A stretch of DNA of 64,000 nucleotides from positions 90,396,107-90,460,106 of the forward strand of contig OY720344.1 in the NCBI GenBank assembly GCA_963082975.1. Reading direction: 5' to 3'. Source of the DNA: Labia minor. Its lineage: Eukaryota; Arthropoda; Insecta; Dermaptera; Spongiphoridae. The translations under genes were made by a program, and so were the position numbers. Below the pieces are notes generated by a model that was not told the DNA's origin, searched no databases, and worked only from the letters and a program-made list of their open reading frames with translations. This document shows, piece after piece, positions 1-64,000 of the stretch. The stretch's first letter is position 1; each line of letters opens with the position of its first letter.

Positions 1-253
1 ATGTAATTGATATGTAAAATTTAAATTACAATCAATAAATTTCATTCAAATAAGGACAATTGATATATTTAATATTTCATTTTTTTTCTAAAAATTTTTA
101 AAACTCAGCAGATCACAAACTATGTTTGATTAGATAGCACTTTCATCATGTATGATTGTATTTTCAAAAAAAAATAAAATAAAATTTTCTAACATATTTG
201 ATGATATTATATTTACTGTTTATTTAATTTTGATGTGAAGGAAAAGATAAAAA

Positions 254-576
254 TACAGGGTGTCCCAAAATGAAAGACAGATTTCACTTTCGTCTGCTCT
301 TTCATTTTGGGACAATCCAGACAAATAGAAAATAACTGTACGTTTAATCAAGATTTAATTGAATTTTAATATGTGTCCAGCTAAGCTTTATCAATTTATT
401 TTAATTTCATCAAGATATATATATTTTCAATTAAAATTAATTTTATATAATTTATATTATTTATAAAATATTAAAAAAATTTACAAAGAAGATTTAATTA
501 AATATTTTCTTTATAAGTCCCAAATGAAAGAGCAGATTTCAATTTCGTCTGTTCTTTCATTTTGGGACACCCTGTA
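254..576. mobile_element. Tc1/mariner-type MITE
   Basis: The two ends carry inverted CAGGGTGTCCCAAAATGAAA-type termini, and both are flanked by TA (254-255 and 575-576), the target duplication of Tc1/mariner elements. Each terminal region is itself a hairpin (about 262-312 and 517-567), so every end reads as a small palindrome. There is no transposase, so this is a non-autonomous copy. The family assignment rests on the TA duplication and the terminus; the boundaries are seen directly. Confidence 0.75.
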
Positions 577-1662
577 TAATAAAATAATTAAACCCATCGT
601 AATTATTTTTTTTCTACTTAATAAGCCAAAAAATTTTGAAAATGGGAAATTATAATTTTTTTTAAAAATATTTACCTTATGAATTTTTTTCCCAATTGAA
701 AATATAATTCAAGATAGGTATGTCCTTAAATTTGTCAACATTACCATACCCTACATTCAATCTCATTTTAAGGTACCGAGTTTAATTTATATTTTTCGGG
801 ATGGATGATTCTTCAATTAAAATTAACATCCACTTCATGCTTATCTTGTTGAAAATGATATATATATAAGTATATTCTGATTAATTTAGAATTGGATCAC
901 TCACCCTCAGAGAGTCGGGTGCCGTATCCCCTTTAACTCAGTGAAAATTTTCAATAACTCAATTACTTCTCTTGTCAATCATGATCGAAAGCCAATGATC
1001 GATTATTTAAAAAAAGAATTTCAAGTCTCTCACTTCTCTTTAACCAAAAGATGATTTATGAAGCTACTCTTTTTTTTCTTTTCTTTTTTATTTATTGAAT
1101 TAATTGAAATTGAAATGCAATGACTTTCCTACTCTTCATTGATAGCTATTGATTGGAAAAGAGATCTTAGCGCAGATGTCGAAAATGCGGAATCGATCAT
1201 TATTGACTGTGGCCTCCCTTTATTGTTTCTTTATTGACAATGATAAACGATGTCACTTCTGTTACTTGATTTAATTCAATTGTTTAATAATTGCTGGTTC
1301 ATTTAGGGGAGGAACTGTATACACTCAATAATCTAAATTAAAGAATATAATCAGTTTTTATTAATTTTTTTTTAAGAGTAATAACTGAAATTTCACGTAA
1401 TCAAATATCTTATCTTATTATATACTGTACCTGCAATATTGGTATTCTATTTTAAATATTATACAATTTTTTTTTTCAAATTCAAGTTTTAAGAATCGAT
1501 GTTCAGATTTATCTAATTTATGATAACAATAATTTTAAGTTTAATTTATTAATTAAAGTAATTAATACTATATGTGATCTAAATCATAAGACAACAATAT
1601 ATATATATTTATTTGACTATTATACATGTTTATATAAATTATTATAAACAATTTATTTAGAT
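577..1662. other. AT-rich intergenic DNA, no gene seen
   Basis: There is no credible reading frame, RNA gene or GC-rich island. The stretch consists of poly-A/T runs and short TA repeats. Confidence 0.5.
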
Positions 1663-1968
1663 CAGGGATGAGCAATACGCGGCCCACTACACATAATAGT
1701 ACAATATCATTTTATCCTAAATTTTTTGCGGGCTACTTGAGTTTAAACATTAAGTTAAATGTATATTATAATAATTGCTATAACAATGAAACGATGTTTT
1801 GAGAGTTTCAAAGAGAATTGTATTATGTATTAAGTATATATTATGTGAATTGTTCATTAAAGACTTAAAAATTAATCATTTATTTATTAAGTTGTTTTTT
1901 TGTCTACGGCCCGCCAAGAAATGTGGAACTTTCTTTTGGCCCTTTGATAAAATTAGTTACTCACCCCG
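1663..1968. mobile_element. hAT-type MITE with 8-bp target duplication
   Basis: The element starts CAGGGATGAGCAA and ends TTACTCACCCCG, imperfect terminal inverted repeats typical of hAT elements. It is flanked on both sides by the identical 8-mer ATTTAGAT (1655-1662 and 1969-1976), the target duplication length of hAT. Subterminal GCGGCCC and GCGGGC/GGCCCG blocks break the AT-rich background. At 306 bp with no open frame it is non-autonomous. Confidence 0.88.
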
Positions 1969-2489
1969 ATTTAGATAATTTTTATTATTTTAAAATGCTA
2001 ATTAAATGATAACTTTATTTTAATTTAATAATATTAAATTAATTAAAATGATACTTGTTGGGATAAATAAATATTTGATTGATAGGTGTATTGAAATAAA
2101 AATTAAATATATATTTTGATTTTTTTGGAATTGCTAGAATTAATATTTTTTTAATTCCATTTTCGATAGGTTATTTGAACAGAAGTGAACAACGCATGAA
2201 CATTGCGTGTATATTATTCATATAATTATGTTATATTCAGTGTATTATTACATTTTTATATTCTTTTTAGCACAGATGGTATGGTATATTTTTATTTTTT
2301 TAAAACTCTTAGGATTTAATATATTTTTCGTTTTTCTTGTATAATTTAATAATTAATTTATAATTTAATCAAAATATTTATTATTGTTGTTTTAGATTAT
2401 CCTATATAGATTTTTAATTTTAAATTCATTCTTTGTTTTCACTAAAGTGGTTTCTGAAGAATATTTGAATTATATTTCGTTGAGTGGAG

Positions 2490-2960
2490 ATTAATTTCTA
2501 ACCCCTCTAGGTTGTTTCTATTTGACAAGAAAATATAACTCTCCCTAAAATTTTCAAAGTTTGAATTATGTGATGGTCAGTGCAGTTGTCATAAACAAAC
2601 ACCCAATAATATTCGTCATCGCTTTTCCTTCTGCGTAACTCTAAATACAATGGTTTGCAATTAGATGCATCTGTGTTCAATGACCAAGTGACCATTGACC
2701 ATTGGTCAAGTGCATCTGGACAACCTCTCACTCCCCTCCTAAAGTGCCCATCTTGAAAATTAATTGACTTAGGTCATTTTGCGTTATGAAAATTAGAGTG
2801 GCTTACTGTATAAACGTTCAGTGGGGTGGGTGACGCCCCAAATCTGATTGTAATATCAATCGTATGGAAGTCATTTCAATGTTATGGTAAGTGACCATAG
2901 GCTCTTCCCCTACCATATCACCCTCTATGATTCAACACAATTCAGAGTAAAAGGATAATC
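2490..2960. promoter_or_regulatory. GC-elevated block with clustered nuclear-receptor half-sites
   Basis: This block is more GC-rich and complex than its flanks. TGACCA occurs at 2681, 2689 and 2696, and the inverse TGGTCA at 2703, giving gaps of 2, 1 and 1 bases, as in nuclear-receptor response elements. No exon with good splice sites was found, and the open frames here are short and unlike any family I know. An enhancer is the likeliest reading; that is inference. Confidence 0.35.
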
Positions 2961-3125
2961 TAATTTTCGAAATTGATTCTAAAAATAATTACGTTTCTCT
3001 CTATAATTGAACTTTCTTCCCCTATACTATAATAAAATTCTATACAAAATATTTCATCAACGTAAAAAAATAATGATTATGTTTTGTATTAATTTATCTC
3101 TCATACTCCAATATTTATTTGACTA

Positions 3126-3263
3126 ATCTTTAGCCAGAGATAGTATTGCGCGCTGGTTTAAAAAATATAATTTATTAATTTTAATTTATAATTTAATTAA
3201 TTAAATTAATTATGTTAATTAATACAATTCAAATTTGTGAGATAGTCGAGTGGAGACACTCCA
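3126..3263. mobile_element. Helentron-like element, internally deleted copy
   Basis: The left end has GCCAGAGATAGTATTGCG and the right end has GAGATAGTCGAGTGGAGAC followed by ACTCC, matching the two ends of the full copies at 25.3 and 31.1 kb, but the whole middle (microsatellite and core) is missing. The 3' stem-loop GAGTG-GAGA-CACTC lies at 3248-3261. It is the shortest member in the window. Confidence 0.7.
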
Positions 3264-5330
3264 TATTTTTAACTAAATATAACTTTAATTTCGAATTATA
3301 ATGATTAATTACTATTCATAATTTAATATGAAGTGATATAATTTTTATAAATTATCTTAATCTGACAAAAATTATTATTAGAATTAATTATATTTATTTA
3401 TTGTTTACGTCACAATTTAAAATAAATAATATTAAAAATAAACAAAATTTATTGACTTCGTAAATGTGAGATGGTAAATAACAAAAATTAGTACTAGAAT
3501 TAATTATATATATAATATTGCTTACGTCACAATTTAAAATAAATAGTATTAAAAATAAACAAAATATATCGTCATCGTAAATATGAGATGATAAATAATA
3601 AAAAAATAAATTATTATAAAACTAAAATTATTTGTGTCAATAATTTTTTTTATAATATTATGTATCACAAATTAAATTGAACAGTGCCGGATTAAGGAAT
3701 TTTCTTTATAATAAATTAAACTCGATTTCAATTTTTAGTTTGAGAAAAAGTCAGTAATTTTTCGTTGTTTTTTGTTAAATAATTCATTTAAATATCCGTT
3801 CTTATCGTCTGTAACAAGATATTTTTTCTATAATCTGCCTTCTCCTGTATAAATATGTATAGTGAGAAGGAAAGTCAAAGAGCGTAATGCATTTCTCAAC
3901 AGCATTAATATATGAATCAAAATTAAACAAATTAATTTTTAAATCCATAAAAAACATAAAACTGTCAATCATTTAAAATTAAATTGGTATTAAAAACCAA
4001 TTCCTTTAATTATGATTTATAAGTTAATTGAGAAATGCACCGCCCTAAACTGGTGTTTTTTTTTCGTCACTGTATATACATACCCATCGAGACTCAGGTT
4101 AATTGGAATTCCGGATAATGGAATCTCGGATAAGGAAGAGCCTATTGTAGTTTAAAAATTAATAATAAAGTAAAATTTTTTAGTGACATACTCAAAAAAC
4201 ATTTGAAAAAATTATATTTAAAATTATTAATATAGATAATAAAATATTTATAAATTTATTCAATGTTAATTTTTATGAAAGATAAGAATTTTTTTAAATA
4301 GACAAAAAGAAGGTCCTCGCTTCCATTAATAGATTTCATTTAAATCCAATTAGTAGACCTATCCAAATGTATATAAAAATTTAATCTTAAGCATATTTCG
4401 AAAATCAATATCAACAGAAGATCATTAAAACATTTAATTAATAGTTTGATAATTAGCATTTGAATGGCTTTTTTTCTTAATTATAAAAATATTTTTCAAC
4501 TAAAAAAAAATTCTAAAGAAAGAAGAATAGGAAGGTATAATCAAGATAAAGAAATTTATGCCCGGTGGCGATAGGAGCTCGCACCACGTCTTTTGATTCT
4601 TAAGTAGAAGTGATTTTACCTGCCTTCAAGACAGGTCCTGACCTGTATCTTTTGCTCCAGAATCTTTCTGGAATGATGTAAACATTTTCAAAAAAACCTC
4701 ACGGATCTTCATAAAGAAATCATTCTCTTCAACTATTCTTATTCTTGACTTGACTAATAATCTTAAAAGGGCGTTTGGTATATTTATTGCCAATTGTGCA
4801 ACCAAAACGTTAAAGACCTTTTACCTGCCTATGATCATGTCTAGACTTGCATCCCACCCTCTATGAGATGACAGCCTCCGTCAGAGCAGCATCCATTGAG
4901 AATAGATAGAGATTCTGGTCCAAGAATTTGCCATACTATAAAGTGGCTTTATAAATTATTATCTTGAAAAACGTTTCACCCCTCAACAAGCACCCTACTT
5001 ACATCTGGCATATTATTTTGTTCGGTAATCTATTGATACCTTTTAAGAGGTCAACCAATGCCTTGTGATTGAATAATCATCTAGAAGGCATCATCAAGAA
5101 ATAACATCCTTGATCATGGTTATTAGGTGTTTTCAACCGAAGGCGATGAAAAGAAAAAGGAAGAAAAAGGAAAAATTATAAATAAAATTATATGTATATC
5201 AAAATATATGTAATTAGTGACTTGATTTGTAAAGATTGTTTTATTTTATAAAGGATTTGAAAAATATTTCTTTTATTTTTTGATTTTTTCTTCAGGATGA
5301 GTATTTCTTTTCAAATTTAGGTAATTATAT
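3264..5330. other. Intergenic DNA, no gene seen
   Basis: Mostly AT-rich. At 4096-4140 there is a degenerate stretch with ATTCCGGATAATGG and TCTCGGATAAGG repeats resembling a DNA-transposon end. A GC-elevated block at about 4555-5125 contains several CAGGT/ACCTG motifs (for example ACCTGCC and GACAGGTCC) but no recognisable exon. Confidence 0.4.
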
Positions 5331-5841
5331 AAACTGGTCATCCTCTCATTGATTTGGATAAAACTTTACCAGTGGATTCCTTTTTTAATTCCAAATAAAC
5401 TTTTCTTTTTTTCTTACTTGTGGATATCTTCTAGTTTATGAAATAAAAATTATTAAAATTTGCATATAAATCCTTTGATATTCAATTTAGCTACCATGTT
5501 TTATTAATTTGACCATCAGAGGGCTCCACTAATTCTCTTGTTTATTTTCAGTTTGGATTAGATATAGAAAAATTAATTAAATAATTTTCCTATATTCAAA
5601 ACGAACAGAAAAAATCGAAAATTAGAAATAAGTGAATAATTATTGAATTAGTCAATAAAACATTACTTAATGACATCATATTTCGAGGTTCATAATAAGC
5701 TAAATCGGGAAAACTTTAAACCTTTTTATCTCATAAACTATAAGCGACCTGCAAATATTGCATAAGACAAGTTTATTTGATATTAAAAATAAACCCGCTG
5801 GTAAAGTTTTATCCAAATCCTTGACAGGATGACCAGTTTAT
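5331..5841. mobile_element. Foldback MITE, diverged copy
   Basis: The termini AAACTGGTCATCCT and AGGATGACCAGTTT are inverted, followed inside by GGATAAAACTTTACCAGTGG and its inverse near 5795-5815. The internal sequence matches the inner part of the 824-bp palindrome at 47.8-48.7 kb (shared ATTATTAAAATTTGCATATAAA and a GACCATCAGAGGGCTC-like core). There is no coding capacity. Confidence 0.6.
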
Positions 5842-6719
5842 AATATATAATTTCCAAATTTACCAATTTTATTTAAAAAAACAATTTCTTAAATAACTAT
5901 ATATATAATATATTTATATATAATATTTTATTTAATAAAAAATAAATATTTTTTCTTTTAAGATTTTAATTTTGTAGAAAAATAAAAAATAATAGCTATT
6001 TTTTTGCTTTTACTAAATAGAAAATTGGAGAATTATCTTACATATTTTTAATTATACTATATTATGAATATTTTTTTTTTTATAAATTTATGTCTTCACA
6101 TAAACAAATTTCATAACTATTTAATAGCTTTCAATCGCATCTGTTGATTAAAATATAAAATAAAAATAAATAAGTGAGAATCGTAAATCTCTCTCTTATG
6201 GGATATTTCCCAATTTCAATACTCATTGTAAAATAAATCAATTATTTTATTTCTAATATTTAACAGATATATAATTAATCTGTTATTTCCTTAATCTTTA
6301 TTATTTATTTATTTTATTTTTTTAAAAAAGATATAAATAAACGGCTCTTCTGATTATTCTTTTCAACTGACATGAATATTCGTTAAGTTTTCCTAAGTTA
6401 TTTATTTATTTATTTATTTATTTACTATCATGATACTATTCATTCATTCATTTGATTATTTTTTAGAAGCAAAATCTCAAAATGAACAGTTGTAATATTT
6501 ATACAGAAATTTTCATTTTAAAGATTATTATCTTGTTCACAATAAAAAAATATACTAAATACAGTTGATATTTTTATTCTTTATGAATATCTATTAGTCA
6601 AGGTATTCTAAAACTTTTGGATAAATTTGAATATTATTTAGTATGTATGAAATGTTATTTCCTTCAATATTTCTTATAAAATAACGCCCTTCACGATAAA
6701 ACAATGCCTTAGCAAAGTT

Positions 6720-6980
6720 CATGATTGAATCAGATAGATCACCTACGCAGCCTTGGTGCATGCCAGAACCTGCTCCAGCCCTCCTATTTTCCATTTCAGG
6801 TCAAAGGCCGCCTGCAGGTGGTAACGCAACCCTCTTGCTTTTCTTCTATTGAAAAAATTCAACCCCAAGATCGACCACCGTTCTTTGCAACAGCAAAGAA
6901 AGGTATCCAGTTGCAAAATAACATTTTTCATTCCCCCGTAAGAAAACTCAAACTAGCTAAACATGCCGGATCCAATAAAT
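6720..6980. other. GC-elevated block, possible regulatory element
   Basis: Open frames of 60-85 codons cover this block on both strands, but none shows codon bias, a domain or convincing splice signals. It holds a proneural-type E-box GCAGGTG (6814-6820) and AGGTCAAAGG (6799-6808), close to a DR1 nuclear-receptor site. A regulatory element is more likely than an exon. Confidence 0.25.
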
Positions 6981-7311
6981 AACCAATTCCATTTGTTCCT
7001 TTATATATACCAAGTAAGAACGTATAAATACAAGTAAATGGTTTATATATTTTTTTTTAAATCATTTGGAAAAAAATAAATTGAAAAGAAATAATTATTT
7101 ACAATTCTAGTATTTTTTTTTCTTGAAAATGAAGAATCAGGTGCCGAGAGATGTTCAAAATAAATAAAAAAAAAAAGAAAAATTAAAATTTTTCAATATT
7201 TAAAAATCATAAATTAATAATATAAAGTTACAAATAAGGACTTAAATAAATTAATGTTTAAATTAATTACAATAATACTTATGTAATTACAAACGCTTAA
7301 ATATATCTTTT

Positions 7312-7684
7312 AGAGATACCTAGTATTGCGATCATGTGTGTGTATGTGTATCTAGACAAGATTACGCAAAAACGGTTTGAGCTAAAGAATAATGAAATTT
7401 GGTACATGGTCATTATTCAAAATTCGTAGTTTTCTATCAACTTTTTAGAAATGTAGCTCATTCGGAAGAAGACCATTGCTACCACGTTTTCATTTTTCCC
7501 CCCTAAACTGACCGTAAAAATAAACATATATGTTTGATAGTTTTTCACATGAGTATAAAACTGCTATATATAGAATTTCAGCTTGATTGAAGTGCTGAAA
7601 GTACCGGAATTAATTTTTTAACACGTTGACTGACAATCACGCGCCAGCACCTGACCTGGTGCCATCAACAAAGAGCCAAACACG
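7312..7684. mobile_element. Helentron-like element, 3'-truncated copy
   Basis: It aligns with the copies at 25.3 and 31.1 kb from TAGTATTGCGATCATG through GATTACGCAAAAACGGTTTG to CATCAACAAAGAGCCAAACA. The short TG-rich microsatellite is at the same place. The 3' stem-loop and terminal repeat are absent, so the copy is truncated. Confidence 0.75.
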
Positions 7685-9084
7685 AGTTTTTACTTGGCAG
7701 AATGTTTGTATATATATATATATAATTAATTTCTTCACTCACGTAAAGAAAAATTGTTTTTATTTATAATATGACTTAATATGGGGTTTTATCTACTCCT
7801 AATTAATTAAAAATCTAATACATTGGTTATGTTTACATTATTATAGTGTACAAAGTGATTTGAGTTTAAACTTAAATTTTATTTTTAAATAATGCAATTT
7901 TTACTTTTCGAGCAACGTGAATAAATTGCAGTTTGAAATATTTCAACCATTCTTTCGTTATAAGGTCATAAGGATTGAATTTTTATGAACATGTTTGGCC
8001 GATTGAATTTAAATTTAAAAAGTAGGCAATTGCAAATATATAAAATATTAATTTTCGCTGGGAGAGGGGGCAAAAATGAACAATGAATACAAACGAAAAT
8101 CTAGGTTTCTTTTTTATTTATATATTTTTTTTTTTACATTATAATAGGTATTTTTTATCTTTTCTGATTTATTTTATTCAACGATTTCAAGGGTTTTGCA
8201 TCTTTTCTCTTATATACTCTTTTACAGATGTATTATAAATTTCCAAAACCACTTGCCAAAAAGAACTAAATGGATTTTATTAAAAAATAATTTATGTTAT
8301 TTTTAAAAATATCTAATTCTTGTAAATGGTAAAAAAAATTATCCTAAAGCGAGGAGAAATAACTCAGTGACTTTAACTCCCACTCCCTATGACATATGAT
8401 ATAAAAAACATATAATATTTCACCAATTATTATTTTAATTTTATTCAAATTATTTTAAAATATCAATCTTCTGTGTATGCATTACCAATTAATTCCCATA
8501 TGGTCAAATGAAAATATATGTAGATATCTTATAAAATGCACTTTCTCTTTTATATATATATATTCTAAACAAATATCAAAAATGCAATTTATAAATATTC
8601 CATGTATGTATCTTAACAAATGCCAACTGCTATTTATTTCATCAATAGCAAAAGAGAGTTGGTTTGAGCGTGTTCTGCTCTGATTTATATTTTTACCTCC
8701 TTTGAAACAGGCCAGCATGTTATTTCAAAGACATCGATGTTAAAATGTCATCAATTTACCAAATGGAAAATGTATGTTAGGTAAAAGGAGGGAACCAAAT
8801 TATAAGCATCTTTTTATACCCTCTTTCTTTAAGTTACCTTTTTTTTGTTGCGTTTTGGTGAGCTATTTATCTTGAGTTGCAGATGCATCTTTCCTTTCTG
8901 TCTCGCCCCCGCTTGGCTGCCCTTTTCATCTACTCCCCCATTCCTTCTAATCATTTCAAGATTAGGGTGACTCAGTCCTTTAACTGCCAGACAAACCACC
9001 TTTTCATAACCTTCATTCCAAGCACAGTTAAATAATCTATTACATTTTTTTTCCCTTTCATTGAAATCTTTATTCTTTTCTTTT

Positions 9085-9087
9085 ATT

Positions 9088-9118
<31 letters not shown>

Positions 9119-9138
9119 TTATTTTTATTATTATTATG
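9085..9138. repeat. (TTA)n microsatellite
   Basis: A run of TTA/ATT trinucleotides interrupted by TTTT. It is a simple repeat in intergenic DNA between the GC-elevated stretch near 8.84-8.99 kb and the Bearded-like gene. Confidence 0.8.
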
Positions 9139-9751
9139 GTCTTCTCAGTGAGATAATTATTTCAATCGACTGAACTTTTGAGTCATTTAATTTCTTCCGC
9201 GATTCAATTACCTAATCTTGATTATTCTCATCGGAAATTGAACTTCCAAAACTCACACCAATGGATGCAAAAAGAGAGGTAAAAAAAAATGATTCATCTA
9301 TTGTATATTTATGCATTAATTTCATGATGAGAAAAAAAAATTTATGAATGTTTTTATTAATTATTTATATTTCATTCGAGCAAGGATTATGCTAAAAAAG
9401 ATTGCTTAATTAAACTTGAAATCTGCTGAGAAATTTATCTGTCTACCCCAGATATGTTATAAACATGTAAATATTTATAGAGATATATTGGTAATTAGAT
9501 TTTTATTCTCACAGAGTGAACAGAACTAGTTTAAATTACTGTGAAAGTTCAACCGCCCAGCCCATTAAATCTTTCCCGAGAAAGTTTTTTTTTTATTTTA
9601 TTATAAGTAAGGGAATATAATATGATAGAGAGTGAGTGTGTGTGAGAGAGTAAGAGAAAAAATAAGGTAATTTTTTAAAAATAGGTTTTTTTTAAAAAAA
9701 TAAATAAAATTCAAATTTAGTTTTTAGAAAAAATATCAATATATATAGTAG

Positions 9752-9757
9752 TTTATT
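9752..9757 (-). terminator. Putative polyadenylation signal of the Bearded-like gene
   Basis: AATAAA on the minus strand lies about 325 nt after the TGA stop of the Bearded-like gene. It gives a 3' UTR that includes the Brd-box and both K-boxes. In such AT-rich DNA this hexamer is common, so the choice is tentative. Confidence 0.3.
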
Positions 9758-9906
9758 TGAATGTGTTTTTATAAAATATTAAAAAAAATGTATAATATTT
9801 AATTATTTTTATATATATATATATGTGTATATATAAAAATTATTATTATTTTTTTTTGTTTTACAATAGATATATATATATATATAAAAATATGAACTAT
9901 TTGAAT

Positions 9907-9955
9907 ATCACAGATAAAAAAGCTAAAGCTAAGATTGAGATCGTGAGTCATCACA
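9907..9955 (-). promoter_or_regulatory. K-box / Brd-box / K-box cluster in 3' UTR
   Basis: Read on the minus strand, TGTGAT (K-box) occurs at 9950-9955 and 9907-9912, with AGCTTTA (Brd-box) between them at 9924-9930. These hexamer and heptamer motifs are known seed targets of Notch-pathway microRNAs in Drosophila Bearded and E(spl) 3' UTRs. TGTGAT also occurs in the 5' leader of this gene, so the K-box alone is weak; the Brd-box flanked by two K-boxes is more telling. Confidence 0.5.
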
Positions 9956-10080
9956 CATGGAGCAAATGGTCAGAGTTTATATGTATATGTGTGGAAGAAT
10001 AGAAGGCGACCGACAGGTGGTCGAAGAAGTCCTCCTCTGCATTCCTGAGGAGCCTCCCTCCTCCAACACCGCGTCCCTCT

Positions 10081-10423
10081 TCACATCGCTTGTAATTTCT
10101 TCCGTTCAGCTTCCATTTTTTGTTGTTGCTCCGCTCGCCTCTCCAGCAATTGATTTAATAAATTATCAATATCCTCGATATTGTCTAAATGGTCCAGCTC
10201 GTCGACCCAAGTGGCAAGTGTCGACTGGCTGCCCGTTTGACGACCGGAATCCATCGATTGAAAAGAAGCAGTTGAACTCGAGGAGGAGGACGTTGGTCGT
10301 TTGAATGCCTAAGAAAAAGAGAGAAAAAACACATTCCAGTTAGAAAAATTCAATCCAATCATTTATTCCTTTTTTTAATATATATATAATTTATTTAACT
10401 GATTTATTTTAGTTATTAATTTT

Positions 10424-10460
<37 letters not shown>

Positions 10461-10620
10461 TTAATAATTTAATATATATATATATATAGATATATATATT
10501 TATATGTATATAATAAATCAGAAATGGGAAAAAAATAAAAAAAATAAATAATAAAACAATACTCACTTTAGCGAATCTTTTGCTGGTGCGTGAAATGTAT
10601 CGTGCCAATTTGAATGCCAT
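10081..10620 (-). CDS. Small basic protein, Bearded-family candidate (two exons)
   Basis: Two exons on the minus strand: 10620-10567 (18 codons from ATG) and 10308-10081 (75 codons plus TGA), joined in phase 0 across a 258-nt intron with a GTGAGT donor and a TTTTTCTTAG acceptor. The 93-residue product begins MAFKLARYISRTSKRFAK and continues AFKR: Leu, Ile, Phe and Tyr alternate with Lys/Arg, an amphipathic basic helix. A Ser/Thr-rich linker follows (about residues 23-46), then an acidic segment DELDHLDNIEDIDNLLNQLL (51-70), then a charged, Gln-rich C-terminal helix. Bearded proteins are small, with a basic amphipathic N-terminal helix; those in Drosophila lack introns. A TATA box lies upstream, and Brd/K boxes follow the stop. 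The gene model is well supported; the family assignment is inference from architecture and UTR motifs. Confidence 0.7.
10309..10566 (-). other. Intron of the Bearded-like gene
   Basis: Donor GTGAGTATTG at the 10566 side and acceptor TCTTAG at the 10309 side. The intron is mostly (TA)n microsatellite at about 10430-10507. The pairing is supported by phase 0 and the continuing basic helix on both sides. Confidence 0.65.
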
Positions 10621-10785
10621 TTTGATTGAAGTATATGAAGTATAGGTATGTGTCAAAACCAAACACCAATAATAATCACAAATAATCACTGCACAGTCAC
10701 AAGCGGATCACAAAAATATCCACAACACCACACTGTTAGTATGGAGGTCAGACAGAGAATGTAGAAGCTCCAGGCATCACCGGCC

Positions 10786-10793
10786 CTTATATA
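10786..10793 (-). promoter_or_regulatory. TATA box of the Bearded-like gene
   Basis: On the minus strand GCTATATAAGGGCC sits about 170 nt before the ATG in a locally GC-richer block. This is a canonical TATA element and predicts a start near 10755-10765 with a leader of about 140 nt. No Su(H) match is visible in the 150 bp just upstream. Confidence 0.6.
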
Positions 10794-10944
10794 GCAACTC
10801 CTGGAAGGAGGGGAGGGCGCAAGCACAGACCGTGAAGGAAGGGGCTGGAACGAGCCTGACACACGACTGACATATTCACATTCATACACATACGCACACA
10901 CACTAAAAAAAATCGAGACAGGAATATATTTGATAGTCACTAAT

Positions 10945-12050
10945 CCAATTCATTAAGTGAGTTGATCTCATTTACTCCAAAATCAAATTTAATTATATAT
11001 ATATAAAATATTTAAATCTATTTTGTTAGAATATTAAATCATCATATATCGTTTTAAATAGATATTGATATAATTTTAAAATTAAATAATTATTTGTTTA
11101 TTTTTTTTTTTAAATTACCGATGTAAGTTGAATTGGTAAATAAAATCAATTTGTTTAGTATATTACAGTATTATACAACTAGAAATAAATTTATTACTTA
11201 CTTTTTTACTATAATTAATCGAATTTTATAATTTTGAATAGTATATACCTAATCAAAAATTGATTAAATAACTATTTCAAAAATTATTATTAATATTAGG
11301 TTTATTGTAAAATATATATATATTAAATTTAAGTCACCCATTCAATAATTATTCAATCTTTTTATAATATTATAAATTTAATATTAATAAGGATTTATAT
11401 TTAAAATTATAAATTTTAATATTTTTCTGAAATTATTTTTTAAGTATTTTACTATATATTACTGTTTTAGTTAAAATATAATTAACTTTTCAATATATAT
11501 ATATAATTGATTAAATATATATATATATATTATATAGTATATAAAGATCTTAAAGATAATAAACAATAATTTTGTAATATAAAATTTTATAAAATATATT
11601 TTAAAAGATCAAATCAAAAATTATATATATTAAATTTAATAAATCTAGTAGGATAATATTAATTTTAAATGATATTTATTATTATTGTTATTATTGTCTG
11701 TTAAATGAATATATTTTTTTAATATTATTTAAGTAAATTTTGTATGTTAAGTATGTATTGAAGTTTGATTGAACAATTATATATTTATTTGGCGAAAAAT
11801 TGCTTTAGATTGTTCAATTCATTCTTGTTGGTAGTGATTAATCATGTCAAACTTTTTTTTTTATTCCTCAAAGATTATTTTATGTTAGGATGATTAAATG
11901 TATGATAAAGAAAGAGAGAGAGAGAGATAAAGCGAGTCTATTTCTTAAATATGGAAATGTGATCGTTCTTTAAGTAAATTTTCTTCCCTATCCCATTCTA
12001 TCAATCCATTCATTGAATTGTGTTGGATAGATATTCTGATTGACTTGCAA
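10945..12050. other. AT-rich intergenic DNA, no gene seen
   Basis: It holds short (TA)n runs and an (AG)n run near 11910-11930, with no credible reading frame. Confidence 0.5.
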
Positions 12051-12059
12051 GTGTTGATG

Positions 12060-12385
12060 TATGTGTAGAGGAACATGTGCGCTTGTATATGTGTGCATGT
12101 GTGCGTGTATGTGTGTGAGCACGTGTGGCAGATGTGCGCTAAAGCGTGGGACCCAAGAGCCTCAAGCTCTTCCCAGAGTCGGAACCCTTGGTTGAGCGCT
12201 CACCCCCTTGAGGGGTATCAAAGTTCCTACAAAACAACTGCGTGGGGGCGGTGATCCAAGTGGCGTGGAATGGCAGGTAAGGAACGCGTTACTCGCGAGC
12301 TAAACACCACGTGGCCGACACGTGACCGATGCCGCATTTTATCATTTTTCTGGAAATTCCTTGTACCCAGACCAGTCGCAATTAC
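12060..12385. promoter_or_regulatory. GC-rich island with three CACGTG boxes
   Basis: After a TG-rich microsatellite, this block carries CACGTG at 12120-12125, 12308-12313 and 12319-12324. The last two start 11 bp apart. CACGTG is bound by Hes/Hey repressors and by Myc/MITF-type bHLH proteins. The block lies about 1.3 kb upstream of the Bearded-like gene, on the promoter side. No exon is recognisable, so a regulatory role is inferred from composition and motif density. Confidence 0.45.
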
Positions 12386-12655
12386 ATCTCCATAAATGCA
12401 ACCCTCATTAGAACACCTGACCTCTACCTTTTCATTACAAGTGTCGATAATGCTTTGTCCTTCAACCCTTTTTTCAATTTTTTCTTTTTATAAATTCATT
12501 CATTTTCCCAACAAAAAATTATTCAATAAGAAAATTATAATAATATCTAAAAATAAATATTTGTATTATTCCTTTTTCAAAAATCCCACAAATAAAATAA
12601 AAAAAAAACTTCTGAATTTGTACGGACAACGCCTATCAAGTCGGTTATATCAATT

Positions 12656-12836
12656 AGGTGCCCTATAATCAGTAGAACAGGTCCTATCAACCTTTATCTT
12701 GATTTTTTTTGATCAAGTAGCTTTCCGAATTTTAATCCCGAGGCTGGGCTGACCCCGGTTAGAGAAATTCAGGGACTTGAACCCAGGACCACGAGAATGT
12801 GGGGCAGCTTCGCTAATATCTCACCCTGTGATGCCT
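12656..12836 (-). mobile_element. tRNA-derived SINE, copy 1
   Basis: On the minus strand an A-box-like TTAGCGAAGCTG (12816-12805) is followed by a perfect B-box GGTTCAAGTCC (12783-12773), the internal RNA polymerase III promoter of tRNA-derived SINEs. The body (CAGCCTCGGGATT, GAAAGCTACTTGATC, GATAGGACCTG) recurs in diverged form at 33.9 kb on the same strand. It is not an intact tRNA gene, since no acceptor stem or anticodon arm forms. Confidence 0.65.
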
Positions 12837-13679
12837 TTTTAAAAATATAAAGGAATGAAAAAAAAATATACTAAAATTAATTTATATACATTCCGATCTA
12901 TTATATATAGGTAAATATAATACCTATAGAGATCAAATAGGTATAATATGTATATATATAGGTATATATAACAGATTCTAGTATAAATTAGCATATATGG
13001 TTAAACTATTATAATTATATAAATATTAAATTTTTTTATCATTTCAAATACTAAATTATATGAGATTGATTAAGTTAACTTTATCCTAAGCGACTCTGAT
13101 GATAAAATAAATTTGCTATTTAAAAATGAGAATATTATAGAAAGATAATAATTATGTAGAAAAATATCTTATTTCAATTAATGTAATCTTAATGTTGATT
13201 GAATTGAGTTTTTGTTTACTACTGTTTTTGGTTACTGTTCTCCCTCCCCTTTACACACTCAAACGTCAATGACCTCTTACATTAAACAAAACAAGATTTA
13301 CATCTAGTATACATTATATATATATAGCTCTTCGGTGTAATATATTAGAATATTTTCTTATTTCACTTATAATAAATTAATAATTAAATATTTTCAAGGA
13401 AATTATTTAATGAATTATATATCAAAATAATTGAAATGTTTTTTTTTGTTAATTTTAATTTAATTATATTTATACAAATATTAATGTTTGTCAATGTTTT
13501 TTTTTAATTAAAAATTATTTCATTTTTGTTTTATATGTTCATTAAAAAAGGTAATACATATATACTTGATAAATAACTTAAAAAATAATTAAAAAGAATG
13601 TTTATCATTTGCAAAAAATTATCATCTCAACCCCTCATCCCTCCTTTATTTCAATAAATAAAAAAAAACAGCAATCTTC

Positions 13680-13990
13680 TAACTCCCACGTGTTCACCAC
13701 GTGTCAAGAAACCCATCGCTCATTTGAATTATATACTTATATGTATTATATATATATATATATATATATCTGTTTTTTTGTAAATTTTTTCTTTTCTGGA
13801 TTTGACTTGCATTGAATAGTAAACAGATTGGAGGACAAGACGAGAGACCACGAAAAGACGCACACCTGCCGATTGGCTCCCACATTAAGCTCTCAATCTT
13901 TGCACCTGGCTTATATATACTGGACAAGCCTGTACTTGCCCACACTGATTTCCTCTCCTTAGCTATTTCTTAAAAAATCAAAATGACCGA
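13680..13990. promoter_or_regulatory. Candidate enhancer/promoter with paired CACGTG, CACCTG boxes and TATA
   Basis: CACGTG occurs at 13687-13692 and 13698-13703 (11 bp apart). Then CACCTG occurs at 13863-13868 and 13903-13908 (proneural-type E-boxes), CTCCCACA at 13877-13884 (seven of eight bases of a Su(H) site on the minus strand), and a bidirectional-looking TATATATA at 13911-13919. A plus-strand start would reach a 10-codon frame at 13983, followed by a CATTGCC/GGCAATG hairpin; neither looks like a real gene. This could be an upstream enhancer of the Bearded-like gene or the promoter of a non-coding RNA. Confidence 0.4.
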
Positions 13991-13999
13991 ATCGGATTT

Positions 14000-14829
14000 C
14001 ATTGCCTGTCCATAAAAAGGCAATGACAACCGGTTTTATTGATAAATAAAAGAATGAAAACGAAAAATTCGTCAACCTTTTCTTAAACAAAGAATGATAC
14101 TTATTATATAGAGATGATAACTCGCATTATATAACACTCAGAGAGTAAATCAAAACTAACTACTTACTTAAGAATTAAAAAATTAAAAAATGTGAATGGA
14201 TAGACTTAAAATAAACTAATCAAATAAAATAAATAAATAAATATATTAATAATCAAGTCCAAATTATTGAATTTGTTTTCACCCTTGGCCAAATTTGAAC
14301 CAAGGCCATTTCAGGGAACCTACAGATATAAAGAATTACTTTAAATTAAAAATATATATATAATAATAATATAAATATAAATAAATCATTAAAATACAAA
14401 ATAACATAAATAATTAATAAATCTTTTAGCTTTAAATAAAACTTAATAATATCTAACTAAATATTACATATATATATAGATAAATATATATACTATTAAT
14501 TAATTAATTAATGTTGAATTAATCTTAATTTTATAAAATAAAAATTGAATACAAAGAGAACTCGAAAGTACTCGTATTTATGTGACTTGTAGATACTTAA
14601 ATGGCTCAAGAGTATTTTAAAGGGTTCCTATACAAACAAATAATGTTCCGATTATTAGTCCTCAAGAAGTGAAAGGATTAACGGAAGTATAAACTTGCAT
14701 GGAGAAATTAACTTTTTTAATATTCATATTAATATTAAATCAATATAATTATATATAGGTATTTATATATTTACATTTTTAAAATTTGTAAATATACCTA
14801 CTCACATTAATATATATATATATATATAT

Positions 14830-14879
<50 letters not shown>

Positions 14880-16380
14880 CTTATATATAAATTCCTTGAA
14901 ATTTACTAAATGATTAAAAAAATATTATAATATATTATATAATTGGATTATTTAAAGATATTATTCTGATGAATTTATCTAATTAATATTCAAACTAAGA
15001 TTAAATGTGTCCTGGTATTTACATAGGTAATCATTGTTTATCAAGATAAGTACCTAAAGCGTAAGTGGAAGGTAAAAAGAGGCGGTTCTTCTATACAAGA
15101 AATACAGAAATCTACCTGTTGCGGGTGCTTTTCAACGCGTCACCGACAGCTATTCAAAATATTTACTGGGATATAATAGATAACCATACCTACGTCATTG
15201 GTAAATGTAATACTTACAAATTCCTATAACAAAAAAATAAATATTGAATTTACACTTGAAGATAATCATATAATATATTTCTTATTATTAGTGTTTGTTT
15301 CCAGGAAAATATCGAAGTATTATATTTATTAATAATAAGTACGTATTATTTTATATTTTATATAAATATATATTATTTTATGAAAATTATGAGATTGAAC
15401 AATAAATATTGAATTTACAAAATATAAATAAAGCCCCTACATTTTAAAAGTAAACATTGTATTTAAATTCATACTTTAATATTGTTTAATATTGTTAAAA
15501 GATAAGATAATTGATATAAAATTAATTTAAATTACTTAATTAATTTAATTTAAATAATAATTATTTATCAATTTATTTCGGAATTTGAATCTCTCCCTAA
15601 AGTATATACCATAAATACCTTGAAACAAGATTACAAGACGATGTTTCTTCCTCTTCCGATCACTTCCGATTAAATTCACCAAATATTATCCTTTTAAAAA
15701 TCCCGTTTCCATCTTGTAGTTCCGATTTGTCTAACAAAAAAAAAACCCACTACTCTCCCTCCTTCCCCTTGCATACTTGCTTAAACCCTCAATCAAAAAA
15801 AAGAAAAAGAAAATAGATTCGATACATTTTGAACTATTCACCCTTGAACTTTTATTCTTTTTAAAGGGGAGCCAATTCCCCCTCTCCTTCGAAGATATTT
15901 TATTAGTTTCTCTTTCTTCCCTTCAATTTTTTTTTTTTTAATTTTTCACTAAAATTTGTAAGGATAACTGTTGAGATTTCATTAAATATTATTTATTAGA
16001 TAACTTTTTTTTTTATTATAATATTTGATTAATTGAATTTGTAAATAATATTTTCTAAAAAATAAAGATAATAATATACATATTGAAAATTTTAAATATT
16101 AAATTGATTTATATTAAAGAGAGAAGAGAATCTCATTTATTTTAGTAAAATAAAAATAATGTAAATAAATAAGGCATGATCATTCTAATAAAATCATAAA
16201 AATTGGTTAATAAATTAGAAAAGGGAAAATGGGATGGATCGTAGATTTAAAGCTGTCGCTTGAGGCAAAGTAGTATACAATCCAATTACTATATACCTGT
16301 ATAGCCGAAAATATATATATATATAAGTATATATATATATATATATATATATCATATTAAGAATATTAATGAATTTAATA
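14000..16380. other. AT-rich intergenic DNA with long (TA)n at 14811-14875
   Basis: No gene was recognised. The main structures are a long TA/CATA microsatellite near 14811-14875, another at 16307-16352, a small GC-elevated patch around 15055-15170 and a C/T-rich stretch at 15590-15930. Confidence 0.45.
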
Positions 16381-16383
16381 TAT

Positions 16384-16622
16384 CGCACCCCGACAAGAAC
16401 AGTGACACAACTAAAAAATCCCGATTTTGAGTTAAGTACACTGGGAAATGTTATACAACTACGAGTACGAAAAATGTCATATCTGTAACTCTAGATTTGC
16501 CGGCAATATGGCAGTTGTGTCACCTTTACTTTTAGGTTAGTTGACACTTTTAATTTTCTTTAATTCAATTTTGTTCGAAATTCAAGGTTTTTTAGTTGTA
16601 TGACTGTTCTTGCCTGGGTGCC
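16384..16622. mobile_element. MITE with about 36-bp terminal inverted repeats
   Basis: The left end GCACCCCGACAAGAACAGTG continues ACACAACTAAAAAATCC. The right end, inverted, reads GGCACCCAGGCAAGAACAGT then CATACAACTAAAAAACC. The two match at most positions. Inside is GGCAGTTGTGTCACC. No target duplication is clear in the TA-rich flanks, and there is no coding capacity. Confidence 0.6.
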
Positions 16623-17149
16623 ATATATCTAAAATAATACTTATTTAATTTAATATCATTTAGGTTTTAGGTAACCATATATATCTGTGATTACTATTAC
16701 TACTACTATATTATTTAGAATGGCCTGTCCATCTTTCACTCCCTCAATTCATAGTCAAGGACGTTGAAGAGTTTTGAATGAAGTGTTAATAGCTTTAGGA
16801 CTTGGGTTATGATATTCTGTATATATATACATAAAGATGAAAAGAAAAATTATATAATATTATTATAGATAGTGGAAGGATTATTGTAGAAATAGTTAAA
16901 TATGCAGGAAGATTTATCTATTTTTTTTTATGGCTACTTGTTGCATATGCCTATTAGGATACTAATAAAACCAAGTAATACTATTTATATTAGAACCATA
17001 ATATATATATATACCTATATATTTCATTCATTTATTTTTATATATAGGTATAATTATAAATTTGATAAAATAATAATGCTTGTTTATTGGATCAACAAAA
17101 ACAAGATCGAGGTCCATTTAAAATTTCTTTTAGGAAAATTGTATTGAAT

Positions 17150-17600
17150 TAAGTGAGTCGGTGTGTCTGTATTAGTATGTGTGTGTTTTTAATATATGGA
17201 CAGGTGCGTGTTAGCCGTGAGAACTGGGCCTCCCTAACTGGCTGGGTGGTGGTTGTGCCCGGGCCCGGGCGCAGGAACCATGCAGGAACCAAGGCGAAGG
17301 CGAAGGCGATGCCGAAGGCTCTGGTGCATTTAAGGAAGAGAGGGGGAAGGGAAAGAGAGAGGGGTGGGGGAAGGGGCGGTGGATGGCCGGCTGCTTAGGG
17401 CGCGTGCGTGTGTGTGTGTGTGTGCACGCGCACGCGTGTCTCTCGATCCGAGTGCCTGGGAACACCGGGGTGCGATGCGTTCCCACGCCCGCACCCTCCG
17501 TATCAGCTGGGCTACTGGGCTTCGTGACGTCGCAAGTCCTTCGAGGGAGGGGATTAGCAGAAACATAAACACCCGCCTCGCTCACTCGGTGTGTGCCATT
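17150..17600. promoter_or_regulatory. GC-rich island with two perfect Su(H) sites
   Basis: This is the most GC-rich block outside the genes. CGTGAGAAC (17216-17224) and, on the other strand, CGTGGGAAC (17487-17479) both fit YGTGRGAAM fully. CAGGTG (17201), CAGCTG (17504), CACGCG boxes (17425-17436) and CGCGTGTC (17433-17440) accompany them, with a (TG)n run and a purine-rich tract at 17332-17380. Open frames on both strands are GC-driven, low-complexity and unlike any family. It reads as a Notch-responsive enhancer or an unannotated promoter. Confidence 0.5.
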
Positions 17601-17699
17601 TAAATGAAAAACAAAAACACAAGAAAGAATGAGACTTTCAAAGCATCGAATCGACTTTATTATATACCAACCAATTCGATTTTTTTTTATTTTCATTCT

Positions 17700-20130
17700 T
17701 TAAGAACATATGGGCAAATTTAAAATTTTTAATCCTTTTTTTTTGTATTTTTTAAAAATTATTTATAACAGTTATTTTTATATTTATTTATTTGTATACA
17801 TATTATGAATGTTTTTAATTATTTAATTAATAAATTAATGCTGTTTGTTAATCCTCTAATTTAAAGGAATCAACGTTTTTATTTTATTTTAATATAAAAA
17901 TTACATTTTTATTTCTTTTTCACTTGCATCAGATTTCAATGATTATAGGAATGGAATCAGAGATTAGTATTTGAGGAAATTTTTCAACCGCATTGAAAAA
18001 CAATCTACTCAACATTATTTTATTTATGGATAAAAAGAAAGTGATTTTATACTAGATTAAGACAAACTAGCAAAAATTGAAAATACCACAATGTTTATAA
18101 CAGGTCTTTTAGCGGGATATAGACCTACCTGACTGATACTGATACGAGCCATTTTTAGACTTGTTTATGCTTAGTAAGGGAAGTGGGACGTTTATATTAT
18201 TTGTATCCAATATGAGAATATTCTTGTCATGTATGTGATATAATACAGCTGATAAGAAATGATACCCAAAGAAAGGTTTCTTTATATTTCAATATAGACA
18301 TTTTTTAATTCTTTTATAAATAAAAAAGAAGAAAAATAAAATTAAATCTTTAACTATATGTCATAATTTGAATATATATATATAAGAGTTATAAAAATAC
18401 GGTTATTATTATTTATAACTTGTATACAATTAAATCAAAACAAAATATGTATATTTATTAGAAAAAAAGTTTATTTTTTAAAAGATATGCTTTGTTGATA
18501 ATATGATTAAACCAATCTTCAAAGATTTAAATACAAACAAGGCATTTTATATTTTTATTTTATTGAAGTTAAAATACCTCAATAATTATCAAAATATAAA
18601 AAAAATTAATATTCGGACGTAGAAAATAATTTAAACATTTGTTTAAATACAAAATAATTTGTTTTATTATTATTTTTTTTAATGACTTATGACAAAATAT
18701 TTTTATAATGTTTTATTGTTCAATTGTGTCTTTATGAAAAGATGCTTAACTAAAATCCTATACTTATGTTAAATTATGTGTACTAATACTAAATATTGTA
18801 GTTATCTATTCAGCGCCTTTCGTATATGCAACCAAATCTACTAATTTATAAAGTAATTATATAGCATTTAACGAGGAGGGGGATATCTCATCATCCTTGT
18901 TAACTCTGACATTAATAATAAAACATAATAAAATTAAAAAAAAAACTAAATCACAATAGAATTTTATTTTCATTGTGAAATTCATAAATTTATAATTATA
19001 TATTTTTTAATATAATTATTTTTAGAAAAATGTTTATTTATCTTAATTAAATATTTATATGATGACGTATAGATTAAAAGGAAATAAACTAATATTATAT
19101 AATAATTAAGAAATTTTTAAATAATTTATTTACGTATAATACTTACAAAAATTGAATTAGTTTTAAATCTTATAAAATAATAGAGAAAACTTAAATTTCA
19201 ATATTAAATAATAAAAAGATATTTATTAATTAAAATGATTTATTTTATAGAAGAAAATACCAAAACAACCTCGCCTATTATTAGTTAAAAAAGACAATTA
19301 TTTATTCACATAACATATTATATATATAAAAAATTTATGAATTTTAATTAATTGAATCAAATTATTTAATATATCTATTTAAATATATTTATATATAATG
19401 ATTTTGAGGAAATTGAAATTTGAAAGAATGGAACTAGAAAAGAGAATTAATGATATTGTGTGGGTTTTAAATGGAATTCCTATGGCAAATCTTGCGGTAA
19501 AGACCTCGTTTATTTGCTTTTCCCAAAGGTTTGTACTGTATTTGTGGTTTGATATCTATTTTTGTATCATCAAATAAAATCCAAACGAGTAATTGTTTAT
19601 CTTTATAATGAGGTCTTTGGTTTGGTAAAATATCGTTTCTCACATTCTTTCATAGATCATCTTCATTTTTTTCCGGTAAGCAACCAACTATACGATTAGA
19701 ATTAATTAAAAAAAAAATTATGGAATAGATTATCCAATCATATAAGAAATATGTATAGTTATTTTACGATAAAAATGTTTATCAAGGGAAGTCATTTATT
19801 TTATGAGGACATCAAAAATTCAATTACTTTATAAAAAACGATAACCGCAATAAATCTCTCAAAAATTCTGGTTTATAGTCAAATACGGAAGTTTTAAATG
19901 GAATGTTGTCCTATCATTTTCATTCATTCCATTTCGTACATTGTTTATAATGAGATCAAATATCTTTGAAATGATTCTTCATTCTAATTTTCTTAATTCT
20001 TCTAAATTTATCAGTAGTAATTTGTTATTGTTGTTGTAATATTATAAGATATCGATTTTGTTAAATACTATATATAGTAGATATAGGGTATATAAAATCC
20101 CTACATAACATGCATGTACATACAATGAAG
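17700..20130. other. AT-rich intergenic DNA; one Su(H) match at 19636
   Basis: No gene seen. The region near 19430-19960 is less repetitive than its flanks and contains TTTCTCACA (19636-19644), a full YGTGRGAAM match on the minus strand, isolated from other motifs. Confidence 0.4.
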
Positions 20131-20134
20131 TTAA

Positions 20135-20400
20135 TAAATTTTAATATAAATTTTCAAAAATTTTCCATTGGGTTGCAATTATCAACCCTTAAATTTTTAA
20201 TTTTAATAAATTCTTCTAAATAGTATCAATTGAGAAAGGGACTTTAAATAATATATATCCCTAGTTATAGCCCGAATGACTAAATAAATTCAAAATAATA
20301 ATATTAAATTAATATATATCGTAGGGTAAAGTATACAGTCGTTGAAATTTAAGGGTTGATAATTGCAACCCAAAATTTTGAAAATTTATATTAAAAATTG
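20135..20400. mobile_element. MITE with about 60-bp terminal inverted repeats
   Basis: The left end runs from TTTAATATAAATTTTCAAAA to TTGCAATTATCAACCCTTAA. The right end repeats this in inverse (AAGGGTTGATAATTGCAACC, then TTTTGAAAATTTATATTAAA). The roughly 130-bp centre is unrelated AT-rich DNA with no frame. Confidence 0.6.
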
Positions 20401-21424
20401 CGCTATTAACTATGGTTATGTTATCGTTTGTTATATAGTTGTATATCACTATAGAATACCTAGGCCAATAACTATAACAGGGGGCCAATTACTGTATTTT
20501 TTTAAAAAGGTGCTTATTGAAAAAGTCATGAGAAAATGATTTTTTTTTTATTCATCAAAATGCTAATAGAATCTATGTTCTACAAACGTAATTTGACACA
20601 GATTGTTCTTCAATTTGCCCAGATATGCATTAAAGATTGCTAGGAGTTGCTTAAGGGGGCCAACGATGTATGCTTTATCCTATGTAGATCTAATCTTTTT
20701 TTTACTTATCTATTTCTATTTCTTTCATACAATATAATGCAACAGCATATAACTTTCTCCCAACAACAATAAACATTACATTATATTTTTTTAAATAAAT
20801 TTATAATATTGAGTATTTACTATTACATATATATTGGTAGGTAGCTTCATAACACTTCCCTGTCCGTGTAAACTGCAAGGCACACACACTGACTTTTACT
20901 TTATATATATATATATATATATATCATTTTTTTAATTTAATTTAATTGAAATTAAAAATCTTTAGTCATAAATTACTATGATAAAAATTATCTAATATAG
21001 CCTTAATACCTAATCAACTATATAAATATATAACAAATTAATCAACTGATGTATAATCCACCCGATATTTTCATTTGCATAAAATTCAACCTATAATTAT
21101 TACTTAAATGTAATAAAAACAATTTATTCAAATTAATTTATTCTTATTTTGGTTTAGATTTATTTATTTTATCTTTATATATGTTGAATGTTTAAATTTT
21201 TTATAAATATTAGGAATTTAAATAACATCCTTTTTTGGATAAAATCATTTTGTAAAATAAAATGAATGTTAATAAAATAAATATAAAAAGGAGCAAATCG
21301 AATATGTATATAAAAATCAATAAAATTTTTATGGATGAATTTTTATTTTTATTTTTTATTTATTTTGCATGCAATATGTAATTCTTCTTTTAAATTTGGA
21401 TTTTAAAAAAAGATTGTATAAGAA

Positions 21425-21800
21425 ATAGGGACGCAGGTAGGGTTAAATCTTTTTTGCATGGGAAACCTGTTTCCCTCCTTCATTTTGGCAGATGGGCTCG
21501 AAAGACGAATGCGAAATTTTGCATTTCCAACCAGACAGGCTTGCTGGAGGCTGAATATTCGCAAGATGGACCCCATTAAAATAGGGGAGGATCGAGAAAA
21601 AAATTCGTTGGTCTAAAATAATTCGGGCATCTTTTGAGTATGACTGGTGTTGCTTCAATCCCTCGGATGTCTTCCATCTTTTTTGCATTTTCATCATTGT
21701 TCAAAATATAAAATTACAATGGCAAAGTAGATAGTCACCCCAAAAGAGATGAATCCACAAACCCTTTTACCTCGGTAACATTGCTGAATTACATTCTGGT
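21425..21800. other. GC-elevated block, possible conserved non-coding element
   Basis: It contains a 16-bp inverted repeat GGGAAACCTGTTTCCC at 21460-21475 and GGCAGATGGG. An 84-codon minus-strand frame spans 21443-21697 without a recognisable domain, codon bias or splice context. I cannot say more than that it stands out from the background. Confidence 0.25.
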
Positions 21801-23514
21801 TTTTAACTTGAAAATCCAATGGAAAATTCCAAATTTCAAATACAAATTCAAGGATTAAAAATTTATTAAAACAAAAATAAATTCAAATATTATTAGATAA
21901 TCTAATACAATTAAAGTGATAATTTAATTACTTTTGCTTTTATTTATATATTGCATTTAATATACTAATTATTTAAAAGGAAGTATCTATTCGAAGTTCA
22001 ATTTTTATTACAATAATAAATAAATCTTATATCCGAGGATTTTAAACTACTTGATTTAATTATTCTATTTCAATAAAATGAGATCATTTAAGTCTATAAG
22101 AACATTTAAAAAGTTGATTGCAAGATAATAAGTTTGATTATTTTACTTATTTTAATATTTAATGATATTAATTTTTGTTACATATGTACTTAAAAAAATG
22201 ATTATTAAATTATACCTGTAATTTATAACCGAAATTCAATGTGAATAGTTTATTATATAAAAAATAATTTGTGTTGTGATTCAAAAATTATAATTGATTG
22301 AATTCTAATGAAATTTTAAATTTAGGTTAAAAAAATAAAAATTGAATATATTTATAACATTGTATTTTTTGTTGACTAATTTGAATATTCTTAATTTTTA
22401 TTATATTTAAATTCTTTTAATTTTTAAATTAATGTTCATATAAACGAAAATTCATAAAATAAACGATCAGTTTATATTATTATTATAGATATTATATATT
22501 CTAGACATAATTAATTCTATTTTTGAAATATCTTTAATAAATTATTAAAAAAAATTTTAAATCCAACAATTATAATTTATTTGTCATTATTATTTGGGAT
22601 ATTTTGTGCTTTTGAAAGTAGATTTTTTTCAAATTATTTTATTTTGTTATATTAGAAATTGTTTTTTTCAATATTTATATTGTCATTATTAAGAAGGATT
22701 AATTTGCATGTAATTAAATTTTAAAACATTGAATTTTATTAAAACACGAATAAATGTAATAATTAAATATAATGGAATTGTAATAGATTATATGAAGTTT
22801 TCCTTCTATAGATAAGTTACATATATATATATATATTTCTGATTAATTGCAGAGAGATAAAGATTTATTAAATTAAATTTCAAATTAATTTAATTAAAAA
22901 AATAACTTTGAAAATTTCAATTTGCATTTGCAGAAATATAAATTATTTATTATTTACTTTTGTAGAAAAAATAATTATAATAAAATATTCTGCATCTTTG
23001 TTATAATCAAAAACAAAATAATTAAAAACAAATATTTTATAAGATTGAATATATTATATATTAATTTAACTATATATATATATATATATATATATTATTT
23101 TTTATTAATTTATATTATTTTTTTTGTTTATAATTGATTGCATAGAAATCACCCTGAATTTTACTTATATATCTAAAATATACAATTTTTCTTTTTCCTT
23201 ATTGGTAAATTTTTTTTTAATTTGTTTAGCTGATTATATGAGGTATATGAACTTTCCTCATTTATTTATGTTATATATATATATATATATCTATATATAT
23301 ATATATATATATTTAATAATAGTCTCTTATAAAAATAATATATGTATTATAATCAATTAATTTTTAGTATAAAAATAAAATATAATAAAATATATTCAAT
23401 TAAAATATTTTTAATATACAGATATATTTAATTTATTGATAAATAATTTAATATTTTATGAATAAATAATAAAAATTTTGTTTTTTAATAATTTCATAAA
23501 AATATTTAGCTGGA

Positions 23515-23700
23515 GAAGATTGAATCCGGAACACACGCAATGCAAAAGTAGGGGAATGTCAATGCCCTTTAAGCGAGGTGAAAGGGTCTGCATATGAGGG
23601 GTTAAATTTCAGGGTCGACCCTTTATAACAAAAATCCTGCAAAGAATAAGATAAGAAATTACTATATATTCCCCTTTTAGTATCTCTAAAACATCTGCCT
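23515..23700. other. GC-elevated block with 12-bp palindrome
   Basis: AGGGTCGACCCT at 23611-23622 is a perfect palindrome next to CTTTATAA. No reading frame is convincing. It may be a conserved non-coding element. Confidence 0.25.
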
Positions 23701-24948
23701 CAATTGGTCAAAACCGAAATAAGATAAAACCTCGGGATCGTCTACTAAAACCTGCAATTCTAATATTTTCCGTTGAATGAGAGTAAAAATTTTCGGCACA
23801 CTTCTTTTTGATCTAATTGGTCTAAATATAGAGATAACTATCGTATAAAATACTATATTTGAACTTAATCCGGACTTTAATGGCAATTAGTATAACTTGA
23901 CACTGATAAATAGAAAATGAATCACATTCCAAAGTTGCAAGCTTATGATAATGGTTAATAAAATATTATTATATAATATTTTATTCAATAGAATCAAAAA
24001 ACTACTATAGCTTTAATACAAGTTTAATTAAATCAGAGGAACGAGAAAATAATAATAAATAATAAAAATAAATTAAATAATAAACAATAAAATAATGAAC
24101 AGTTACCACAATTCACAGTAAAATGAAATCTATTACTATACATATTTAAAATCATAAAATCGAGGAAAATGCAGGAATGAGGAAACCAATTGGGAAAAGA
24201 CGAGTAGGCCAAATAGAATGAGAATATAAAGGAAGTAAAGTAATAAAATTGAGTCAAGCTCAGGATAGGAATATTTATAAGAAAAGATATTGATGAGACT
24301 GAAAACTTTTGCTGCCTGCTATAGATAGAAATTTAAAGAAGATTATTTCTATTGTAATACATAAAATGGTTATAAATCAGGCAAATAACTTATTCCTCTT
24401 AATTATTTGATAATTCTATATTAACAAGTAACAGAAGATACAATTATACCTTTTTAGGAATTTTTTCCTAATATAATTAAACTAAAAACTAATAAATTAT
24501 TGATAAATACAGATATAATTAACTATTCTACTAATATTTAACATATTTTGTTTAACAATATATATTATAATATTGTGTAACCATGTATTCTTTTAATCAT
24601 AGTTAAAAATATAAAAGAGAAGTTTTTGAAACATTTGACTCTTTCTATCCAATTTAATCGAATTTTAATAACTTCTATATTGATATTTGATAGAAACGAC
24701 CTGTTTTAAAGTAAGGTTTTTTACCGGATGCTGAACTTATTTTAGATTTTAATTCATTAAGAATTAAAAAATTAGTTTGTTAGAAAGTTTTATCAGAGTA
24801 AAATCTTTATTCATGATTCAATGATATTAATTTTATAAATATTATTTTTATTATTATTCGAGTTGATTTGCACTTCATAGTTAAAAATATAATTTAAATT
24901 AAAAATTATAAATAAAATTAAATTTTATAATTAAAATATATGTTGCAC

Positions 24949-24951
<3 letters not shown>

Positions 24952-24985
<34 letters not shown>
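24952..24985. repeat. (ATT)n microsatellite
   Basis: Uninterrupted ATT trinucleotide array. Confidence 0.85.
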
Positions 24986-25315
24986 GCAAATGAACTATTG
25001 AGGAACGGATAAAGCTTTAAGCAATTTTCTTTCACAACTTTTATACATTAATATTAAAAAAAAATATTTTTTTAATAACTAATTCTTTATTTATTTATTC
25101 CACTCAATATTGTATTTAATTTTTATAATATTTTAAGAATAATTAGAACCAGATATATATATATTGAATATATTGACCATATATATTACATAATATTTAT
25201 ATGGTTGAATAATGAAGAATCAAAAAATAAAAAAAATTACCGGAACCATTTCAAATGTGACTATATTTGACCATTTAAAACAAACAAAAATACCCTAAAT
25301 TGCATAATACTTTTT

Positions 25316-25435
25316 ACTATCTCGCCAGAGATAGTATTGCGATCATGAAAATTTTCGATGTTGAGATTTTGATGTTTTTATACGTTTTGAAGGTTCCTGA
25401 ATCATTTTCACTAAGGTTGAGAAAAATGTCTGTGT

Positions 25436-25486
<51 letters not shown>

Positions 25487-25491
25487 TGTGT

Positions 25492-25524
<33 letters not shown>

Positions 25525-25975
25525 GACAAGATTACGCAAAAACGGTTTGAGCTAGAATGATGAAATTTGGTACATGGACATTATTCAAAATTCATAGTTT
25601 TCTATCAACTTTTGAGAAATGTACCTCAACCGGAAGAGGGTCATTACCTACAACGTTTTGATTTTTTTTTCCTCTAAAGTGACCGTAAAAATAAAATAAT
25701 ATGTTTGATAATTTTTCACATGATTAATAATTGTATAAAACTGCTATATATAGAATTTCAGCTTGATTGAATTGCTGAAAGTACCAGATTTAATTTTTTA
25801 ACACTGCAAATTTCACGCGCCAACACGTGCCATGGTGCCATCAATAAAAAGCCAAACATGCGCTGGTTTAATATTTATTATTTATAATTTATAATTAATT
25901 AAATTTAATTTAAATATAATATATTATGTTATTTAATCCAATTCAAATTGCGAGATAGTCGAGTGGAGACACTCC
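25316..25975. mobile_element. Helentron-like non-autonomous element, full copy 1
   Basis: The left end ACTATCTCGC (25316-25325) is inverted as GCGAGATAGT (25950-25959). The left repeat also folds with the adjacent GAGATAG. The right end finishes in a stem-loop GAGTG-GAGA-CACTC (25961-25974). A (TG)n microsatellite of variable length follows the left core at 25432-25516. Short terminal repeats, a 3' stem-loop and an internal microsatellite match the HINE/DINE-1 class of Helentrons. The core includes ACGCAAAAACGGTTTGAGCT and ATGAAATTTGGTACATGG. No protein is encoded. Confidence 0.75.
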
Positions 25976-26559
25976 AGCTAATTTTATTATTTGTTCATGT
26001 CTTATTTTTTCCAAGTGAACAAAAAGACGTATTATTCACAATTTATGTTTTCAAAAGATTTTCAAAAAATATTTAAAAGATAATTTTGTCTTGAACGAAA
26101 GGGCGCCAATTCTAAACTCCCTTTTCATCCATTATAATAAGTTATAAGTTATATTCAATAAAATGACAGAGATCAATGAAAAGTGACGTTATACGGATTA
26201 AAAGAATTATTTATTATTATTATTAAATTATTTTTATTTTCAAAGTTGAATATTTATCAAATTTAATTTTATCTAAATTTTTTTATGTTTAATTAAATGC
26301 AAAATTTTTTTGCTTGTTTTTATTGAAAATTATTTTTTTTTTCCTGTTTATATAATTTGTCTTTTAAATTTTCCTTTGGTATAGAAAATTTGTCCGATTG
26401 TAATAAAAGACCTTATTTTCTTCCCATAAATTCTTTAAAACTGTCCAAATAATAAAAAGGGCTCGTGTCACGCGTAGAAAAAAGCAATTTTTCCTTTTTT
26501 TTTCTTGTTATTTACAACTAATAAAGATGGATAGATATGTGTCATTGATGTTGGTGTTT

Positions 26560-26880
26560 GTGATGGTGTTTGGGATGACTAAGTCAAGTGTTGACGATGG
26601 TTACCTTTTTCCTGAGTAGTGGGAGTGATTAGCGTGTGTCCCGCACACTTCTTGCCCCTTACTCCTGGGTGCGCGTGGCGTGTGCCGGCCGATCGTGGGA
26701 ACGCCCTGGGGCTTGCACTCTCACCACCACTCACACCTCGAACTCCACTCGTATACTTATAACTATGCATCAGAGGCAAGTAGGAAGAAATTTCCTGAAG
26801 GTCCAGACACGCGTAAGACGCATGGCAAGACACGCGCCAGCAAATTCCATTGCAATTGCCCTTTAATTGGCCTTCTCCAG
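26560..26880. promoter_or_regulatory. GC-rich island with perfect Su(H) site and GACACGCG repeat
   Basis: CGTGGGAAC at 26694-26702 fits the Su(H) consensus fully. Two GACACGCG octamers start at 26806 and 26829, 23 bp apart, each containing the CACGCG box bound by Hes/Hey repressors. Overlapping open frames of 76-84 codons run on both strands without a recognisable domain. A regulatory island is the best reading. Confidence 0.45.
26806..26836. repeat. 23-bp-period repeat, locus 1
   Basis: Two units beginning GACACGCG and ending near GCAA, with period 23 bp. The unit closely resembles the three-unit array at 30814-30867 (shared AAGACGCA core). Confidence 0.6.
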
Positions 26881-28033
26881 CCTACACCCCGAAAAACTTT
26901 ATTGACCTAGTTCATGCATACTTTAAATATATTTATACAATATATTTCAAATTTTTAATTTTTTTTTCTTTATAATTTCATATGTGATAAGGGTACAAAA
27001 AAAAATTTTAAAAATATTTTTTTTCATATTTCCTCTTCAATGATTAACTTCCAGAATTAGAGCACTTTTTGAGTATCATAATTGATAGTTGACGTGATCT
27101 CTTTTCCAAATTGCTTGATGCAATCTTCGATTTATACTCTCAAAAATATTCATTGTTCATTGTTTAAGAAAATCAAGATAAAGGTAGAGAGTACCCGTTC
27201 TTCTGATAATACAACACCTTTATCCCGCTTTGGCGGCAACAGACTTGTTAGACAGTGTCCTTTCTTAAGATGCTCAGAGAAAGTTAGAGGATTTTTTTTT
27301 ACAGATTTACCGTTGATCATTTGTTATTAAAGATAAGCTAATTCATGTTAATTATTTAATGTATACATATTAAGACAAGAATTTCTATAGAATGTAATGC
27401 CGGTTTTCTTTTGTGATTTTATTCTAAAAAAAATATATTTGAAAGTTCATCAGAGAAATATGCGCTATCTCTCTAATAATGTTTCTATAATTTAAAATTA
27501 CTTTCAACTGCGTTTACTCGTCTCTCATTTTGAATGATAATTTTTTAATTTTTTTTTATTTTCTAATTTTCATTAAGTAACTAGAAATGACCTATAATTT
27601 AATAATTTTGATCCCCTTTGATATTAATTTCCCGATTGCAACCTCGATTTAAATTCTTTGCAAATATTATTCTCTCTGATACTAATTATATATTTTGTCT
27701 TATCACTATTAATTTCAAACCCCATCAATTTTCCTGCCTCGATTAATTTTTTATGCTACTTTAAATGTTATTAATTTATTTAAAAAAAATCAGAGTAAAC
27801 AAAATAAAAATAAAATATAAAATTAGCATAACACTAAACTACTATAAAAATAATATTAAAAAATATATTATATATTAAAATCTTACGTGAAAATCCAATT
27901 ATGAGATCAAATTTTCTTAATTAAAATAATTTACTCACATAATCTTAAAAATTAATAGTATTAAATTATAGCCGTAATGTGAATGTTTTCAAAGTTTAAA
28001 AGGCCAATAAGATCAATTGAGATATTGTAAATA

Positions 28034-28123
28034 TCAATAGATATATAAAAAGATTTTTATCTGCACATTGCTCAGAATTTAAATTACCGCCAAATTATCG
28101 CCACCAGCGCCTCTATGATCTAG
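28034..28123. mobile_element. Minimal Helitron derivative (both ends only)
   Basis: The left end reads ATAGATATATAAAAAG then TCTGCACATTGCTCAGAATT, as in the element starting at 38530. The right end CCAGCGCCTCTATGATCTAG resembles the 3' terminus at 40975. The copy is flanked by A on the left and T on the right, the Helitron target. At 90 bp it is almost nothing but ends. Confidence 0.5.
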
Positions 28124-28194
28124 TATGGTAACTAAACTATTTTTAATTAATATTCTTTATAATTTTTTTAAAATTTTTCTAATTAAAAAATCGA

Positions 28195-28345
28195 AAATCG
28201 GGCTTCGAGGTCTGGTGGCCAGCCCCTTTGTGCTTCCGTGTAAAAAATTCCAGGTCCCTGCGTGCGATAGTTTTTGCTGGAGAGCTCGGTCAAACAAACA
28301 CACAGACACATTACACTTGCTTTTATTATTATAAAGTGAGAAATA
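28195..28345. repeat. Probable transposon fragment
   Basis: A GC-elevated stretch ending GCTCGGTCAAACAAACACAC, AGACAC and TTTATTATTATA resembles the 3' tails of insect non-LTR or Helitron-type elements. No partner copy was found in this window, so the call is weak. Confidence 0.25.
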
Positions 28346-29794
28346 AAATTTAAAAAAAACAATATGATTTTAATATTTTATTTTTAATTTATGTCAATTT
28401 ATATTAATGATAATAGTTTACTTATATTTTAAAAACAAGGAATATGTAAAAAAAAATTAATTTGTTATTCATTTTAGTACTTATGTTATATGACAAACTT
28501 TACTTTTTTATATTAATAAGAATAAAGAAAGAATAAATTTCTCGGCAGTTATCTTTTATTCATATATTGATTATTCAGAAGGGTAATTTTTTTGTGTATC
28601 AATGAGTGAATCATAACGTCAAAGCCCTTATATAATGATTAATTATCTGCATTATAGAATATATTTACTTCATTTTTTCAATGTTAATGCGTATCTTTAC
28701 CGGTTAGTGGTTTAGGGTTTTATATACAATTAAAAGGGGGTCCAAAACTGTAATTGGAATTTCCAAGGAATAAAGTTAATACTGCTAATATTTTATATTT
28801 TAAGATATAAATACATTTTAGTTTAATGTAAATTTTTTTAGTAATGGTGCACTAAGGAAGCATACTGAACTTATTATAATATTATTAAAATATAAGTAAA
28901 TTTATTATTCCAAAGATCTAGTAAAAATTTACTAATTACTTTCTTAAAGACTTGATTAATTTTTTTTTAATTTTAATGATTTTTAATAAAATAAAGAATT
29001 AGAATAAAAAACTTTATTTGGAATTAATATTGAATGATATGCAAGCTAATAATAATAATAACAATATTTAAATATTCCAAAATAAATTATATTATTTTTT
29101 GATGGTTAATTTGTTTATATCTCTTAATTTACAATAATATGGTATGTGTGAGTTTATACAAGAATATTTCCAACACATATATCAAACTCATATAATATTC
29201 GGACCACATTATCTATTTTCAATTAAGTTGGAGGTCACATAGTCTACATATTTTAATCTTGCTAAAAAATGGTATAAAAGCAATTAAATTATGTATGATG
29301 GTCGTTTTAAATTTCAAGTTTTTTTTTAAACTGAAAATTATATTAGAATTATATTAAATTTTTTTTAAAAATATGTCAGTATTTTTAATCAAAAATTAAA
29401 AAAAAATTACATATTCAACTTACTAATATACTACCAATTTATTTAACAATATTTTTTTTTCGTTTTTAAAAAAACTAAATTAATAATTATTAAAATGAAA
29501 TTTTAAACTATAGTTCCAATAACTAAACTGAATAGAGAAATAAAAAGAGTAGATATATATATTAAAATAATTACTTAATGAAATTTATTTTTAAAACGCC
29601 TCAAATTATCATAACCTATAATTTGATGGGACACATGCGTCTCAAAGCGAGAAAGTTTTTGCCAATTGATAAGATTATATTATAAAAATTATATTTAAAT
29701 ATATTATTATTTTTTTAATCTTAAAAAATAATTAATATTATCATATTAATGTCTATTGCTGTTATAATACTATTATTTTAATATATATATATAT

Positions 29795-30643
29795 TTATCT
29801 TATCTTATTATACTAGCAAAAATTATATATATATTTGTATATAGGTATATTTGTATATTTTTGAGATATTAAACCGCTCTAAGGATTTTTTTTAAATTTT
29901 CACCATAGATAATATGCTAAGAAAAATCGATCTGTATTGGTTTCAGGCTCGAGAAAATTCAACTTTATTAGTATTTTCTTAATCTAAAATAGTAAATTTA
30001 AATGACGTCATCCATATTGAAATTTGCCTTTTTAAGTTAGCATCATATAATATATATGAAGAATTATAAAGCAAGAAATTTCCAATAAATTATTGAATAA
30101 ATTTGATTTAATAATATTAAATAAATTATATTATATAATTAAAATGTTTTTTAGATTAAATTATAAATAATATATATATATATAAATGATATTCGATTAT
30201 TATAAATAAAAAGAAAAAAGTATATAACCTCCTTTCTTAATTAAAATATAGACAAGTACAGGTATCAATATTTCAGAATTTATTTTATTATCAGTAGTAA
30301 TCTTCTGTCATAAGCTATTGGTATATTGAAAAATATAAAACTGAAGCTAACTAATTATAACAACATATATATATATATATATAATATAGGATCAAATATT
30401 TTATTTATTGATAAAAATCAAGTAAATTTGGATATATTTTTAGTCTTGAAATGAAAATCAAGTTATTTTAATTAATTTGTACCATTTTAGGAAACAAATT
30501 TTTGATGGGTCATTTTTAGAAAACCCATTAACACTTGTAATAAATAATTACAAAATTGTAAAATTTTTATTGTTTATAATAATAAATTATATAAATTTGT
30601 TAAAGGGTCGAGCGATAGCTCGGTGTTCCAGGTACTATATATG
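29795..30643. mobile_element. Interspersed repeat family H2, copy 1
   Basis: The left end TATCTTATCTTATTATACTA and the downstream AAACCGCTCTAAGGATTTTT recur at 36.42 kb. The right end AAAGGGTCGAGCGATAGCTC then GGTGTTCCAGGTACTAT recurs at 37.9 kb. CGAGC-GATA-GCTCG forms a 3' hairpin. An inner block with CTCGAGAAAATTCAACTTTA and ATGACGTCATCCA recurs near 41.5 kb. A Helitron-type element is likely, but the termini do not fit the CTRR rule cleanly. Confidence 0.5.
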
Positions 30644-30813
30644 ATAAAAACAATATTATACTTTTAATTTTAATTAAATTTTTTTTAAATTCATGAATAC
30701 ATAAATTTTGGTTATAAATATAACACTTTTTAAAAAAATCTTTAAGTGTTGAATTGTTCCACTTATTTTGACCGATGGAGTACCAATGAGTAGATAAATC
30801 TTGATGGAATCAC

Positions 30814-30867
30814 GACACGCGCAAGACGCACGTCAAGACACGCGCGAGACCAACGCTAAGACACGCG
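30814..30867. repeat. 23-bp-period GACACGCG repeat, locus 2
   Basis: GACACGCG starts at 30814, 30837 and 30860, exactly 23 bp apart. Each unit splits into two related halves of about 11-12 bp (GACACGCGCAA, GACGCACGTCAA). All three octamers contain CACGCG. A 72-codon plus-strand frame passes through it without any domain. Confidence 0.65.
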
Positions 30868-31128
30868 TCGACAGACTCCTAAAGAATTCCAGTTCCAAAC
30901 TATTCGAGAGCAGTACTACTGACCCATATTCTCACTATAAAAGAATCCAAATATATCTACACATTATGAGAAATCAGGAAGAAAGTTCATTGAAAAATTC
31001 TTGTTTGCTTAAAAATTAGGTTCATTAGCGGAAATAATTTTAATATTTAATTTGAATCCTAACCTGATTACAGATTTTATATAAATATGAATAAATAAAT
31101 AAGAAAAATAAAGAAATTTATTGTTTTT

Positions 31129-31757
31129 ACTATCTCGCCAGAGATAGTATTGCGATCATGAAAATTTTCGATGTTGAGATTTTGATGTTTTTATACGTTT
31201 TGAAGGTTCCTGAATCATTTTCACTAAGGTTGAGAAAAATGTCTGTGTGTGTGTATGTGTGTGTGTATGTGTGTATGTGTGTATGTGTGTATGTATGTAG
31301 GCAAGATTACGCAAAAACGGTTTGAGCTAGAATGATGAAATTTGGTACATGGACATTATTCAAAATTCATAGTTTTCTATCAACTTTTGAGAAATGTAGC
31401 TCAACCGGAAGAGGGTCATTACCTACAACGTTTTGATTTTTTTTCCTCTAAAGTGACCGTAAAAATAAAGATATATGTTTGATAATTTTTCACATGATTA
31501 ATAATTATATAAAACTGCTATATATAGAATTTCAGCTTGATTGATTCGCTGAAATTACCAGAATTAATTTTTTAACACTGAAAATCTCACGCGTCAACAC
31601 GTGACGTGGTGCCATCAACAAAAAGCCAAACATGCGCTGGTTTAATATTTATTATTTATTATTTATAATTTATAATTAATTAAATTTAATTTAAATATAA
31701 TATATTATGTTATTTAATCCAATTCAAATTGCGAGATAGTCGAGTGGAGACACTCCA
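31129..31757. mobile_element. Helentron-like non-autonomous element, full copy 2
   Basis: Nearly identical to the copy at 25316 from ACTATCTCGC (31129-31138) to GCGAGATAGT (31731-31740) and the stem-loop GAGTG-GAGA-CACTC (31742-31755). The microsatellite is shorter and reads (TGTGTA)n at 31243-31300. The close similarity suggests recent activity relative to the other repeats here. Confidence 0.75.
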
Positions 31758-33187
31758 GCTAATTTAATATAAAATTTATTCATTATAACTTTTTTTATAA
31801 TATATATTATTTATTATTATTTATATTATCATTATATATTTTAATCCATTTATTTTACATATTTTATATATATATAGCGATTTCATTTTTTTATAAATTA
31901 ATTTGTTCTTTTGTCTTTCCGTGATAATAGTATTCTTTGCTAACATATATGAAGTATTCTTTTTTCTATATTCTATTTTCCTTAATCATTAATTAAATCA
32001 AATTAATTTATAAATTTCTCCAAAAAAAAATAATAAAAGAAATAATAAATAATCCTAGATTATATTTTTTTATTAAAATAATTAAATAAAAATATAATTT
32101 TTAATAAGTAGATATTTATAATATATGAACTTACTTATAACTATTTATTATTATTATTATTTTTATTTTACTACTGAAATAGATTACATTAAGATTCCTT
32201 TCAGGTTTCTTGCTCATTTCATAATCTATAATTATTTTCATTAAAAAGATATTATTAAAAAAAATTTTCGTGAGAAAATGATTAATATTCTCTGATCAAT
32301 GTTAATAAATACAGGTTTGAATGATTTAACAACCAACTCATTTATAAATAGAAAAAAAAATTAAAAAAAAAAGAAACAAGTATGAAAAAAAAACAGTCAT
32401 CAATGAATGATCTGGATAAAGAAGTTGAGAGAAAGCGAAGCTTCTAATCTTTTAATGGTTTAGAAAATGCTAACAAAAACGGGGATAATGATACAGTTAA
32501 GGAGAAACAATGATTTGAATTGATTATCTTTATATAACTTTTAATGATAGAAGAATAAAATGCCCTAAAGATGTAACGCGACCTAAAATGGATCTCTTTT
32601 TTCTTAATAAAATAATAAATGGTCTATAATATCAATTTTTTAGGGAATTATGATGATATTATAAACTCTTATAAGATTTTTAATGCAAGTAAAAAGATTA
32701 AAAAAAAGTTAATGTAATAATAATAACGTAAATAACAAACATACATTTTTTAATATTATTAAAAATTTAATATTTAATAATGATAAAAAATATAATTAAA
32801 AGTATTGATGCAATTAAAGAGAGACAATTAGCATTTATCCTTTTTATTAATATTGAATTTTAAAATAACATGTCAATAAATAAAATTACTTTAGTTTTTT
32901 CTAATTGCTTTATTGATTAATATATATATATATATATATATATATTGTGGTGTCGGTTTATTTATCATTTTTATACTATTGAAGGTCTAAAAAAGCACAT
33001 TTTTTTTGTTGCAAAATTGGTTCGTTTTTGGAGATTTTTATTACTAATTTTTTTTTTTTTTGGAAATAATAATTAATTTATTATTTATTCATTGAAATTA
33101 ATTATTACACTGATTAATATTGTTGAATTTAAAAGAAAATAAATTTATGATCAATATTTGCTTAATATACATTTATTTATAATAATT

Positions 33188-33275
33188 ATAATCTAAGACG
33201 TCGATAGACGTCGTTTGCACCTCATCAACAGTAGCCGGACGTCTATAGACGTCATTTACGTCAACGTAATTTTTT
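33188..33275. repeat. GACGTC palindrome pair
   Basis: GACGTCGATAGACGTC (33197-33212) and the perfect palindrome GACGTCTATAGACGTC (33238-33253) start 41 bp apart in otherwise AT-rich DNA. They are followed by ATTTACGTCAACGT. This may be a transposon end or a protein-binding array; I do not recognise the family. Confidence 0.4.
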
Positions 33276-33887
33276 TGTAAAAAAATTAAAATTATTTAGA
33301 AAGTATTATATAAATATTAAATAAAAAATATACTATAAATATAAAAAATATTATTTTAAACATAATTAAATATTATTTTGAATGAAATTAAATATTATTT
33401 GAATAAAAATAAAATGGTTTTTTTTTTAGAATTATATATTTTTTATAAAAATATTATTATTATTGATCATGCATTCAAATAAGCAGGTTGTACTTAGAAA
33501 GAGTGCTGAGTTGTTTTTAATTATGTATCCTGTATCCATTCAGATATATTCTATTATTATTTATTATTTACAAGTAAAATATTTTATAAAATATTACGTC
33601 AATATTAAATATTAAATAAATAACCTTCTGTTTATAACTATGAAGGAGTCATTGGATTATATAACAGACAAAATCCAAATACTATATATTATAAAAATAT
33701 AAGTTTAATTCATATAATTTATTAGTTTAATATTTGTTAATTAAAATTTCACTATTTCTTTAAGTTGAATATGCGCCAATTTTCAGTTGTTGAAAGGAAT
33801 GTTAAGATATGAATAATAAGAACAACCATCCAGTTCTTTTTCCAGTACTTCTGACTTTTGTAAATGTTACGAAAGGAAGCGAAATAA

Positions 33888-34051
33888 AGGTGTCCTATGA
33901 TTAGTACAACACGTCCTCTCAAACTTAATCCCGATTTTCTTGATCTAAAGTAGCTTCCCTATTTTGTTTCCGGAGGCTGAGTGGACACCGTTCCATAAAC
34001 CTTAGAGAAATTAACATGTCAGGCCCGGGATTTAAACTCGGTACCAAGAGG
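33888..34051 (-). mobile_element. tRNA-derived SINE, copy 2 (degenerate)
   Basis: It matches the element at 12656-12836 on the same strand: GGTGTCCTATGATTAGTA, TTGATCTAAAGTAGCTTCCC and CGGAGGCTGAGTGGACACC on the plus strand. The B-box has decayed to GAGTTTAAATCC. Confidence 0.6.
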
Positions 34052-34626
34052 AACAAATTTTTTTCATTTTAAAAAAATTATATTTATTAGCCAAAATTTA
34101 CAGTAGTTTGCTTTATCAGAACATAAAAAAGTTGAAAGTTACAATATTTGATGATTATATTGCTTTTTTGCAATCAGCTAGTCAATTAATTAATATTTTA
34201 TTTACATTTTTTTTTGACTTAGGCATATTTTATTTTTAATATACATAGAACCAGGGTTGGGTCTGACAGCTCAAGGGTAACAAAACCTGGACATCACTAA
34301 GTGAGTCAACGTCATCACCACCGACTTCAACAACCGAAAATTGACACTAATTAACAAGAACTATTAATTTATATAATAAAGGAGAATTAATTTTTCATTT
34401 TTCATTTGAAATATAGATTTAAATGGCAAATTTTCAAAATAACTATCAATAATTTTAATATCAAATATGTATATACTTGGAGCTGTTTCTCGTAAAAGAC
34501 AGCTCTATATTCCCTTCCCATAATTATATTAAATAGGAATTATATGTTTATAATTAAGTCTGGGTATTATCAATTATGAAATTATTTTACACTCCAATTT
34601 CAAACTAGAAATATGTACTTAATATT

Positions 34627-34860
34627 TGTGCTATTCAGAAGCCAAAGCGATTTACTCCACTTATAAACAAACTGAGAAAATGAAGCCCAAAGTTCACAGC
34701 TTTTAGGAAATTCAGGGTTATTGATTACAGAAAAATGTATATTGCATTGCAATATTAGGATTATGAAGTTCATTATTCACTTCATATATTGCAGATTATA
34801 TTACATTACCAGCAAAATTTTAAAAATTGGAGTTAATCGGTTTGACTTCTGAGTAGCACA
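34627..34860. mobile_element. MITE family M2, copy 1
   Basis: Terminal inverted repeats of about 32 bp: TGTGCTATTCAGAAGCCAAA at the left, and TGTGCTACTCAGAAGTCAAA when the right end is inverted. The interior has ATGTATATTGCATTGCAATA. A second copy lies in Hey intron 1 at 44313-44533. Confidence 0.75.
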
Positions 34861-35139
34861 TTTATCTTAATATTTAATAATAATATTTAATCTGAATATA
34901 TATTCTTATTTTATTAATTATCTATAAATCTTTATGATAAAGATTCAGTAAGGATCAAGTTGAAATCCTCTGAGAATAAGTTAATAGATTTTTCATTCAT
35001 CAAATTTCTTCATTAAATTACATTAAAAGATTAATCCATCTCATATTATAGTTTATTTGATTAGAGATGAATCCTTAATAACAAACTGATAGTGTTTGTA
35101 CGAAATAAGGCGACCAATTAATGAAAGTGGTTGGTATTG

Positions 35140-35300
35140 TAATTGAATATTGATGAAAGTGTGAGGGGTTGATCGTGGGAAGAGCCAACATCATCGTATA
35201 GTCTTGGTGGCTTGTTATCTACGCACAGCCAAATACCCTAAAAGAGGGGAGTTTTTCAGGGGGAATACCACCCTCTATGTTACTCCCTCACTCGTCGAAT
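35140..35300. promoter_or_regulatory. GC-elevated element with Su(H) core upstream of Hey
   Basis: CGTGGGAA at 35174-35181 matches the eight-base Su(H) core (next base G, so not the full nine). The block is compact and complex in AT-rich surroundings, about 7 kb upstream of the Hey start codon. No exon is seen. Confidence 0.35.
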
Positions 35301-35839
35301 TATAATTATTTTGTTCAAATCAAACAATTTAATAAAAGAAAAAAATGTTAGATTAAAGACTTCTATAAATAATTGAGAAATTGTTGATTAGGGAAGAGAT
35401 AAAATGAATTTATTACTTTTTACTGATTTGAAAGTAATTATTGATGAAATTGGTTTTCATTTAATTATTAAATTGAAAATTTTAATAATATCTTAATGAA
35501 TTTAATATCATTTAAAATTAATTTAATTAATTTAATTAATATAAAGGTATTTCACAGTTTGACTTAAAGAAGAATTTTTGAGAAATCCCTGAATTATGGT
35601 ATTAATAACAATTTTTCTTTTAACTGATATTTATCACATATATAGAAAAAACGATTAAAATTTATACTTAGATAATACAAAAATACAAAAATTACCTTTT
35701 AGCTACTTTTAAACGTAAAGAAATGTGAAAATCTGTTTTCCTTCTTTCTATTTTAGTCAATTTTCAAAGTGAATTCAATTCAAAAAAGATACTACCCAAA
35801 TGATTTGTTGGAAAGAATAGCTTTGACGTATAGAAAGCA

Positions 35840-36090
35840 AAAGAGGCGGGAAAGAACTTAGTAAGGGTGACCAAAAGGGGGAAGAAACACGTTTTGCGGC
35901 GATATCTTTTAGTCAGCCACGTGTACAAGTACCTTACAATTACTTAGAAGGGCTACCCAAATTAAGATTTCAAAGATGACCGATCGACCCCCAACCACGA
36001 CAGAGGAGATTTATCTGGCACAATATATCGGACAACAATTCTTTAGAGAATCCTCTTAGATTCTAAGAGGTGCTTCAAATAGATATTTAA
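35840..36090. promoter_or_regulatory. GC-elevated element with CACGTG and 19-bp inverted repeat
   Basis: CACGTG at 35918-35923 and CCTCTTAGATTCTAAGAGG (inverted repeat, 36052-36070) lie in a block with GACCGATCGACCCCC. It is about 6.4 kb upstream of Hey and has no reading frame. The regulatory call is inference from composition. Confidence 0.3.
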
Positions 36091-36687
36091 AAAGTAATTT
36101 CTAGAAGGGGAAAATAAATTAAAACGTAGAATTTATTTTATAAATATTATGTATATATTATTTCTATATGTTTTTATATAGAATTTATAAAATGAAGATG
36201 TTTAGAATTCAAAATAGAAATTTAAAAATATTTTTATTTTTTTTAATTTTAATTTTAAAATAATTTAAAATTAAATATTCATTTTATATTTTAAGTTTTC
36301 TTAAATGAGCAGATTTCAATATAATTAAATAATTAAATTCATTTCTTTGAAAAAAATATAAAGTCTCTTGTTTTACCATTTTTGTCTAAAATTATATTAT
36401 ATAAACATGATAAAATATTATCTTATCTTATCTTATTATGCTAGCTAAAATTGTATATATGTATTTATCTATATATATTGGTTCTCAAAAACCGCTCTAA
36501 CGATTTTTTTCAAATTCACACTAGATATAGTATTTATAAAGAAAAATTAAGTTTTATTGATGATATCTCTTGAAACATACAGCTTCATTATTAATTTCTT
36601 AATTGAAAATTATATATGGAAAACGTCAAAATTTTTAATACTGCCTGCTAAGACAGTAAAAAAATGACAATTTTTTATCTAAATACA

Positions 36688-36758
36688 TATAGTCCAGCGG
36701 TTGGACTGATGTTTTAACGAGTGGATTTCGTCGGTTCGAAACTCGCCGGGTGAATCGT
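36688..36758 (+). tRNA. tRNA-like segment (SINE head or tRNA pseudogene)
   Basis: TAGTCCAGCGGTTGGACTG gives a D-arm with a GTCC/GGAC stem and an A-box-like sequence. GTCGGTTCGAAACTCGC gives a TTCGAAA T-loop and B-box. I cannot pair an acceptor stem or place a convincing anticodon, so this is not an intact tRNA gene. A tRNA-derived SINE head is the likeliest source. Confidence 0.35.
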
Positions 36759-37292
36759 TATTTAAAAATGAAAATAATGATTTTGTTATTTTTTTTTCTT
36801 TTTATCTATTGTTTACTTTTTAATAAATTACTATTCTATATTTATTTATTCATTGTTCTTTTATTAATAAAGTTTTAGATAGTTTTATAAGTTTTAATAT
36901 TTTTTCAATAAAATATTATTCAATATATTTATTAATATTATTTTATTTATTATTATTGAGTACCCGAAGTTCCATTCATTTTAATCAGATTGATGCAATG
37001 ATGCAACAGTTAATAATTGTAATATTGTAATAAATTTCTATCTTGAAAATTGTTACATATTATACAGGATATTTTAAAAACTATTTCTTTCTTTAATTAA
37101 TATTCATTTTTTCTATAAGTCAGATATATTTCCAAATATTAAATAATTTTTGAAGTGAAAACTTCTTTAGCGGCGTTGAGCACTTTTGCGGGATGGGGAA
37201 AAAGTATAGAACTCGCGTGATCGTGACCAACACCATGAAACCATCTGCTTTCAAATTTCTTATAACAGAGCGCGAAATTTGAATTGTCATTA

Positions 37293-37443
37293 GAACTGTT
37301 TTATAAATTATCTCTAACATATAAATATATATTTATTATGTAAAGTTCATTTCATATATACATATATAATCAAAATTATACGAAATGAACTTCACATAAT
37401 AAATATATATTTTATGTTAGAGATAAGAATTATAAAACAGTTC
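37293..37443. repeat. Foldback repeat, arms about 60 bp
   Basis: GAACTGTTTTATAAATTATC at the left is answered by GATAAGAATTATAAAACAGT at the right, and the arms continue inward to AAGTTCATTTC / GAAATGAACTT around an AT-rich loop at about 37356-37380. The flanks at 37148 and 37620 carry matching GAAGTGAAAACTTC-type palindromes. Confidence 0.65.
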
Positions 37444-38640
37444 GTATTGCAATATTTTAAACAAAGTTGTGTATTTATATATATATAAATATAAGTTACA
37501 AATTTGTTTAAAATATATGTTTAAAATAATATATAAGTTATATATATATACATGCATATGAAATTCATCTTTCTCGTGAAATAGCGCGAATTTCGTCTGT
37601 TTTAAAATTTCTTACGCAGAAGTTTTCACTTCTGTCGGCCAGTCCCACGACTGCCAATTTTGCTTTTTTAATTCCGAAAAGCTGCAAAGCACGTTTTTTT
37701 GTCTTTAGTTTGTTTTATAACCACTTGGGGCGCTAAACAGTTTTTCAAAAAAACACTATAGAAAAAAAATATATGTACCTATATATTATATATTTATGTA
37801 TTATTGAGGAGCACAAGTTCATTAATTTTAATCAGATTGATGCAAATGTGTAACATTTAATAATTGTAATAAATAATTAAAGAATTGTGTATCAATATTT
37901 TTTAAAGGGTAGAGCGAGAGCTCGGTGTCCCAGGTATTAATATTACCAGCCAAATCCAATAATAATGAATCATTTTTTTTAACTTAAGTACCGAGCCGAG
38001 GCTCGGGGTCCCGGTACTATTATATTAAATTATATCATATGAAGAATGATAAAAATGCAAAATTGTTGAATGAAAATTGTAAAATCTTAATTTATATACC
38101 TCAGATTTCCAAAAAATTGATGGGTGTATTTTGGATTTATTAATTAATTATTTTATATGTATTTTTATTGATATATTTATAATTTCCATTTAAGAAAATT
38201 AAAAACTCACAAGAAGATTAAACATGATTTTATAATCATTTTAAATTCTCAAAATATTCGTATTACGTATCATGGATCATTTTCAACTGTAAAGTTTTTC
38301 TTTTATAAAAGATAAAAACCTTGTAGATATTTCTTACTTTTTCCTTATTTTAATTTAATAAACATATCATATTGCTATTATCTTTAGATTATGGAAAAAT
38401 ACAATAATTTTCTAATATTCCAAAGTTTACACGTAATAAATTTATCGAATGATAATTTAAAGCGATAATTTTGAAATATTGCCTAGGTCATTACATTTAT
38501 AACAATTTTATTTTATAATAATATGTAAATCTATATATATAAAAAAAGGTTTTTGTCTGCACATTGCTCAGAATTTAAAAATTTTTGCATATCTTCGCGT
38601 TTCATGACCTCTAGAATCCAAAAGTGACTTTAGAATTTTT

Positions 38641-38643
38641 CAC

Positions 38644-38710
<67 letters not shown>
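38641..38710. repeat. (GTCT)n microsatellite
   Basis: About 17 tandem GTCT units inside the Helitron. Such arrays are common next to the 5' end of insect Helitrons. Confidence 0.9.
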
Positions 38711-40326
38711 CGGAAAATTACTATTTTATAGACTCAGAATTGGCTGAACCGATTTCTTTGAAATTAAATCACAATATTCTTATATACCTCTAGAGTAACA
38801 TAGGCTATAAATTTTATTAATATCTTATCAATAACCGCAGAAATTAATTTTTTAAAGTTTATATAATTCTCCGTGTTGTTCATTCAAGAGCAGCTCGCGG
38901 CTCACTGTCGGCCTAGCGGAATCATTTCAAACAATGAATTATCATAGAGATTCCCAATCGAAGAATTATTATAATATTTCCCTTTTTATTTTAAATTCTA
39001 ATATACAAATATCAATTCAATTAAATAATTTATTCTAAAAGTTCTCAATTTAATTAAAATATTTATTAGATCATATTTTTATCTTAAATTATTTTTTATT
39101 TAATTGAATATTTCTTCTTTTCTATAATATATATATAATAATATATAAATTTTATCATTGAATAATAAAAAAAAATATTATTTAACCTGAATTAAAATGA
39201 CTGAATTATATTATCTTTGTTTTTTATTTTAATTTAATTACTCTATTATTAATTACTAAATATATATATATATATTATATAAAAATTAAAATATGATGAT
39301 ATAAAGTTGTTTTAAATTTTTGACATTTTTAAATTGGGTATATTTTTTAAATTTATTAAAATGTCTTTTTTATTTATTATGTTTAAAAGATTCATTTTTA
39401 TTATGTGATATTAATAAAAAATAACGATGCTCTGTGCAAGTCGAATCATGTTGCACATAATTAAATAACAATTGCCAAACAAAGAATATAATATTTTTTT
39501 AAATTCTTATATTTAAATATCATTTCAATTAAATAATTTATTCTAAAAGGTCTCATTTTAATTAATTTAATAAAATATTTAAATCACCATTCAATTTTTT
39601 ATTAATAGGCTTCTTTTTTTATTTTTAATTTTTAATAAATTCTCTTTTTTTGATATGATATTAATAAAAAATAATATTAAATTGTATATATAAATATAAA
39701 AATTAGAATATTTGAATTTTTTTAAATTTTAACACATGTAATCAATCATATGCATTAAGAATGGAAAATTTTTAAAATCAACTTGCTATTAAATTCAGAA
39801 AAAAAATACTGATATATAGAATATATAGACTATTCGAATATAATTTAAAACTCTTTCTCTCCTTCTATTTTAAATTAAAAAAACGGAGTTTTAAGAAATT
39901 TAGATGCCATATGCAACATGGGTGGGTAAATGAATTGGGCTGGAAGAGGAGGCAATTTATAATTTTCTTCTAATTCAGATTTAGGACAAATCGTACAACA
40001 TTATATCAAATCTCGCTAAGAACATTCAATATTTTTGTACACAAATTATTCAGAGTATTGGCTAAGCGTATCACTCACAATCAGTTTATATTGAAATTTA
40101 TATAAATTAACAAAGTAAAAATTTTTATTTGTTTAAATTTTATTATAATGAATCAAAAAAAATTAAATATATAGATCACATGATTAAGAGAAGCAAAAAA
40201 CTTGACAGAAAATAACTGTTGGATGGAGGTCGGACATGACAGAAACTCTAAGCGAAATCTTCATATTTCGACGAATGATTTTCAAATCCCCTAGCACCAC
40301 AAAATTTAAGTTTCTTTTAAATTATT

Positions 40327-40740
40327 TTGCCTGTTGCATTATATGGGTGGGAGGCATGGTCTATGACCCTGGGAGATGAGAGTAGATTCAGAGTGTTTGA
40401 GAATAGGATTCTTCCCTGCATTTATTGGCCAAAGAAAGATGAGGTCACCGGGGAATGGGGGAGACAGCATAACAAGAAATTGCATGGTCTCTCTGCATCT
40501 TCAGAAATAGTTAGGGTTATAAAAGGGAAAAAGCTGCGATAGGCAGGGCACGTGGCTAGAATGGGAGAGGAAAAAGATATTGGTGGGAAGACCGATTGGA
40601 AAACGTCCGCTTGGAAAACCAATGACGCGTAGGAAGGGACGTAAGAGAGATGGAACAAGGGCTCAGAATGGGGACACTTGGAGAAATGTGGTTGTTGCGG
40701 CTAAGAACTTTCGAGTATCTTTGAGCCACATAGGTAGATA
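40327..40740 (+). pseudogene. LINE reverse-transcriptase ORF2 C-terminal remnant
   Basis: The frame opens with LYGWEAWSMTLGDESRFRVF then ENRILPCIYWPKKDEVTGEW, a familiar C-terminal block of insect non-LTR retrotransposon ORF2 after the reverse transcriptase. It stops at a TAG where AGHVARMG would follow, and a frameshift separates the GRPIGKRPLGKP block. The 5' parts (endonuclease, catalytic motifs) are absent. It is a dead fragment inserted within the Helitron region. Confidence 0.75.
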
Positions 40741-41139
40741 GATATAACATATACAATAATAATATATATAATTAATATAGTGATTAAATTAAAATATATT
40801 TTTTAAATAAGAACACAAAAAGAAATGAATGTTTTATGTAATATACTGATTGAAACAAAATGGATGAAAACCTTTTACTACTTTCAACCACCAAATACTA
40901 TGTACCACTCGGGGGTACAGGGGGCGGAGCCCCCGTCTAGGTGTGAAGAGCGCCGAAGGCGCTCTGAGCAGCTAGTATATATATATTTATAAAATATCAC
41001 TTTATAGTTTTAAACATAAGAAAATGTAACTGTTAAATAAATTCGAATAGAATCTATTTCTTATATAAATTAATATTTACAAACAATGGTAAATATGAAG
41101 ATTTTAGTTCTAGTGTTGATATTTTTAATATATCCAAAA

Positions 41140-41610
41140 TTGTTAATTTGTCGAATTTTATCTATGGTAGAATATTTTTACCGACCGACGATAGTAAGGG
41201 AGGTATTGTTTTCACACCAAATTTCACATGTGGAGATTTTTACATATCTCCCCACGAATCATGCATTTTCTTAACAGAAAAAAGTATTTTTAGCATGATG
41301 TCTGTCCGTATAGATGTGTACATCCTGAACGGCTCAACCGATTTTGATGAAATTTGGTATATTTACTTAATGCATCAGTGGGATGAATTGATCAACTTTT
41401 GGTGCAATTCCGGAAACCGGAAGTGGTAGTATTAGCGATCGACGATAGGAAGGAAAGGGTTATTTTCACACCAAAGGAGATTTTTTTATATATCACCACG
41501 AATCATGCACTTTGTATTGGTTTTATCCTCGAGAAAAATCATATTTATTAGTTTTTTCTTGATTTAAAATTATATGACGTCATCCAGCCATTCATGACGT
41601 CACAGTCTGG
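41140..41610. mobile_element. Helitron/H2-related repeat fragment
   Basis: It contains CGGCTCAACCGATTTTGATG and AAATTTGGTA, the core common to many insect non-autonomous Helitrons, and TATGACGTCATCCAGCC as in H2 copy 1. An ACCGACCGACGATAGTAAGG segment recurs in diverged form at 41435 (GCGATCGACGATAGGAAGG). Short open frames here are not genes. Confidence 0.45.
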
Positions 41611-41672
41611 TCTTACATATATATTATAAATAAAATAAAATTAAAAATATTTATCTTATATCCATATCTGTT

Positions 41673-41890
41673 TTTTATTACATTAATAGATATATTAAAA
41701 TTATTTGAAATTGTTTCTGTAGCTGGAAATTAATTTATTTCAAACAGTCGGTCGGTTCGGACCTGGCCACAGGTCAACTTATTTTATTACATTAATAGAT
41801 ATATTAAAATTATTTGAAATTGTTTCTGTAGCTGCTAATTAATTTACTTCAAACCGTCGGTCGGTTCGGACCTGGCCACAGGTCAACTTA
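41673..41890. repeat. Tandem duplication, two 109-bp units
   Basis: The units 41673-41781 and 41782-41890 are nearly identical from TTTTATTACATTAATAG to CCACAGGTCAACTTA. Each contains GACCTG-GCCA-CAGGTC, a small hairpin with two CAGGT boxes, and CGGTCGGTTCGGACC. The pair lies about 500 bp upstream of the Hey start codon. Confidence 0.85.
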
Positions 41891-42179
41891 TTAATAATAT
41901 TTTGAAACTTTACAAAGATATTTTTTTTAATTTTATTTAATTTATTCTACACACTATATTAATATAAAATGATTAATTAAATAATGAAATCGATAAATAA
42001 AGATGATGAGAAATAAAATTAAAAGTTTTTTTTTGAATTTTTTTATTTGTGGTTTCCAAAATGACAGCTGAAATATGTTTTTCTTTATATTTCAATAATA
42101 GCAATTGTAAACAAAAGGAGAAGTGAGCAAAGTAAGAAAAGTAGGGCTTTGTACTTAATCGATGCTTGCCAATTGACGA

Positions 42180-42403
42180 ATGGGGTGGTTTCGCCCGTCG
42201 AGGAGGGTTGGTTGTACGTCAACTTTGGGTTGCTGGTTTCCCACGGGGCAGCCCGTGACGTCACGCCGCGTGGCGGGGAGGCTAGCGGAGGGGCGGCAGA
42301 GGCAAGCGCTCGTCGAGCCAGTCTTCGGCACAGTGACACGCGTGGCAGCCACACGACCGGACACGCGTGACGCGTGCGCCGCCCCCGCCCCCGTGACAGT
42401 ACC
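42180..42403 (+). promoter_or_regulatory. Hey promoter / 5' leader with Su(H), CRE and CACGCG sites
   Basis: This GC-rich block just before the Hey ATG holds TTTCCCACG at 42237-42245 (CGTGGGAAA on the minus strand, a full Su(H) match), a palindromic CRE TGACGTCA at 42256-42263, and CACGCG boxes at 42337-42342, 42362-42367 and (minus strand) 42371-42376. The first two are CACGCGTG palindromes 25 bp apart. The transcription start is not identifiable by eye. The motifs suit Notch activation with Hey/Hes feedback repression; function is inferred. Confidence 0.6.
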
Positions 42404-42636
42404 ATGGCCTCCAACTTTGACTACAAAGTACTTGAGAATAAGACGGCAACTTCGTCGTTGCCTTGGGGTAGTTATGCACCACCACCCCCTCATCCAGCGG
42501 CGATGTGGCCGACACCTCCACTGCATCCGCCACCGCCGCCGATTGTGCAACCGCAACAGCCCATCCACTCGAAACGATTGCATCCATGCAGCGACTCCGA
42601 CGACGATGCCTTCAGCGAAGAATCATCCAAGGATCC
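42404..42636 (+). CDS. Hey: Hey coding exon 1
   Basis: Starts at ATG in ACCATGG and ends GATCC before donor GTAAGT (phase 2). It encodes residues 1-77 and two bases of Pro78. An upstream in-frame GTG at 42374 is not needed. Confidence 0.9.
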
Positions 42637-45600
42637 GTAAGTACTGCAATTGACATTCGTGGCATCCACCCGCTGGGCTGTCAACAGTGGATCGGTGACC
42701 TGTCATCGGTCCTCTCGAGACAGATCCACGTTGCTAGAGCTCACCTCAAACAACTATCAATTTAATTGCCTTTTTTTGAAAATTCTTAACTGACAACTCA
42801 CAAAAAATATTCTATTCCTTGAAAATTTAAGATTCAGCACATATATACTCGTATACTTACCTTGTCTATACTCTATTTACTTTAATCCATGCATATATCA
42901 ATAAATTGTATAAATTGTAAATTTTAAATTGTAAAAATTCATTCATTTTTTATTATATTCCTTTTACTCAATTAGTTCGAAAAAAAGCAAAAAAGTATTA
43001 TCCATTAAGATAAAAATAATCAAAATAATAATAAAATAATATCAATCAATTATTCTAATACTATATATAATATTGCATTAATACATGAATATATATATAT
43101 AAATGAGTCACATTTCTCAAATTTAATTATTTTTTTTTTAGTAATATATGAAAAAATCCCAATTCAAATATTATATGAACAAAATTGATTAAAAAAAATT
43201 AATTTCTGTCATTTAATTTATTATATAATATTTAAAAATAAAAAAAATATTTTATAAGATTTGATAATTTTATATATATCGCAAACATTTATAATCGCAA
43301 ACATTTATAAATTAAATAATCTTTTAAATTATGAATTTAAATTTACATGTAATTAATTCAATTTTTTAAATTGCAAATGGAAAAATACAAATATCACATT
43401 AGATTTTTTCCTTCAAACATTCAAACAACATTAATTCTAGTAACATAAAAACATATTTCATATAATTAAAAACAATTTCATAATTAAAAGATTGAAAATC
43501 ATGTGAAGTATACATTAAGTTTTTTTTCTTATATATATATATTCTGGTAAAACATTTTCAAAATGTAATTTTCTTTGAACTCAATTACCTTTTAATTGTT
43601 ATTTTGTTTTATCTCTGAGAAGTTCGACTTGGAAGTATTTAGCTGTTCTTCTTTAATTGACTTCAAATTACTTTCTTATCTTGAAATACAATCTAATAAT
43701 AAAACATTAAACGTTCTTTTTGTAAAAAAAGCAGGCAAAAACAGAAAAAAAATGTTATCAATCCTTTCCTGGAATCAGTTCATTTTTTTTTTGTCGTGTT
43801 TAAGGAGTAATTTTCTTTTTTTTTTTTTGGTTTTTTTATTTTTATTTTTACATTAAATAAAATCATTCGTTTTAAATAGGAAATAATTTTTAATAAAATT
43901 ATTTAGAACAAAATTTCAGCGTGAATTAGAAAAGGGTTGATTTTAATAGAATTCCAATAGCGAATAAAGACCCTGTAATATAATCAAGACCGGATTGGTG
44001 GTTTCACTGTCCCAAAAGGGAAACTTGCATATTCTATTCATTTCTCAACGAATAAGGGTGGGGATCATAACCTGAATTGTATATTTTAGGGAATAGTTTT
44101 ATACAGCTGGCAAAGTACATGACAGCCCTCAGTTTACTTTCCAATCACAGTTCGAGAAGTACCAAAAACACACACTATTGCTATATTGCCCTTTTTAAGG
44201 TTTGGTTTTAAAGTTTAGTGTTTCTGACTTATCAATGAGATTGATTAAAAAAAAATTATTAACTATTTAATCTCACCTCAAGACTAATGCATTTTGTGAG
44301 TGATAGATAATATGTACCACTCAGAAGCCAAAGCGATTAACTCGACATTTAAAGAAACTGAGAAAGTTCACAGCTTGTAGAAAATTCAGGTTTATTGATA
44401 ACTGAAAAATGTATATTGCATTGCAATATTAAGATTACCAAGTTCATTATTCATATGTTGCAGATTACATTACATTACATTACTGGCAAAATTTAAAAAA
44501 TTGGAGTTAATCGGTTTGGATTCTGAGTGGCATATATATATATATATTAAACATCCAAATTATTAAGATTTTTTTTTGTCTATAGTTTAGCATCACCGAC
44601 GGCAGGTACCGGCGGTGACAGTTGTCAGCTGATGACGAGAAAACGGAGACGCGGCGTTATTGAGAAGAGACGTCGCGATCGGATCAACAGGTCGTTAAGT
44701 GAACTTCGTCGACTTGTGCCCTCCGCCAACGAGAAACAAGCATCAGCCAAATTGGAAAAGGCTGAAATACTTCAATTAACCGTTGATCACCTAAAAACAC
44801 TTCATACCAAAGGTATTGTAAATATTCACATGTGATATCTTTCCTATTTTCATATTATTATAATTATTATTATTTTAAATTAAAATTAATTGAATATTAT
44901 TCAAATAAACATATTTCATGAATCGGCTGTTGGAATAGGATTATGTACTTGCTTATAAATATTTCAATAAATAAAATCCGTAAAACATTATTATAAATTA
45001 GTAGATTATTATAATTCAAATCATTCTATTTTCGTGGGTTTTATTAATATAAATTATTATATATTTATTTATTATAACATAAATACTACAATGAATAAGT
45101 ACAATTATAACATTAAAGAAATAACTAAGAAAAAATGTATTATTTTTTTATTTTATTTTTAATTTTAATTTTTTTTTTTGTAATATTTTAACTGCCTTAA
45201 AATACAAAATATATTTTAAAATATTTTAATTAAAATTAATATACATTATAAATTTAAGCAGTTTTAATATTTTCAAAATTTAAAATTTAAAAATTTATAC
45301 AAAATTAAATTTAAATTTTATTTAAAGACAGTCTATAAAAATGTGAAATTTGATTTTTCACAGAACAGTAATGATAATTTTTTTTGTTTTTTTTTTTTTT
45401 TTTGTTTACTACAAATTCAAAACAATATCACTCAATCAAACTAGAACAATGCTCTGGCATATCGGTGATATTTTAATTTGTGTGGATAAACAAACAAATC
45501 TCTCGATTTAAATAAAAATCTTTTTATAAAAATTTTATATTTTTAATTCAATTAATTTTATTTATTTGTATATGATGTAGTTTATAATTCATTCTTTATA

Positions 45601-48600
45601 GTTCAAAATAAAAAATATTATTTTTAAATTCATCTTTTCTAAAAAAGAAATTGGTTATTTCTTTATGTGAATTTAATAAAATTTTATTTAGATTTAATTT
45701 TAAATGTTTTAAAAATTAATGAGAAACAAAAATGATAATCTTTTAACATTTAATTTAAATTTTTTAAAATTTTGTTGTATTAATTTATTAAAAAAAAATG
45801 AGTTAATTAATCTCAACAATGCCTATTTTAATTAGTGTTTGAAATAAAAAAGTATTTTTAATATGGAAATTTATATATTTATCGATTCATCTTTTATAAA
45901 TCTTCATTTTAATTCTGGTTTTCCTGTTCGAACCCTTCAAGATTTAAAAAATTGTTATCCTATTTTTTTTCTACTTTTTATCTTTCGATCAGTTTTTTTT
46001 TATTTTGAAATACAACTCTTTCCAATTGATAAATGATTAAAAAAACATTTATTATACCTTTAACCGCATTAATTATATGCTCCTAGAATCTTAGATGCTA
46101 CTCCAATTAAGTTATTTAAACAAAAAATATCTATAGGCTATAGGTACATTTATATATTTATATATAAGATTAAAAAAAATAATGATCAATTATTTTAATT
46201 ATGATAATCATTTAATAGAAGTTTTTCACTTTGATTGTGAAATTAAATAAAAAATATAGTTCTATAATTGAATCGATAAAACAAATTTTAAATAATTTAA
46301 TGTAATATTTATTATTTATAATTTAATTTAAGTTATATTACACATTATTAGGAGAAGAATTATTAGGTGTATAAAATTAATTGTTTTATTTCTTCAAATT
46401 TTCCCCATACATTTACATATAAGTAATTTTTTTAATTTTGCAAAATATTAGAATTGTTTTTTTTTTTTTGTAATTTCTATATAATCTTTAAATTGGATTA
46501 TTCATTTACATTGTGAATTAAATTTTAAAAATGTTAAATCTAATCTAACCAAAATTGCCTTATACCATATAATGATAGATCATATCTAAATAATTAAACG
46601 ACTACGCAATCCTAAACTCATTCTAAACGGCTTCATGGATCTTAAGGATAAGGAATAAGGTTGAAAATTTCAAAAAAGTTGATCAGTTCCAAAGTTATAG
46701 GCAAAAAACCGACCCAAATAACCAACGCGCCTCTGGTGGCTCAGTTAAGAAGTTGTTCTTCAATATAAAAATAATAATTCCAGAAATTTCCATACAAAGA
46801 ATGTTTATAATACTAAAATTCTAATATTTTATAATATTAAAAGCAAAATTAAATTACTAATTACTCTTAATTGATTAATATTTTCTAAAACAAAGAAAGT
46901 AATATTTTTTTATATTTATATTTATATTTTGAAAAATAGTCCAATTTGCAAATTTGAGTGAAAACGAAGATCCAAATGAGAAAAAAATATACTGATTGAT
47001 TTAAAATGAATTAAAACCTTTTGCATATAGACTTTCAACAAATTACTATGTATTACATCGGGGGTACAGGGGCAGAACCTAGACTAGGTGCGAAGAGCTC
47101 CGAAGGAACTCTAAGAATCTAGTAATAATAAAACATTTATGTTTAATATATATATATATATATATATATATTACTACTAAGAGATACTGAATGAACTTAC
47201 ATTTTTATGTATTGGCCAAAAATAGATCAAAGGGTTTCCCTTCCCTCCATGAAATACTCAATCGTTCTTAATTATCTCATTTATTGCAAAACGTTTCCGT
47301 TCTTTTATTTATACAATTCAATTTTTCAACTAATTTAGTGCAAAAATTCTCCATTTTAAACAAGAACAAAGCCTTGTTTGGTCATTCATTTTCATCCACG
47401 CGTTTGTAATCTCCCTCTATTCTCGATGGATTTTTTTAAGATTAGTAGTTATTATTATTTTCGTTTTTTTGTCTTTTATGCCTATTCATTGGTTCTTGAA
47501 ACTGGAAACAAAACAAAAACAAAAAAAATTCGATGTTTGGTGAAAAATTCAGAATGACCATTCGGTGGAGGTCACGTGCGGGTCACGGCTTTGGCGACCG
47601 GTCCAACCGGGTCCTCGTTTCCGGATTCGGTTAGGGTTTCTTTACTCGTCCAATCCAATCACTAATTATACACGCATCAATAGAATCGAACCGGGAAAAA
47701 AATGAAGCGTCCCTAGAAACAACTAAGCACTAAACAACAACGACCAACGTATTGTTCTATATTTTTCATATTTTTTATATTAATTTAGAAAAATACAAAA
47801 TACTTCGTTGTAAAAAAATCACGACAAAATAATAAATAATTTGAATAATTAAATTCTATAATTATTAATGAAAGTAATTCTAAAGTAATACTTATATTAA
47901 AATGTTACAAACAGATAATGCATGATCTTATAGACTAAAAGAATCCTTTGCTTAATCAAAATATCAAATTATATAAATTGTGGTAATTGTCTACTTATAT
48001 ATATGTATGAAGGATTTCGATAAAACTTTACCAGTAGATTCCTTTTTTGATTCCAAACAAACTTTCAACAAGAAGTATGTGGCGGTCGCTTCTAGTTTAC
48101 AGGATAAAAATTATTAAAGTTTGCATATAAATACATTGATATATATTCTATTAGCTACTATGTTTTATTATTTGACCACCAGATGGCTCTACTAATTTTC
48201 TATTTTTATATGTTCGGTATAAAAAGATTAAAAAATTAATTAATTAAATAATTTTCCTATATCCAAACCGAACTTATATAAACCGAAAATTAGTGAATAA
48301 GTTAATAATTGGTGAATTAGTCAATAAAACATTATTAAATGGTCATTCATAACTAGTTTATATGCAAACTTTAATAATTTTTATCCTGTAAACTAGAAGT
48401 GAGCGCCACATACTTCTTGTGGAAAGTTTGTTTGGAATCAAAAAAGGAATCTACTGGTAAAGTTTTATCAAAATCCATCATATATATATATATAGTAAAC
48501 AATTACCACGATTTATATAATTTGATATTTTGATTAAGGAAAGGATTATTTTAGTCTATAAGATCATGCATTATCTGTTTGTAACATTTTAATATAAATA

Positions 48601-51200
48601 TTACTTTAGAATTACTTTCATTAATTATTATAGAATTTAAGTATTCAAATTATTTACATAGATACATACATATAAGTTAATAACATATCAATTATCTAAA
48701 AACTTAACTTTTGTATCTTACAATATATTTATTTTCAATTCTTTTGTCCAAAACAATATTTCCGTTTTTTGTTTCTTTTTTAATTCAATCAATAACATCG
48801 TTGATTAGAAGTTCCACCCTGTCATGGTTGATTAGGAAGGCGTTGTGTGCATTGAAACCCATTTTGAGAATAGATTTCCTTGTGCATCTTAAAGGGGTCT
48901 CAGATATGATTTGAGGGGGAAAAAATATATGAAAGGGCGAATTGGAAAGAATGACACAAGTCAATAGGGCTGCATTGATCTCTATCTAGGAGGGATTTCT
49001 AGACGAGATGAATGATCAAAAGACCAAAATACTTTTGATTTCGCTTGAATAGATTGGAATCAGACCAAGCAAGCTTTTTCACACATATTAATCCAATGCT
49101 TCTTTATTACAATTTGTTTTTATTAGAAAATATATATAATATGTGTACATATGCATATGACTCAGAGATATACATTTTTAATATAACAATTAAATAATTG
49201 ATATATTAATTATATTCACTATTTCAATAATTTATTCTTTAATTAAAATATAAATTGTTCTTTTAATGAAGAATTTATTTAATTGAATAAAACTTATAGC
49301 TGAATTAATTAGGAAAATTCATTTTAAAAATTTTTAATCTTATTTTATCACAAAAGTTATTATATTATTTCCTTAAGAGAAATTAATAATAAAAATATAT
49401 GCCTACTTAATGTATTTATTTATTTAATAAAATAATATTTAAAACAAAATCTCCATATTGCTAATCTAATTAATACCTTGATGACAAGCTTTCATTTTTT
49501 TTAATCAATTAAGCGTTTTGACATTAAAATTAATTCCGAAATCAATTATTAAGTATTCTGAGTAACATACCTTTATTATTAAAATTTTTAATTATTTTTT
49601 ATGAGATATTGGAAAAATAACATTACAAATAAATTTATAATCAGATCATGAATTTTAAAATTAGTGGATAAGTGGTTAAAATAGTTGTTTTTATTTATAT
49701 AAAAATAAAGTATATATTCCCAATACTGGTTGTTGTTGGAAATTATAAAAAAAAATAATTTTTATCTTAATATTATTCAATTTTATTACAATTATGTATT
49801 TCTTCGTTTTTCTCTAAAAGTTGACAAAGTGAAAGATTGAAATACCTCCATATAAATAAATATTATTAAAGAAGAATTATTCAAATAAATATTTGAATAT
49901 AATAAATAATATTTTATTTTATAACGCAAACTATTTTATTCTATTATTTACTATTTTTATTTATGTATTTATTTAATTAATAAAAGTTATTTATATTCTT
50001 GATGCGTCTATTTTATAAGTGAAAATTAAATATATATGTTTTATATAAGAAAAATATACATGTTAATTATTTTTTTTAAGTAAAATATAGAATTTTTCTT
50101 TGAAATTATTAAAACAAAATCAATAAGTATTTATATATTTTTAGGATATAAAATCTAATTTTATTAAATTATTTAGAATTATAAACAAAAAAAAATATAT
50201 ATATGCCTATATAGATATATATAAAATGCGAGAGAGTGTGGTAACAGGATTATTTCATTGAAATTTTGAAATGTATATTCATTCAAATCAAATCTGTCTT
50301 TTTAATTATAAGAATAAAGGAGTTCGATTTTTCATATCCAGTTGCAATGATGTAAAAAAAATTATAAAGAAAATTTTCCAATAATAAAATTATATTATAC
50401 TAATGTAAATATTTAATAAATATGTTTTTTTCTATTTTTTGAATTGGGAATAAAAGCAAACTTGAAATTTTTTTTAAAAAGAGAAAAACTGATCCTTTGA
50501 AATTAGCAATAGAAAAGTGAAAATGCAATATAAAGTTTATAGAAACTAATACTTTATCAGCTTAAGTTTAGACTATTACATATTCAAGAATTTATTAATA
50601 TTAATTAAAATGTAAAAATAACCATTTGACTTTCATAAATTAAGTTTTAATCAATTTTTTTATATATATTATGAAATTTTCACATTTGCCATATAATTTT
50701 TAATTTATTTCAATTGAACTATGTTTTGTATCGATAAAAATGATATCACAGGAAGATTTATTTAAATGGCTAAATGGATATATTGTCTATTCTATTAATC
50801 AGTGAATGATGGGTTGGCCTCGACAAGGTGCAAAAGTGGCAAGAGGTAATGGCCCGGATGCGCTTTTTGAATTGTTTCATCATTTGCACGTGGGAAATGG
50901 ACGACAGGTGTCCGGCGGATCCACTTGTTGATTCCCACGCGGCGCCGGCAACCAGCTGACGCTGTACAGGTTCAAGTCCTAACACGAGATATCTTCGTCG
51001 ACAATTAACTAACGGAGTACATTTGAAAAAAATCCATTTGTACCAATTGGGACACCACACTAAATACATAATTAGCGTATTAATAGAATTAGGTTGTTAC
51101 AGGATACTAATGGAAATTTCACGTTTAAATTTGAGTAGAAAAAGGGAGAGAATTTGTTTCAATTATAAATATTAGATTTTAGGTATTATCATTTTTTTGG

Positions 51201-51232
<32 letters not shown>

Positions 51233-53620
51233 AATGTTATTTTTATTAATTATTCTTGTAATTTATCTATATATTCTAGACTAGACGTGGGATGAGGAGT
51301 CTTTTCAATTAGGGACTCCACCTCCCTTGCAGAATTTCGCGAGTCTAATGAATTTTTTTTTTAGGCTTTTTTAATTTTTTATATTCAATGTTCATTTAAA
51401 AAAATAACACTATTTTTTCGTTTAAATAATAAAATGTTGACCTTGAATATTGTTTGGTATATATATTTTCTAAAATAATCCTAATTAGTAACAAATCTTT
51501 TTATTTACCTGTAACTAGTCAAAATATAAGTTGTTTTAATTCTTTTATTTAATTTCACTAGAAGCCATAAATGCATAAGCATTAAAAAAACTACATATTT
51601 ATATTATTTATTTATTTATGTTTTAAATCTCTAATTCTCTCCATTTAAAAGTAAAGGGTTGTATGCACAAATTCAATATATTTATAGTTGAGCTGTGAAA
51701 TAATGAAGCATCTCTTATATACATCAATGAAAGGGGAATGAGCTGACCTGTGGTCAGAAAAAAATATATCTGTGTAATTATAAACTTTATAAGATATACT
51801 TAAAACTATAAAAATAAATAAATAAAAACCTATATACACCCTTATAATATCATATATGTATATATATATAAGTTATTTTAATTTTAATTAAATTTTTATT
51901 TTATTTATTTTTTTTTTCATGTAACTTGTAAATTGAATTTCATGCTTTTTTTCTTTAAATCAAAAATCTTAGGTATTATTCTACCATAGAACAAACATTG
52001 TCAGTGTTACAATGATTTAATACATATATATATAATTCTAATAATTTTTATTAAATGAATTGATTAATTTCAAAAAGAAATATCTTTCTTATGGAAATTT
52101 GTTCAGCTCGTCTTTCTTCTTTTCAATTATTTGAAAATATATGGAAATAGATAGGGTTTAAAGGGTGCATTCTATTGAACTCGATTAACAATACATCTGG
52201 TCACAATGGCTATTTGGAAGAAAACCTGCTTAAAACAACTCGATTCTTGAACTTTTTCCCCCGAGCGTAGGATTTGTACATTGCTTTATCTAACCCAAAT
52301 GAATATCTAATTCTCTTTAAGCGATTGCTTTGAGATGTAAAGCAGCCAGCCGTATAATTACATTCTGTTCTCATTATAATTATGTATTCTCTTGTGTGGT
52401 TGCAGGTTCCGATGCACTTTCTTATGAAGCGCATAAACAGGCGATGGATTATCATAACCTCGGCTTTCGTGAGTGTGCTGCAGAAGTTGCACGGTAATAA
52501 AAATTTTTTTATGAAATTTATATTTAGTTTATTCATGACTACGATAAGCATTTGTATAAAAGAAAAAGCATAGAATTGTTTTATTTTCTAATTTAATATA
52601 AAATTAAAATACTTCTTTAATACATAGCGATAAAACAACTATTTTCATTTATATTTTTTTTATTAAAGTAAAATTGAAATTCTCTTAAGATTTTCTTCAA
52701 AAATTAAAATTACTAAATTATATTTTTTTCAATTTAACTTATAAATGTAGATTAGATTGATTGTATTATATAAAAATAATAAAATAATAATATCATTATA
52801 TTATATAATAAATTAAAATTCAACTAAATTTAAAACAGTAAAATAAAAATATATAAATTATGAAATAATTTTATTTAAATAAAGGGATAGAGAAAAGCTT
52901 TTTATGTAATAATTAAGAGGGCGGTACTATACAATCTTAGTAATGACATTTGGTAGCGCCATCTACCAATATAGAACTAAATTACGAATTTTGTTTTAGT
53001 TCAAAATGTATATTTTTAAATATTAATTCATATCATTTAATGCATATTTTAATATTATATTTATATATTGTTAATTTAAATCTTATAAAATATTAGGAAA
53101 AAATTAATTATTACTTTAAATTATTGTTTTTTTTTATAGGTATCTTGTTACGGTAGAAGGAATGGATATTCAAGATCCCCTCAGACTTAGACTGATGTCG
53201 CACCTACAATGTTTTGCTGCTCAACGTGATATATCAAAGGCACCACCACCAGGGACAACTTCTACCCCAGTAGGACCACCTCCGCCTTCATCAACCACAT
53301 CACCATCTCTTTCGGCGACCTCTGCACCCTATGTGACATCAAGTACGCACTGTGCTGCACCGCCGCCACCTCCTCATCATCATCACATGGCACCCACATG
53401 GCCCTCGGGTGCCTATCATCCACCTGCACCGCCAGCGCCACCTCCACCACCACCACACCACCAAGACTATAACACCTCACCAGCCTATTTAGCTACCGGG
53501 TATGGAAATCACCATCATTCGGGAAGTCATTCAGCAGCAGCTGCAGCGGCAGCCGCGGCTGCCGCCTCTGCAGCAGCAGCTAAACCTTACAGGCCTTGGG
53601 GTGCTGAACTTGCTTATTAA
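42404..53620 (+). CDS. Hey: Hey, bHLH-Orange transcriptional repressor (four coding exons)
   Basis: Coding exons 42404-42636, 44586-44812, 52406-52493 and 53140-53620 join in frame to 342 residues. Hey proteins act in the nucleus as Notch-induced dimeric repressors. The N terminus (1-77) is Pro/His-rich with an acidic DSDDD patch. The bHLH (about 96-151) opens [19 protein letters not shown]; its basic region has the Gly ([11 protein letters not shown]) that separates Hey from Hairy/E(spl), which have Pro there. The Orange domain (about 166-210) includes [15 protein letters not shown] and [16 protein letters not shown]. The tail has Pro/His and poly-Ala runs, then YRPW at 333-336. The start is chosen for ACCATGG context. 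Introns are 1949, 7593 and 646 bp. The last residues are GAELAY, not the canonical TE(I/V)GAF-type end. The identity is secure. Confidence 0.96.
42637..44585 (+). other. Hey intron 1
   Basis: Donor GTAAGTACTG, acceptor TTTTTTTGTCTATAG. Three AGs lie within 20 nt (44585, 44590, 44604), but only the first keeps the frame into the bHLH. The intron is AT-rich and carries a MITE (44313-44533) just before the acceptor. Confidence 0.8.
44313..44533. mobile_element. MITE family M2, copy 2, in Hey intron 1
   Basis: Terminal inverted repeats TGTACCACTCAGAAGCCAAA and (inverted right end) ATGCCACTCAGAATCCAAAC. The interior matches copy 1 at 34.6 kb, including ATGTATATTGCATTGCAATA. It ends about 52 bp before the exon 2 acceptor, probably overlapping the branch-point region. 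Confidence 0.75.
44586..44812 (+). CDS. Hey: Hey coding exon 2 (bHLH)
   Basis: Encodes residues 79-153, with the basic region, both helices and the loop ([20 protein letters not shown]). It closes with ACCAAAG before donor GTATTG (phase 1). Confidence 0.93.
46975..47123 (+). mobile_element. Helitron 3' end, degenerate copy
   Basis: It aligns with the terminus ending at 40975: ACATCGGGGGTACAGGGGC, CTAGACTAGGTGCGAAGAGC, CTCCGAAGGAACTCT (decayed hairpin) and GAATCTAG followed by T. The upstream CAAAACCTTTTG-type segment also matches. The rest of the element is not traceable by eye. Confidence 0.6.
47545..47660. promoter_or_regulatory. GC-rich island in Hey intron 2 with DR5 and CACGTG
   Basis: AGGTCA (47569-47574) and GGGTCA (47580-47585) are direct repeats with a 5-base spacer, a DR5 nuclear-receptor arrangement. 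CACGTG (47573-47578) overlaps the first half-site and spacer. The block is complex and GC-rich, with CCGGTCCAACCGG. An intronic enhancer is inferred. Confidence 0.4.
47833..48656. repeat. 824-bp palindromic foldback element in Hey intron 2
   Basis: The left arm (from about 47833) and right arm (to about 48656) are inverse copies for at least 300 bp each, with few mismatches: GAAAGTAATTCTAAAGTAAT, ACAAACAGATAATGCATGAT, GATAAAACTTTACCAGTAGA and CAGGATAAAAATTATTAAAG all recur in inverse. The core of about 230 bp has GACCACCAGATGGCTC. The inner half is shared with the element at 5331-5841. A transcript through it would fold into a long hairpin. Confidence 0.8.
50800..51010. promoter_or_regulatory. 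Candidate Notch-responsive enhancer in Hey intron 2
   Basis: Within 75 bp: CACGTG (50887-50892) overlapping a full Su(H) match CGTGGGAAA (50889-50897), CAGGTG (50905-50910), an inverse Su(H) core TTCCCACG (50932-50939) overlapping CACGCG (50936-50941), and CAGCTG (50953-50958). The two Su(H) sites face each other like the classical paired site but are farther apart. The GC-rich block is isolated in AT-rich intron. A 99-codon frame on the minus strand across it has no recognisable domain. Confidence 0.6.
52406..52493 (+). CDS. Hey: Hey coding exon 3 (start of Orange domain)
   Basis: Acceptor TTGCAG, donor GTAATA. It encodes [20 protein letters not shown] then RECAAEVA, with the final Arg183 codon split 2+1 into exon 4. 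The first codon (Gly154) is split with exon 2. Confidence 0.92.
53140..53620 (+). CDS. Hey: Hey coding exon 4 (Orange end, tail, YRPW)
   Basis: Acceptor TTTTTATAG. It encodes [20 protein letters not shown] and the rest of the Orange domain, a Pro/Ser/His-rich tail, a poly-Ala tract of about 18 residues broken by Ser, and the C-terminal [12 protein letters not shown] before TAA. Confidence 0.95.
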
Positions 53621-53878
53621 AATCAGTTAATATATAAAAGTGATTTCAAATTCATTCCAAAGACTTAATTTAGTCAAAAAGCCATAAATATACTCAATAC
53701 TCCTAAAACCCATTTAAAGTTAAGGAGTATAAACTATTATTTATTTATTTATTTTATTTTTAACTCTGAGATAAAAATACTTGTGATCTAGAAAACGATC
53801 TCTTAAATTAACTAATATATATTCATTAATTTATTATTACCATAATTTATATTAAAGAACATAAATGATTTTTTTTTA

Positions 53879-53884
53879 AAATAA
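53879..53884 (+). terminator. Possible Hey polyadenylation signal
   Basis: AATAAA about 260 nt after the Hey stop. The surrounding DNA is so AT-rich that several alternatives exist downstream. Confidence 0.25.
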
Positions 53885-53889
53885 AAAAT

Positions 53890-56340
53890 ATGTACCTTTT
53901 AGTGTAATACAAAGCTATTTGCACTATTGAAACAAATAATTTTGATAAAATTATTCATATACTTAATATATGCACTTCTTACGCACATTATTTATGAAAA
54001 TTTTTAAATAATATATATATAATTTTTGATACAATGCTTTTATTATTAATAGAATATTATTCTTAATAATCAAATATCTAAATCTTTTAAAAGACTTTAT
54101 ACACTTAAGGTAAATCTTATAATTTTTTAAATAATCCCTATTAAATTAAACATATACTCCCTCATTCATGTATAAAATTAATATATATACTTTTATATAT
54201 TCATAATTTCATTGGTAAGAAAAATGGAGGTCATTATAAAAATAATTTATCTCAGAGTACTAAAAAAAAATTGTGCCATTTTTTAAAAAATTAAAATTTA
54301 ACTCATTTTCAAAACATAAAAATACAAATAAATATTCAATTTAAAAGAATATTTTTAAATTAAATTTTGATATAGGTATATATTTGATATTTTTGATAAA
54401 ATTATTAATAATATATGATATAAAGTTTTTTATACAATTTGTAAATAAGTGTATTAAAAAATTAATGTTCATTTTCCATATATATTTATATGAATAATAT
54501 AAGAATATGATTATTTTTTATATGGAAATTTATGATAAATTCTTACATAGAACTTTCATTAACGTTAAAAAAAGTCAAATTATAGATATTTATTTTATAA
54601 ATGAGTGAATGATTTTAAAAATATCCAATTTTAAAATAATATATTTACACTAAACAAATTTTGCATCATTTTATCAATTAGATATTTAATAAACTTGTTA
54701 TGCTTAACAAAAAATATTTTATAACTAAAAATTGACAAATCATTTTCACTCTGTACACTAAACATTTTTTATACAAATTATTAAATGAATAAAGTAAAAA
54801 GAAACATTGAGATGATTGAGATTGATAAATAGATTTTCTTAAAAATTTAATATAATTATTTTTATATTATTGAAGGAAATGTTTAATTGATAAACATGTC
54901 TTCAATAATATATCTTATCTAGTCTTAAAGTATATTTATACATGTATATATAAATAAAATTATTTTCAAAATATATAATATGTAAATTATTAATATTTTA
55001 TACTACAAGTACTTAACATTTTTCCCATTAAATATTATTATTCATTTTATAAATATTTAAATTTTGCTGTTATGAGTTAAAGAATTTTCATTTTAAGTTT
55101 GGAATTTTTAAAAATAAAAAATCTTTTTAAGTTTATTCAACTTAATTCAAAATTTTTTACCTAATAACAAGGGATAAATATTAAATCTTGAAAAAACCAA
55201 ATATAACTAATAACAATTTAAAGAGCACTTTCAGTTTTTATTCATTACTATAGATTTTCTTAATTAGTTGAAAAGTTTATAAAAATTAAAAACTTTAGAA
55301 AAATGGTTAAAATTCAAACATTTAATTTGGTTTATTATTATCACTAATAAATTTTTTCTTAAAAAAATATTAGACATTTAAATTCTTAAAAATTTTAATA
55401 ACATTTAAATAATATTTTATTTTTTAAAACAAAAATCATAGTTCAATTTATTTTATTTCATTTTTGATTAAATCAATATTGTATCTTCTATATAGATTAG
55501 AATAGCAACATCCCTTAATTATTTTATTTTTCAAAACAGACAATTGAAATGGATTTATCAAAACGAGTTTTTCCTTCACCTGAAAGTATTTTTGTAAATC
55601 TCATATTCTTCTACATTTAAAAAAAATGTTTCATAAATCTTATAAGGTATGACATCCACATTTACACTAATTAAAATTTTCATTTTATTAAAACTTTTTA
55701 GGAAACTGTAGTTGTCCAAAAAATTTTGTTTTATTTTTTTAAAAATATTTTCAAACAAATTGATTATTCTAACATTTATAATATAATTTTGAATCTTTTA
55801 TAAAAACAACAAACAACTATATTGCAAGTGTCTAACAGATACCCTAAATAATTACATTTTATTTAGAATTTAAATATTTTTACTTATATTACTCTATAAA
55901 TAAAATTATATTATATCTTATCAATATGAAGATAAAAACAAAAGAACAAAATTTGAATATCAGACTTATTAAAAAACATAAAATTGCATAGATTTAAATT
56001 GTATGAATATTATTTGAAAATGTTTAAATTTTTTCTATGAATATATGTAAAAGAATTGGATAAGTTTGAATGTGTGTAAATATTTTTATAAAATATCAGT
56101 GATTTTGTCTTTTATATCACAACTAGTCCATAATTTATAAAATTTTATATTAATATAATTTAAATAAAAATATATATTCAACTTATCTGGAATAATTATT
56201 CCATTTTATTTTATTGCAAATAAATTTGTTAGTGTAAAATAAAATTATTTGTTTGTTTGCATTTTGATCTCAATAAAATTCTAATTAATAATATAAAAAA
56301 TTGTATATTTTTTTGTTTTGTTTAATTAATCCTAATTTTA
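53890..56340. other. AT-rich intergenic DNA between Hey and staufen
   Basis: No reading frame, island or duplicated element was recognised. Part of it may be Hey 3' UTR. Confidence 0.45.
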
Positions 56341-56349
56341 GAAATTACA

Positions 56350-56660
56350 AGAATCCTACGTTACGTCACGTGTCCAGTCACGTGCAGGTGTGTGTTCGTG
56401 TGAACTTTGACATCATCACGCGCCCTTCAAAACTGGACCACGACCTCGAATTTTCCTCCTGCACGAATCCTTTCTTCCCTTTTTTTTCAACATCTGATTT
56501 TCCCCTAGACACTAGTCTTGAAGAAGACCTGAGGCGCCCACCTCTGCTTCGCATTGCAAAGGATTAGCTATTCCCAGAGGGTGCATCATGTGCGCACTGC
56601 AAAGGGCAGCCTACCTCAACCACCTCCCTAGCAAGTCCACCCTAAAAATGAGCCAAAATT
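56350..56660. promoter_or_regulatory. GC-rich block with paired CACGTG and CAGGTG
   Basis: CACGTG at 56367-56372 and 56379-56384 (starts 12 bp apart) abuts CAGGTG at 56385-56390. The block lies 2.7 kb downstream of Hey and 2.3 kb upstream of the staufen 5' exon. An 88-codon frame across it lacks any domain. Assignment to either gene is open. Confidence 0.4.
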
Positions 56661-56994
56661 AAAAGAATAAAATTAAAATAATTAAATAAAAGCAATATTA
56701 AAGAACAAATTTTATATCTTAAGTAGATAAAAAGAAAAGAAAAAACTAATCTATTATCTATGATATTTTAATATAATGAATGAATTATTCTATTATTATT
56801 TTCATATACAATATATAATTATTTTTTTTAGTATTATTGGAAAAAGAACATTTTTTTTTGTAAAAATAGATATAATTTTTTTCTTAAATAAAAATTAATT
56901 TTTGTAATAAATTCGAAATGATTTTTACCGTTTGGTCATAAACTGGCCGGACAAGAACCATCCCTTTTAAAATGATCAAAATTAATTTTTCTTA

Positions 56995-57590
56995 GCACCC
57001 TCCTCGCCCTTGGCAGCCCTAGCAGCCAATGGCTGCAGTTCACACCTTGCGAGTCACCTTACTTCCCCTCCTTGCAACTTGCAGCTGATCATCTTCTGCA
57101 AAAGTGAAATTATCTCTTTTGTTTTGTTTTTTTATTTTTATTAAATTAAATAATTTTTTTTTATCTTAATAATACTCTTGTGTTTTGAATTCAAAATAAA
57201 AAATTTATAATATTTTCCTCTTAAATAAGTTTTTGCAAAAAGTATGTTTTTATCTATTTTCGGGGTCCAAAAAATGCAGTAGCAAATGTAATTTGCATAG
57301 GGACTGGACCAAGCAACAACCCCCACCCCTTTGAAGGTTGACATCCACCTCGCAATATATTGAATATCTAATGATCTCAACACCCTTGCTGCTGGCTGCT
57401 TTAATTTATCCGTTAACAAACCCCGACGAGGTACCCTCCCCCCATCCCTGAAGATACCTCAGCCGTAAGCGAAAGGGCGCTCAGTCTCATCTCAGGAGTA
57501 GGATGCACCAGTTGCTCGGATGCTGCGCTCTGCATCGTTCCTATGGCTTCTTGAATCCCTATTGACTACAAGGTACATTTTTCAAATACT
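56995..57590. promoter_or_regulatory. GC-elevated blocks upstream of staufen
   Basis: Three compact blocks (about 56995-57110, 57258-57360 and 57420-57575) stand out from AT-rich flanks. They hold the octamer-like ATTTGCAT (57293-57300), GCAGCTGATC and GAAGATACCTCAGCCG. They may be distal staufen or Hey elements, or an unrecognised 5' UTR exon. No coding signal. Confidence 0.3.
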
Positions 57591-57599
57591 TTTACATTT

Positions 57600-58880
57600 C
57601 ATCGGAAATCTCTTAGAACATACCATGACAGTATAATTTTAATTCTAATATTTACAAAAGTGTTTACAATCTATCATGCAATTGTCATATATTATTAAAC
57701 TTTTTCAAAATAAACAACCCATTAAACAAAATAGATTATTTATCTGACTTTGAAATAAATTAACGTGTATTTTAACTTAGGTAATCAATTATATTATATT
57801 ATTTCTTAACCAATACCCTATGATTGTTAAAAAAAATTATTTATTTACATTCACAATTCAACAGTATTTATTTATCTACAAATAATTAAATGATTGTTTA
57901 GTGAAGTTGTCATCTAGATAGCTCTTTAATTTTGAAATTGTTAATATTCATAAATAAATGTAATTAATTCTGTCTCAGAAATAATAAATATAAATTAATT
58001 AAAATAAATAAATGTCATTTTTGTATTTTCTTTTTACTGTAATTTAAAAATATATCAAAATCAGAAAAAATATCAAATAGTTTCTGAATAAAATATTTTT
58101 CTATAAATTTTCAAATATTATTTGATGAAAAATTCAAAACATATTAACTATATAATCCAAATAATCTTAATTTTAAAAGTGACTTGAGTGACCGATTAGG
58201 AACTGTTAATCCGATGACAATAAAATATCGAATAAACAATTCATAATTATACTCTTCTAACTTAATTTAAATATCAAATTATAATTTTGTTTTATTTTTT
58301 TTTTTATTGACTCATGAGATTTTTCCGAAAAATTCATTTAATCATATTAAAGTGGGAATAAAAAGAAAAGAAAATATTTCATCTTAAAGTTATTTGAATA
58401 AGTATATATATAAATAAAAATTATTCGAAATATTTTATTTTACAACTCGACTATTAGATTTATAATTTCGAATCTATATAAATTTGCAATATTCCTCGTT
58501 GATCTGTTTGCATATGAAGTGTCACGTGAATCGTTAAAGCCGGGCTATGTAATTTAAACCTTACAAACATATGTCAAAATAACATGACATGATAAACTTT
58601 TATATTACTCGGAATATTCAATCGTATATTTTTAAATGGTTTTTAATATATAGTTAAAACAATTATTTTATTAAGTTTAATAATTAACAGTTTTTAAATA
58701 TATAAAACTGTCAAGTGCATAGTTTAAAGAAATCACAAATTATAAAATCAATATAATGGAAATCACTATTTTAATTTACAAATTTAATTTACTCATTCAA
58801 TTAATGAAATATTTTAATTAAATTTCTTATAATTTCCTATTGATTTCAATGAGTGAGAAAGAGATAGAGATAAAGTATTG
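57600..58880. other. AT-rich intergenic DNA, no gene seen
   Basis: One CACGTG at 58523-58528 beside GCATATGAAG; otherwise featureless. Confidence 0.4.
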
Positions 58881-58889
58881 ATTGTTTTG

Positions 58890-59078
58890 GATATCAGAGT
58901 AGAGGGGAACCAAGAAAGGGGTTTCCGCCCCTCGCCTCGTTGAGATCAAGACCAACATGGCCGCGTGTTAGTCTTGGCTTTTTCTTTACTGTTTGCCAAA
59001 AACGCCTTTGCGCCACTCCCAAAACCCTTCATTTCAAACCGAAGTGATCGGTTCACTTGAAATTATTTCGATTTTCTG
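58890..59078 (+). other. Putative staufen 5' UTR exon 1 and promoter
   Basis: A GC-richer block ends in a strong donor CTG|GTGAGTAA at 59078/59079. It contains CAACATGGCCGCG, a YY1/Pho-type GCCAT motif that also begins a four-codon upstream reading frame (ATG at 58957, TAG ending 58971). A second ATGGCCGCC motif lies in the intron at 59176-59184. No TATA box is evident. The start site is unknown. Confidence 0.45.
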
Positions 59079-59279
59079 GTGAGTAATTTAATTTTGATTT
59101 TACATCCATGGTTTAAGTTAAAATTGCGACTTGAAGAGCCGCGGCTTTCGATCCCCGGGAACCGGTTAGCAAAGCGATGGCCGCCGTCGCCCTAGCGATG
59201 CATATTTAATGTAATGTCATAACCAGTTTTATTTGAAATCTATTATTTTCAGTTGTCTGTGCGAGTGTGCGAGGAGGGC

Positions 59280-59338
59280 ATGCTGCACCACCATCCCGTG
59301 CACCTCCCCTCGAACCAGCAGCTCCGAGACTCGAGTCG
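59280..59338 (+). CDS. stau: staufen first coding exon
   Basis: The exon probably begins at 59253 after TTATTTTCAG. The ATG at 59280 encodes MLHHHPVHLPSNQQLRDSS with Arg split (CG|C). Donor GTAAGC. Its frame fits exon 60460-60533 exactly. Confidence 0.65.
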
Positions 59339-62300
59339 GTAAGCAAAAACCACCAAAATCTCATTCCATCAATCAAATGACAACGTTACCGTTGCAAATT
59401 TGCAAACTAAAATTCTGGGAAAAAATATCTATTAAAAACATATCTGCACTTTGTCCGAATTTCTTATTCGTTTCAAAACGAATGCAATGATATTTGTCAT
59501 TAATCACTCACTCATCATTTGGATAAAATAAAGGTTAGATTTCAATTAATGACATTCACAACTTTTTCAAAGAAGATATTTTGTGTCCTTCCAAATATAA
59601 AATATTTTAACCAATCTCATGGAAATAAAATTATAATAAATTAGTTAAGTCTTTAATTAAATATATATATATATAAATGGAGCATAAACTTTAAAATATT
59701 TTAATTAATTATAAGATTGAAGGCATTTCTCATTAATATTTTAAAACTAAATTAATGATAATGATTTAATTAAATATATGTATATCAATAAAGTAAAATA
59801 ATAAAAATATTGTTTATCTATGTTCTTTGTTTTTAATAAAAGGAAAAAAATCAAAAACATCAACTTTATTATAAGGCTCACTAAGTTTATATTATTAAAT
59901 AAAAATATTTTCTAATTATAATATAATAATATAGAATTATTTTTTAAACTATTTATTTTAATTTGATATAATGTTTAAAATTTTAAATGATCCCTCTATA
60001 TAAGAACTATATAATAACTATCAAAATTTTAAATATTATTTTATAATAATCTTTGTTATTTTATAATATTTGAGTATATATAATCAAATAAGATTAAATA
60101 AATATAAAAAAGTGAAAAGTTTTTGTTTTGAATCTTTATTTTAATTATTTCATTTTTATAACCTTTAAAACCTTATAAACAAAACTATCATGAATGGAAT
60201 TTGACATTTCTAGATCCATCTTTTGTTATTTTTAAATTCTAAATCATTACCTATATTTAATTACTATATATTTACATATTTACATTTTCAATTATTTATA
60301 ATAAAAATAATAAATTAATTTTTTTCATTTTTTTTTTATATAATCTTTAGATATTATTATAAATTTAAATATTATTTTAATTTTACACCATTTTTACATA
60401 ATTTGATGCATTATATTTTTTTGAATATATATTAAAATACAATTTTTCTGTTGTTTTAGCCTGGGTCAGCCTGTCTCCATGTCAATGCATCATCAAAGAC
60501 TCATGAATCTCCCGCCTCCACAAGCTAACCCAGGTATATTGATTTATTTTAAATTATATTAAGATTTATTCAACATTGATTATATTTGTAATTACATTTC
60601 TGTAGATAATTTTGAAATTATTTTTTGATTTTTTTTTTTAATTGTCACATTTTCAAAATTTAGTTATATTGCATGTTGGCTCTGAGCTTTGCATGGCTCT
60701 AAATTAAATAGTTTATTATTTTGAATAAATATATCAAGAGAAATTTCTCCTAGCCATCACCAATCATAGACTCTGCTTTCATTCATTCTTATCACCTAAC
60801 TCTGTGCCTCTCTACTTAAAGGATGCTTCGAGCAAAAGCCTTTGTATTGTCATAATCGATTCCGGAAAATTTCCAGGCCTAAGGAGTCTATGAAATGCAC
60901 AGGTATGCCTTCAATATCTGTATATCTTTAATATTTAAGATCTAAGTTATATAATGTACACTTTTACCTTAATTTCTATCCATTTTAATATGTTTCTCTT
61001 ATTTTCTAAATGTAGGTTAGAATCATTTAAATTATTTTATTTGCCAGCGCATGATATTTCTTTAATATTTAGTTTATTATTAAAAATACCACTTTAAATT
61101 ACAAGAGTGGCTGCACTTTACATATAATATATTTTATCAGTTACAAATTCTGAACTTTAAAGATTGATTTAAACATTGTTATAAAATAATTTTTTGTGCA
61201 CCATTTAGTGAGTGTAATTTAATAGTCCATTATAATTTATTTGTTATATTTTCTTTATTTTATAATCTAATATATTATATTCTTAATCTTTTCCTGTTAC
61301 CACTTATATTATATGTTATTGATGTGAATTTCCTTTTAAGTAAAATTAGAAAATTCTAATAATATTGCTCTAGATTTTACAATTTCTTTTGTAGTGAGCT
61401 TTGTTTGTTTTCATCAATATTGTTAAATTCTTCTATTTAAATGTTCTTAGTGATAAATATTGCATTTAAATCATTAAATTTCTCAACCTCATTAGGATAA
61501 ATATTTAAAAAAAAAATATCTTTTGAAATAATAATCAATCCCAGCATTATTTGCCAATCTAAGTGAAACCTGTTAATTTTATTTTAAATGTACAAATATA
61601 TTATTTACTTACTTAAATTATTTAAAACAAACAATTCTACTTTAAAAATCATTAATTTATAAGAAATAACGTATTAAAAAACTTATAAAAAAAATTTGAT
61701 AATGTTATAGAATAGTCTAAATTGTCAATTTATAGAATCTATAAAATATAGTCACTTTTATCATTTTTTTCTATAAAAAATGGTAACATTTATTTCTTAT
61801 AAATTAATATATTTCTCTATTTTATTTTATATTAAATATTGATTTTAATTTTAATATTTAAAAGAATAAAATTTAATAACAAAAATTAACAAAATTATTA
61901 AATATTCTTGTTTTAAATAATATTTCAAAAATATTTTCTCAAACCGCCATTCAATTATAAAATTTTAAAAATAATCAAGATGATTGATTAAATTATAAAA
62001 TTAGTAATGAATTTTCTAAAATTTGCTGAGAAAAAGAATAGCTTTTTAGTCATGGATCTTATGCCAGGTCTTGTACGATGTCCAGGCGTCTTGATGACGA
62101 TGCCACAGCCACCGGCATCCCTCGCCGCTGTCCCCCAAGCACCGGCCGCCGTCCCCAAACTGCCACAATCAGGTGGGGACCTCACCTGAACCTGAGATTT
62201 CTTCTATCCTATCTCCTTCACTTCAAATCCTCACAGAAATTTTTACTTAATTTAAAGAAGATTAATAATTTTACTTTTAACATTGGTTTACTTTTTTATG

Positions 62301-64000
62301 TACGTATTCTCTTCTCGTATAAATATAATTATTATCATTTTTCAAACACAAAAACTTAACATAATATTAAATATAAAATTTAAAGAAATTTGAATTTGGA
62401 TTATTTCTTTTACATCATAAGGTTCGTTAACATCAAAGCAACTTATTTTAATATTTGTTAATGTTAATGATACTTTAGTATAATTTCAATAAAAATTCTC
62501 AGTAAAAAGATATCAAATTAAATATTCCCTTGCCAGTCCGATTCTGCTCTCCTTGTAATCTACCAAGGGTGGAAAAATCTTAAGATATATTAATAAATAA
62601 TATCATTCAAAAAAAATTAATATATTGTTTTTTTGAATGTACTTAATCACTTCAAGGTTGTGAACTTAAATGCATTATCTATCCCAATATAAAACTTATA
62701 ATTGTTTAAATAAACCAGTTGTTTAATTAATATACTTATTATATAATATTTAATAAATATGAAGTCAATCTCTGGCTTTAAATAATAACCATCAAGTTCT
62801 AAAATTAATTATATTAATCTTGTTAGAGTAAGATTTTTTTTGACATAAAAATATCGCTAACTAAATTTTATTTATTAACTGAAATAAAAACAAACAATTA
62901 AAGATATGTTCAAAATCACAGTAGATATAGTAGATATAGTAGATGTATAGTATGATATTCTTACACTATAAGATTGTTTTGATGTTTATCAACCTTTATT
63001 TTAGATATCAACCTAATATGAAAACAATTTTTATATTAAAAAGTCTAACTCATTTATATTATCACTTTTAAATGTTACATTATATTTTAGTTTTCTATTA
63101 GCTATATTTTTTCAAAATATTTTCTATTCTTCATTTAATTTAATATCTATTTTCTATTAAAATTATTTTATTTTACTTTTTATAACATTAATTTTATTTT
63201 ATTTGTTTACTAAATTCTTTATTATTCTATTATATTATTATATCATAATATAATGATATAATTAAGTATATTAATATTTTTATAAATCAATTTTGAAGGC
63301 ATGTCTGGGGGCGGAGAGAATGACTCGCATCGGCCAGCACCTCAGACACAATCACAGCCGCCGCCCATGGCCCAAAACGGCGGAGGAAATCAGGCGCCCC
63401 CAACCGCCGCTGCTGCAGCAGCCAATGCCGCTGCAGCTGCCGCGGTCTCCAATCATTTGGCAAACACGAAAGAGAAAACTCCGATGTGCCTGGTTAATGA
63501 GCTAGCCAGGTTCAATAAGGTAACATATGTTAATTCTACTCTATCATTAACATTAAATTTTTTGAGGAAAAAAATATATTTTTCATCAAATAATGATTAA
63601 TAATTACTTACCGTGAAATTTTATTATTAAATTAAAGATTAAATGTAATCAATCATTTCTCTTTTTTTTAGATCCAGCACCAATATAGATTAACGAACGA
63701 ACAAGGTCCTGCACATAAAAAAGTTTTTACAGTAACATTAAAACTTGGCGATGAAGAATATGCATCCGATGGAGCAAGTATTAAAAAAGCTCAACATAGT
63801 GCAGCCAACGAGGCTCTGCAACACACACATTATAAACATCCACCTCCTAAAGCAGCTCGTAATGTGCGTATTGGAAAAAGCAATGTCACACCAACAGTTG
63901 AGCTCAATGCGTTAGCGATGAAACGCGGAGAGCCAGCCATCTATACCTTTCTCGAAACAACCCCTCCTATTGCACCTCCTGCCCAACCTCCGCCTCCACC
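59280..64000 (+). CDS. stau: staufen, dsRNA-binding protein, 5' part (gene continues past window)
   Basis: Coding exons 59280-59338, 60460-60533, 62050-62172, 63299-63519 and 63672-64000 (open end) join in frame, giving 268 residues so far. Staufen binds double-stranded stems in mRNAs and directs their localisation and translation. The N terminus (1-145) is low-complexity: His-rich MLHHHPVHLPSNQQ, then Pro-, Ala- and Gln-rich. dsRBD1 (about 146-213) runs from TPMCLVNELARFNK through IQHQYRLTNEQGPAHKKVF to KKAQHSAANEAL, holding the GPAHKK loop and KKAQ helix that contact RNA. dsRBD2 starts near 228 (VTPTVELNALAMKRGEPAIY) and enters a Pro-rich stretch, as in insect Staufen, whose dsRBD2 carries a long insertion. 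The dsRBD exons are secure; the three upstream exons rest on splice sites and phase. Confidence 0.9.
60460..60533 (+). CDS. stau: staufen coding exon
   Basis: Acceptor TTGTTTTAG, donor GTATAT. It encodes LGQPVSMSMHHQRLMNLPPP then QANP, entering in phase 2 and leaving in phase 1. Confidence 0.65.
62050..62172 (+). CDS. stau: staufen coding exon (alternative acceptors)
   Basis: Acceptor CTTTTTAG at 62049, or in frame 18 nt later after GCCAG at 62067; both keep the phase. It encodes MDLMPGLVRCPGVLMTMPQP and then an Ala/Pro-rich segment ending KLPQS. The donor is a weaker GTGGGG. Confidence 0.6.
63299..63519 (+). CDS. stau: staufen coding exon with start of dsRBD1
   Basis: Acceptor TTTTGAAG, donor GTAACA (phase 0). 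It encodes MSGGGENDSHRPAP, a Pro/Gln- and Ala-rich spacer and TPMCLVNELARFNK. The ATG at 63301 could also start a shorter isoform. Confidence 0.88.
63672..64000 (+). CDS. stau: staufen coding exon, dsRBD1 end and dsRBD2 start (partial)
   Basis: Acceptor CTTTTTTTTAG. It encodes IQHQYRLTNEQGPAHKKVFT and the rest of dsRBD1, a short basic linker (KHPPPKAARNVRIGKSN), and the first helix of dsRBD2 followed by a Pro-rich run that reaches the window edge still open. Confidence 0.95.
   Translation, partial: MQHQYRLTNEQGPAHKKVFTVTLKLGDEEYASDGASIKKAQHSAANEALQHTHYKHPPPKAARNVRIGKSNVTPTVELNALAMKRGEPAIYTFLETTPPIAPPAQPPPP

Follow-up and report, generated by a model that had tools for sequence, protein, structure and literature searches.

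A candidate Notch-responsive enhancer in Hey intron 2 and the overlap of its Su(H) sites with HEY-type boxes

The Drosophila enhancer HeyIN2 lies in intron 2 of Hey, which carries four sites of the Su(H) consensus YGTGRGAA with Su(H) ChIP signal; a 734 bp fragment of this intron drives Notch-dependent expression in the CNS and gut (PMC11353301). According to the same report, mutation of all four sites abolishes the reporter in Hey-positive cells while some ectopic expression stays, and deletion of the intronic sites alone leaves Hey expression and viability unaltered because an upstream enhancer, HeyUP, is redundant with them (PMC11353301). Su(H) sites also occur as cooperative paired sites (SPS), for which gaps of 15-17 bp are given in flies and mammals (PMC8494340); with gaps lengthened up to 36 bp, little or no cooperativity is reported in HEK293T cells (PMC7685452). 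The consensus of the proneural E-box is given as RCAGSTG, and the same source notes a chance ACAGGTG without effect in a different enhancer (PMC3390367). As to the product of the gene itself, HEY proteins are reported to bind CACGYG, CACGTG well and CACGCG poorly, and HEY1 represses HEY1 in mammalian cells, where it is described as the most strongly down-regulated gene (PMC3355086).

The window analysed here, a stretch of 64,000 nucleotides, is AT-rich animal DNA (24.8% GC) from a genome of 604,477,936 bases in 71 contigs. It contains on its plus strand a Hey gene, for which we built a spliced model of four exons coding for 342 residues, with the splice sites set by eye and conforming to GT/AG throughout. 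Coding exon 1 (42404-42636) is followed by exon 2 with the bHLH (44586-44812), exon 3, in which the Orange domain begins (52406-52493), and exon 4 with the remaining Orange domain, the YRPW end and the stop (53140-53620), the last three being placed by the spliced model together with the domain search. The model protein matches HLH (1.6e-14) and Hairy_orange (3.1e-13), and its C-terminus carries YRPW, the form typical of Hey. Intron 2 extends from the bHLH exon to the first Orange-domain exon (44813-52405, plus strand, 7593 bp, 22.6% GC), and the module described below is located 6.1 kb inside it, 1.4 kb short of exon 3. The two domains, the YRPW end and the exon model bear out the location in Hey intron 2 that a sequence-only reading of the same DNA had assigned to it.

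The module is built around two predicted Su(H)/CSL sites, identical 8-mers CGTGGGAA that converge on each other 35 bp apart. Site 1, on the plus strand, reads CGTGGGAAA (50889-50897), that is CGTGGGAA followed by A, and fits YGTGRGAA; site 2, CGTGGGAA on the minus strand (50932-50939), faces it. Each of them has four bases in common with a CACGYG box: site 1 shares CGTG with CACGTG, a class B E-box of the HEY type (50887-50892), and site 2 shares CACG with CACGCG, a weaker HEY-type box on the plus strand (50936-50941). Between the Su(H) sites lies ACAGGTG on the plus strand (50904-50910, with CAGGTG at 50905-50910), which matches the proneural E-box RCAGSTG. A further E-box, read from the sequence as CAAGTG on the minus strand (50922-50927; CACTTG on the plus strand), stands opposite CAGGTG within the pair and renders the module roughly symmetrical. 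CAGCTG (50953-50958) is situated on the outer side of site 2, in a CCAGCTG context that does not fit RCAGSTG. The facing Su(H) sites, their overlap with Hes/Hey-type boxes and the E-boxes CAGGTG between and CAGCTG after them had all been proposed beforehand, and all were found at these positions.

We consider it likely that this stretch is a Notch-responsive enhancer in Hey intron 2, of the kind known from the fly. What we observe in its favor is the gene, the intron, the sites, the lack of a second copy in the genome search and a higher density of CGTGGGAA than the genome rate predicts. As in HeyIN2, several high-affinity YGTGRGAA sites are present in the intron numbered second of a Hey gene, here the two CGTGGGAA at 50889 and 50932. 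A site for a local activator, for example a proneural RCAGSTG, is available as ACAGGTG at 50904-50910, a sequence match alone, and the CACGYG sequence expected of a Hey auto-repression element occurs as CACGTG at 50887 and CACGCG at 50936. In contrast, the fly sites lie at +1708, +1808, +1896 and +2026, spread over about 320 bp, whereas here we find two sites with a gap of 35 bp and with HEY-type boxes. No sequence alignment joins HeyIN2 and the module, and that the introns are homologous is an assumption.

Factor binding, a response to Notch and a part played by the E-box are inferred on this reading. With Notch off, Su(H) and co-repressors would occupy both high-affinity sites and keep the enhancer silent; with Notch on, Su(H)-NICD-Mastermind would act on the two sites, each as a monomer, and raise Hey transcription in concert with a local activator, for which a proneural bHLH dimer bound to the intervening ACAGGTG is a candidate. 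The locus also resembles the fly gene with its HeyUP in having upstream Su(H) sequence: one CGTGGGAA is situated in the promoter-proximal region of Hey (42238-42245, minus strand), some 160 bp before the ATG, and may correspond to an upstream input from Notch. Given the redundancy of HeyUP in the fly, even a true counterpart of HeyIN2 may be dispensable here. If the enhancer reading is true, a second arthropod lineage would have a Notch enhancer in Hey intron 2, as in the fly, which would point to an old arrangement of upstream and intronic Notch inputs. Among the literature matches listed, we came across no report of the module or of Su(H) being tested in the Hey intron of an insect other than the fly, an absence that carries little weight.

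A converging YGTGRGAA pair with starts at most 60 bp apart arose in none of 300 dinucleotide shuffles of the window with 100-bp blocks, in 1/300 with 200-bp and 2/300 with 400-bp blocks, and in 2/200 whole-window shuffles. Six matches of the five motifs within 80 bp were obtained in none of 400 shuffles with either of two block sizes, while 9 of 1000 letter-permuted motif sets scored six or more matches per 80 bp. Across the genome, CGTGGGAA has 3531 matches in 604,477,936 bp (one per 171 kb) and shows no enrichment over its reversed control (3864). Relative to this genome rate, there are six matches in the window versus 0.37 expected (Poisson 2.8e-6), three in the Hey span 42051-53617 versus 0.068 (4.9e-5) and two in Hey intron 2 versus 0.044 (9.6e-4), Poisson values that overstate the case because they assume uniformly distributed sites, yet both Su(H) sites sit in a GC-rich island. 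Among its 840 anagrams CGTGGGAA is tied as the commonest in the window (6 versus a mean of 0.46). Measured by the looser YGTGRGAA against local shuffles, the excess in intron 2 is weak, with two sites versus 0.41 and 6.8% of 1000 shuffles reaching two.

The pair CGTGGGAA-N10-40-TTCCCACG has two occurrences in the genome (reversed control 1; uniform expectation 0.16), and CGTGGGAA-N10-40-TTCTCACR likewise has two, versus four for its control, so that such pairs are not in genome-wide excess. Since CGTGGGAA is unenriched over its control and the converging-pair control was found once, motif matches alone mean little. Perfect converging CGTGGGAA pairs are very rare without being in excess, and one of the two lies within a known Notch target. 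The other is situated at C2:74424901-74424939 (L003:1501-1539) with a gap of 23; in the 3 kb read there, its right half also reads TTCCCACGCG and hence overlaps CACGCG, and GCCGCCAT lies between its sites.

The module is carried by a GC-rich island of 370 bp (50741-51110), the core of which (50801-51000) has 53% GC versus 22.6% for intron 2. A search of the genome with a 301-bp query (50760-51060) returned the self match only, and a similarity search of the window gave no further copy (best other match E 0.067); as the genome search skips common words, 'single copy' denotes the search outcome and is no proof. Exact-pattern scans of two further contig collections, one genomic and one viral, for stray insect DNA had 0 matches, an outcome that is uninformative. 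The module had been described as isolated in an AT-rich intron, and the base composition of the intron agrees with this; the isolation is less complete, as intron 2 contains a second GC-rich island (47461-47770, with CACGTG at 47573) and the window has 27 of them. One such island about 25 kb upstream of Hey (17071-17690) contains CGTGAGAA (17216, plus strand), CGTGGGAA (17480, minus strand), four CACGCG, CAGGTG and CAGCTG, a motif set equal to that of the module. Another, 2.7 kb downstream of Hey (56321-56700), has, in about 55 bp, a pair of CACGTG boxes 12 bp apart together with GCAGGTG, CGTGTGAA and CACGCG. Intron 2 further includes a large inverted repeat (47833-48656, 85% over 840 columns), which we take to be MITE-like and to which 5313-5861 is related (74%).

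Beyond simple activation, the sequence-only reading had proposed competition for the shared bases between Su(H)-NICD and a repressor, Hey or a different bHLH-O protein, by which Hey would silence its own intronic enhancer. Of that reading, the Notch part is supported by the identity of Hey, intron 2, Su(H) sites far above the genome rate and the precedent in the fly; direct Hey feedback by mutually exclusive binding is possible but unproven. As a full account of the module we regard such competition as unlikely, though it deserves to be kept in mind, and repression by Hey on the overlapping CACGTG and CACGCG could tentatively be seen as an added layer to the enhancer. Similarly doubtful is a compact, almost symmetrical arrangement with a HEY-type box fused to either Su(H) site and the two E-boxes in the middle, so that activator and repressor would exclude each other on both halves and form a two-site self-limiting switch within the gene under its control, with the 35 bp spacing non-cooperative by design.

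A Hairy_orange search of the genome gave six other loci (Hey itself is absent from the result because its domain is split), and 10 kb around each was scanned, 60 kb in total. Both module sites overlap CACGYG versus 0/16 YGTGRGAA sites at these six bHLH-O loci, which leaves the feedback idea open, and none of the other eight YGTGRGAA sites of the window does so; confined to CGTG-type sites, the comparison is 2/2 versus 0/13 (Fisher 0.0095), although it was picked after the site had been seen. Genome-wide, 163 CACGTGGGAA and 120 CGCGTGGGAA, together 283 of the 3531 CGTGGGAA sites (8.0%), overlap CACGYG anyway, and by chance both of two sites would do so in about 0.6% of cases, a figure for a trait that was selected post hoc. 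In part the overlap arises because the CGTG core is common to the Su(H) site and the box. As base rate we used the 8% at real CGTGGGAA sites in place of the rate at which CA or CG precedes any CGTG in the window (53/136; 33/63 in islands), which includes simple repeats and existing CACGTG boxes. The composites are not enriched over their reversed controls (163 versus 290 and 120 versus 204), and since the controls are the commoner, nothing points to a fused element of general occurrence.

A fused Su(H)/HEY-type box may also be present at the fly site inS4, where the mutagenesis primer reads CGCGTG; the same overlap is hinted at, as we infer from a primer in which the altered letters are unmarked. 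With mammalian HEY1 negative feedback the module shares CACGYG boxes in regulatory DNA of a Hey gene, the difference being that promoter binding and repression are reported as measured there, whereas the present case concerns an intron and is known from sequence alone (PMC3355086). The activity of the mouse Hey1 promoter is described as non-oscillatory in neural progenitors (PMC8589987), which we counted against feedback. The promoter-proximal region of Hey (42051-42403) contains six CACGCG matches in addition to the CGTGGGAA at 42238 (minus strand); as a simpler seat for feedback than the intron, it appears the likelier one by its motifs. CACGTG is moreover bound by many other proteins. With CACGTGGGAA as a text query of the literature, no Notch composite site was apparent by title among the matches listed. 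The module would also be a simple case in which to see whether a Notch target can, by way of fused Su(H)/CACGYG sites, limit its own response.

It is rather improbable that the module is an ordinary enhancer or open-chromatin island, in which the E-boxes CACGTG, CAGGTG and CAGCTG would serve Myc/Max-, Snail- or proneural-type factors and the Su(H) sites would be incidental. The 27 GC-rich islands are in keeping with this, as are the abundance of the five motifs in the window (72 matches versus 20-23 in local shuffles) and similar box clusters at 17.4, 42.3 and 56.4 kb, but CGTGGGAA exceeds its genome rate here and the rare converging pair falls in an established Notch target, both of which speak against it. 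Of a repeat family in the window (7335-7731, 25311-25987 and 31124-31768, 82-90% alike), two copies carry one CACGTG each (25824, 31598), by which the CACGTG count of the window is swollen.

A canonical cooperative SPS is hardly credible as a description of the module: two perfect high-affinity sites do stand head-to-head, but their gap of 35 bp falls outside the 15-17 bp range, and the genome has E(spl)-like pairs of its own at 15-17 bp. In view of the published spacings, we would expect each site at 35 bp to work independently, as a CSL site of its own. Two of the six Hairy_orange loci (L012 and L013, on contig C10, about 18 kb apart) are E(spl)-like bHLH-O genes with a WRPW end. At L013 a script scan found TGTGGGAA-N17-TTCCCACG adjoining GCAGGTG, and at L012 we identified by eye CGTGGGAA with a degenerate partner 16 bp off and a second, likewise half-degenerate pair at 15 bp, both near GCAGGTG; such a Su(H) pair was present at none of the remaining four loci (10 kb each). 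Judged by these motifs, the canonical Notch code is present in the E(spl)-like genes of this genome, and the Hey module differs from it by spacing. The module shares with the E(spl) SPS+A of the fly and of L012/L013 the head-to-head Su(H) sites and a CAGGTG E-box no more than a few tens of base pairs away; it departs from them in the gap (35 rather than 15-17 bp), in having ACAGGTG instead of GCAGGTG and in the position of the E-box between rather than beside the sites.

Equally hard to credit is a non-regulatory origin, be it a repeat fragment, a hidden exon or a structured RNA. In its favor a 108-codon open frame on the minus strand (50773-51096) and a 51-bp hairpin of the pair (z -2.9) could be cited, and against it the single copy of the island in the genome search. 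The sole genome match of the putative repeat fragment is the stretch itself, with no copy in the window. A frame of 108 codons is reached in 6.2%, 8.8% and 10.8% of 1000 local shuffles at three block sizes, and this frame gave no Pfam family above cut-off, the sub-cut-off match being CENP-N (E 0.095). The hairpin forms because its arms are palindromic: when the Su(H) arms are kept and only the spacer is shuffled, 20% of 2000 sequences fold equally well, and the z-scores go from -2.8 to -2.9 for pieces of 51 to 55 bases to -1.86 for 81 and -1.27 for 131 bases. For the module stretch, neither an Rfam match at gathering score nor, with the bacterial settings of ARAGORN, a tRNA was obtained.

Elsewhere in the window, the open frames at 40206-40760 resemble the tail part of a reverse transcriptase from a non-LTR retrotransposon, a Pfam search of one piece being without match. 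The exon at 63672-63998 encodes a double-stranded RNA binding motif (PF00035, 2.5e-13), and we take it to be Staufen-like.
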